A DNA stretch of 41,945 nucleotides from Spirochaetota bacterium (lineage in GTDB: Bacteria > Spirochaetota > JAHITG01 > JAFGFC01): the NCBI GenBank assembly GCA_016931325.1, contig JAFGFC010000085.1:1-41945 (forward strand), in the 5' to 3' direction. Positions 1 to 41,945 of this stretch are shown one piece after another. The notes below the pieces were generated by a model. It saw only the letters and a list, made by a program, of their open reading frames with translations, was not told where the DNA came from and ran no database searches. The position numbers were made by a program, and so were the translations under genes. Within the stretch, counting starts at the first letter, position 1; every line of letters starts with the position of its first letter.

Positions 1-291
1 GAACTGAGCATTCTTCAGAACTATATAACACCGGGTGAAACAAAAGAAGTTCCCATTTATTATAATAATACTTATGAAGAGAATATCACCGTGACAATCA
101 AGATATTCGATCTCAGAGGTAATTTTATCAAAGAATATGATCCCATAACTCTGGAACCGGGAATAACCAAGATAGCGGAATGGTACCTTAAAAACAAAAA
201 TGAGCAGGAAGTAGCGCCGGGTATTTATATTATTGCATCAGAAGACAGCAAAGGGAACAAAGCCCGTAACATGGTGATCTTTGTTAAATGA
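1..291 (+). CDS. C-terminal end of a secreted protein with a FlgD/Ig-like terminal domain (5' truncated)
   Basis: The reading frame is open from the first base of the window and stops at TGA 289-291, so only the last 96 residues are seen. They read as a beta-rich module: an alternating hydrophobic strand (ITVTIKIFDLRGNFIKEY), then a turn, then a GIYIIASEDSKGNKA-type hairpin ending MVIFVK. This is the usual form of the FlgD-like Ig fold found at the C-terminus of large exported proteins in FCB bacteria and candidate phyla, where it caps the protein and sometimes acts in secretion or anchoring. The upstream domains, and hence the function, lie outside the window. A GTG at 91 could be mistaken for a start, but the frame continues unbroken upstream and has no ribosome binding site there. 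The next gene follows after a palindromic spacer. Confidence 0.7.
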   Translation, partial: ELSILQNYITPGETKEVPIYYNNTYEENITVTIKIFDLRGNFIKEYDPITLEPGITKIAEWYLKNKNEQEVAPGIYIIASEDSKGNKARNMVIFVK

Positions 292-367
292 GTACTATGT
301 TCTATGTACTAGGTACTAAGTTCTGGGATCTTAAAATACTTAGTACATAGTACTTGGCACTTAGTAC
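292..367. repeat. Imperfect 30-bp palindrome made of reiterated 'GTACTA' words
   Basis: The left arm (292-321) and right arm (338-367) are inverted copies, 25 of 30 positions identical, around a 16-nt loop. Within each arm a word close to GTACTAnGT is reiterated. The palindrome starts at the last base of the upstream stop codon and ends just before the Shine-Dalgarno of the next gene (about 372-380). It could fold as a 3' end or as a leader hairpin. No T-run follows, so it is not a classic intrinsic terminator. Confidence 0.75.
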
Positions 368-386
368 TTCTAAAGAGGTGTTTACA

Positions 387-3212
387 ATGAAAAAAATATT
401 AGTCATATTATTATGTCTCATACCCTTACAAGTCCTGGCATCAGGAAAAAGCGGGACAACATCGGGTGATATTCTCCTGATGGGGGCATCCGCTGATGCG
501 ATCGCCATGGGTGAGGCGTATTCCTATACCAAGAATAACGTTAATGCTATGTTATACAATCCGGCTTCCCTGGCCTGGATAAAAAACTTTCAGGTCTCTG
601 CGCTTTATCAGAGCCATATAGCGGATATCAATTACGATACATTAAATATTGGTATTCCCTTATCACAGGGAGGAATTGGTTTGAGCGTGAAGACCATATT
701 TTTTCCTGATATATATGAAAATGTCGTTGAAGGCGGGGCGATCATTGCCAAGACAAAGCTGGAGAATTTGAATGAACTGGCCTTTTCTGCCGGATATGGA
801 AGTCGAATATGGGATAATCTTCAGGCAGGGCTGAATGTAAAATACTATTACAGCCGTCTGGTAGATTATTCAGCTTCCTCTATTCTGGCGGATATCGGTT
901 TTACGTATGGGATCCGGTATTATAGTTTGCCGTCAGGAAAATTAAAATCAATAAAAGAGATCTCTTCTTTCCGAGATCTTGAGGTTTTTTATACAACCCA
1001 AAAGTATGATGATAAGATCCAATCAGCAAAGTCTGAAAAAGAGCGAGGGCTAAAAGAAATAGACGAGCAGATAAAAGAGTTGGATCAAGTCCTGAAGAGA
1101 AAGGATTCAACAAAAGCTGAAAAAATAAAGTCAGAAACCCGGATTGAATTTTTAAAAAATTCTATCAGCAAACAAAATCAGATAAAAGAAAAAGAGATAG
1201 AAAATCTGGCAAAGATCAAGCAGCAGGAGCTGAGGAAGTTATATCAATATTATAATAATATGATGGAGGATTTTGACACACAGGCGAAATTAAGTCAGCT
1301 AAAGAATGAGGGTCAACGCCTTCAATTTATGAAGGAAGCGAACTTGAAAAGAGTGGAAAGGTATTTTAATGATATTATCAATCAATATAATATAGAACTT
1401 TTAAATTTTGAGAATGAGATTAACCTGAAAGTCATCGATATTGATTCCCGTATCGAAACACTAAAAAACGATATTATAATATTACAAAAAAGGAGAGAAA
1501 CCATCACATCTAATCCGATCTCGCGCAAGTCAGAAGATATATCGGAAAAGAAAACAAAGACGGCCAAGGCAAAGAAAAAAGCAAAGTCAGAAGAAATAGA
1601 AAAGGAAACAGAAACGGCAAAGGAAACAGAAAATAAAACCGCTGTTCTTTCTCCGGAAAAAAAAGAAGAACTGGTTGAAATTGACAACGAGATCAAAGAA
1701 AAAGAAGTTAATGTAAAGGACCTGGTTAATCTAAAAGAAGAAATGCAGAAAAAATTATCACTGCAGGTTAAGAAAGTGGAGAAGATGATCAAAGAGCAGA
1801 AAATGATGTCAGAAGGGGAGAAAAGCCGGGTCGAGGAAACATTTAAAAGATCATTGACTGATGCCAGGATCAAAAAACAGGTCCGGTTTGATATTGAGCA
1901 GAAATATGAGATCAATAAATTAAGGGAACTGAATGATATCAATGAAACGATATCAAAGAAGATCGAGGATCTCAACAAGGAGAGAGACAACCTGTTAAAC
2001 AGCAAAGTTCAATCCATCAATCTTTTACAGTTGAAATTAAGAGAGTTAAAATCAAAAGAAGACGAATCTTTAAAAAGCGAAATAAAAAAGATAGAATCTG
2101 AGATACAGGAGCTTGAGAGGACATATGGATCCAAGCTTTCTCAGATCGCTTCGGAGATCGATCGCTTGAAGACCAATATTGACAGTGAAAAAAGCAGGAT
2201 CCTGGTCAATAATTTTTATGAATTGCTACAGGAGTTGGTTGAGGTCAATATGGCGGGCAATGAGGAAAATACAGCTTTTTATAAACAACAGAGTGAACTG
2301 AGGAATCTGGATAATCAATATTCGAAATATCTGGTGGAGATCGAGGTGAATAAAAAATTAGGGAAAAAAGTGCCGGACAAGCTGTTAATAAAACAAAAAG
2401 AATATGAAACGAAAATGTTCAATATAAAACAGAAATATTACGGGATACTGGGCAGTAAAAAGTACGAGAAAAGCGAATCAGATATCATCAAGTTGAGAGA
2501 AGCCTCTTTAGGAAGATTGCGGGAAGAATTAAAAAATAAATTACAGAACCTTGATGCTTCTATCCTGAGTCAGTCCCAGGACATATATCTGGAAAGATTG
2601 AAATTTGATACGGACAGGAAAATACAGATCACTGAATTAAAATATGAAAATAAAATGACCAAGGTCCAGGAGCCATTAAAAACAGCCGCCAGCCCTGAAA
2701 AAGAAAAATTGACCGCTCAGCTGAATAAACTGGCTGACCAGAGGGATAAAGAGATCGCTTCTATCCAGGACTCTTATCAGGAAGAGATGAACGATTTTCA
2801 CAGGAATGTACTGAGAAAAGAGAACAATATATTCTTTACTCTTTCGGTATTGAATATTGGCAGTGATATAAAATACGCCTCTTCTTCCAGCCCCATGCCA
2901 ATGACCCTTCGAGGCGGAGTGGGGGCTTATATTATGGATAACTTTCGTCTGGGTGTGGAATATGCCAGAGAGATCTATGAAGAAAAGAACTATATCTGCC
3001 TGGGAACAGAATATAAATTATTTGACCTGTTCCCGTTAAGAGCTGGTTATCAGGTCGGGAAAGAGAACGGGGCCATGAGCCTGGGAACAGGCCTGGACAC
3101 GGATATCAGATTGGGGCTTACCAAATTGAATATCGTATTCAGTTATACCTATACACCCATTTCCTATCTTTCTGACCAGCACAGTATTGGGTTAATTATT
3201 AGAAAACAATAG
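387..3212 (+). CDS. PorV/UPF0164-like outer-membrane beta-barrel protein interrupted by a ~600-residue coiled coil
   Basis: The protein has 941 residues from the ATG at 387, chosen because AAAGAGGTG lies just upstream and a signal peptide begins there (MKKILVILLCLIPLQVLA, cleavage near LAS). An upstream TTG at 354 only adds palindrome-derived residues. Residues about 20-195 look like the start of a PorV/PorQ/UPF0164 barrel: GDILLMGASADAIAMGEA, a YNPASLAW motif, then amphipathic strands. About residues 205-810 are almost entirely charged heptad-like helix rich in K, E, I, L and Q, with a K/T/E-rich low-complexity patch near residues 390-425. Residues about 812-941 return to barrel strands (GVGAYIMDNFRLGVEYAREIY and the following hairpins). 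The coiled coil therefore seems to be inserted inside the barrel, not appended to it. Role unknown; an outer-membrane anchor or tether is inferred. Confidence 0.75.
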   Translation: MKKILVILLCLIPLQVLASGKSGTTSGDILLMGASADAIAMGEAYSYTKNNVNAMLYNPASLAWIKNFQVSALYQSHIADINYDTLNIGIPLSQGGIGLSVKTIFFPDIYENVVEGGAIIAKTKLENLNELAFSAGYGSRIWDNLQAGLNVKYYYSRLVDYSASSILADIGFTYGIRYYSLPSGKLKSIKEISSFRDLEVFYTTQKYDDKIQSAKSEKERGLKEIDEQIKELDQVLKRKDSTKAEKIKSETRIEFLKNSISKQNQIKEKEIENLAKIKQQELRKLYQYYNNMMEDFDTQAKLSQLKNEGQRLQFMKEANLKRVERYFNDIINQYNIELLNFENEINLKVIDIDSRIETLKNDIIILQKRRETITSNPISRKSEDISEKKTKTAKAKKKAKSEEIEKETETAKETENKTAVLSPEKKEELVEIDNEIKEKEVNVKDLVNLKEEMQKKLSLQVKKVEKMIKEQKMMSEGEKSRVEETFKRSLTDARIKKQVRFDIEQKYEINKLRELNDINETISKKIEDLNKERDNLLNSKVQSINLLQLKLRELKSKEDESLKSEIKKIESEIQELERTYGSKLSQIASEIDRLKTNIDSEKSRILVNNFYELLQELVEVNMAGNEENTAFYKQQSELRNLDNQYSKYLVEIEVNKKLGKKVPDKLLIKQKEYETKMFNIKQKYYGILGSKKYEKSESDIIKLREASLGRLREELKNKLQNLDASILSQSQDIYLERLKFDTDRKIQITELKYENKMTKVQEPLKTAASPEKEKLTAQLNKLADQRDKEIASIQDSYQEEMNDFHRNVLRKENNIFFTLSVLNIGSDIKYASSSSPMPMTLRGGVGAYIMDNFRLGVEYAREIYEEKNYICLGTEYKLFDLFPLRAGYQVGKENGAMSLGTGLDTDIRLGLTKLNIVFSYTYTPISYLSDQHSIGLIIRKQ

Positions 3213-3348
3213 TCATGGACTGCTGAAACCCTTTGGAAATATAGCTGAAATACAATAGAAACACAATCGTTATCTTTCTAATAAACTTCTTGAAAGTCCA
3301 ATCAAATTCATTAAATTCCCAATAATCATATTATATAGAGGATCAAAT

Positions 3349-4347
3349 ATGAAACAGATCTGGGTAAAAGCCATTCCCTATAAAAAGGAGATCGTGACAA
3401 CAGCACTGGAGAACGGAGCGACCGGAATTATAGTGGATAAAGAGCATGTGAATAAAGTAAAACAGCTGGGAAGGATCACGACGGTCAGTACGGCTAAAAG
3501 TGATCTTGTGTTCGGTAAGGATGTAGAATATATTGAGATCAGGAATAAAGAAGATGAAAGAAAAGCGGCTAAACTCAGTAAAAAAAAGAAAGTGATCGTG
3601 AAAACCACGGATTGGACCATCATTCCCCTTGAGAATTTGATCGCAGAGGGGGGAACGATCTTTGCCGAGGTAGTGGACGACAAATCTGCCAGAACAGCTC
3701 TGGAAGTACTGGAAAAAGGAGTGGACGGCCTGGTCATCAATAACCGGTCTTCAGCAAAAGTAAAATCGATCTTAAAAAGCGTCAGTCAGATGACAGAAGA
3801 GAAATATGAATTAACAGAGGTGGTTATCCAGAGGATCACGCCCCTGGGGATGGGTGACAGGATCTGTATTGATACGACAACGAACATGGCCATGGGCGAG
3901 GGCATGCTCACAGGCAATTCTTCTTCCGGCCTTTTCCTGGTTCATTCTGAAAGTGAAGAAAATCCTTATGTGTCTCCAAGGCCCTTTCGTGTCAATGCCG
4001 GAGCGGTCCATGCCTATGTCCTTACACCCGGTAATAAGACAAAATATCTTTCCGAGCTGAAAAGCGGTGATGCGGTTCTTATCCTTAACCATAAAGGGGA
4101 AACCAAGACGAGTAATGTGGGCCGGATAAAACTGGAAAGAAGGCCCATGCTTTTGATCGAAGCGACATATAATGATCAAAATTATTCTGTTATCCTTCAA
4201 AACGCCGAGACCATTCGCCTGACGAAAAAGAACGGCGCTCCTGTTTCTGTTGTTTCTCTTAAAAAAGGGGACAAAATACTCGCCTATTTAGAAAAACAAG
4301 GACGACATTTTGGCTTAAGAATTGAGGAGTCAATAACCGAAAAGTAA
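3349..4347 (+). CDS. 3-dehydroquinate synthase II (archaeal-type AroB')
   Basis: This 332-residue protein matches the 3-dehydroquinate synthase II family (MJ1249 type) along its length. In archaea that enzyme oxidatively deaminates 2-amino-3,7-dideoxy-D-threo-hept-6-ulosonate to 3-dehydroquinate for aromatic amino acids. Visible family blocks are the GMGDRICIDTTTNMAMGEGM segment (about 166-185), GNSSSGLFLVHSE, PYVSPRPFRVNAGAVHAY, KTKYLSELKSGD, an RRPMLLIEA strand, LQNAETIRL, PVSVVSLKKGD and the terminal RHFGLRIEE..EK. AGAGGAT lies 6-7 nt before the ATG. The usual bacterial AroB is unrelated. A homologue (GriH) also makes 3-amino-4-hydroxybenzoate from aspartate semialdehyde and a C3 unit. No partner gene for either route is in the window, so family assignment is firm but substrate is not. 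Gaps of 136 and 218 bp separate it from both neighbours. Confidence 0.88.
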   Translation: MKQIWVKAIPYKKEIVTTALENGATGIIVDKEHVNKVKQLGRITTVSTAKSDLVFGKDVEYIEIRNKEDERKAAKLSKKKKVIVKTTDWTIIPLENLIAEGGTIFAEVVDDKSARTALEVLEKGVDGLVINNRSSAKVKSILKSVSQMTEEKYELTEVVIQRITPLGMGDRICIDTTTNMAMGEGMLTGNSSSGLFLVHSESEENPYVSPRPFRVNAGAVHAYVLTPGNKTKYLSELKSGDAVLILNHKGETKTSNVGRIKLERRPMLLIEATYNDQNYSVILQNAETIRLTKKNGAPVSVVSLKKGDKILAYLEKQGRHFGLRIEESITEK

Positions 4348-4425
4348 TAGTAGGTACTATAGTCGTTTAATTTGGACTGAATTGACGTTTCAAGGTAAAT
4401 ATTTGACGTTTTCAATATAATTTTT

Positions 4426-4512
4426 AACGTCGAACCTCGTGGTCAAATCTATACTATCCATAGTAGATTTGACCAAACGAACATCCTGTTCGTTGACCTC
4501 GAACGTCGAACC
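4426..4512. repeat. Nested inverted repeats flanked by an 11-bp direct repeat
   Basis: Part of a 218-bp gap. AACGTCGAACC occurs at 4426-4436 and again at 4502-4512. Between the copies lie two perfect inverted repeats: an 11-bp arm GGTCAAATCTA (4441-4451) paired with 4464-4474, and AACGAACA (4476-4483) paired with 4487-4494 around TCC. GACGTT words also occur before 4420. The block ends just before the promoter of the following operon, so it could be a terminator for the upstream gene, an operator region, or a mobile palindrome. Confidence 0.7.
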
Positions 4513-4520
4513 AATATTTA

Positions 4521-4548
4521 TTGATATTTTTTAAATATGTGGTATAAT
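4521..4548 (+). promoter_or_regulatory. Sigma70-type promoter of the envelope operon
   Basis: TTGATA at 4521-4526 and a perfect TATAAT at 4543-4548 are separated by 16 nt. Transcription should start near 4555, so the leader before the ATG at 4566 would be only about ten bases and begin almost at the AGAGG ribosome binding site (4554-4558). Confidence 0.72.
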
Positions 4549-4565
4549 AAAAACAGAGGTAATGT

Positions 4566-5858
4566 ATGTGGAAAAAAGTATTAGTTATCACTTTCAAGAC
4601 CATTGTTTATATACTTTTTCTGGCTGTTCTTCTGGCTGTGCTGGCTAAAACAGGCAACATGCCGGCTGCCATGCCGAAGGAATATGCTGCCAAGATCGTT
4701 GAGTGGACTGACCGTACCTTATTTGCCCTGCATATTATTAAAGACGAGAATGTAATAAAAAAATATGATGAAAGATCTCCCCAGGTCAAACAGTTCAAGA
4801 CCACTTCTCAACTTTTAATCAAACGTAATCCTGTAAGTGTGATTATAAACTATATCCTGTTCAACGGCTATGATATGAAACAGGAAAATACCCTGAACAA
4901 GATATCCCTGGGCTGGAATGCCAGTGTGAAAAAGCATCTGTCGCTATTGGATAATCTGGCTGAGAATCCTTATGTGCGATCTGCTCTTTTGGAATCACAA
5001 ACAGGCATGATCGATACCTTTACAGCTGATTTTTTAAATTCTACGATAAAAGATTTTGAAATGATCTCGGGCTTTGTCATAAAAGATAAAACCGACAAGG
5101 TTATAAAATTTGTAAAGAACAAAGAACTTGACCTATCCATCCAGGATCTGGCCAAAAAAGGCATATCCGGTTCGCTTACATTGTCCTATTTAAAAGGTAA
5201 AAACTTTTTTCTGTATGAATATGTTTCTTCTTCTCAGGACATGAAAATTCTTTTCTTATTGCAGCCATCCTATTTTTCCAGTATACCCTTTGAGGTCGTA
5301 CCGTCCTCATCTCTTTTCTTGTTTAATGATGAAAACAAACTGATTTCATCCAGGATAGAGGAGGCCGGTCTGATGAACAAGATCGAGGAGTCTCTGGGTG
5401 TAAAACATTTTTTATATCGATCTGCCAATTATAATATCTCATATTTAAAGTTATCTAAAACAGAAGGACTATATCTGGGAATATATTACAAACAGTATCC
5501 GGTTTGGAAGATCGTTCTAAATACGGTCAAGTTCCTGGTTGTCTTGACAACGATTGTCATTATTGTATTGCTCACCAGGGTTTTCATTAAAAAAGTACTT
5601 TCTTACAGGTCCAGGACCAAGAAGGATGAAATGGCTATGATCACCGGCGCGATGATGGAAGTGGCCAAGAGCATAAAACTGGCAGCCGGAGCCACAGAAA
5701 AAGCGTCTCAATTCGCTCAGTTTGAAACCCAGAATGTTAAACAGATCATTAAAGAATTGAAGAATACCAAAGTCTTATCCAAGGCTTCTGAAATAGCAAG
5801 TGAAGAAACTGAACCCGGTGAGAATCAGGACAGTGGAGGTTGGAAATTAATCGATTAG
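4566..5858 (+). CDS. Bitopic sensor-like inner-membrane protein without an output domain (operon gene 1)
   Basis: The protein has 430 residues. One transmembrane helix lies near residues 7-26 and a second near 318-341 (KIVLNTVKFLVVLTTIVIIVL), leaving about 290 residues outside the cytoplasm. This segment has a helical start and then a mixed alpha/beta region (IKDFEMISGFVIKDKTDKV, SSSLFLFNDENKLISS) resembling Cache-type extracytoplasmic sensor domains. After the second helix there is only an ~85-residue tail, with no HAMP, kinase, cyclase or chemotaxis signalling domain. It ends GGWKLID, similar to the DDFKILE end of the related protein at 12566-13654. The ATG at 4566 is preferred because AGAGGT lies 5-6 nt upstream; ATG 4562 is out of frame. 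The end overlaps the next gene by 19 nt. Function unknown. Confidence 0.65.
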   Translation: MWKKVLVITFKTIVYILFLAVLLAVLAKTGNMPAAMPKEYAAKIVEWTDRTLFALHIIKDENVIKKYDERSPQVKQFKTTSQLLIKRNPVSVIINYILFNGYDMKQENTLNKISLGWNASVKKHLSLLDNLAENPYVRSALLESQTGMIDTFTADFLNSTIKDFEMISGFVIKDKTDKVIKFVKNKELDLSIQDLAKKGISGSLTLSYLKGKNFFLYEYVSSSQDMKILFLLQPSYFSSIPFEVVPSSSLFLFNDENKLISSRIEEAGLMNKIEESLGVKHFLYRSANYNISYLKLSKTEGLYLGIYYKQYPVWKIVLNTVKFLVVLTTIVIIVLLTRVFIKKVLSYRSRTKKDEMAMITGAMMEVAKSIKLAAGATEKASQFAQFETQNVKQIIKELKNTKVLSKASEIASEETEPGENQDSGGWKLID

Positions 5859-8800
5859 TCATTATTATTTTGATCCTTTTTTCTTGTTTAAGCCAGTCTG
5901 TTTTTTCTGAAGAAGAAACAGGTGGCCTGCAATTAACTTATCTTGAAAGTGGTATGGGGGGTGTCCCCTCAGGCATGGGTGGCGCTTTTACGGCCATTGC
6001 GGATGATGGAAATGCTCCTTTTTATAATCCTGCGGGCTTGCCCCGGATCAATAAAAAGCTGTTAACCCTTAATTACCAGAACAGTTTCATAGGGAGCGCC
6101 AACTTTATCTATCTCAGCTATGTCGGGATCATTAAAGAGAATAAACAGGGTCTGGGTTTTTCCTTTATCTGGGATGGGATCGCGGATCTCCCATCCTATA
6201 CAACCGAGCAAAAATCAGGTCCCTCTTACAGTTTTACACAGATTCAGGCCGGCATCAGCTATGGATTGAGATTACTTCCCCGGTTTTATACAGGGATTTC
6301 CGGAAAATTTTTCTATTACAATATTGCCACTTATTCAGCCAATAATTTTGATTCAGATATAGGATTATTCTATAATTTATTGAGGAATGTAAATATAGGG
6401 ATATTATTTCAGAATTTTCTTCCCCTCTCTTATCGATTGTATTCAAAAGAAGAAAGTATACCTTTCACTGTCCGATCCGGTATAGCCTTCCAGATCCCCG
6501 GATTAAATTTAATGTTAAGCTATGAGATGGAAAAACAGGTAGAGCCTTCTTTTGATGCCACACCCTTTTATCACCACGCCGGATTGAGATATAATCTGTT
6601 CCGTATGATCAATCTTACCGGAGGCTATAATAAGGGTGATATTACACTGGGCCTGCAGATCGCTATTGATAAATTCACCTTCTTTACAGGGACAGCCAGA
6701 AATGAACAGGGTGGGAAACTGTCTTTCAGCGCCTCTTATGAATTTCAGGATCAACCAAAAGCGGATATAGAAATGGAATATTTTTATGAAGGGATCTCGG
6801 CTTATCAGAACAAGGACTACCGATCGGCCGTTAAATATTTTGAGCAGGTTCTGGAAATGAGGGATAATCCCACAGCCGAGTTTTATTTAAAGAATTCAAA
6901 AGCTTACCTGGAATCTGAAGCCTGGATGTCCAAAGAAGATCAAGCCCTTGTGGGAATGAAGTATGAACTGGCTAAAAAATATATATCTCAGGAATTATAT
7001 GGTAAAGCCATTTCTACGCTGAGAGAGGTTCTGGAAATTGATCCATCCAATGAGGAGGCCAGAAATTTGGTCACTCAGGTCAAGAACAGGGTCAAGCAGG
7101 ATGTTGACAAGTACTATCAGAACGCATTGAGCCTTTTTAAGTCAAATAAAATGGAAGAATCTTTGAAAGAATGTGAAAATAGCCTGGCCCTGGATCCCGA
7201 GCATAAACCCACCCTGGAATTAAAAGCGAAGAATGAAGAGCTTTTAAAAGATATTCTTGCTAAACGAACCAAGGATGAACAGGTGGATGCCGAAGCCGAA
7301 GCCCTGTTTCAACAGGGTCTTGAGAATTATCAGAATGAAAATTGGATCGAGGCTGTCAATAATTTTAAAAAATCCTACGATTTGAAGAAGAATGAGGAGG
7401 CCAAGACCTATCTTGAAAAAACCCGAAAAAAATTGGAAGATGCCAAGATCACAGCCCAGCATAAAAAGGAATCGGATAATCATCTCAAATTGGGAATAGG
7501 ATTATATGAAAAAGGTCAGCTGCAAGAGTCGATCTCCGAATTCGAGAAAGCTCTTAATATCTATCCGCAGAATAGCGAAGCCCAAAAATACTTGACCGAA
7601 GCCAGAGGAAAATATGATGCGATCGTATCCGAGCCTCTGGAAGAAGGGAAAAAAGCCCTTCGCGAAGGGAGACTGGCCGATGCCATCTTGCAGTTTAGTA
7701 AAGTTCTGGAAATAGATAAAAATAATGCCGTTGCCAAGAGGTTTTTATCCAAGGCACAGTCTCTGATAAAAGATTATGTTAATTCTAATTTAAAACTGGC
7801 CAATAAAGAATATCAGGCTGAAAACTACGTTAAGGCTTTAGAATATTACCGGGAGGTTTTGAAACTTGATTCGGATAATCAGCCGGCAGGGAAAGGGGAA
7901 AAAGATTCCCGTATGAAACTGGATAGCACGATTAAACAGTATTTCAACAAGGGTGTAGAGTATTTTGATAAAAATGAAATGAAAAAATCGATCACCGAGT
8001 TCGAGAAAGCCCTTGACCTGGACCCGGAATATACGCCGGCGAAAAATTTTCTCACCAAGGCCAGAAAAAAATACGAGGAGAACAAACAGGCCTATCAGAT
8101 TCAGGAATATTGGCAGAATGGCCAGGACCTTTTCCAGAACAGGAATTTTGAAAAGGCCAAGGGATTTTTTGAAAAAGTACTTGAATCTGAACCGAATAAT
8201 ATGAAAGCCAGCGAATATATAGAAAGGTGTAATAAAGAACTGGCCGTACTGCAAAAGCAGGAACAGATCGCCAAGATCATTGCGGATGGCATGATCTTTT
8301 ACAGAAGAAGGAAATATTCGGATGCCATCGAAGTATGGCAGAAAGTGAAAGAGGTGGACCCTGAAAACAAATTGATCGACGAGTACATCTCCTATGCTAA
8401 ACGGGCTCAGGAAGAGAGCTTGAACAAATATTACAATGATGGGACAAAATATTTTCAGGAGGGGGATCTTTTAAGAGCGAAAGAGTCACTGGAAAAAGCG
8501 CTGGAGGCCAATCCCCGTCATCAAAAGGCTAAAAGAAAACTGGCCGAGGTAAAAGCGGCTATTTATCAAAGGGTCATGCAGACACAAAAAGCCGGCAAAG
8601 AGGAGTTTAAAAAAGGGAATTATGACGAGGCCGCCGAACAATTTGAGAATGTGCTTCAGTATGAGAAAGATAATGATGAGATAGAAGATTATCTGCGGAT
8701 GTCACAGGAAGCCAAGTCAGCCATGATACAGGGCAAAGATCTATTCAAACAGAAAAAATACAGCGAGGCCATGGAAAAATTTAATTTCGTTATGGACCTG

Positions 8801-9370
8801 AATAAGGATGACAGTAAAGCCAAACAGGCTTACAATCAGGTGCTGGCTGAAGGTAAAAAGCAGTTATCAACATGGTATAATGAAGGTATTGATTTCTACA
8901 ATAAAGGAGCCCTGAAGAGCGCTTATTTACGGTTTAAGAGTGTTGTCGAAACTGACCCGACTCACCAGGAAGGGAAAAAGATGCTTGACAAGGTTGATAC
9001 CGAGATAGAAAAGAAATGTTCTTCTCTATATAAATCAGGACTGTCCTATTATGAAAGCAAGGATTATAAAAAAGCCATTGACCAGTTTAACGATATCATG
9101 GAACTGAGAAATAATTACAAGGACGCCAGATTGATTCTGGCCAAAGCACAGAAAAATTATGACCAGCTGACCGCCAAAGAGAGGAAGGTGGCCAGTGAAA
9201 AGATCCAGGTCAGGCTGTATGCGGGTATCAAACTATACAGGGACGGGAAATTAAACGAAGCTATCAGGGAATGGGAGAAAGTGCTGGCAGTTGACCCGGG
9301 CAATGCCAAGGCCACGAAATATATAAACAGGGCTAGATATAAAATAAAACAGCTGGAAAAATTAAAATGA
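5840..9370 (+). CDS. PorV/UPF0164-like beta-barrel fused to 16 TPR units (operon gene 2)
   Basis: The protein has 1176 residues. A signal peptide (about 1-23, ending VFSEEE) precedes a barrel-like region to about residue 310 with the family's opening (GMGGVPSGMGGAFTAIADD, FYNPAGL) and many amphipathic strands. From about residue 314 to the end I count 16 TPR-like units spaced about 54 residues apart, each with a Gly/Ala-Y-F core and an EAI..FEKVLEIDP..A block, linked by about 20 charged helical residues. TPR superhelices bind protein partners, so this is likely the scaffold of the operon. The start is uncertain: TTG at 5840 directly abuts the GGAGG at 5835-5839, while an ATT at 5846 has better spacing. 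Translational coupling to the upstream gene is likely. The stop overlaps the next ATG (ATGA). Confidence 0.75.
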   Translation: MEINRLVIIILILFSCLSQSVFSEEETGGLQLTYLESGMGGVPSGMGGAFTAIADDGNAPFYNPAGLPRINKKLLTLNYQNSFIGSANFIYLSYVGIIKENKQGLGFSFIWDGIADLPSYTTEQKSGPSYSFTQIQAGISYGLRLLPRFYTGISGKFFYYNIATYSANNFDSDIGLFYNLLRNVNIGILFQNFLPLSYRLYSKEESIPFTVRSGIAFQIPGLNLMLSYEMEKQVEPSFDATPFYHHAGLRYNLFRMINLTGGYNKGDITLGLQIAIDKFTFFTGTARNEQGGKLSFSASYEFQDQPKADIEMEYFYEGISAYQNKDYRSAVKYFEQVLEMRDNPTAEFYLKNSKAYLESEAWMSKEDQALVGMKYELAKKYISQELYGKAISTLREVLEIDPSNEEARNLVTQVKNRVKQDVDKYYQNALSLFKSNKMEESLKECENSLALDPEHKPTLELKAKNEELLKDILAKRTKDEQVDAEAEALFQQGLENYQNENWIEAVNNFKKSYDLKKNEEAKTYLEKTRKKLEDAKITAQHKKESDNHLKLGIGLYEKGQLQESISEFEKALNIYPQNSEAQKYLTEARGKYDAIVSEPLEEGKKALREGRLADAILQFSKVLEIDKNNAVAKRFLSKAQSLIKDYVNSNLKLANKEYQAENYVKALEYYREVLKLDSDNQPAGKGEKDSRMKLDSTIKQYFNKGVEYFDKNEMKKSITEFEKALDLDPEYTPAKNFLTKARKKYEENKQAYQIQEYWQNGQDLFQNRNFEKAKGFFEKVLESEPNNMKASEYIERCNKELAVLQKQEQIAKIIADGMIFYRRRKYSDAIEVWQKVKEVDPENKLIDEYISYAKRAQEESLNKYYNDGTKYFQEGDLLRAKESLEKALEANPRHQKAKRKLAEVKAAIYQRVMQTQKAGKEEFKKGNYDEAAEQFENVLQYEKDNDEIEDYLRMSQEAKSAMIQGKDLFKQKKYSEAMEKFNFVMDLNKDDSKAKQAYNQVLAEGKKQLSTWYNEGIDFYNKGALKSAYLRFKSVVETDPTHQEGKKMLDKVDTEIEKKCSSLYKSGLSYYESKDYKKAIDQFNDIMELRNNYKDARLILAKAQKNYDQLTAKERKVASEKIQVRLYAGIKLYRDGKLNEAIREWEKVLAVDPGNAKATKYINRARYKIKQLEKLK

Positions 9371-12300
9371 AAAAATACAGAAAGCTATTCATTATTGTGC
9401 TGGTCATCATAGGGGTGGCCTTGTTTAACGTTTCCCGCGCTGTTGAAAAATGGTCAGTATTGACTGTTGAAAAAGGTCTGCCTCACCGTTTTGTAAAGTA
9501 TGTCACCTCCGACGGGGATCTTATATGGATAGCCACAGCGAACGGTGTGGCTGTTTTTGATACGTCTAAAGATAAGATCATTGACGTTCTTTCCACAAAA
9601 AAGGGACTTTTAGATAATTTTATCACTTCCGTGGCTGTTGATCAGGACTTGGTCTGGATAGGTACCTCCCAGGGACTCAACGTGTATAATAAAAAGACCA
9701 AGGAAATAAAGAATTATACAAAAAAAAGCGGGTTGTCGGATGATTTTATTACAGATATTGTTATTTCAGCAAATTATGTCTGGGCCGCCACTAAATTCTG
9801 GGGAGTGAATCAATATGATAAGGCGACAAGGACATGGAAAAATTTTTCCGTCCTGCAGGGACTGGCCGATAATTCAATAAATTGTCTGGCGCTGGACGGT
9901 ACCCTGGTCTGGGCCGGGACCGCAAATGGCCTGAGCTTTTACGATGAATTTTCCGGATTATGGATCAGCTATGATATTACCCAGGGGCTTCCTCATCCCA
10001 ATGTCAGGGCCCTGGCTGTTGACGGGCAGTATATATGGTGTGGAACAACCGGCGGCGGACTGGCCCGTTTTGATAAATTTGATGAATCTTTCCGGATCTT
10101 TACCACACAGGAAGGTCTGGCCGATGATTTCATCCAGTCCCTGAAACTCGATGGTATATTTTTATGGATCGGAACGTTTTCCGGGGTGACACGGTATGAT
10201 AAGGATAAGAACAAATGGGTCACCTATACTATAAATGACGGGCTTTCTGAAAACTCTGTGAGTGCTATTGAGCTGGACGGTAATTATATATGGTTCGGGA
10301 CAGACGGAGGAGGGGCTACCCGGTTTGACAAGGAGTTGCCGGAAGCTCAGCTGTCTCCTTTATCCTACTATGAGAAACCGGGAAAGATCATTATCAAAGG
10401 GAGTGCTTTTGATTATCAGGGGATTGGATCCTTCAGGATTAGTTTTAAAAATGAAGGGATGAAAGAATGGATCTCTGCCGGTATAACATTATCACCTTTA
10501 AAAAATATCAAAGATCAAAAGCTGGCCGAATGGAATGTAGGGAATCTTTTAAACCTGAGTTATGATATTAAGCTTGAAGTGATCGATAAAGAGGGTAAAA
10601 AGAACGAATCCCTTATGCCTTTTGTTATTGATACAAAACCACCCAGCCTCACTCTTCAGACTGTTCCTGAATCAGTGAAGGAATCCCCTGTTTTTATCAA
10701 AGGTTCTTATATTGATGAAAACCTGAGTCGCATTGTTGTTCAACCGGATAATCTCCCGGCTGAAGTGAACAGGATGACACGTTCCTATTCGGCAGAAATT
10801 CCCCTGAAGAAAGGGATGAATAATTTAGAGATCATAGCCTATGATATCGCTGATCAAAAAACAAGTTTAAAGGCCCCCATCCTGTATGATACGGATATTC
10901 CCCAGATCGTTCTGGATAGATATGAAGAAAAAACAGGAAAAACCGAGATTCAGCTTTCCGGCACGATCATAGATAGCAGTTTGAAAAGGCTTGTTCTTAA
11001 TCCGGGCAATGTTGAGATAAGTTTCGAGTCAAGCCAACCCGGAGAATACAAGTTCACTTATAAAATACCCCTTTCAGCCGGTTTGAATAAATTCGAGATC
11101 AGCGCTTATGATTTTGTGGGAAATAAATCTTCGGTTAATCCTGTTATTGAATATACCAGTACCCTGCCTGTGATAAGTCTGGATAAAAGCACGAGCAAAG
11201 TTCAGTCTTCTGATTTTATTATAAAGGGCAAATACATTGATGATAATGTTGATTATATCACAATTGAACCGCCTAACCAGCAGGCCAAGATCGACAGGAA
11301 CAGACAGACTTTTACTCTACCGGTGCAATTGGCTGAAGGAGAAAATGTTTTTACAGCCACGATCGTTGATAAGGATAACAATAAATCCCTGGATTTTTTA
11401 TCTGTCGTTTTCTCAACAGAAAAGACATTCATCAAATTAGTTGATCTACCCCCTTACACCTCTGATAAGAAAGTAAAAATTACAGGGGAATATAATGAAC
11501 CCAATTTAAAAAGGATCGTTCTTCAACCGGGTGAGATAGAGGCCATGATCGATTTTGACAAGAAATTATTCATCGCTCAGACCCCGGAACTTCAATATGG
11601 GAAGAATAATTTCAAGGTAGAAATGTACGATCAATTCGGGAATAAAAAGAGTCTGGATTTTTCCATTGTATTTGATGATAAATCACCTATTATGACCCTG
11701 GAGGATCTGCCCAAAGTGGTCAATACACCAAAGATTACGATAAAGGGAACTTATATTGAAGATCATATGAATAAAATAGTCCTTGAACCCGGCGGGATCA
11801 CTTCCGAATTGAACGACAGGGAAAAAAGTTTTCGTGCGATCTATGAATTGCGAACCGGAGATAATAAAATAAAGATAATATCCTATGATAAAGCGCAGAA
11901 TAGGTCAGAGATCACAAAGACAATAAATCTTGTTCCTCAGATTACGACCAGTATTGAAGAAACGGAAGGGGCTTATGATTCCGAATACGTTAAGAAGTTA
12001 AAGGACGAGATACGCAGGTTAAAAGACCTTTTAAAAAAAGGCGGCATCATCGTTTCACCCAGAAAGGTTAGTGTCGCCATTCCCCCGGAGAGCGCTTTTT
12101 ATTTTGTGCCTTATTATCCTCAAGAAGGCCACTCCATGATGGAGATATCAAGGAAATACCTGGGAAGTCCTCTTTTTATCGATTTTATATCCCGGCTGAA
12201 CAGAACTGATGAAATTCAGAAAAGGAAAAAGATATTATTACCCAGCAGGAAATTATTAAAACTTTATAATCAGATCAGCGATAAAAAATACAAAAACGTC

Positions 12301-12579
12301 ATGGATATAATCGGTCTCAGCTATAATCTTTCAAAAGGCAATGTGAACCAATTCAGAAAGAATTTATACTATTTCCTGGTAAAAAAAAGATTTTTACCTC
12401 TGAGCAGTATGAAGTTCTACAACACGAGAAACTGGATCAATCTGGGGGATTATGTGATCTCACTGTCATCATCCGTAAAAAATAACAGCTATAAAAAAGC
12501 CATCCTGTTGCATTTCCATCCATCCCGACTGAGTGTAAAGGTCCTTTCAGGCAAGTTGATCAGTTATGAAACAAAATAA
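9367..12579 (+). CDS. Secreted seven-bladed propeller / Ig-like repeat / LysM-like protein (operon gene 3)
   Basis: The protein has 1070 residues with a signal peptide (about 1-25, cleavage near SRA). Residues about 35-325 contain seven blades of the two-component-regulator propeller type, each with a [LYF][IVL]W.[GA]T..G....[YF][DN] motif. Then come a first Ig-like segment and five more beta-sandwich repeats of about 80 residues, each with a 'I.GxYIDxx..RIVLxPG' pattern and a 'NKFEISAYDxxGNKSS'-like end. A short helix (VKKLKDEIRRLKDLLKKG) leads to a last ~180-residue domain whose start resembles LysM (EGHSMMEISRKYLGSP, then RLN and ILLPS), a fold that often binds peptidoglycan. Unlike hybrid two-component sensors with such propellers, it has no membrane helix or kinase after them. 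It starts in an ATGA overlap and ends inside the next gene. Confidence 0.72.
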   Translation: MKKYRKLFIIVLVIIGVALFNVSRAVEKWSVLTVEKGLPHRFVKYVTSDGDLIWIATANGVAVFDTSKDKIIDVLSTKKGLLDNFITSVAVDQDLVWIGTSQGLNVYNKKTKEIKNYTKKSGLSDDFITDIVISANYVWAATKFWGVNQYDKATRTWKNFSVLQGLADNSINCLALDGTLVWAGTANGLSFYDEFSGLWISYDITQGLPHPNVRALAVDGQYIWCGTTGGGLARFDKFDESFRIFTTQEGLADDFIQSLKLDGIFLWIGTFSGVTRYDKDKNKWVTYTINDGLSENSVSAIELDGNYIWFGTDGGGATRFDKELPEAQLSPLSYYEKPGKIIIKGSAFDYQGIGSFRISFKNEGMKEWISAGITLSPLKNIKDQKLAEWNVGNLLNLSYDIKLEVIDKEGKKNESLMPFVIDTKPPSLTLQTVPESVKESPVFIKGSYIDENLSRIVVQPDNLPAEVNRMTRSYSAEIPLKKGMNNLEIIAYDIADQKTSLKAPILYDTDIPQIVLDRYEEKTGKTEIQLSGTIIDSSLKRLVLNPGNVEISFESSQPGEYKFTYKIPLSAGLNKFEISAYDFVGNKSSVNPVIEYTSTLPVISLDKSTSKVQSSDFIIKGKYIDDNVDYITIEPPNQQAKIDRNRQTFTLPVQLAEGENVFTATIVDKDNNKSLDFLSVVFSTEKTFIKLVDLPPYTSDKKVKITGEYNEPNLKRIVLQPGEIEAMIDFDKKLFIAQTPELQYGKNNFKVEMYDQFGNKKSLDFSIVFDDKSPIMTLEDLPKVVNTPKITIKGTYIEDHMNKIVLEPGGITSELNDREKSFRAIYELRTGDNKIKIISYDKAQNRSEITKTINLVPQITTSIEETEGAYDSEYVKKLKDEIRRLKDLLKKGGIIVSPRKVSVAIPPESAFYFVPYYPQEGHSMMEISRKYLGSPLFIDFISRLNRTDEIQKRKKILLPSRKLLKLYNQISDKKYKNVMDIIGLSYNLSKGNVNQFRKNLYYFLVKKRFLPLSSMKFYNTRNWINLGDYVISLSSSVKNNSYKKAILLHFHPSRLSVKVLSGKLISYETK

Positions 12580-13654
12580 ATTTATAAAAGTCGTTTCTAA
12601 AATATCGGCTGTTTTTTTGGGTATACTGGTGGTTCTTTTCTTATTAAATTTGTCCGGTCTTTTTTATTTTTTATACAAATCCAATTATAATAAAGCCAAT
12701 TTAACGATTAAAGAACTGTTCATCCAATTTATGGAAGAAGGAGGCCGCGTCGTCGAATCTGTTTCGGAGGATCCTATTATAAAAAGTTCTATTATGCAAT
12801 ATCATCTGGGGGAGAATATATTGCCTGTTTTAAAAGTACTCAGCATGTATAAAAAAAACTATCAGCAGATAAAAAATATCGGGATCTTTGACAGTCATTA
12901 TAATTTTATTACCTCGGATATTGAAAGCCTTTCCGCTTCCCGCCAGGTGCCTGTAGAATGGTTCGTTTCCTCGCAGAATAAAAAATTATATTTATCTCCC
13001 ATTTATTTTCACAGAGAATTTAACCAGTATATTGTTTCCTTTATCACTCCATTGAAAAATGTGATTGATGAGACGGTTGGATTTATCAAGCTGGATATTT
13101 CTATCAAGCCTCTTTTAGAAGAAATGGAAAAATATACGGATATCACGATCATGGTCATTAACGGTTCTGAAAACAGGATCAATTTTGTGTATCCTCTCGA
13201 TGCCAACATCTCAGATTTGAAAAGTGTTGATCTGCCTGTGATAGAGGTCAAAACATTTACTCCGCTCGATTTACCTGGTTTTAAATTATCCTATGGCGTC
13301 AGGATCCCTGAGCCGGACATCACCCTGATGACCGCGGCTACTTCGCGGTTTTTTGAATTTCCTCTTTTTTTTAAACTGTTCTTGTTATTTACAGCAGTGG
13401 TGTTTATATTATCCTATGGATACCTGTGGTTCGAAAAACGTCAGGAGATCATCCTGGATAAAAAGAAAAAATTCAAAAACCTGATCAATGATATAGTAAA
13501 TATTTCAAAAAAAGCAGAAAGGGATAATATGATCTTAATAGAAAATATCCCCACGGCAGAGCAGATAGAAGAATCTCAGTCAAAAGAGGGATCAGATGAT
13601 AAAACGTATAAGAAAAAAGCCGATCTTGAAGACGATTTCAAAATACTTGAATAA
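12566..13654 (+). CDS. Bitopic Cache-like membrane protein without an output domain (operon gene 4)
   Basis: The protein has 362 residues. Transmembrane helices lie near residues 12-36 and 270-288. The ~230 residues between them look like a double-Cache (PAS-like) ligand-binding domain: a long first helix, then NIGIFDSHYNFITSD, an LYLSPIYFHREFNQYIVSFITPL strand pair and a GFIKLDIS strand leading into a second, smaller subdomain. Such domains normally feed a histidine kinase, cyclase or chemoreceptor, but here only ~70 polar residues follow. The end DDFKILE resembles the GGWKLID end of the protein at 4566-5858. The start ATG overlaps the previous gene by 14 nt with no clear ribosome binding site, so coupled translation is likely. 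It overlaps the next gene by 59 nt. Confidence 0.65.
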   Translation: MKQNKFIKVVSKISAVFLGILVVLFLLNLSGLFYFLYKSNYNKANLTIKELFIQFMEEGGRVVESVSEDPIIKSSIMQYHLGENILPVLKVLSMYKKNYQQIKNIGIFDSHYNFITSDIESLSASRQVPVEWFVSSQNKKLYLSPIYFHREFNQYIVSFITPLKNVIDETVGFIKLDISIKPLLEEMEKYTDITIMVINGSENRINFVYPLDANISDLKSVDLPVIEVKTFTPLDLPGFKLSYGVRIPEPDITLMTAATSRFFEFPLFFKLFLLFTAVVFILSYGYLWFEKRQEIILDKKKKFKNLINDIVNISKKAERDNMILIENIPTAEQIEESQSKEGSDDKTYKKKADLEDDFKILE

Positions 13655-16523
13655 TTTATTTATACTGCTGTTCTTAACCATCACGCTTTCATCTCCACTT
13701 TTTTCCTTTGGCAAGAATAAAATACAATATAAACAATTTGATTGGAATATTTTAAAAACCCCTCATTTTGATATTTATTATAATAAGAGCCAGAGGACGC
13801 TGGCCGAGCAGAGCGCTGTGCTTCTGGAAGATGCCTGCGCCCAATTAAGCGAGAATTTAAGATTCGAACTCACAAGGATCATACCTGTTATTATTTATTC
13901 CAGCCACAATGATTTTGAACAATCCAATGTGATCATGGAAATGATCGGGGAAGGGACAGGAGGCTTTACCGAGGTTTTCAAGAACAGGGTCGTTGTCCCT
14001 TTTACAGGTTCCTATTCCGAGTACAGGCATGTTCTGCATCACGAACTGACTCATGCCTTTCAATTCAATATTTTGCTGGGAGGATTCTGGGAGTCTTTGT
14101 TTACACGACAGTTCATGTATATGCCTCCTCTCTGGTTCATGGAAGGTGTGGCAGAACAACAATCCATTGGTTGGGACAGAGAATTGGATATGGTGTTGAA
14201 GGATGCCACGGTCAACAATATGCTTATTCCTCTGGCTGAGATGGAGAACAGTTATTCCCTGAACGGTCTGCAGGTATTCATGCTCTATAAGGAAGGGCAG
14301 GGTTTTGTTCAGTATGTTGTGGAAAAGTATGGCCGCTATAAAGTGGGAGAGATATTCAAGGTTTTTAAAAGAACCAGAGATTTTATTCACAGTTTTAAAA
14401 AAGCCGTAGGGAAAACCCATTACCAGGTAAATCAGGAGTGGTTCAGGTACTTGAGAAAGAGATACTGGCCGCTGGTCAAGGATAAGAAAGAACCAGGTGA
14501 ATTTTCGAAAAAATTAACCGATCATCTTCAGGACAGCTCATTTTATAATGTTAAACCCGTATGGTCGCCTGATGGCAAAAAGATAGCGATTTTAACTGAC
14601 CGGCATATCTTTACTGACATCATTCTGATCGATGCCCGGACAGGCGAGGAACTGGACACCATCGTCGAAGGTGGCCGGGAAAGCAGTTTTGAGGAGATGC
14701 ATACACGTGATAACATGCTCTCATGGTCCCATGATGGGAAATATCTCATCTTTGTTTCCAAAGCCGGTGAATTTGACCGGATCCATATATACGACTTTAA
14801 AGAAGAAGAAGTGATCAGAAGTATTAATCCCCGAATGGATGCGGTGGCTTCGCCCGCCATCTCGTCTGATAATAAATGGATAGCCTTCAGCGGAACAAAG
14901 AACGGAAAGAATAATCTTTATGTGATCCAATTTAACGGGTCAAAAATGACAAGGCTGACCGATGACCTTTACTCTTATTTTTATCCTGTTTTTTCCAAAG
15001 ACGGAAAGTATATCATCTTCACCTCGAACAGAGACAAGGGTTATCTTTCCGGGGATATGGATATATTTGCCATGCATACCCAGACCAGAAAGATAACAAA
15101 GATCGTCAGTTCAAAAGGACAGAATCAATCACCCGCTTTAAGTCGCGATGGAAAGATAATGACGTTTTCTTCAGACAGGGATGGTACCCCTAATCTTTAT
15201 ATTAAATATGTTGATAATTTCGAAGATCCGGAAGGTTTGCTCAAGAAAAAAGAATATAAGATAACTGATGTGATAGTGGGTGTCTTTGATCCTTATTTTT
15301 CTCCTGATGCTAAAAAGGTTGTTTTTTCCAGCTTTTTTAAACTGGGACAGGATATCTATGTGATGGATGTTCCGGAAGAGATCGAAAGAATGGAATCGAT
15401 CGAAAATTCGGCTTCTCTGGCCAAGCTGGATCAGCCTCCCAAAACAGCGTTTGACCTGGAGGAAGCCGGAAAAGAAGATTACACGTTTTCGCTTACACCG
15501 GACTGGGTCATGGGTGGTTTCATGTACAGTTCGGTCTATGGATTCGGCGGTTTTACTCAAATAGGAGCCAGTGATATACTGGGGGATCACCAGTTTATGC
15601 TGGCTACTGATTTTCTTTCAGGTGTTAATGATTTTAACTTCCAGTTTGTTTATTATTATCTGGCGCATCGGATCAATTATGGGGTGGGCGTCTTTCACTT
15701 TAAGGATTACTATTTCGATTATGAATATGAAAATGGGGGATATATATTCGAAACCTTTTATAAACGCCGATACGGGCTTGATCTTTTAATGAGCTATCCC
15801 TTTACTAAATTTTTCAGGACCGATCTGGAGTTGCTGGGCATGCGGTATATCCGCCGGTCAGAGGAAGAAGAACTGGTAAAAAATGTGGATACAAATATTT
15901 ATGCCACCAGCCTGGCTTTTGTCTACGATACGATCCTCTGGGGTGAAACAGGTCCGGCGTGGGGATTCAGGAGCCGGCTTATTTATCAGAGATCATGGCC
16001 CATAACAGGAAAGGATTGGATCTATGAAATGGCTTTTTTAGACTTGAGGAAATACTTTTTGATCAATAAAAAATATACCTTTGCTTTTCGGCTCCAGGGC
16101 GGATCTGTATGGGGGCCGGACAGACATGAGAATAAATTCTATCTGGGTGGCTATAATACCATCCGCGGCCATCGATATGACGCTTACTCCGGTTTGAGGA
16201 TGTTTTTATATAATATGGAATTCCGTTTTCCTTTTATCAGAAGGATTACCATCGTATGGCCGTTTACATTCAATATCAGTAATTTGAATTCAGTATTTTT
16301 CTGGGATTTTGGCAGCGCCTGGGATAACACGGAAAAATGGCGCATTGGTTCGAGCAATGGCCGGTATAAATTCCAGGATCTGAAAAGCGGACTGGGCTGG
16401 GGGTTCAGACTCAGAGTGATCGTCTTTCAATTGAGGCTTGACCTGGCCACTCCGTGGGACGGCTCCAAGATCCTGCCTTTAAGCAAATGGCAGGGTCTTT
16501 TTTCACTCGCCTATGATTTTTAA
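13596..16523 (+). CDS. Gluzincin protease domain + PD40 propeller + Omp85-like outer-membrane barrel (operon gene 5)
   Basis: The protein has 975 residues. After a basic N-terminus and signal sequence (about 1-38) comes a peptidase MA-like domain with HEXXH at 149-153 (HELTH) and the downstream Glu of MEGVAEQ (E183), the usual zinc ligand set of gluzincins. Residues about 315-610 contain about six PD40/WD40-like blades (WSPDGKKIAI, WSHDGKYLIF, FSKDGKYIIF, LSRDGKIMTF, FSPDAKKVVF) as in TolB. The last ~330 residues are barrel strands with an Omp85-like YNTIRGHRYDAYSGLRMFLY segment and a terminal Phe (LAYDF) suiting the BAM recognition signal. ATG 13596 is chosen for AGAGGGATC upstream and its positively charged n-region, although this gives a 59-nt overlap; TTG 13647 is a weaker choice. 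Likely an outer-membrane protein with a soluble protease; substrate unknown. Confidence 0.8.
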   Translation: MIKRIRKKPILKTISKYLNNLFILLFLTITLSSPLFSFGKNKIQYKQFDWNILKTPHFDIYYNKSQRTLAEQSAVLLEDACAQLSENLRFELTRIIPVIIYSSHNDFEQSNVIMEMIGEGTGGFTEVFKNRVVVPFTGSYSEYRHVLHHELTHAFQFNILLGGFWESLFTRQFMYMPPLWFMEGVAEQQSIGWDRELDMVLKDATVNNMLIPLAEMENSYSLNGLQVFMLYKEGQGFVQYVVEKYGRYKVGEIFKVFKRTRDFIHSFKKAVGKTHYQVNQEWFRYLRKRYWPLVKDKKEPGEFSKKLTDHLQDSSFYNVKPVWSPDGKKIAILTDRHIFTDIILIDARTGEELDTIVEGGRESSFEEMHTRDNMLSWSHDGKYLIFVSKAGEFDRIHIYDFKEEEVIRSINPRMDAVASPAISSDNKWIAFSGTKNGKNNLYVIQFNGSKMTRLTDDLYSYFYPVFSKDGKYIIFTSNRDKGYLSGDMDIFAMHTQTRKITKIVSSKGQNQSPALSRDGKIMTFSSDRDGTPNLYIKYVDNFEDPEGLLKKKEYKITDVIVGVFDPYFSPDAKKVVFSSFFKLGQDIYVMDVPEEIERMESIENSASLAKLDQPPKTAFDLEEAGKEDYTFSLTPDWVMGGFMYSSVYGFGGFTQIGASDILGDHQFMLATDFLSGVNDFNFQFVYYYLAHRINYGVGVFHFKDYYFDYEYENGGYIFETFYKRRYGLDLLMSYPFTKFFRTDLELLGMRYIRRSEEEELVKNVDTNIYATSLAFVYDTILWGETGPAWGFRSRLIYQRSWPITGKDWIYEMAFLDLRKYFLINKKYTFAFRLQGGSVWGPDRHENKFYLGGYNTIRGHRYDAYSGLRMFLYNMEFRFPFIRRITIVWPFTFNISNLNSVFFWDFGSAWDNTEKWRIGSSNGRYKFQDLKSGLGWGFRLRVIVFQLRLDLATPWDGSKILPLSKWQGLFSLAYDF

Positions 16524-16544
16524 TTTCTATCGGCCCTTTTTTTA

Positions 16545-16572
16545 TTGACTTTTCGCTATGTTTTATTAATAT
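16545..16572 (+). promoter_or_regulatory. Possible promoter of the sugar-enzyme genes
   Basis: TTGACT (16545-16550) and TAATAT (16567-16572) are 16 nt apart, just after the upstream operon and before the gene at 16670. The -10 match is only 4 of 6, so this is moderate evidence. Confidence 0.4.
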
Positions 16573-16583
16573 TTTTCTTCACC

Positions 16584-16653
16584 CCTTTTAGTATTGTTGG
16601 TTTGTTGTTAGTTTTTTACTAAACACTAAAATCTAAAAACTAAACACTAAAGG
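16584..16653. repeat. Imperfect palindrome with reiterated 'ACTAAACACTAAA' words
   Basis: The left arm (from CCTTTTAG at 16584) and right arm (to CTAAAGG at 16653) are imperfect inverted copies. The right arm repeats ACTAAACACTAAA-like words twice, with a similar ATCTAAAA between them. It lies directly upstream of the Shine-Dalgarno GAGG (16656-16659) of the next gene. It is the same style as the palindrome at 292-367 but uses a different word. Confidence 0.6.
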
Positions 16654-16669
16654 TTGAGGTTGATTTGGT

Positions 16670-19600
16670 ATGAGCAAAATAAAATATTTAACACAGGGTG
16701 ATGAATTTATAATTAAAAATTATAATCAGGCAAAGCCTTTTTCTTCGTTTTTTCCGGGTATAGCCGGGATGTGGGGGAAACCCATGTGGGTTTTTTATGT
16801 TAACAGGGGCCAGGCTATTACGTGTCTGGGGACCAGGGATAAAAATGGAGCAATCATGGAATTTTTAGCCGCTAATAAGGCTTACCGGCATACCTCTTTT
16901 AATGGATTCAGGACTTTTATAAAAGAAAATGATGTTTTTGAACCTTTTATCGATCATGCAGAAAATACGAATATTGAGCAAACCATTCATATTACCTCAT
17001 ACCGATTAATGTTGGATGAGATCAATGTCCCCAGGGGATTAAAGATAACAGTAGAATATTTTACTATTCCCAATGAAAATATCCCATCCCTGGCCAGGAT
17101 CCTGTCAATTAAAAATATTTCAAATGGAATGAAGCGTTTGGAATGCATTGACGGAATGCCCATGATCATACCCTACGGCACTACCGATTATCTTTTAAAG
17201 AACATGAGCCGACTGGCAGAGGGATGGTTCAGCGGAGTACAATATTCTGCCACCGGGTTCCCGGTTTACAAATTGGCCGTTGTCCCGGAGGACACCCCTG
17301 AAATTGAGGAAATTGAACAGGCGAATTTTTACGGGGCTTTTTATTATTCTAAAGATACAGTAACCCTGCCTGATTTTATCATTGATTCTGATGTTGTATT
17401 TGGTGAGATGAAGGATTTTGCCAGTCCTGTTGAGTTTATCCGGCATAGTAAATTCATGAATCCAAAGATGTTGAATTCCAAGAACAAGACCCCTTCAGCC
17501 TTTGGCTATTTTGATATGACGCTCAATCCGGACCAGGAATTCAGTTATTATTCTATAATCGGTTCAGCCGGTCATATCTCGGATATCGATCCTTTTTTGA
17601 CCCGTATTATGAAAAAGACCTACCTGCCGGACAAAAGAGAGGAGAACAAGCGGATCATCAAAAATCTGGGCAATAAGATCATGACCTGTTCTTCCTCAGA
17701 GGAATTTAATAATTATTCCGAACAGACGTTTATTGACAATCTTTTACGTGGCGGATTCCCGGTCTCGATCGGCGAGGGCAAAGGGAAAAAAAATTATTAT
17801 ATTTATTCCCGTATACACGGGGATATGGAGAGGGAGTATAATAATTTCGTTATTACACCCCAGTATTTTTCAGAAGGGAATGGCAGCTATCGCGATGTCA
17901 ATCAAAACAGAAGAAATGATATCTTTTTCCATACGGAATTAAATGATGAGGCGATCATCTATTTTATTAATCTTTTGCAGACTGATGGATTTAATCCTCT
18001 CACGATCGTAGGGTCGGAACTTTTAGTAAAGAACAAAAAAGAGTTTTTAACAGTGTTCAAGACCGGCGATCATAAAAAATTGTCTGAATTTATCTGTCAA
18101 CCCTTCAGCCTGGGTGATTTTTACGATTACCTGGAAAAGAACAGGATTAAAAGCTCCCTGACCAAAGAAAAATTATTGTCCAGATTATTACTGCATTCTG
18201 ACCGGATCGATAATGCCTTACCCGGGGTGGGATTCTGGTCAGATCACTGGCATTATAATATAGACCTGTTACAGAGTTATAACTCCATCTATCCTGACCG
18301 TTTCAAAGAGTTATTCCTGGATAAGAGGGTATTTACCTTTTATGATAATCCCAATACGGTTCTGCCGAGAGACCAGAAGCACATCCTTTATAAAGGGAGA
18401 CCCCTGCAGCTTCATTCGGTCTATTGTCATACCGTCAAGAAGGAAATGATAGAGAAAAGAAAACTGGATAAGAACCTGGTGAGAAAGGATTTCGGACAGG
18501 GACAGGTTTATAAAACAACTCTGATCGCCAAGCTTTTATCTTTAATCGCTAATAAATTTGCCTCTCTGGATCATGAAGGTACCGGAATCGAAATGGAGTC
18601 AGACAAGCCGAACTGGTGTGATGCCCTGAACGGATTGCCCGGTGTTTTTGGTTCATCCTCGGCTGAATCAATGGAATTGATCCGATTAATAAAATTTATT
18701 TTGCGTTGTTTATGCCAGATGATCATCGATGAAAATTATGAAATAAAAATGGCTGAAGAGACCGTTGATCTTTTATATCGGCTTGAAAAGGTCACAGTAA
18801 AATATTTTGACGATAAATACAACTTTTGGAATGAAACACACGAGGCGAAAGAAAAATACTGGAAAAAAACCCTTTTCGGTCTATCAGGCAAGGATAAAGC
18901 GTTAACCAAGAAACGTATACGTGATATTTTAAATCTTTTTCTGGTAAAATTAAACAAAGGCCTTGACAAAGCCTTTGATAAGAGATCAGGTGTGATCAAT
19001 ACTTATTTTAAGAATCATGTTACAAAGTACAAAATAGTAAAAGAGAAAGGAAAATCGAAAATAAACCATAACGGGTGGCCCTGTATCAAAGTTCTGGAAT
19101 TCAAGCAAAAACCCCTCCCTCTTTTTCTCGAAGGACCTGTGCATTATTTAAGGATAGAAGAGGACAGGGTTAAAAGTCGACAGTTGCATGAAAAAGTCAT
19201 TCAAAGCGGACTTTATGATAAGAAACTGGCCATGCTCAAAGTCAACGCGTCTCTGCAGGATGAAGATATCAGTCTGGGGAGGATCAAGATCTTTACGCCG
19301 GGCTGGTTGGAGAATGAATCTGTCTGGTTGCATATGGAATATAAATATCTGTTTGAATTGCTGCGAAATAATTTTTCTTCAGAATATTTCCGTATAATGA
19401 AAAAAGCGCTGGTTCCTTTTATGGACCCGCATGTTTATGGCAGGAGTATCTTTGAAAATGTCTCGTTTTTGGCCAGCAGCGCTCATCCTGAGGACTCTAT
19501 TCATGGACAGGGTTTTGTGGCCAGGCTTTCCGGTTCCACAGCGGAATATATCTCTATATGGATCGCTATGACCTCAGGGCTATCCCCCTTTTACCTGAAA

Positions 19601-19936
19601 GGGGATAAACTTTTTTTAAAGTTCAAACCTCAATTGGCTTCCTGGATGTTTACGCAGGAAAATAAAAAGGTGATCATATATCAAAAAGGATTGTCGGAAG
19701 AGATTGCAGTTCCAAAGAACACCTTTTGTTTTAAATTTCTGGATAAAGCGGTTGTCCTGTATCATAATCCCGATCGAAAGGATACTTTTGGAAACCAGGC
19801 GGCCGTAATACGAACGATAAAACTGACTTATCATAATAATAAAGTGATAGAATTAAAATCAGATATCATCCCTTTGCCGTATTCTCAGGAAATACGTGAA
19901 GGGAAGGTGAAACGGATCGATCTGATATTACACTAA
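16670..19936 (+). CDS. Cellobiose-phosphorylase-like (GH94/GH36-related) carbohydrate-active enzyme
   Basis: The 1088-residue protein has no signal peptide and should be cytoplasmic. Its N-terminus (KPFSSFFPGIAGMWGKPMW, VFYVNRGQAITCLGTRDK, MEFLAANKAYRHTSFNGFRT) matches what I recall of long proteins annotated 'cellobiose phosphorylase' in several anaerobes. Two beta-sandwich-like regions (about 1-330) precede a likely (alpha/alpha)6 region with GVGFWSDHWHYNIDLLQSYNSIYPDRF near residue 520, where family members place acidic catalytic residues. It is longer than classical cellobiose phosphorylase (~800 residues), so I do not assign a substrate or say whether it is a phosphorylase or a hydrolase. 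A Shine-Dalgarno GAGG lies about 10 nt upstream. It is followed after 19 nt by a GH35-like gene, suggesting one pathway for an imported oligosaccharide. Confidence 0.65.
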   Translation: MSKIKYLTQGDEFIIKNYNQAKPFSSFFPGIAGMWGKPMWVFYVNRGQAITCLGTRDKNGAIMEFLAANKAYRHTSFNGFRTFIKENDVFEPFIDHAENTNIEQTIHITSYRLMLDEINVPRGLKITVEYFTIPNENIPSLARILSIKNISNGMKRLECIDGMPMIIPYGTTDYLLKNMSRLAEGWFSGVQYSATGFPVYKLAVVPEDTPEIEEIEQANFYGAFYYSKDTVTLPDFIIDSDVVFGEMKDFASPVEFIRHSKFMNPKMLNSKNKTPSAFGYFDMTLNPDQEFSYYSIIGSAGHISDIDPFLTRIMKKTYLPDKREENKRIIKNLGNKIMTCSSSEEFNNYSEQTFIDNLLRGGFPVSIGEGKGKKNYYIYSRIHGDMEREYNNFVITPQYFSEGNGSYRDVNQNRRNDIFFHTELNDEAIIYFINLLQTDGFNPLTIVGSELLVKNKKEFLTVFKTGDHKKLSEFICQPFSLGDFYDYLEKNRIKSSLTKEKLLSRLLLHSDRIDNALPGVGFWSDHWHYNIDLLQSYNSIYPDRFKELFLDKRVFTFYDNPNTVLPRDQKHILYKGRPLQLHSVYCHTVKKEMIEKRKLDKNLVRKDFGQGQVYKTTLIAKLLSLIANKFASLDHEGTGIEMESDKPNWCDALNGLPGVFGSSSAESMELIRLIKFILRCLCQMIIDENYEIKMAEETVDLLYRLEKVTVKYFDDKYNFWNETHEAKEKYWKKTLFGLSGKDKALTKKRIRDILNLFLVKLNKGLDKAFDKRSGVINTYFKNHVTKYKIVKEKGKSKINHNGWPCIKVLEFKQKPLPLFLEGPVHYLRIEEDRVKSRQLHEKVIQSGLYDKKLAMLKVNASLQDEDISLGRIKIFTPGWLENESVWLHMEYKYLFELLRNNFSSEYFRIMKKALVPFMDPHVYGRSIFENVSFLASSAHPEDSIHGQGFVARLSGSTAEYISIWIAMTSGLSPFYLKGDKLFLKFKPQLASWMFTQENKKVIIYQKGLSEEIAVPKNTFCFKFLDKAVVLYHNPDRKDTFGNQAAVIRTIKLTYHNNKVIELKSDIIPLPYSQEIREGKVKRIDLILH

Positions 19937-19955
19937 ATCAATCAGGAAATTCGGG

Positions 19956-22064
19956 ATGGATGTAAAGATAAAAAATGGATATTTCATTATCAATGGGAAA
20001 AAACAGTTCATCACTTCAGGAGAGGTCCAGTACTTTAGACTGGCGAAGGCCAGATGGCGTATCGTCCTTCAGAAATTAATACAGGCTCACTGTAATACAG
20101 TTTCCACCTATGTTCCATGGAACTGGCATGAGGTTGAAAAAGGAAAATTTGATTTTCACGGCTCAACACACCCCAGCCGCGATCTCGTTTCTTTTCTTAA
20201 TCTTGTTAAAAAGAACAGATTAAACCTGATAGTAAAGATTGGACCTCATATCCATGCTGAATTTAAGAACGGGGGTCTCCCGGACTATCTTTTGGAAGAA
20301 CACCCGGAAATATTCTGCCTGGATAATAATGGTCGGCCTAATTCGACTTATTATTTTTATCCCCCTTATACTTATTTGCATCCTGTCTTTATGGATTATT
20401 CAAGGCAGTGGTTCAACGCTGTCATGCCGGTCCTTCTGTCCTGTGATAATATTATACTGTGGCAGGTGGATAATGAAGTGAGTTACAGTATATCTTACTG
20501 GGGGTATTTAAAAAAGCAGGCTTTCAGCGGGGATTATAATCCTTTTCTCGTTAAAAATGGACTTTATCAGGATTTCTTAAGAAAAAGATATAAAAAGATT
20601 GATAGCCTTAACTTTCAATATAATGAAAAAAACGATGATTTTTCAAATGTTCATCCTCCATATAAGGAAGAGAATTCCCGGGCGGGTTATTTCAAAGTTA
20701 TGGACTGGTTGGAATTTAGAGAGGATCTGCCGGCTTATTATCTGAGGGAATTGATGGAGATAATGTATAAGATGGGATGCCGCGGACCGTTTGGGATCAA
20801 TGACCCGTTATTGGGATATTCTTCATCATGGGGTAATATTTTTCATATTCTAAAGGACCGGAAGTGGTCTGTTATCATAGGTTACACCTATTATCAGGGG
20901 AATGCTCAGGAAGAATCCCTGGCCCATCATCTGACCAAGATTGAATATACAAAAGCGTCTAAAAGTGCCTGTGTGGCCAATATGGAACTGCAATCCGGAG
21001 ATGCCTATTTTCTCAACCACTGGAAACAGGATATTAGCGATTACCGATTAACCTGGAAATTGGCTGTCGGAGCGGGAGCCAATATAGTCAATTATTACTG
21101 GTTTTCCGATGGTTATAATTTTAAAGGGTTCGAGCATTTTATACCAGAGATGGATTTTAATTCGCCTGTGGATAAGAACGGGAATCAGCGATCTCATTAT
21201 AATACATTAAAGAAGATAAATGCCTTTTTAAGACAATATCCTGATATTGTTGAAAGTGAGCCGGTATATGATCTGTCGGTCGGTTATTATCATCCGTATG
21301 CCAGAATGACAAAATTCGAGAACCACCTGGGTATAAAAAAATATGATATCATGCCTTCAGGGGAACTGATCGGGTCTGTCCTGGACCTTTTTTCAGTATG
21401 CAATATCCGCTTTCAATTGATAAACCTGGAAGATGACCTTTCGGATTTGATAAAAGCAAAAAGACTTGTGATACCCTGCCATCATTTTCTGCCTGAAAAA
21501 ATACAAAAAAGGCTATTGGATTTTGCCCGCCTGGGGGGCCATCTTATTCTTTTTAATGTACCCCGGGAGGATGAAAATTTCAATGATTGTCGTGTCCTGT
21601 TCAAAACCCTGGGGATAAAAAATACAGAGGCAGTTAAAAAACCTCAAGGAATGTTTGAAACAGAAAATATACGTTATAAGAATGAATTGATACCTGTTTA
21701 CAGTGACCTGGAGATTTATCATTTCCATGATCCGGACAAAATAACCTGTGACCTTATGTACAAAGACAAAATATGCGGTTTTACCAGGCCGCTACAGAAA
21801 GGAAAAATCTCCGTTCTCGGCTTTATCCCACGGGTCTTTATGAATATTTCCAGAAAATTCGCCAGGGATTATTTTAAAAAGAATTCAGAGGATAAAATAT
21901 TGATTTTTGAGAGAAAAAAGGGTAATTTTTCTCTCTATACGCTATGCAATCTTTATGATAATAGCAGAAAAGTCGATTTTGAGAAACGATCTTTTATCGT
22001 TAAAAAAAGGGATGCACTTTTTATCATTAAAAAAGGAAAACAGTGGAAGGCTTATCAATTGTAA
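19956..22064 (+). CDS. GH35-family beta-galactosidase-like glycosidase with a C-terminal amidotransferase-like domain
   Basis: The 702-residue protein has no signal peptide. Residues about 1-420 form a GH35-type TIM barrel: FIINGKKQFITSGEVQYFRL, CNTVSTYVPWNWHEVEKGKFDF, a KIGPHIHAEFKNGGLPDYLL segment, WQVDNE with the likely acid/base Glu174, and ANMELQSG with the likely nucleophile Glu344. GH35 enzymes hydrolyse terminal beta-galactosides with retention. About 430-600 resemble the class-I glutamine-amidotransferase-like domain that GH42 enzymes use for trimerisation (RLVIPCHHFLPEKIQKRLL, then ARLGGHLILFN), and a short beta domain ends the protein. It lies 19 nt after the phosphorylase-like gene and is probably co-transcribed and intracellular. 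The family is fairly sure; the natural substrate is not. It converges on the next gene with a 6-nt gap. Confidence 0.78.
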   Translation: MDVKIKNGYFIINGKKQFITSGEVQYFRLAKARWRIVLQKLIQAHCNTVSTYVPWNWHEVEKGKFDFHGSTHPSRDLVSFLNLVKKNRLNLIVKIGPHIHAEFKNGGLPDYLLEEHPEIFCLDNNGRPNSTYYFYPPYTYLHPVFMDYSRQWFNAVMPVLLSCDNIILWQVDNEVSYSISYWGYLKKQAFSGDYNPFLVKNGLYQDFLRKRYKKIDSLNFQYNEKNDDFSNVHPPYKEENSRAGYFKVMDWLEFREDLPAYYLRELMEIMYKMGCRGPFGINDPLLGYSSSWGNIFHILKDRKWSVIIGYTYYQGNAQEESLAHHLTKIEYTKASKSACVANMELQSGDAYFLNHWKQDISDYRLTWKLAVGAGANIVNYYWFSDGYNFKGFEHFIPEMDFNSPVDKNGNQRSHYNTLKKINAFLRQYPDIVESEPVYDLSVGYYHPYARMTKFENHLGIKKYDIMPSGELIGSVLDLFSVCNIRFQLINLEDDLSDLIKAKRLVIPCHHFLPEKIQKRLLDFARLGGHLILFNVPREDENFNDCRVLFKTLGIKNTEAVKKPQGMFETENIRYKNELIPVYSDLEIYHFHDPDKITCDLMYKDKICGFTRPLQKGKISVLGFIPRVFMNISRKFARDYFKKNSEDKILIFERKKGNFSLYTLCNLYDNSRKVDFEKRSFIVKKRDALFIIKKGKQWKAYQL

Positions 22065-22070
22065 CAGACC

Positions 22071-25000
22071 TTATTTATTATACATTAACTCTTCATGAGT
22101 GCTTAAAACCTTAAAATAATCATCCACAAGCCTTTTATATTCCTGAGGAAACTTTTCCATAAGGTGATAATAATACTTTTTTTCATCCTGTGAGAGTTTT
22201 TCCTTTTTCAATTCCGGCGGAATGTCTACCTTGTAATCTTTGGCTTCCTCTGATTTTCTTTCTTTGGAATAATCTTTAACCTGAAGCGATTTTTGCGAAT
22301 CTAAAAGTCGCTTCAGGACTTTTTTTTGTCTCTTTAAAAGTTCTGAATCGACCTTGCCTGATTTTAATTTTTCTTTAATATCCTCCATCTCCTTGGCCGC
22401 CTGCCCCAGGTCCCCCAGAAGTTTTTCCGCTTCTTTGTAGTTCTGAAGGAATTTATTGACTGAATTTCTTATCATTTCCTGCTGAAAGGCCAGTTCTTCA
22501 AGGTAATCCTGCATCTCACTGGATGTGCCGTCCTTACCGATCTGTCCTTTTAGCCTTTCTGTCATTTCATTTAATTTCTCCTGCGCATTGGCCATCTGGT
22601 TCAAAGCATCACTCATGTTCCCGCCGGATTGCATCTGAGCCTGTTCCTTGAATTCTTCTTTCAGAGTTAAAAGGTCCTTGAGAATAATATTGATATTGAG
22701 CTGCGCGTTTTCCTGAAAGGATATAGCCTGATAATATTTATCATTGGCCAGTATCTCACGTACCTGTGACAGGGCCTGATAGATATTATCAAATTGTTTA
22801 AAGAATTCCTGTGAAAAAAAGATGACTTCCTTTGTCTCTTCTTCAAGGGTTTTCTGATGGTAGCGTACGGACCGCTCTATAAAGATGATCGTTTCCGCTA
22901 AATGGGAGGCGCTAAGATCTGTATCAAAATCGAAATTATCCTCCAGAGAGGGAACAGGTTTAATGACAGCACTCTGTTGTTCTATTTTTCTTTTTACCTG
23001 TTCGATCCTGTATGAAACTTGCAGGAGATTGAAGATGGCCTTGTCGATGGAATTGAGGATCCTGGCCATATCTTTCTTTTTCATCCCGGCTGTCATCTGA
23101 TCAAGGTTGGATTGAAGTTGATTCAGGGCTTCGATAGACTTTTTTTGCTCTTTAATGGCATCATCCCATTTCTTTTCGCTCAGAGATTGCTGCGAGTTCT
23201 GCATATTTTGCTCTACCCCGGATTCTTCAAGTTGCTTCATGGTCTTCTGTAATGGCTTGTACATATCAGGAGACTGTTTTTTTATCTCCTCCAGCAATTT
23301 ATCAAAATCCTCTTTAAATTTATTCATTTGTTCTTTTATCTGCTTCTGCTGCTGGGCCAGCTCGTCCTGGCTATACTTGTTCTTGAATTTGTTGTCAATG
23401 GTCTTGCTCAATAATTCATTCTGTTTTTCAAGTATCTGCTCGGTTTGCTTTTTCAAACTCTCCAGCTTTTGCTGCTCGTGCATTTTTTTCAACATTTCCA
23501 GTGTTTTTTCGAGGCGTTTCAGGATCTCTTCCTGATCCAGCTTGGAGGCTAAAAGTTCTTTCTTGCTCTGTGTCAGATTTATTTTATTAACCGCTTCGTT
23601 CAGCCTGTTAAGGACATCCCTCATGTTCTTATCAGCGATCTTATCCATAAGGTCTCTGATCTGATTGATCTTGTCAATTGCCTGCGGGGTGAACATTTTA
23701 TTTTCGTCCATTTTTTTAGAAATATTATTGATCTTGCTGACTAGATCCTTTGTGGTTTTATAAATCTTTTCCTGGGTTTCTTTTAATTTTTCAAGCTCTT
23801 TTTTCTCAATATAAGAGAGTTCTTTTTTTGATTCCAGGGTTTTGATCAGTTTTTCTGTATCTTCAGCCATTTCTTTCTGCTCATCTAAAAGTTCTTTTAA
23901 TGTCATCACATTAGCTGACTGCTCTTGGTTCATCTGCCTGTACATATCTTCCACTGTTGGAAACCGGATATAATAGACCCGGGAAGCGATGATATGCTCC
24001 TTCTCAGGCTTATAACCATCCCAGGCCAGAGCAAAGTATTCCACCAGATCTCCCGGAGCCAGTTTGATCTTATTCAGATCCCATGTGTAGTTAAATTTAA
24101 TCTCACTGTCTTCTTTGATATCAAGATCTATTTTTTCCACTGCCGGTTCTGCCTGAACATAGGCTCGATTTATCCGGTAAGAGAGTGAGAGAGCATGAAC
24201 CGCATAATCGTCCCTGGCGTATATTTCCAGAGGGATTGATAAAGAATCCCCAATTTCTATATCCTTGCCGGGACGTCTGATCTCCACGAGGGGAGGATTG
24301 TCCTTGATTACCAGGATCTGATACTTTACCGGACTGTCATTTTTGTGATTATAAATATCCTTAATGTTGATGGAATAGGTATCATTTTTTGTTAAATAAA
24401 TAACTCCTGAGAATTTATTCTCTCTTATTGAGAGGGGGGTTTGTTTCCCGGATTGGAAAACCAGCACCCCGTTTTTCAAAGGGTTATTGGCTTCACCCAT
24501 GATCTTAACCGTTGATTTTTCAACAGCCTCGATATGCCCGTTCTCATCGACGACCTTTGATTTTAACAAGGTATAAGAGGGGTAGGTGAATACCAGACGA
24601 AGGTTTTTTATATAAGGTTTTTTTACAACTGAAATAGTATATTCATCCGTTCTGACCGGGATATTGTCCCGTGTCTGTATGGTTTCGCCATAATACTTGA
24701 AATTATCATAGACATTTTTTATAGTATGCGAATAAGTGTATTTTAAATTGGTTTTATCAAGATTAGTCACTTTCTCTAAAACAGCATTTTCTTTAATTAT
24801 CCCTCCGGACGGATTCACCAGCACAATATAAGGGGAAGTCACCTTGCCATAAGTTGTCAGATCGATCTTCAGACCTTCTCCATCCAGTACAACCGCTCCT
24901 TTGGGAGAAATATCCATTTTCACAATTTTATGAGATTGTTTAATTTTATAGGATGGATAAGCAAACCGGTTCAAACTGATCTTAAAATTGTCAGGAAAAA

Positions 25001-25475
25001 TAATACCGTAGGAGAACAGAAAAACGGTCGGTATCATGAACCTGGCCAGACTTTTATACATTTTTTGAAAATTAATAAAACCTTTCAGGTGGACTTTGTT
25101 GACCAGCCTGGTCGCTCTTTTCTTCAAATTTTCTAAAAAATACAGCGGGTAATCCAGAGAATCAGACAGCTGATAAGCGCTTATGATCTGATCTTGAAAA
25201 TGATAATGATCTTCTATTTGAATGGCGGTATTAATAACCGTGACCTCTTTTAATTGGACATAGGATCTTTTTAAATGAAAAGAGATCAGGATAAGAAAAG
25301 AGAAAAGGTTCACCCAGCGCAAAAAAATATTGAGATGTAACAGATTATCCAGAAGAACGAAACTTAAAAACCATAAAAAGACAAAGATAAGCAGGGAAAA
25401 GAAATGATCGCTCATCTCGGTAAGCCATCTGATTTTGTTCAAATATTTTAATGAAGATTTTACAGATCTGTCCAT
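22071..25475 (-). CDS. DUF4175-like large membrane protein with periplasmic domains and a long coiled coil
   Basis: The 1134-residue protein has two hydrophobic helices near residues 24-66 and a third near 140-160, followed by about 350 residues of beta-rich, probably periplasmic Ig-like modules. From about residue 510 to the end it is nearly all charged helix rich in Q, K, E and L (TEKLIKTLESKKELSYIEKK and many similar stretches). This layout matches the DUF4175 group, often found near MoxR AAA ATPase and VWA genes in other genomes; none is seen here. Its function is not established. It starts at ATG 25473-25475 with no Shine-Dalgarno, immediately downstream of a strong promoter, so the mRNA may be leaderless. 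It is divergent from the GGDEF gene and ends 6 nt from the convergent GH35 gene. Confidence 0.65.
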   Translation of the reverse strand: MDRSVKSSLKYLNKIRWLTEMSDHFFSLLIFVFLWFLSFVLLDNLLHLNIFLRWVNLFSFLILISFHLKRSYVQLKEVTVINTAIQIEDHYHFQDQIISAYQLSDSLDYPLYFLENLKKRATRLVNKVHLKGFINFQKMYKSLARFMIPTVFLFSYGIIFPDNFKISLNRFAYPSYKIKQSHKIVKMDISPKGAVVLDGEGLKIDLTTYGKVTSPYIVLVNPSGGIIKENAVLEKVTNLDKTNLKYTYSHTIKNVYDNFKYYGETIQTRDNIPVRTDEYTISVVKKPYIKNLRLVFTYPSYTLLKSKVVDENGHIEAVEKSTVKIMGEANNPLKNGVLVFQSGKQTPLSIRENKFSGVIYLTKNDTYSINIKDIYNHKNDSPVKYQILVIKDNPPLVEIRRPGKDIEIGDSLSIPLEIYARDDYAVHALSLSYRINRAYVQAEPAVEKIDLDIKEDSEIKFNYTWDLNKIKLAPGDLVEYFALAWDGYKPEKEHIIASRVYYIRFPTVEDMYRQMNQEQSANVMTLKELLDEQKEMAEDTEKLIKTLESKKELSYIEKKELEKLKETQEKIYKTTKDLVSKINNISKKMDENKMFTPQAIDKINQIRDLMDKIADKNMRDVLNRLNEAVNKINLTQSKKELLASKLDQEEILKRLEKTLEMLKKMHEQQKLESLKKQTEQILEKQNELLSKTIDNKFKNKYSQDELAQQQKQIKEQMNKFKEDFDKLLEEIKKQSPDMYKPLQKTMKQLEESGVEQNMQNSQQSLSEKKWDDAIKEQKKSIEALNQLQSNLDQMTAGMKKKDMARILNSIDKAIFNLLQVSYRIEQVKRKIEQQSAVIKPVPSLEDNFDFDTDLSASHLAETIIFIERSVRYHQKTLEEETKEVIFFSQEFFKQFDNIYQALSQVREILANDKYYQAISFQENAQLNINIILKDLLTLKEEFKEQAQMQSGGNMSDALNQMANAQEKLNEMTERLKGQIGKDGTSSEMQDYLEELAFQQEMIRNSVNKFLQNYKEAEKLLGDLGQAAKEMEDIKEKLKSGKVDSELLKRQKKVLKRLLDSQKSLQVKDYSKERKSEEAKDYKVDIPPELKKEKLSQDEKKYYYHLMEKFPQEYKRLVDDYFKVLSTHEELMYNK

Positions 25476-25483
25476 ATAAAGAA

Positions 25484-25512
25484 AATATACAGGCTTGTGG
25501 CAAAGAAGTCAA
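25484..25512 (-). promoter_or_regulatory. Promoter of the DUF4175-like gene, with a leaderless arrangement
   Basis: Read on the minus strand, TTGACT (25507-25512) and TATATT (25484-25489) are 17 nt apart. Only 8 nt separate the -10 box from the ATG, so transcription should start at or beside the start codon. Confidence 0.7.
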
Positions 25513-25522
25513 GACCAGAAAA

Positions 25523-25535
25523 GGCGCCTGGCACC
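25523..25535. promoter_or_regulatory. GGCGCC-T-GGCACC inverted repeat between divergent promoters
   Basis: A 13-bp near-perfect palindrome sits between the -35 boxes of two divergent promoters (25507-25512 on minus, 25544-25549 on plus). It could be an operator shared by both genes, or a remnant of a common REP-like word. Only its position supports regulation. Confidence 0.4.
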
Positions 25536-25543
25536 AATAACAC

Positions 25544-25572
25544 TTGACAAATTGATAAAAAAAATGTATATT
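25544..25572 (+). promoter_or_regulatory. Promoter of the GGDEF-PilZ gene
   Basis: TTGACA (25544-25549, perfect) and TATATT (25567-25572) are separated by 17 nt. The predicted start near 25579 gives a leader of about 40 nt to the ATG at 25620. Confidence 0.8.
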
Positions 25573-25619
25573 ATTTTATGTAAACTATCCGGGGAGGGGT
25601 CATAGAGAGCGAGAGTATC

Positions 25620-26738
25620 ATGACTGAGATGATGGGTGAAGAACAAATTTCCTTATCTGTACTGGATGTAGACTGCTTTATCAAAGGTGAAAAAGATCCG
25701 GCCTCCTGCAAGAGAAAAGAAAAGCTGATCAAAAAGCATAAGGAAAAAATATATACCATGATCCTTCACAAGCTGGTTTCCATAGAATTTAAGCCAAAAA
25801 CCGCTAAAGAGATATTTGAAAAGACGATGGATAATCTCGATATCCTGCAGAGAAAATTAAAACGGTCAGTTAATATTAAAGTAGCGCTTTTAGATTTCTT
25901 TATCAATTATGGTAAAAAATATCTTGAAAACCCACTTATCGTTGAGGAAAAACTATTCGAGGATCTGCAGCAGCGGGTTTTGATCGATGAATTGACAGGA
26001 TTGAGGAATTATAGGTATTATCAGTACAGAATAAAAGAAGAGATCGGCAAAGCCAAGCGTGATACTCAACCTTTTACTATCGTTATTTTTGATATTGATA
26101 ATTTTAAATACTATAATGATATCTATGGCCATCAGGAAGGCAATCAGATCCTGAAGAAGATCGCTCAGATCCTTTTAGAATGTGTCCGGGTTTCTGATAT
26201 CGCGATCCGCTATGGGGGTGATGAGTTCCTTGTTATTCTTCCCAATACAGAAAAAAATGATGCCCTGGTGGTGGCGGAGCGGATACGGAAAAAAGTATTT
26301 AAATCAAAATTCAAGGAGACGGTATCCATAAGCGGGGGGATCGCCACTTTCATTGTTGACACATCAAAAGATCAGAAGACGTTATTTGAAATGGCTGATA
26401 AAGCCCTTTACATGTCAAAATATAAAGGAAAAAATAAGATCATGTGTTACCCTGTCGAAAGAAGAACATTCCAGAGGATTGGTGTATCTGAAGATGTTAA
26501 ACTGGAGATCAAACTTTACAGTGATGATGATTACCGATACAAAGTGGAAAAATTACTCGATATCAGCAAAGGGGGACTGGGAATTCAATTACATGACCGG
26601 GTTCATGAAAATGATACGGTAAAAGGTTATATCAAGAAAAAGAAGGATGAACTGCACTTTAATGGAGTGGTCGTTTGGACCGACAAAATGGGAGAAACTG
26701 ATTTTCGGGCTGGTATCAAATTCTTGAATGTAAATTAA
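25620..26738 (+). CDS. Diguanylate cyclase (GGDEF) with C-terminal PilZ domain
   Basis: The 372-residue cytoplasmic protein has a helical N-terminal region (about 1-120) with no recognised sensor domain, then a GGDEF domain (about 125-275) with an intact GGDEF at 199-203. The domain condenses two GTP into cyclic di-GMP. An RxxD product-inhibition site (R190-V-S-D193) lies exactly five residues before the motif, so feedback control is expected. The last ~95 residues are a PilZ c-di-GMP receptor domain with RxxxR (R282-R286) and DxSxxG (D314-S316-G319). One chain thus makes and binds the messenger. ATG 25620 follows a weak GAGAG; ATGs at 25629 and 25632 are alternatives. It is transcribed divergently from the DUF4175-like gene. 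Confidence 0.9.
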   Translation: MTEMMGEEQISLSVLDVDCFIKGEKDPASCKRKEKLIKKHKEKIYTMILHKLVSIEFKPKTAKEIFEKTMDNLDILQRKLKRSVNIKVALLDFFINYGKKYLENPLIVEEKLFEDLQQRVLIDELTGLRNYRYYQYRIKEEIGKAKRDTQPFTIVIFDIDNFKYYNDIYGHQEGNQILKKIAQILLECVRVSDIAIRYGGDEFLVILPNTEKNDALVVAERIRKKVFKSKFKETVSISGGIATFIVDTSKDQKTLFEMADKALYMSKYKGKNKIMCYPVERRTFQRIGVSEDVKLEIKLYSDDDYRYKVEKLLDISKGGLGIQLHDRVHENDTVKGYIKKKKDELHFNGVVVWTDKMGETDFRAGIKFLNVN

Positions 26739-26992
26739 TCTTTCCAATAATGAACATCTTCATTGCTAAAGCACTTGTTATTTCTAATCTTGATGAGCTT
26801 TTTAAAGTGATCTCCAGAGGCCACAGATATTTAAATTACAGATTCCAGACCTGGAGCCCTTGTGGTAGAGCGAAGCCTGCCCGTTAGGGCATTACAAATT
26901 ACAGACATGGTGTCCTGAAGGTGTATTTTAAAAATTCCTTTTTAATCCGTAATATGCAATTTGTAATAATAATGTTGTTTCTTTTTAAATTC
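26739..26992. repeat. Intergenic stretch with 'ATTACAAATTACAG' words and inverted repeats
   Basis: There is no gene in this stretch. It holds reiterated AAATTACAGA words (around 26833 and 26896) and a perfect 10-bp inverted repeat ATTACAAATT (26891-26900) / AATTTGTAAT (26958-26967). A small TGCCC-GTTA-GGGCA hairpin lies at about 26878-26891. This has the same style as the other word-like palindromes in the window. The region ends at the promoter of the next gene. Confidence 0.5.
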
Positions 26993-27020
26993 TTGACAAA
27001 ATCCATGAATTGGTTATCTT
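26993..27020 (+). promoter_or_regulatory. Promoter of the UlaG-like hydrolase gene
   Basis: A perfect TTGACA (26993-26998) and TATCTT (27015-27020) are 16 nt apart. The promoter covers the TTG at 27010, which argues against that codon as a start and supports ATG 27061. Confidence 0.6.
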
Positions 27021-27060
27021 TGCCCATATAAAAAAGGGCTCAATGCCCGAAGGATCTAAA

Positions 27061-27681
27061 ATGGAAATACCAAAGGTCATTCATCATTCTTTTATTCAAT
27101 TATCAGAGAATCCCGCTATTTATATCGATCCTTTCAAGGCCCCTGGTTCCTTGCTTTATGCGGATTATATTTTGATCACTCATGGTCATTATGACCATCT
27201 CTCCCTTCCGGATATTAACAAACTGCTAAAACCTTCCACAAAACTGGTTATTCCCCAAAGCTGTAAGAATCAGGTCGCGACATTAAGTAATGAGATCCTT
27301 TTTGTTATACCGGGAAAGACCTACTCTCTTGATGAGATAGAGATTTATACTATTCCGGCTTATAACCTTAATAAATCCAATCATCCCCGGTCTAATAATT
27401 GGGTGGGCTATGTCGTAACGGTCAATGATAAAAAATATTATCATGCTGGAGACAGTGATCTTGTGCCGGAAATGGAATCATTAAAGAATCTCGAGATCGA
27501 TTTTGCTTTTTTCCCTGTGGGAGGGACATTTACCATGAATGCGAAAGAAGCAGCCGGGGCTGCGAATTTAATAAAACCAAAGATCGCCATTCCCATACAC
27601 TATGGATCTGTCGTGGGTTCAAAACAGGATGCTGAAGAGTTTGCCAAATTGTACAAGGGCCCTGTAAAGATATTATTATAA
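27061..27681 (+). CDS. UlaG-like metallo-beta-lactamase-fold hydrolase
   Basis: The 206-residue protein is a small single-domain metallo-beta-lactamase fold. Visible metal motifs are HGHYDH at residues 41-46 (HxHxDH), the Asp of YHAGDSD, and the His of PIHYGSVVG near the end. Proteins of this compact type (UlaG-like, COG2220) act on phosphodiester, lactone or similar bonds in the cytoplasm; the substrate here cannot be read from the sequence. ATG 27061 is chosen because AAGGAT lies 6 nt upstream and the only upstream frame extension begins inside the promoter. The DUF115 gene begins 4 nt after the stop, so the two are likely co-transcribed. Confidence 0.82.
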   Translation: MEIPKVIHHSFIQLSENPAIYIDPFKAPGSLLYADYILITHGHYDHLSLPDINKLLKPSTKLVIPQSCKNQVATLSNEILFVIPGKTYSLDEIEIYTIPAYNLNKSNHPRSNNWVGYVVTVNDKKYYHAGDSDLVPEMESLKNLEIDFAFFPVGGTFTMNAKEAAGAANLIKPKIAIPIHYGSVVGSKQDAEEFAKLYKGPVKILL

Positions 27682-27685
27682 GACG

Positions 27686-29068
27686 TTGAAAGAAAAAATA
27701 AAAATATTAAAGGAATATAAACCTTATCTGAATATTTCTTCTGAAACGATCAGTTCTGAAAATATTATAATAGAAAAAACAAAGCAGGGCCCGCCCACAT
27801 TAAAATATTACAAGGGTAAAAACGCAATTTACCTTCACAGCCGGTATGACCCCCTGAAAGAAGCAGGGAATATTGTGAACCAGTTCAAGGCCAATCAGGA
27901 TGATATTATTGTTATACTGGGCACGGGTTTGGGGTATCATATAAAAAAAATCAGGGAACGCTTTACTGACAATTATCTTGTCGTCTGTGAATATGGTAAA
28001 GATATTTTTCTCAGCTATATCAGGGAAACCGATACTGATCTGCTCAAAGATGATCAAATAATATATTTTTTATCATCTTTTCATTATGAAGACATAGCTG
28101 AAGCCTTGCGATATCTCATCTTTATTAAATTGCAGAAAGAGGTCAAGGTCAGGATCTTCAGCCATACTCCTTCTTTTCATATTTATCCGGAATACAGGGA
28201 TCTGGAGACAGATCTTTTAAAAGAGATCGGACGGATCTATAGCGATTACCTGACCGTCAGGGAAATGGATGATCTCTGGAAAAGAAATGTGGAGAAAAAT
28301 AAAAAAAATTATTCCAATTCGCAACCTCTGAAAAAATTGCACAGCGCTTTTAAGGGTAAACCCTTATCCATCGTATGCGCCGGGCCGACTCTGGAAAGGG
28401 ATATCCGTTTTTTAAAAAAGAACAAAACCATTATTCTCAGCGTTGATACCGCCTGCCGTTTCTTGATAAAAAACAAGATCTATCCTGATTTTGTCATCAG
28501 CCTGGATGCTAAATATGAAAATATTTATGATTTTAAATATCTGGATTTCAAGAACACAAATCTGATCTATGATCTTGTGGCCTTTCCTGAAATACCCGGG
28601 TTGTTCAAAAATAAATATGTCACCTATACCCTGAAACTTTTCAAAGATCTTGAAGGACGCCATATCCCCTATCGAAGTGAGCCGGTACGGGAATTCATAA
28701 AACAATATGGGGACATGGGGGGACTTCAGTCCGGAGGAAGCGTGGCGACCAACGCATTCGACCTGGCCCTTTTCACAGAAGCTGACCCCATCTATTTTTT
28801 AGGCCTGGATCTGGTTCATGTGGACTATCGATCACATTGCCGGGGAACCTTGTCGGAGATCTATTTTAATCAGAGGACCAACAGATTCTATAATCTTGCG
28901 ACCCTCGAATTTTATCATATCATGGGAAGAAAGATCAGTTCATCCTTAAAACAGGGACACATAATAACAGAAGAATTTATGATGAAAAAATATAAAAGCT
29001 GGTTTATTCAGGGTTTCCAACTGGTGAAAAACAAAGTCAAAGTAAAGGTTTTATCTGAATTTTTTTAA
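27686..29068 (+). CDS. DUF115 / MptE-like protein (Maf-type motility-associated family)
   Basis: The 460-residue protein carries the DUF115 core near residues 220-370: LSIVCAGPTLERDI, a TIILSVDTACRFLI strand-helix, IYPDFVISLDAKYEN, and later QSGGSVATNAFDLALF followed by IYFLGLDLVHVD. The family includes archaeal 6-hydroxymethylpterin diphosphokinase (MptE) and bacterial Maf proteins that transfer nonulosonic acids such as pseudaminic acid to flagellin. The N-terminal ~200 residues include an IIVILGTGLGYHI nucleotide-binding-like strand-loop. Neither flagellin nor sugar-synthesis genes are in the window, so the acceptor is unknown. The start is TTG at 27686; the frame is closed by a stop at 27665 and offers no ATG. 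Its TAA overlaps the convergent purM stop. Confidence 0.75.
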   Translation: MKEKIKILKEYKPYLNISSETISSENIIIEKTKQGPPTLKYYKGKNAIYLHSRYDPLKEAGNIVNQFKANQDDIIVILGTGLGYHIKKIRERFTDNYLVVCEYGKDIFLSYIRETDTDLLKDDQIIYFLSSFHYEDIAEALRYLIFIKLQKEVKVRIFSHTPSFHIYPEYRDLETDLLKEIGRIYSDYLTVREMDDLWKRNVEKNKKNYSNSQPLKKLHSAFKGKPLSIVCAGPTLERDIRFLKKNKTIILSVDTACRFLIKNKIYPDFVISLDAKYENIYDFKYLDFKNTNLIYDLVAFPEIPGLFKNKYVTYTLKLFKDLEGRHIPYRSEPVREFIKQYGDMGGLQSGGSVATNAFDLALFTEADPIYFLGLDLVHVDYRSHCRGTLSEIYFNQRTNRFYNLATLEFYHIMGRKISSSLKQGHIITEEFMMKKYKSWFIQGFQLVKNKVKVKVLSEFF

Positions 29069-30075
29069 ATTAATCTGACCCGGGCTTTCCCGGAAGATTG
29101 TTGAATGTCTCCCAGGGGGAAGAGGCTGTACCCGGGGTAGGAATGAGGGATATAATTTTTATCAGCCACAATGATCAATCCTACGCCCATATTAAAGGTT
29201 TTATACATTTCTTCTTCTTTTATAGAGCCTTCTTTTTGAATGAATGGAAAAATAACCGGGATCCTTTTAATTTTGATTTTATGGATAACCGCTTTTAAGC
29301 CATCAGGAAGAATACGAACCGTATTATCAATGATCCCACCGCCGGTAATATGAGCAAAACCTTTAATGCCTGTTCTCTTGGTCAGATGTTTTATTAATTT
29401 CAAATATGAAAGATGAGGCCTGAGAAGGGCTTTTTTCAAAGTGCTCTTGAGAAAGGGAATATATTGATCGATCTTGTATTTTTTTATCTGGAAAAAAAGT
29501 CTGTTCACCATGGAGAATCCGTTCGTATGAAGACCGTTAGAAGCCACACCATACACCCGATCACCGGCTTTTATCGTTTTCCCGTCAATGACCCTGTCCT
29601 TATCCACTATCCCCACCATACACCCGGCCACATCATACATGCCCGTTCTATAAATACCAGGCATTTCAGCGGTTTCACCGCCGATTAAAGCCACATTATT
29701 TTGTCGGCAGGCTTTGATCATTCCCTGTATGATCTGTTTTAAGGCTTTAGGATTCAGTTTTTCCATGGCAATATAATCCAGGAAAAAAAGCGGGGTGGCA
29801 TTATGTACGGCTATATCGTTAACACCATGATTAACGATATCCTGACCGATAACATCATAGTCATCAGCCAGAGCAGCCAGTTTTATTTTTGTTCCTACGC
29901 CATCTATACTTGATACCAGTACCTTGTCTTTGGAGATTTGAAAAAATCCGCCAAATTTTCCGATAGGGGTCAACACATTTTTATTGAAGGTTGTACCGAT
30001 GGATCTTTTTACTGATTTCAAAGACCTTCCCGCCAGAGTTATATCAACACCGGATCTTTTATAAGTTAAACTCAT
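29065..30075 (-). CDS. purM: Phosphoribosylformylglycinamidine cyclo-ligase (AIR synthetase)
   Basis: The 336-residue enzyme carries out the ATP-dependent closure of FGAM to aminoimidazole ribotide in de novo purine synthesis. Recognisable blocks are the N-terminal YKRSGVDI, DGVGTKIKLA, GVNDIAVHNATPLFFLDYIA, GGETAEMPGIY, GVASNGLHTNGFSMV and FAHITGGGIIDN. The start at ATG 30075 is set by family alignment and by the preceding GGAG/CTGGAG; an in-frame extension upstream lies inside purF. The ATG shares one base with the purF stop (TAATG), so translation is coupled. The C-terminus is slightly short (usual length about 345). Its stop overlaps that of the convergent DUF115 gene in a shared TTAA. 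Confidence 0.95.
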   Translation of the reverse strand: MSLTYKRSGVDITLAGRSLKSVKRSIGTTFNKNVLTPIGKFGGFFQISKDKVLVSSIDGVGTKIKLAALADDYDVIGQDIVNHGVNDIAVHNATPLFFLDYIAMEKLNPKALKQIIQGMIKACRQNNVALIGGETAEMPGIYRTGMYDVAGCMVGIVDKDRVIDGKTIKAGDRVYGVASNGLHTNGFSMVNRLFFQIKKYKIDQYIPFLKSTLKKALLRPHLSYLKLIKHLTKRTGIKGFAHITGGGIIDNTVRILPDGLKAVIHKIKIKRIPVIFPFIQKEGSIKEEEMYKTFNMGVGLIIVADKNYIPHSYPGYSLFPLGDIQQSSGKARVRLI

Positions 30076-31454
30076 TACTCCAGTATCTCCTTTTTTAGTT
30101 TTATTTTTACTTTTTGGGGATAACGGCCGTTGAAACAGGCAAAGCAAAAATCATTTTTTCGTTCTCCCAGGACTTGCTTTAATCCGTTCATACTTAAATA
30201 ATGGAGAGAATCAACCTGTAGAAATTTCCGGATCCCGGAGATATCCATCCTGTGAGCGATAAACTCATTCTCATCAGGTGTATCAATACCATAATAACAA
30301 GGATGAAGATAAGGCGGAGAGGCGATACGGAAATGAACCTCCTTGACCCTGGCTTCCCGGAGAATTTTTACTATCTTCCGGCTGGTTGTGCCTCTGACGA
30401 TGGAATCGTCAACAATGACCACTTTTTTATTTTTCAGGATATTTTCAACAGGCATAAGTTTCAATCGGGCATCATTTTCCCTGACCAGCTGTTTGGCCTG
30501 GATAAATGTTCTTCCAATGTAATGATTTCTTACCAGACCCATTTCAAAAGGGATACCTGATTCACGACTGAATCCCAGAGCGGCGTAGTTGCCGGAATCA
30601 GGGACAGCGATCACGACATCAGCTTGAAGAGATGAGTCTCTGGCCAGTTGTTTCCCGCATTCTTCCCGGAACTGATTAACCGGAAGACCGAAAAGTGTGC
30701 TGTCAGGCCTGGCAAAATAGATCAGTTCGAAAATACAATGAGCCTTTTGGATAGCTGTGGTAAAAAAAGCAGAAGTGATACGATCATCTTCCAGGAAAAC
30801 AATTTCACCCGGTTGAATTTCTCTTATAGAATGAGCCTGAACGATTTTTAAAGCGGAATCTTCTGAAGAAACAATGTATGATTTACCTTTTTTTCCCAGG
30901 CAGAGAGGTCTGTTACCCATGGGATCACGGGCGGCACAAAGACCCTTTTCGGTAATAAACAGGAAAGCAAAACCGCCTCTGATCTTTTTGAGCGATGCTA
31001 TAATGGCTTTTTTCAGGTCTTTTTCCCGACTATGTGCAATAAGGTGAAGGATGACTTCTGAATCCAGAGCCGTCTGAAAAATCGCGCCTTTTTGCCTGAG
31101 ATTATCCTTAAGCATTTTAGCGTTGATTAAATTACCATTATGAGCCACTCCAATAAGACCTTTATAGGAATTGATCAGAAGTGGCTGGATATTACTGGAA
31201 GACGAGCTGCCTGTGGTGGAATACCGTGTGTGACCGATAGCGACTCTGCCTCTATGTCTGGAAAGGTCGATGTTCTTTAAAAACTGATTGACCAGTCCCA
31301 TCCCTTTTAATTGTTTGAATCCGTTTCTATTGTGATAGACGACCCCCAGACTTTCCTGACCTCTGTGCTGAAGGGAGTGCAATCCCAAAAAAGTGAGTGA
31401 TACGCTATCCGAATGGTTATAGACTCCAAAAATACCACAATCTTCTGAAAGCAT
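30075..31454 (-). CDS. purF: Amidophosphoribosyltransferase (Fe-S type)
   Basis: The 459-residue enzyme makes 5-phosphoribosylamine from PRPP and glutamine, the first step of purine synthesis. It begins MLSEDCGIFGVY, with Cys6 as the N-terminal nucleophile after a short propeptide that would be removed. LQHRGQESLGV and GHTRYSTTGSS mark the glutaminase domain; the PRPP loop is VVIVDDSIVRGTTS. Four cysteines in the places used by the Bacillus-type [4Fe-4S] cluster are present (AHCIF, HPCYYG, FCFAC), indicating the oxygen-sensitive, propeptide-processed class. AGGA sits 7 nt before the ATG, and a good promoter lies upstream. purM follows with a one-base overlap. Confidence 0.95.
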   Translation of the reverse strand: MLSEDCGIFGVYNHSDSVSLTFLGLHSLQHRGQESLGVVYHNRNGFKQLKGMGLVNQFLKNIDLSRHRGRVAIGHTRYSTTGSSSSSNIQPLLINSYKGLIGVAHNGNLINAKMLKDNLRQKGAIFQTALDSEVILHLIAHSREKDLKKAIIASLKKIRGGFAFLFITEKGLCAARDPMGNRPLCLGKKGKSYIVSSEDSALKIVQAHSIREIQPGEIVFLEDDRITSAFFTTAIQKAHCIFELIYFARPDSTLFGLPVNQFREECGKQLARDSSLQADVVIAVPDSGNYAALGFSRESGIPFEMGLVRNHYIGRTFIQAKQLVRENDARLKLMPVENILKNKKVVIVDDSIVRGTTSRKIVKILREARVKEVHFRIASPPYLHPCYYGIDTPDENEFIAHRMDISGIRKFLQVDSLHYLSMNGLKQVLGERKNDFCFACFNGRYPQKVKIKLKKEILE

Positions 31455-31489
31455 TTTTTCATCCTGATCCTTGAATTTTTGAAAGTAAC

Positions 31490-31517
31490 AATATAATACC
31501 TTTTTCTTTCAAGTCAA
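31490..31517 (-). promoter_or_regulatory. Promoter of purF-purM
   Basis: Read on the minus strand, TTGACT (31512-31517) and TATATT (31490-31495) are 16 nt apart, giving a ~30-nt leader with its own Shine-Dalgarno. I see no purine riboswitch in this short leader. Confidence 0.65.
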
Positions 31518-31520
31518 ATA

Positions 31521-31570
31521 AAAAAAGGGGACAGGCTACTTGTAATAAAAAGTAGCCTGTCCCCTTTTTT
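31521..31570. terminator. Bidirectional terminator-like hairpin of the GGGGACAGGC family
   Basis: A 21-bp perfect stem (31521-31541 paired with 31550-31570) surrounds an 8-nt loop. The arms carry A-run, GGGGACAGGCTACTT. On either strand the stem ends in a T-run, so it can terminate both ways. It lies downstream of the 31593-32441 gene and upstream of the purF promoter. A related GGGGACAA..CACTT hairpin lies at 40585-40660. Confidence 0.8.
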
Positions 31571-31592
31571 CCAACTATGATTAGAATAGCTT

Positions 31593-32441
31593 TTATTGAT
31601 TGGTGCTTTGGACCGGTTTGGCCTCTTCAAGGCGTTGTTCAATGATCAACTCGGGATAGATCCTTTTTTTGATCTCTTCTTTGGTCTTGGAATCACCGGG
31701 ATAATGATAATCCAGAGCCTTGATTAAAGCCTTTCTGTGCTTTTTCATCCAGGCATGGGCTTTCTTATCTCCCACAAAAGACCAATCCCATTCTTTGGCG
31801 ACATCCACGATCATGCCAAAGATCCTGGCTTCCCATTCCAGAACAAATACCTTGTCGGGATTGAATCTCTTATACTCCTGGAGATAGCCCAGGGCTTTTT
31901 CATAATTACCAACGTAAACACTGCAATAGACCAGACTTTTAAATGTATTGTTTAAAAGATTTTTAAAAAGAGGACGGGTGGCCACATCCGCATCCCATTC
32001 CACATAGCGGGCCAGTATATCAAGGGATTTGGTAAAATACCATTCTGATAGGATAAAGTCATACAGAACAGACCCCCCGGTAGGTGTGAGTATCTCCGTC
32101 ATGTAAGGATCACGCAGGTAATAATCTGACTTGCTGGGATCGGGTTCGTACCACTTGATACCGGTGTGTTTGAAAAAATGTTCCAGTTCATCAGGCCCGA
32201 AATAAGTCACCAGTCCGCTCAAACCCGCCATATAATACGCTTTAGCCTTTTTCAAGTAATATTCCCCTTTTGTTTTGTTAAAGATCAACTCCTGGGCATA
32301 ATTTAAAAATCCCGGCTTCCTTTCATAAGGCCAGTTTAGAACAGGAGCATCTTCCAGAGAATCATCATCCAGTTCAACCTCCTGGGTTAATCCTGGGGTT
32401 ATGAAAAAGAATAAAATAATGATGATATATATATATTTCAT
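31593..32441 (-). CDS. Exported TPR-like protein of unknown function
   Basis: The 282-residue protein has a strong hydrophobic signal peptide (about 1-19, MKYIYIIIILFFFITPGLT) and an acidic mature N-terminus (EVELDDDSLEDAP). The rest is helical and rich in Tyr and Trp, with paired-helix segments such as LKKAKAYYMAGLSGLVTYFG and YVGNYEKALGYLQEYKRFNPD, the latter a good TPR match. I do not recognise a family. An excellent AGGAGGAG ribosome binding site precedes ATG 32441. It is the last gene of a three-gene set with the HAMP and HEAT proteins, 15 nt after the former, suggesting a shared envelope role. A bidirectional terminator follows. Confidence 0.7.
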   Translation of the reverse strand: MKYIYIIIILFFFITPGLTQEVELDDDSLEDAPVLNWPYERKPGFLNYAQELIFNKTKGEYYLKKAKAYYMAGLSGLVTYFGPDELEHFFKHTGIKWYEPDPSKSDYYLRDPYMTEILTPTGGSVLYDFILSEWYFTKSLDILARYVEWDADVATRPLFKNLLNNTFKSLVYCSVYVGNYEKALGYLQEYKRFNPDKVFVLEWEARIFGMIVDVAKEWDWSFVGDKKAHAWMKKHRKALIKALDYHYPGDSKTKEEIKKRIYPELIIEQRLEEAKPVQSTNQ

Positions 32442-32456
32442 TCTGACTCCTCCTGT

Positions 32457-33098
32457 TTATTTTGTCTTGAAGTCTTTGACGGATTTCTTTATATCAGAAG
32501 CCAGCTTTTGAATTTCCTGATAGATATTAAGGACTTGTTTTTTATTAAGCGATTTTTTGTTTAATTCATTTTTCAACGAGTTGATTTTATTCTGCAAAAG
32601 GGCATTACTGGTTTGAATCTCTTTAATACGCCCGTTTAGAAAATAGATCAGATTATTCATATGTTCCGCCATCTCTTTGAATTTATCTTTCTTTCTCAAG
32701 CGTACCATAAAGTTCAAATGCCCGCTGGCGATAGCATCAAGGGTCTTTTTTAACCTGTAAATGGGCCCGGCGATCCGATGGGAATAAAATACGCCATAGA
32801 CGATCATAAAAAGAGATATGGTGAACATGGAGATCAGTATAATGGGCACAATGATCTCAAAATGATTCGTATATTTAATGGTTTCTCCTTTTTTAACTAT
32901 CAGCAGATAACTTTCAAAGATCGATTCGCCGTATTGATATCGAAAATAGTAATAGATAATAGAGACAAGACCCGTAATAAAGACAAAGGAAATGACAATT
33001 TTCAGAAAATCAATAATAAAGTGAACCTGAAATTTTTTATGAATAAGATATTGCTTTCGTCTCTCTTGTTTCGATAATTCCATTTTTGATACTTCCAT
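32457..33098 (-). CDS. Two-helix membrane protein with HAMP domain and coiled-coil tail
   Basis: The protein has 213 residues from ATG 33098, chosen because GGGAG lies 8 nt upstream; the ATG at 33111-33113 has no ribosome binding site and overlaps the upstream stop. Transmembrane helices lie near residues 30-50 and 83-105, separated by a short ~30-residue loop, too small for a ligand domain. The second helix runs into a HAMP domain (HRIAGPIYRLKKTLDAIASG, then LRKKDKFKEMAEHMN), followed by a ~60-residue coiled coil. No kinase, cyclase or methyl-accepting domain follows, although HAMP usually relays signals to one. It may act as a signalling adaptor or a structural membrane protein. It lies between the HEAT-repeat and TPR-like genes in one operon. 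Confidence 0.78.
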   Translation of the reverse strand: MEVSKMELSKQERRKQYLIHKKFQVHFIIDFLKIVISFVFITGLVSIIYYYFRYQYGESIFESYLLIVKKGETIKYTNHFEIIVPIILISMFTISLFMIVYGVFYSHRIAGPIYRLKKTLDAIASGHLNFMVRLRKKDKFKEMAEHMNNLIYFLNGRIKEIQTSNALLQNKINSLKNELNKKSLNKKQVLNIYQEIQKLASDIKKSVKDFKTK

Positions 33099-33103
33099 GT
33101 TCT

Positions 33104-33802
33104 TCACTCCCATTTGATTTTTTCCAATGAATTCAAGGCTTCTTTTTTTGTCGAATATTGTAATTTTTTACTCTGAGTAACTTCGATTAAAGCAAAAAAT
33201 CCATCCTTGTTGCCGATCATACCCAGGGCCTGAACACAGGCCAGTATGACTTCATCACTGATCTTGAATTTATCAAGAGTCAATTCATAGCTGATAGCCT
33301 TTTCGAGATATTGAATACCGTCCCTCTTCTTGAATTTACCCAGGGCTAAAGCGGCATATTTTCGTACCTTGGGATTTCTGTCTGCCAGCAAGGTGTTCCC
33401 GACAAGATCCAATGTTTGATCATCTCTGATATCAGCCAGGGCAATAGCGGCCGAGGCTCTTACATCATGGTCAAAAGCCGGGATAACATTTTCATAGCCT
33501 TTAGAAAAATTTTTCTCATAAAGATCAGGATTCCAAACATAACACATAACAGCCACAAGAAGATCCTTTGCTTTTTGTGCTTTTAAATTCCCGAGGGATC
33601 GGATAGCCGCCACTTTCACGGGCTTGGCCCCTTTTATCACGACATCAATAAGGTAGGGGATACTGGACCCTTTTAACTTTTTAAAGTATTTTTCAACTTC
33701 AGCATTAATGTCAATATTTGTCTGCTCTGTCTTATCCTGAGAATAAGCTAATACAGACAGACTGAGCATCAATAAACATATAAGTGAAAATAACCTTTTC
33801 AT
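33104..33802 (-). CDS. Exported HEAT-repeat protein
   Basis: The 232-residue protein has a signal peptide (about 1-21, MKRLFSLICLLMLSLSVLA) and then about four or five HEAT-type helix pairs. Examples are PVKVAAIRSLGNLKAQKAKDL, DVRASAAIALADIRDDQTLD, NPKVRKYAALALGKFKKRDG and DEVILACVQALGMIGNKDGF. Such repeats form a curved scaffold for protein binding, here in the periplasm or at the outer membrane. AAGGA lies 7 nt before the ATG. It is first in the three-gene set with the HAMP protein and the TPR-like exported protein. No partner or enzymatic residues can be read. Confidence 0.8.
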   Translation of the reverse strand: MKRLFSLICLLMLSLSVLAYSQDKTEQTNIDINAEVEKYFKKLKGSSIPYLIDVVIKGAKPVKVAAIRSLGNLKAQKAKDLLVAVMCYVWNPDLYEKNFSKGYENVIPAFDHDVRASAAIALADIRDDQTLDLVGNTLLADRNPKVRKYAALALGKFKKRDGIQYLEKAISYELTLDKFKISDEVILACVQALGMIGNKDGFFALIEVTQSKKLQYSTKKEALNSLEKIKWE

Positions 33803-33868
33803 TTTATTATCCTTTATATAATCGGTTTAAATTAAAAATTATTTATCAATAATCACACAGGATCCAAC

Positions 33869-35038
33869 CTATTTTTTCCAGAAAAATTTCAAAAAAAGAA
33901 GGTCTTTTTTCCCATTATCAGGCGAAACAGTGGCTCCGGTTATCAGAAAGAGGTTGTCTTCAATAGGAACCATGTCTTCCGCTTCATCATCGCCTGTCGG
34001 ACCCCATGTAAAATCATCTTTTTTATTTCCTGATTCATCAAGTGTCAGGACAAAGATATTCTTTTTTTTAGTATTGATATCCTCAGAATAACCGGCCACA
34101 AGATAGTGGCCGTCGGCTTTCAATATCCTTTTGGGTATATCATCTTTCAATCCCCCGTATGTTTTCTCCCAGATGATTTCACCCAAAGAATTGATCTTCA
34201 TGATCCAGATATCCTTGTTCTGTCCTTTGAGGTTCTTGGACCCTGCAATAAGATATCCACCGCTAACGGATATAATATCCTGTCCTGTGTCGTCATTTTC
34301 CTCACCATAATTCTTATCCCAGAGCCTGTTGCCATTTTTATCTATTTTCAGGATCCATAGGTCCTTGTTCTTTGGGGAGAGACTGATAGAGCCGATAACG
34401 ATATAGCCGTCAGGGACTTCACAGATACCGGTAGCATAATCATCATGCCCGGTCCCGAAAGTATGATCCCACAGCCTGTTCCCATTTTCATCGATCTTCA
34501 GGATATAGAGATCCTGTCGCCCTTTTCCCGTTGAAGATGACCATCCGCAGATCAGTATCCCGTCTTTAACAGCCAGACTGCATTCCGCTCCATCCCATTC
34601 CCGTCCGCCATAGGTTTTTTCCCATATTTTATGGCCTTCTTGGTCGATCTTTATGATATAGATATCTCCATTCCCTTTACCAAAAGAATAAGTCGTGCCA
34701 ATAATATAAAAAAAGTGATTATCCATACTGCAAATTGATTCACCCCAGTCAATATGAGGTCCCCCGAATGTCTTGCTCATGAGAGTATCCCTCTGTCGAT
34801 TGATCAAAAGGACCCAGACATCACTCCAGGAACCTTTGGCTTTTGTGCTGCCCACTACCATATACCTGTCAGAAGAGATCTTTAAGATAGATTTCCCGTA
34901 ATCGTCTTCTTCCCCGCCGTAAGTAATAACTTCTTTATCTGTTTTAATAGAAGTCACCTTTTCTTCGAATTTATTTTCAGTAGCGCATGACAGAAAGAAT
35001 AATAGAACCAATAAAATATATATAATAGGCTTGTACAT
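33869..35038 (-). CDS. Lipoprotein with a seven-repeat beta-propeller-like fold
   Basis: The 389-residue protein begins MYKPIIYILLVLLFFLSC, a lipoprotein signal with Cys18; the FLS before it is a relaxed lipobox of the kind accepted in spirochaetes. Seven repeats of about 48 residues follow, each marked by a [YFW]GG...DD motif and an 'IWILKID..GN.LWDKTYG' strand pair. The C-terminal strand (DLLFLKFFWKK) matches the part missing from the first repeat, so a closed seven-bladed propeller with velcro closure is likely. No catalytic residues are recognised. No clear ribosome binding site precedes the ATG. It probably sits on the outer or inner membrane surface. Confidence 0.75.
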   Translation of the reverse strand: MYKPIIYILLVLLFFLSCATENKFEEKVTSIKTDKEVITYGGEEDDYGKSILKISSDRYMVVGSTKAKGSWSDVWVLLINRQRDTLMSKTFGGPHIDWGESICSMDNHFFYIIGTTYSFGKGNGDIYIIKIDQEGHKIWEKTYGGREWDGAECSLAVKDGILICGWSSSTGKGRQDLYILKIDENGNRLWDHTFGTGHDDYATGICEVPDGYIVIGSISLSPKNKDLWILKIDKNGNRLWDKNYGEENDDTGQDIISVSGGYLIAGSKNLKGQNKDIWIMKINSLGEIIWEKTYGGLKDDIPKRILKADGHYLVAGYSEDINTKKKNIFVLTLDESGNKKDDFTWGPTGDDEAEDMVPIEDNLFLITGATVSPDNGKKDLLFLKFFWKK

Positions 35039-35090
35039 TTCAGTTTATTTATTTTTAAAAAGGATACAAGTACCCTGTCGGGGCACAAGT

Positions 35091-35147
35091 GGGTCGAGGA
35101 TTCTAGTGTTTTTGATTAAACTTTTATTTACTTGAATCCTTGAACCC
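35091..35147. repeat. Palindrome with 'TTGAATCC/TTGAACCC' words
   Basis: The left arm 35091-35108 (GGGTCGAGGATTCTAGTG) and right arm 35130-35147 (ACTTGAATCCTTGAACCC) are imperfect inverted copies. Further CTGGACTCC/CTGGAATCC variants continue to about 35165. It lies in the 364-bp gap between the lipoprotein and archease genes. Confidence 0.55.
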
Positions 35148-35224
35148 TGGACTCCTGGAATCCTTCTTTAATAATATTATTGGCCTCTTTTAAAAAGATA
35201 TAAAGTAAAATAACAAAGTCAAGA

Positions 35225-35401
35225 CCACTGACCAGAGATAAAGATAAGAAAAACCACTGAAAACACTGACAGCACTGAAAATTTATAAGAAAATCTATGA
35301 AAGTATTTATTTGTGAATTCTCAGTTAAACTATGATTTTTAATTTCTTTAAATTCAGAGAATTCAATGACTTCAGTGGTTAAATCTTTGAAATCTCTGTG
35401 G
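35225..35401. repeat. Long imperfect inverted repeat of 'CCACTGAA / CAGAGAT' words
   Basis: Arms of about 60 nt (35225-35284 and 35341-35401) carry the same words in the same inverted order: CCACTGA or CCACAGA, then CAGAGAT, AAAGAT, AACCACTGAA, and CACTGA or CATTGA. The right arm ends just before the archease stop codon (35403), so the hairpin would form the 3' end of the lptG-archease mRNA. No gene is visible in this gap. Confidence 0.6.
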
Positions 35402-35402
35402 A

Positions 35403-35825
35403 TTAAATATCAAATATGACATTGGTGGTGAACTTCTTTCCTGACTTTTTAATATGAAGGCCATGGTAAGTGATGGTTTTGATCTCGTGTTTATAAAGGT
35501 GCAAGGGAATCTCCTCCTTTAGAAAATCACCTGAAACAGTGATGCATAAAGAATCCTTTTTTAATAAATCGATATCGACCTGTTTCCCGACAAAACGGTT
35601 AATATTATAATATTCCAGCAATTTTTTTAATATGTTGAATAAGAGCTGATCATAATCTTTTCCGGTGATCCTGATCCTGATCTTTTTTTTCAACCGTATC
35701 TTATCCAGACTGATGAGATTTTCATATAAAATTAATGCAGCGGCCTGATAGATCTCTTCTTTCGAATCAGCTGTGATCTTTACTCCCAGATCAGCTGTAT
35801 GGTCTATATAAGTGTATTTCCACAT
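35403..35825 (-). CDS. Archease (RtcB RNA ligase cofactor protein)
   Basis: This 140-residue protein has the family's length and hallmarks: an N-terminal YIDHTADLGVKI with the conserved DHTAD, an EEIYQAAALILYENL helix, a DYDQLLFNILKKLLEYY helix, and the C-terminal HEIKTITYHGLHIKK followed by a strand ending FDI. Archease speeds guanylylation and turnover of the RNA ligase RtcB, which repairs or splices RNAs with 2',3'-cyclic phosphate ends. No rtcB is in the window. The ATG lies 3 nt after the stop of the LptG-like gene, with no obvious Shine-Dalgarno of its own, so it is probably translated by coupling on the same mRNA. Confidence 0.88.
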   Translation of the reverse strand: MWKYTYIDHTADLGVKITADSKEEIYQAAALILYENLISLDKIRLKKKIRIRITGKDYDQLLFNILKKLLEYYNINRFVGKQVDIDLLKKDSLCITVSGDFLKEEIPLHLYKHEIKTITYHGLHIKKSGKKFTTNVIFDI

Positions 35826-35828
35826 GGT

Positions 35829-36938
35829 TCAGGTGGGGATCTTTTTATGGATAAAAAAACTGATAACAAGAAAGATACAATTTCCCATCCAGGCGGCTAC
35901 GACAGCCGGAAGGATCCCGTTCTTTCCCATAGAAACACCAATATTGAGAATGACCCAGTACACAAAGCTGACCATAAGTGACAGCCCCATACTGATAACG
36001 ATAACACTTCGGGTAGAATAGATCGATAAAGGGGCCCCTATTAGCATCATAAGAAGACAGGTAAAAGGAAAAGAGAATTTCAAATGGAAGTCGACCAGCT
36101 CTTTCTGGTATTGAAACCCGCTTGACTTTAACCGGTTTATATATTGTACAGCTTCCTTAATGGTCAATTCGGTTATGTCAGTCCTGGTGTATTCAAAATC
36201 AGAAGGTTTTTCAGGAATGGGGATCTCTTTTTCTTCAAAGCTCTCCACTTCCTCCAGTTCTTTGAATTCATTCAATTTGCGGATGACTCCGTTTTTAAAG
36301 ATCCACAATTCCTTCATTTCATCCCATACGGCCAATCTCGCGTCGATACGGTACAGGATCTTTTCTTTATCGGGTGATGTCCTGAAGACATGTATATTTT
36401 CCAGCTGTTTTTCTTTTGAATTATAATATTTGATATGGTAAACAAAATTATGCTTGCCGTACATGGAAAAATTACGCCTGTCTTTGGCATAAATAATATT
36501 TTTAAATTTATTATAAATATCAATGGATTTTCTCTGGGAAGGCACGACAACCGACTCATTGAAGAAAACAAACAGGATACTTAATAATAAACCGGTAATA
36601 TAGAGATATGCGATGATACGATAAAAGCTTATACCGCCGGTTATCATAGCCACGATCTCCCTGTTCTTCGCCATGATCCCCAGGGAAAAAACAACAGCAA
36701 AAAGGATGGCGATGGGCGAGAGCTCGACAATAAAAAAAGGTGTTTTATACAGATAATAGTAAATGACATCGATAAATTTTATATTTCTGGAGATAAAAAA
36801 ATCCAGTCGTTCCATCAGCTCAATAAGATGATTGACAATAACGATGAGAAACAGGGCACCAAAGAAGGTTTTAACGAATTCGATCAGTATATATCTGTCG
36901 ATAATAGTCGGTTTAAGTGTTTTTATATCAAACGGCAT
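35829..36938 (-). CDS. LptF/LptG-family LPS export permease
   Basis: The 369-residue protein has the family layout: two or three N-terminal helices (IDRYILIEFVKTFFGALFLI, ELSPIAILFAVVFSLG, then the REIVAMITGGISFYRIIAY cytoplasmic coupling segment), a periplasmic beta-jellyroll-like domain (about 130-265), and three C-terminal helices (LKFSFPFTCLLMMLIGAPLS onward). LptF and LptG form the membrane part of the LptB2FG transporter that extracts LPS from the inner membrane. Only one of the pair is encoded here. The sequence does not decide between F and G, though G is often the more divergent one. Its promoter lies so close that the ATG should be at the transcript's 5' end. Confidence 0.85.
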   Translation of the reverse strand: MPFDIKTLKPTIIDRYILIEFVKTFFGALFLIVIVNHLIELMERLDFFISRNIKFIDVIYYYLYKTPFFIVELSPIAILFAVVFSLGIMAKNREIVAMITGGISFYRIIAYLYITGLLLSILFVFFNESVVVPSQRKSIDIYNKFKNIIYAKDRRNFSMYGKHNFVYHIKYYNSKEKQLENIHVFRTSPDKEKILYRIDARLAVWDEMKELWIFKNGVIRKLNEFKELEEVESFEEKEIPIPEKPSDFEYTRTDITELTIKEAVQYINRLKSSGFQYQKELVDFHLKFSFPFTCLLMMLIGAPLSIYSTRSVIVISMGLSLMVSFVYWVILNIGVSMGKNGILPAVVAAWMGNCIFLVISFFIHKKIPT

Positions 36939-36944
36939 GAAGAT

Positions 36945-36973
36945 AATATAGAGGTTATAAATTATTTAGTCAA
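36945..36973 (-). promoter_or_regulatory. Promoter of the LptG-like gene, with a leaderless arrangement
   Basis: Read on the minus strand, TTGACT (36968-36973) and TATATT (36945-36950) are 17 nt apart. Only 6 nt separate the -10 box from the ATG at 36936-36938, so the A of the ATG falls on the expected start site. No Shine-Dalgarno is possible. Confidence 0.72.
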
Positions 36974-36992
36974 GGGAGAAGGGGAGTGTCCC

Positions 36993-39140
36993 TTAAAGTT
37001 TTATCAGATTAATATTGTCCCAGCTGGCATAGGTAGGGATATGAGTAAATAAAAATATTTGATTGTCGGACATAATAGAATAAAGGATCTGTTTCACTGT
37101 TTCCAGTCGTTTATCATCAAAATTAACAAAGGGATCGTCTAAAAGGAGGGGCAGACGGGTTACATTATTGATCTCATTTATCAAAGCCAGCCTGATGGAA
37201 AAATAGAGCTGCTCTTCAGCGCCGCAACTCAGGGAGGAAAAATTCACCTCCCGGGAGTTATGGAATTTGATAATAGGTTGAAACTCTCTGGTCATGGTGA
37301 TCCCTGTGTACCTGTCATTTGTGATCCTTTTATAGATCCGGGATATGTTCCTGGAAAGCCTTTCCAGATGCCTTTCCTGATATTCAACAATGGATTCATG
37401 AAGGGTATTGATCGACTCCGTAAGGCTCTCTTTCTGGAACCGAGAATCCTTATACTCTTCTTCCATCTGCTCCAGATGGTCCTGAAGACTTTCAAGGCTC
37501 TGATCCTCCGTAAATGTGGAAGCCTGTCGTTTTTGCAGATCCCAGATCGTGCTTTTTAACCTGTCAATATCCTTTTCCAATTTATGGATATCTGAATTGA
37601 GTTTTTGTCCGTAAGACACGCCTTCCCGCGGGTTGTCTTTATAGGATCTTAAAAAGGGATTGTCCTGCTCGATTTCAGTAAGCGTTTTGTTCAGTATGAT
37701 AAGTTCAGATTGAATTTTAGAGCTGCTTTTGCCGAGCTCGGCAGGGTCTTTCATGTTCTTCAGGGTATATTTTAAACTTTTTATATCTGAGGATAGATTC
37801 TTGTATTCGTCATAGAGAGAAGAAAATTTATCTTCCTGGAGCAAAGGCAGAAACGGTTTTAGCGTATTCTTTAAAATGCCTGTTTCTTTTTTTAAATTCT
37901 CGATTTCTTTTATTAAAATATCCTTCATGGTACTGATCTCAAACTTGTTTCTGGTATGTTTAAATACATTGATCAATATAAGGGCCAGAGCACCCAGACC
38001 GATAGCACCGGCAACATAGTATAAATAAGATATTTGGAATTTCCAGGCCGCCAGACCGCTTAAAAGGCTGATGATAAATAAATTCGAGGCTAAAATAAAT
38101 GTTCTGATAAACAAAGGTTTTTTATCAGGCAGGGTTTCTAATCGGGTCTTTTTTTCGTCGATCTCCTGATTGCGATTTTTATATGTTTTAAAATTATCAA
38201 CAATATCTTCGGTTATCTTTCTGAAATCAGAAAAATGACTTGTCCCATACTTTTCTTTATTCTCCAGGTCCTGTGTGATCTCTTTGATCCTGTTGATCTC
38301 CTGGCTTATCTCGCTGTGCCTTACCAGAAGCATGTTGTATTTTTCGGCTGTATCGGTGTATTTTTTTATCGAGGAAAACTGGTCTTGTAAGGTTTTTAGC
38401 TCTCTCTCCTTTTCCCCCTTCTGGTTCTCCATCTTGACGATCTTTTCGTCTATTTCTGATGTCTTGATACTGGCTTCGACCACCTGGTTTTTTTTAGACT
38501 CGATCTCTTTAATGGACAGCTCCAGCTGTTCCAGCTTCCTGTCCTTGTTCTTGTCTGAAATATTCTTCCATGGGCTTTTTTTTGTAATATCGAAATATTT
38601 TTCCATCCATGATTTTAAAATATCCTTATAATTTGTTCCCACGGCCCCTGTAATGATCTGTTGTATATCACCGCTGATCTCTGTCTCCAGAGAACGCTGG
38701 CTCACGATACTGGTATTAATAAAAATATCTTCATTATTTAATCCGATCACTTCTTTTAATAAATTCAAATAGTGTTGTTTTTCTTCGGTTCTTGATTGGG
38801 CCGATACATTTCCTGTGAAAAGGCTTTTTTTATGTTTCCCTTCTTTTTTTATAAAAATAACAGTGTTGGTATCAAAATCTCTTTTCATGGCATATTCCCT
38901 GTCATCCAGGAAAAAAACAATCTCTCCTGAATGATTTTTGCTTTGAACCCAACTCTGATATTTGTTTCCCCATTCGGATTTTTTTAAACCAAAGATAATC
39001 GATGTGATCGCTTTAAAAAGAGTGGATTTACCTGATTCATTGGGTCCGAGAATAACATTTATCTTATCCGGTGCAAATTCAAAAGAGGATCTCTTGTTAA
39101 AAAGGCCGAACCCTTCTAATATGATCTTTTTTAATTTCAT
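36993..39140 (-). CDS. YhaN/SbcC-like AAA ATPase with central membrane hairpin
   Basis: The 715-residue SMC-like protein has Walker A GPNESGKST at residues 32-40, long coiled coils on both sides of the centre, and C-terminal SSLSCGAEEQLYFSIRLAL (signature) and LPLLLDDPFVNFDDKRL (Walker B/D loop). About residues 340-395 hold two adjacent hydrophobic helices (TFILASNLFIISLLSGLAAW and YYVAGAIGLGALALILINVF) where SbcC would carry the zinc hook. Such an insert is typical of YhaN. The family partners a metallophosphoesterase nuclease in DNA end processing, and the upstream gene is exactly that. The ATG shares one base with that gene's stop (TAATG), indicating coupled translation and a complex. Confidence 0.85.
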   Translation of the reverse strand: MKLKKIILEGFGLFNKRSSFEFAPDKINVILGPNESGKSTLFKAITSIIFGLKKSEWGNKYQSWVQSKNHSGEIVFFLDDREYAMKRDFDTNTVIFIKKEGKHKKSLFTGNVSAQSRTEEKQHYLNLLKEVIGLNNEDIFINTSIVSQRSLETEISGDIQQIITGAVGTNYKDILKSWMEKYFDITKKSPWKNISDKNKDRKLEQLELSIKEIESKKNQVVEASIKTSEIDEKIVKMENQKGEKERELKTLQDQFSSIKKYTDTAEKYNMLLVRHSEISQEINRIKEITQDLENKEKYGTSHFSDFRKITEDIVDNFKTYKNRNQEIDEKKTRLETLPDKKPLFIRTFILASNLFIISLLSGLAAWKFQISYLYYVAGAIGLGALALILINVFKHTRNKFEISTMKDILIKEIENLKKETGILKNTLKPFLPLLQEDKFSSLYDEYKNLSSDIKSLKYTLKNMKDPAELGKSSSKIQSELIILNKTLTEIEQDNPFLRSYKDNPREGVSYGQKLNSDIHKLEKDIDRLKSTIWDLQKRQASTFTEDQSLESLQDHLEQMEEEYKDSRFQKESLTESINTLHESIVEYQERHLERLSRNISRIYKRITNDRYTGITMTREFQPIIKFHNSREVNFSSLSCGAEEQLYFSIRLALINEINNVTRLPLLLDDPFVNFDDKRLETVKQILYSIMSDNQIFLFTHIPTYASWDNINLIKL

Positions 39141-40270
39141 TACTTTATAAATTTCTGAAAACCCAGATGAATAGCCCGCTCAATAATGGCTTTCTGTCCG
39201 GCGGTTTTTGATCTGTCATATTTTTGGAAAAGTTTCTTAAAATATATGCCTCTGACAGTTTCTTCCTTCATGATCTGTTGTATCAGAGCGCTGTCCATAT
39301 ATTGGATATTATTCTTTAACCGGACAGAAAAGAAATCCGACTCTGTCTGTAACAGGATCTCTTCTTCATTGACGGAAAAATCAGCAACCCCGTCAAGAAG
39401 AAGGGTAAGGATCCTTTCTTTATCAGCCATTTTTTTGATCTTTTTGATCAAATCCTGCTGGGTTGAGACCTTTTCCATCGAAAGGTCGATTTTTTCAAGA
39501 ATACATTGAATATTGAAAAATTTAACTTTTTTAATGGCCCCTTCGCCGTTCATCTGAAAATCGACCTGTAATGCATGATGTTCTCCATATTCGTCTATTT
39601 TTAAGGGGTATAGTGAACCGCTGTAGGCCGCTGTATGGCTTTTATCCACTTCAAGGATATGGGAAGAATGAAAATGACCCAGCGCCAGATAGTTCAAATT
39701 GGTCTTTTTGAACTCCTCGACCGAGAAAGGCAGATCCCGTTCCCGGATATTAACTCCTTTGCTTTCCAGAGTGCCATGAAGAAGGCCAATATGGATCCCT
39801 TCCTCTTTTTTGACTTTAAATCCTGATAGGATCCTTTGCTTTCCCATCCCGGGTTCAAAAACACCTCCATAGAGAAAAACATTTTCTCCTCTCAGATCGA
39901 ATTGAGTGACATAATCGAACTTGTTTTGCTTAATGACCGTACCGGGAAATTCTTCGGTTTTGTAAATGCTGTTCTTATATCCATAACTATCGTGATTACC
40001 CGGTAAAAGGATAAGATTAACACCCTTATGGACTAAAGCCGCTAATGCTTCTTTCACCTGGATCTTGATCCGGCTGGGAGGATTATGGGTATGGAAAAGG
40101 TCCCCGGCTATCAGGAGTATATCGACTCTGTGTTCAGATCGGGAACAATACGCTAAAAGTTCTTTAAAGGCCTGAAAAGCCTTTTCCTGCATGATAGTAG
40201 AATTTTCACCTGTAAAAGAAAAATCATTCCCGAAATGGAGATCAGCCGTATGTATGATCCGTATGCTCAT
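39140..40270 (-). CDS. YhaO/SbcD-like DNA repair nuclease (metallophosphoesterase)
   Basis: The 376-residue protein is a calcineurin-like phosphoesterase of the SbcD/Mre11/YhaO type. All the metal motifs can be seen: HTADLHFG, IAGDLFH, LPGNHDSYG, IGLLHGT and ALGHFHSSH. The C-terminal ~120 residues are the capping and ATPase-binding region. It should act with the YhaN-like ATPase encoded next, as an Mn-dependent nuclease on DNA ends or hairpins. The start ATG at 40268-40270 has no Shine-Dalgarno and lies 6-7 nt after a candidate -10 box. Confidence 0.88.
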   Translation of the reverse strand: MSIRIIHTADLHFGNDFSFTGENSTIMQEKAFQAFKELLAYCSRSEHRVDILLIAGDLFHTHNPPSRIKIQVKEALAALVHKGVNLILLPGNHDSYGYKNSIYKTEEFPGTVIKQNKFDYVTQFDLRGENVFLYGGVFEPGMGKQRILSGFKVKKEEGIHIGLLHGTLESKGVNIRERDLPFSVEEFKKTNLNYLALGHFHSSHILEVDKSHTAAYSGSLYPLKIDEYGEHHALQVDFQMNGEGAIKKVKFFNIQCILEKIDLSMEKVSTQQDLIKKIKKMADKERILTLLLDGVADFSVNEEEILLQTESDFFSVRLKNNIQYMDSALIQQIMKEETVRGIYFKKLFQKYDRSKTAGQKAIIERAIHLGFQKFIK

Positions 40271-40277
40271 GATTTTT

Positions 40278-40306
40278 TAATAAAACGGTTGTATTTTGAA
40301 AATCAA
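40278..40306 (-). promoter_or_regulatory. Candidate promoter of yhaO-yhaN, with a leaderless arrangement
   Basis: Read on the minus strand, TTGATT (40301-40306) and TTATTA (40278-40283) are 17 nt apart; TATTAA one base on, with 18-nt spacing, is an alternative. The ATG follows after 6-7 nt. The -10 box is weaker than at the other two leaderless candidates. Confidence 0.5.
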
Positions 40307-40383
40307 GAAATATTACTTTCCTGCCTGGCGAACAAAGAGGTTTATGTGGCTTGCTTTCTAAAAGTCTGCGAGCTAAATAAATA

Positions 40384-40411
40384 TTGACGATAGATTAAAA
40401 AATTGTTAAAT
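40384..40411 (+). promoter_or_regulatory. Candidate promoter of the tRNA pair
   Basis: TTGACG (40384-40389) and TTAAAT (40406-40411) are 16 nt apart. Transcription would begin about 9 nt before tRNA-His. Confidence 0.45.
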
Positions 40412-40426
40412 TTTGCTGTTTTAGAT

Positions 40427-40501
40427 GGTGAGTGTAGCTCAATTGGTTAGAGCACTGGACTGTGGCTCCAGTTGTTGTGGGTTCAAGTCCCATCACTCAC
40501 C
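40427..40501 (+). tRNA. tRNA-His (anticodon GTG)
   Basis: A full cloverleaf can be drawn. The acceptor stem GTGAGTG (40428-40434) pairs with CACTCAC (40494-40500), and the extra encoded G-1 (40427) faces C73 (40501), the identity pair of histidine tRNA. The anticodon stem CTGGA/TCCAG encloses CTGTGGC with anticodon GTG at 40462-40464. The T-loop is TTCAAGT. The 3' CCA is not fully encoded. Confidence 0.95.
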
Positions 40502-40507
40502 CAAAAT

Positions 40508-40581
<74 letters not shown>

Positions 40582-40584
40582 CTT

Positions 40585-40660
40585 TAATAAAGGGGACAAA
40601 CACTTTTTTATTTTGATAGAGTATATACATTTCATAAAAAAGTGCTTGTCCCCTTTATTA
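40585..40660. terminator. Long hairpin of the GGGGACA family; likely bidirectional terminator
   Basis: 27-nt arms (40585-40611 and 40634-40660) match in all but one position around a 22-nt spacer. The core is GGGGACAA(A/G)CACTT followed by a T-run. It lies between the convergent tRNA pair (+) and response regulator (-), so it could end transcripts from either side. The core shares GGGGACA...ACTT with the hairpin at 31521-31570. Confidence 0.75.
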
Positions 40661-40881
40661 TGCTACATCCTGTAGCCGTACGCATAATCACATCCTTGTG
40701 ATTTAGCGTTCATTAGAAAATACCCAACTCTGCAAATGCACGCACAATCACATCCATGTGATTAGGCGTCCATTAAAAAATTCTTACCTCCTGTAGGTGC
40801 ACGCACAATCACATCTACCCTTACGGGTACTTTGCATGTGATTAGGCGTGCTTTTAAAATGCATCCTGCAAATGCACGCAC
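40661..40881. repeat. Tandem array of a ~60-bp unit, each with an AATCACAT/ATGTGATT hairpin
   Basis: Three full units and the start of a fourth follow one another. Their ACGC...GCGT hairpins begin at 40680, 40740 and 40801, a 60-61 bp period, and the fourth start is at 40876. Each stem is ACGC-nn-AATCACA(T)...(A)TGTGATT-nn-GCGT and is preceded by a CTGYARnTGC-like word. Unit 3 has about 19 extra bases in its loop, themselves a TACCC-TTAC-GGGTA hairpin. No ORF is plausible here. The array ends at the stop of the response regulator. Confidence 0.8.
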
Positions 40882-41637
40882 TCACACTTCCCTTTCCCCT
40901 TTTTTCTTTTTTTTCAGTAATTTATCAATACTGGCTTTTAATTTCTTGATGTCTATCGGCTTGGGAAAAAACGCCTTGGCTCCCAGCTTTTCAGCCTCTT
41001 TGATCTTGTCATTCACATCATATCCGCTGATCATAATGGTTACCATCTTTTGTGAACCGGGAATAACTTTGTTGATTTTTTTCAAAGTCTCCACACCGTC
41101 TATATCTTCCATTTTAACATCCAGTATCAGGACATCAGGGACCTTTCGATCTAATATGGCGATGGCTTCTTTTCCACTTGTAGCTTTTACAACTCTGTAT
41201 CCCATGTCTTTAAGGAAATGGGAGAGAGTTTCTCTGATGCCCTCTTCATCATCAACCAGCAGGATAAAAGTTTTATTAAGATTTTTCTCAAAAATGGCAA
41301 AGATCTGATCAAAATCCAGTGGTTTGTAAATAATTCCGCAAGCGCCTTCTTTTATGGCCTCGGCGATCAATTCATCAACCGCATGGGCTGTCATCATAAC
41401 AACGATAGTCTCGGGCGAGATCTTTTTAATTTCTCTGAATGTTTCGACCCCGTTCAATTTTGGCATCTTAATATCCAGAATAACCGCATCAAATGATTCC
41501 ACTTTAATGATATCGATGGCATTCAATCCGCTGGAGGCTGTGGCGACACTATACCCCTCAAGCCTCAAGATCTCGGAAAGGGTGATCCGCACACTTTCTT
41601 CATCATCAACAACTAAAATATTGGCTTTCTTTTCCAT
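40882..41637 (-). CDS. Response regulator with two tandem receiver domains
   Basis: The 251-residue protein is two CheY-like receiver domains and nothing else. Domain 1 (about 6-120) has the acidic pair D11-D12, phosphoacceptor D55 (VILDIKMP), T83 and K105 (YKP). Domain 2 (about 124-245) has D129-D130, phosphoacceptor D173 (LILDVKM), S204 and K226 (PKP). Both sites look functional. There is no DNA-binding or enzymatic output domain, so it probably acts through protein contacts or in a phosphorelay. The ATG lies 1 nt after the stop of the histidine kinase gene, its likely phosphodonor. The lysine-rich C-terminus ends in the repeat array. Confidence 0.92.
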   Translation of the reverse strand: MEKKANILVVDDEESVRITLSEILRLEGYSVATASSGLNAIDIIKVESFDAVILDIKMPKLNGVETFREIKKISPETIVVMMTAHAVDELIAEAIKEGACGIIYKPLDFDQIFAIFEKNLNKTFILLVDDEEGIRETLSHFLKDMGYRVVKATSGKEAIAILDRKVPDVLILDVKMEDIDGVETLKKINKVIPGSQKMVTIMISGYDVNDKIKEAEKLGAKAFFPKPIDIKKLKASIDKLLKKKKKGEREV

Positions 41638-41638
41638 A

Positions 41639-41945
41639 TTATTTTAAAGGTAAAAATATACTAACCGTTGTACCTTTGTTCACCTTGCTTTCTACCTGGA
41701 TGGTTCCATCATGACTTTTAATAATATCAAACACAATAGCCATTCCCAACCCGATACCCTTGGTCTTGCTGGAATAAAGAGGTTCAAACATATGTTTCAT
41801 GGTCTTTTCATCCATTCCGCATCCTGTATCATGGATCTTGATCCTAACCCGATGTTTTATCTTTTCGGCCTTGATATTAATTTTCCCCCTGGCAGGGATG
41901 GCCTGAATTGCATTAGTAATAATATTAATAAAGACCTGCTTGATC
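41639..41945 (-). CDS. Histidine kinase, C-terminal ATPase domain (5' truncated by the window edge)
   Basis: The frame is open to the edge of the window and encodes the last ~101 residues of a histidine kinase. Visible HATPase_c boxes are the N-box (VFINIITNAIQAI), G1 (DTGCGM), the F/G2 region (FEPLYSSKTKGIGLGMAIV) and the closing GTTVSIFLPLK. The set resembles PAS-linked or NtrB-type kinases. The sensor and phosphoacceptor-His parts lie outside the window. It is co-transcribed with the double-receiver protein, which starts 1 nt later. Confidence 0.92.
   Translation of the reverse strand, partial: IKQVFINIITNAIQAIPARGKINIKAEKIKHRVRIKIHDTGCGMDEKTMKHMFEPLYSSKTKGIGLGMAIVFDIIKSHDGTIQVESKVNKGTTVSIFLPLK

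Follow-up and report, generated by a model that had tools for sequence, protein, structure and literature searches.

Five overlapping genes of a Spirochaetota bacterium as a possible trans-envelope sensing module for SprA-dependent surface export

What could five overlapping genes, whose predicted products lie in the inner membrane, the periplasm and the outer membrane, be doing together? The question was raised by a 41,945 nt stretch of DNA from a Spirochaetota bacterium (metagenome-assembled genome, contig JAFGFC010000085.1; this whole stretch is the window below), for which a sequence-only reading had proposed a single envelope-spanning machine. The answer that we prefer, and hold tentatively, is that the operon may be a trans-envelope sensing/relay module serving SprA-dependent (T9SS-like) surface export in Spirochaetota.

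Gene layout and predicted products

The features of the operon are listed here, with the products named F1 to F5 in gene order.

4521..4548, + strand: predicted sigma-70-type promoter, TTGATA-16-TATAAT with a TG-extended -10 (consensus match only)
4566..5858, + strand: F1, predicted bitopic inner-membrane protein with an external dCache-like domain of ~290 aa and a cytoplasmic tail of ~95 aa (translation, profile match)
5840..9370, + strand: F2, signal peptide, putative PorV/PorQ-family outer-membrane barrel (~aa 30-310) and ~16 periplasmic TPR units (profile matches, repeat period)
9367..12579, + strand: F3, exported protein with a Reg_prop beta-propeller (~aa 26-335), an Ig-like region (~336-860), a coiled segment and a C-terminal domain (Pfam, PDB)
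12566..13654, + strand: F4, predicted bitopic inner-membrane protein with an external double-Cache sensor domain and a cytoplasmic tail of ~75 aa (Foldseek, hhalign)
13596..16523, + strand: F5, Peptidase_MA gluzincin, TolB-like PD40 propeller and Omp85-superfamily outer-membrane barrel (Peptidase_MA_2, PD40 and Omp85 matches)
14040..14054, + strand: HELTH zinc-binding motif of F5 (H149-H153), invariant in the alignment
14142-14144, + strand: candidate third zinc ligand of F5, E183 in PPLWFMEG (sequence motif)
15513..16520, + strand: Omp85-like barrel of F5 with an IRGH motif and a terminal Phe (PF01103 E 1.6e-8; NF047779 E 1.4e-13)

All five reading frames and their successive overlaps of 19, 4, 14 and 59 nt are present as first described, and the overlap sizes resemble those of two relatives (25 and 4 nt followed by a gap at L022; 1, 4, 23 and 50 nt at L023). 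Gene 2 starts with TTG, a start that is supported by an ATG at the equivalent position in the L022 relative. The single strong promoter of the sequence-only reading survives in part: the best promoter-like site in the 14 kb between 3500 and 17500, scoring 11/12, does precede gene 1 and ends 17 nt ahead of its first ATG, but it is a consensus match only in an A+T-rich genome, where this interval holds 54 such matches against 36 expected. A palindrome at 4440-4475 was rejected as an operon-specific operator, being part of a dispersed intergenic repeat with eight matches in the genome. Glycan genes (GH149-like and GH35/42) lie downstream of the operon.

The products of genes 1 and 4 each have two TM segments and a short cytoplasmic tail, and a Pfam search of the tails (~75-95 aa) gave no kinase, cyclase, MCP, phosphatase or other output domain, in line with the initial description of two bitopic proteins with external domains and no output. 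F4 is, by predicted fold and by profile, a dCache receptor with a double-Cache ectodomain between two TM helices; its structure model matched the KinD sensor domain (Foldseek E 1.4e-9) as well as many dCache receptors, and its profile a dCache_1 protein (hhalign E 1.7e-8). The same architecture is predicted for F1, which gave no match in a Pfam search and an unusable structure model (pLDDT 46), by profile only, against the dCache_1 protein L170:5952-7367 (hhalign 95% probability, E 3.5e-8). A paralogue of the bitopic receptor matches Pfam dCache_1 with E 1.5e-13. The F1 family was confined to four genomes among 28 searched. By eye only, a short motif was seen to recur by the cytoplasmic tails (EFxFLDP, DDFKILE, GWKLID).

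The F2 barrel matches NF033709 over aa 34-302 (E 5.5e-24) and scores 85.3 bits where the cut-off is 90, and a separate barrel in a paralogous locus scores 139.7. Its TPR repeats have a period of ~53 aa, which fits roughly 16 units; the fusion of a barrel to many TPRs thus stands, and the count of 16 given earlier is approximate. The propeller of F3 matches PDB 4a2l (E 1e-32) and its Ig-like domains are Glucodextran_B/Big_13 (Pfam), as expected of the exported propeller/Ig protein that had been described. The LysM-like end also ascribed to it was not recovered, with no Pfam match even at E<=10 in the isolated C-termini of three orthologues. Neither a TM segment after the propeller nor a kinase domain was found in F3.

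For F5 the earlier reading of an outer-membrane barrel carrying a gluzincin and a PD40 propeller was confirmed in each part; no POTRA domain was recognised. The pattern of the Peptidase MA or gluzincin group, HExxH plus a downstream Glu, is found in F5, which is therefore a predicted member. HExxH occurs in 75/77 homologues and EGxAE in 73 of those 75, while the barrel features, (V/I/L)RG(F/Y/H/W) and a terminal F/W, are found in 48/71 and 66/71.

Conservation of the five-gene set and of a core triad

The conserved gene order that the sequence-only reading proposed to look for in relatives was found in four genomes: the window, L022 and L023 each have all five families in this order, and in G001 the set is divided between two contigs. 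The three genomes other than that of the window belong to families f2 and f4. This order, with tight overlaps, is common to f1, f2 and f4 at only 38% F5 identity. Elsewhere the families are separate, and the older, conserved core is a triad, F2-F3-C, in which C is an F4-like bitopic dCache protein. F2 and F3 are adjacent in seven GTDB families and F3 and C in 11; the triad occurs in the paralogous loci L169-L171 and in L167, L193/L168, L173 and L175, and the F3-C pair in f17, f35, f39 and f45. Outside Spirochaetota, where full-length F3 was sought in 49 F5-bearing genomes of other phyla, four gave matches, all restricted to the propeller range.

The triad mostly has no adjoining F5, a family that is common in the FCB phyla and Spirochaetota and mostly encoded alone, yet is present in 23/24 genomes with F3. 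The proposal of one envelope-spanning machine holds in that the set is predicted to cover inner membrane, periplasm and outer membrane, but not as an indivisible five-part unit.

Although the window operon has no output domain within or beside it, other triads adjoin signalling genes. The paralogous locus L170, in the same genome, carries HAMP-SpoIIE, STAS, HATPase_c_2 (RsbW-like) and Hsp70 genes; ParA and HAMP-cyclase-PilZ genes lie beside the triad at L173, and a ParA-like ATPase, by sequence, beside that at L175.

Association with SprA and comparison with known systems

The genome of the window encodes a putative SprA/Sov translocon, a homologue of 1921 aa (L178:6352-12117) that matches TIGR04189 with E 1.5e-30 and 105 bits, below the curated cut-off of 200, through collinear matches at profile positions 125-258, 582-786 and 1386-1470; a sequence search against the PDB gave no match. 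Its gene is on contig C52 and the operon on C100, and the two are thus not neighbours. A SprA homologue is present in 21/24 F3 genomes against 55/369 (Fisher 1e-13) and in 16 of the 19 genera with F3 against 34 of the 149 without it (2.5e-7), with kinship considered at genus and family level only. Candidate cargo is also encoded in this genome, in the form of 43 matches to TIGR04183 (T9SS-type CTD), many of them above cut-off; these overlap FlgD_ig-type domains, and their reading as a cargo signal is therefore not proven. At L167 and L193 tiny exported CTD/FlgD_ig proteins are encoded directly upstream of F2. Of the PorL/PorM motor, GldM (TIGR03517) was detected in 0/19 genomes, and in none of the control genomes either. 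F5 was rejected as a strict T9SS marker, because 29 F5 genomes (all f30 members found, genus g44) gave no SprA match; this family is hence not strictly tied to secretion, and it adjoins SprA only in family f15. A link between the module and a SprA/T9SS-like pathway is suggested by its co-occurrence with SprA, by domains of the cargo type and, in part, by gene neighbourhood.

In surveys the T9SS is described as confined to Bacteroidetes (PMC4793230). Literature searches returned no described system of this five-part composition, as the sequence-only reading had supposed, and several systems resemble it in part. The T9SS of Bacteroidota (SprA/Sov, PorV, PorW, PorZ, PorU) shares with this genome a SprA homologue, putative PorV-family barrels and CTD-type domains, and its accessory parts include an outer-membrane TPR protein, a propeller and a protease. 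It differs in that PorW is a separate lipoprotein (PMC8754138), whereas F2 fuses barrel and TPRs, and in that the T9SS does not include dCache receptors; moreover, no C25 sortase was found here and F3 does not score as a PorZ. In the PorA-PorXY-SigP pathway of Porphyromonas gingivalis a small exported CTD protein acts upstream of a membrane sensor controlling secretion genes (PMC7712824), which recalls the tiny CTD-type proteins encoded ahead of the triad at L167 and L193; the sensor there is a kinase, whereas the receptors here have no output domain and a relay would pass via F2 and F3. Reg_prop hybrid two-component systems of Bacteroides (PDB 4a2l, 3v9f) have a propeller of this family, too, which there is the extracytoplasmic sensor and forms one protein with the kinase, whereas F3 is separate, exported and equipped with Ig-like domains. 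RsbU/SpoIIE-RsbV-RsbW partner switching has its counterparts beside the paralogous triad, but the window operon has none of these genes. Finally, F5 resembles TolB in its propeller and the Omp85 superfamily in its barrel, but adds the Peptidase_MA domain, has no recognised POTRA, and gave no characterised homologue.

Proposed working, alternatives and meaning

In the sensing/relay reading, the PorV-like barrel of F2 would lie in the outer membrane at the point to which export delivers the C-terminal-domain proteins, and its TPR arm would extend into the periplasm and dock the propeller/Ig rod F3. F3 would then inform the dCache ectodomains of F1 and F4 of what is happening at the surface (whether cargo is bound, and whether export is running or blocked), and the cytoplasmic tails of these two receptors would engage an output that is encoded at another site, possibly the SpoIIE-STAS-RsbW switch of the paralogous locus. 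F5 would be an outer-membrane-held zinc protease that trims or clears cargo, and in this operon an added surface protease. We infer every function proposed here, including the physical assembly, the ligand, the direction of the signal, the identity of the output and the cleavage of cargo. The more far-reaching proposition, an undescribed Spirochaetota relay in which the PorV-TPR protein and the propeller/Ig rod would pass information on SprA-type export at the cell surface directly to inner-membrane dCache receptors, free of TonB and sensor kinase, together with T9SS-like export outside Bacteroidota, we regard as rather doubtful.

Alternatively, the operon may be structural and do in Spirochaetota what the attachment complex does in the T9SS: F2, F3 and F5 would handle the arrival, processing and surface anchoring of cargo, and the dCache proteins would have no role beyond anchoring or gating. 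The parts are alike in kind (a PorV-like barrel, a PorZ-like propeller, a PorU-like protease), F3 has a weak match to PorZ, the catalytic motif of F5 is nearly universal, F5 does adjoin SprA in f15, and the absence of a C25 sortase (PorU, PF01364) from 20/21 genomes, including that of the window, leaves room for another protease. That match is partial, however, and reaches 23.4 bits where the PorZ model, which comprises propellers and a CTD, requires 260; the triad mostly lacks a neighbouring F5, and two dCache receptors together with the SpoIIE/STAS or cyclase genes of the paralogues point to signalling. We consider this explanation unlikely. Also unlikely is an envelope or nutrient sensor unrelated to secretion, in which the extracytoplasmic propeller, TPR and dCache proteins would respond to sugars, peptides or envelope damage, with SprA co-occurring through shared lineages only. 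Such a role would suit the Reg_prop propellers, which are sensor parts of the Bacteroides hybrid kinases, the small molecules bound by dCache domains and the glycan genes after the operon; the genus-level association with SprA, and the presence of a PorV-type barrel and CTD-type miniproteins at the same loci, argue against it. An operon of convenience, in which F5 would be an outer-membrane protease working on its own that came to share a transcript, but no function, with a sensor triad, as its mostly solitary genes might suggest, is quite improbable given the order and tight overlaps kept across f1, f2 and f4 at such low F5 identity and the near-constant presence of F5 in F3 genomes.

If the sensing/relay reading is true, SprA-type export works in many Spirochaetota, a phylum in which surveys report no T9SS, and there it has a trans-envelope sensing module of its own. 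To our knowledge, there are few worked examples of outer-membrane-to-cytoplasm reporting in diderm bacteria. The triad, whose outputs vary (partner switch, cyclase/PilZ, ParA) and to which a surface protease may be added, provides a defined and testable gene set, and would, if the reading holds, give a functional context to the widespread and uncharacterised Peptidase_MA-propeller-Omp85 family.

Operon composition and conservation

The window features discussed here, in coordinate order, with the products of the five-gene operon (families F1 to F5, in gene order), are as follows.

354-3212, PorV/PorQ-family protein (NF033709, 120 bits), upstream of the operon past a DHQS gene, its barrel split by a coiled coil of ~600 aa
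4426-4512, dispersed intergenic element of ~80 bp, REP- or MITE-like, with a perfect 12-nt inverted repeat (arms 4440-4451 and 4464-4475) and eight matches in its own genome (75-100% identity), some between unrelated genes
4566-16523, + strand, five ORFs with successive overlaps of 19, 4, 14 and 59 nt; a strong sigma-70-like promoter is predicted upstream of the first
F1 and F4, two TM segments, an external domain and a short tail
F2, PorV/PorQ-type barrel and ~16 TPR units
F3, Reg_prop propeller and Ig-like domains
F5, Peptidase_MA, a PD40/TolB-like propeller and an Omp85-like barrel
16670-22064, directly 3' of the operon, GH149-like beta-1,3-glucan phosphorylase homologue (partial NF058639 match, below cut-off), then a GH35/GH42-type gene

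The LysM-like end ascribed to F3 by the sequence-only reading was not confirmed. The five-gene set was seen in only four genomes (families f1, f2 and f4), comprising the window genome, a Spirochaetota MAG, and its nearest relatives, G001, G002 and G004. Gene order is complete in G002 (L022) and G004 (L023) and divided over two contigs in G001 (L045, L021), with overlaps resembling those of the window operon. F5 sequences share 62% identity within the order and 38% with G004. In the remaining Spirochaetota F5 is mostly a solitary gene; it is common in Neomarinimicrobiota, Zixibacteria, Cloacimonadota, Bacteroidota and others, and in the loci fetched from these other phyla no other member of F1-F5 directly adjoins it. 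F5 is probably an active zinc protease, because the HExxH and EGxAE motifs are retained in nearly all homologues. In seven Ignavibacteria/Bacteroidota loci (L097, L120, L125, L126, L127, L132 and L142) the F5 homologue is preceded, at a constant distance of ~8 kb, by a Reg_prop protein of 350-380 aa, which marks a conserved neighbourhood.

A triad with candidate receptors

The core unit is a triad of F2, F3 and a bitopic F4-like protein, C. F3 was detected in 24 of the 393 Spirochaetota genomes sampled, and outside the phylum (49 genomes checked) its matches were confined to the propeller range. F2 and F3 adjoin in seven GTDB families (f1, f2, f4, f10, f13, f43 and, inferred over a contig break, f24), and C lies directly 3' of F3 in these and in f17, f35, f39 and f45, 11 families in all; several loci stop at contig borders. 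In L157-L166 the bitopic protein after F3 has ~680-770 aa and a recurrent EFxFLDP-like motif in its tail; its cytoplasmic region is conserved and gave no Pfam match in L157 and L159, the two proteins scanned.

F1 and F4 are predicted to be dCache receptors, F4 by profile and model and F1 by profile. Both match a paralogous dCache_1 protein (hhalign E 3.5e-8 for F1 and 1.7e-8 for F4), and the F4 model (mean pLDDT 68.5, with most of the ectodomain at 75-89) resembles the dCache domains of KinD and chemoreceptors (Foldseek E 1.4e-9). A profile comparison of F1 with F4 gave no match, and neither protein carries an output domain. The structure model of F1 was of too poor quality to be used.

The window genome holds a second, paralogous triad locus (L170), with the same layout as L169 of G001: a beta-helix surface protein, PorV-family barrel, barrel-TPR protein, F3, dCache_1 protein without an output domain, HAMP-SpoIIE phosphatase, STAS, HATPase_c_2 and Hsp70. 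Elsewhere a ParA-like ATPase comes after the triad in L175, and in L173 such an ATPase and a HAMP-cyclase-PilZ protein do. In f10 and f24 (L167, L193) two tiny exported FlgD_ig/CTD-type proteins lie directly 5' of F2.

Association with SprA

Surveys describe the T9SS as restricted to Bacteroidetes (PMC4793230). The window genome encodes a 1,921-aa homologue of the T9SS translocon SprA (G000:C52, L178:6352-12117; TIGR04189 E 1.5e-30, short of the curated cut-off). It also has 43 C-terminal domains of T9SS type; since TIGR04183 and FlgD_ig domains resemble each other, the proteins that carry them are putative cargo. Of the 393 genomes, 76 carry a SprA homologue, always below the curated cut-off, and 82 carry F5. 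SprA occurs in 21 of 24 F3 genomes versus 55 of 369 others (Fisher 1e-13); with kinship handled at genus and family level only, co-occurrence is 16/19 (p 2.5e-7) and 12/13 (p ~3e-4, at least 46 families), respectively. Two of the three F3 genomes without SprA are <80% complete. F5 directly adjoins SprA in f15. In f17, f35 and f45 a small gene, STAS-like by sequence, lies directly upstream of SprA (L182, L186, L190, L191), which suggests partner-switch control of the translocon. No match to GldM was found in a search run without a positive control, and C25 sortase was absent from 20 of 21 genomes searched.

A possible trans-envelope relay

In known systems, the TPR outer-membrane protein PorW can connect T9SS parts through the periplasm (PMC8754138), and the small CTD protein PorA can regulate T9SS expression via a membrane sensor (PMC7712824); likenesses of the module to either are analogies rather than tests of membership. 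The observations establish the domains, gene order, the F4 dCache fold, signalling genes beside paralogous triads and co-occurrence. The reading with the best support is a trans-envelope sensing or relay module that would serve a surface process dependent on SprA. In this reading F2, F3 and the receptors would be linked in a single chain through the envelope and would sense that process, F5 may work on cargo, and the output of the window version would be provided in trans.
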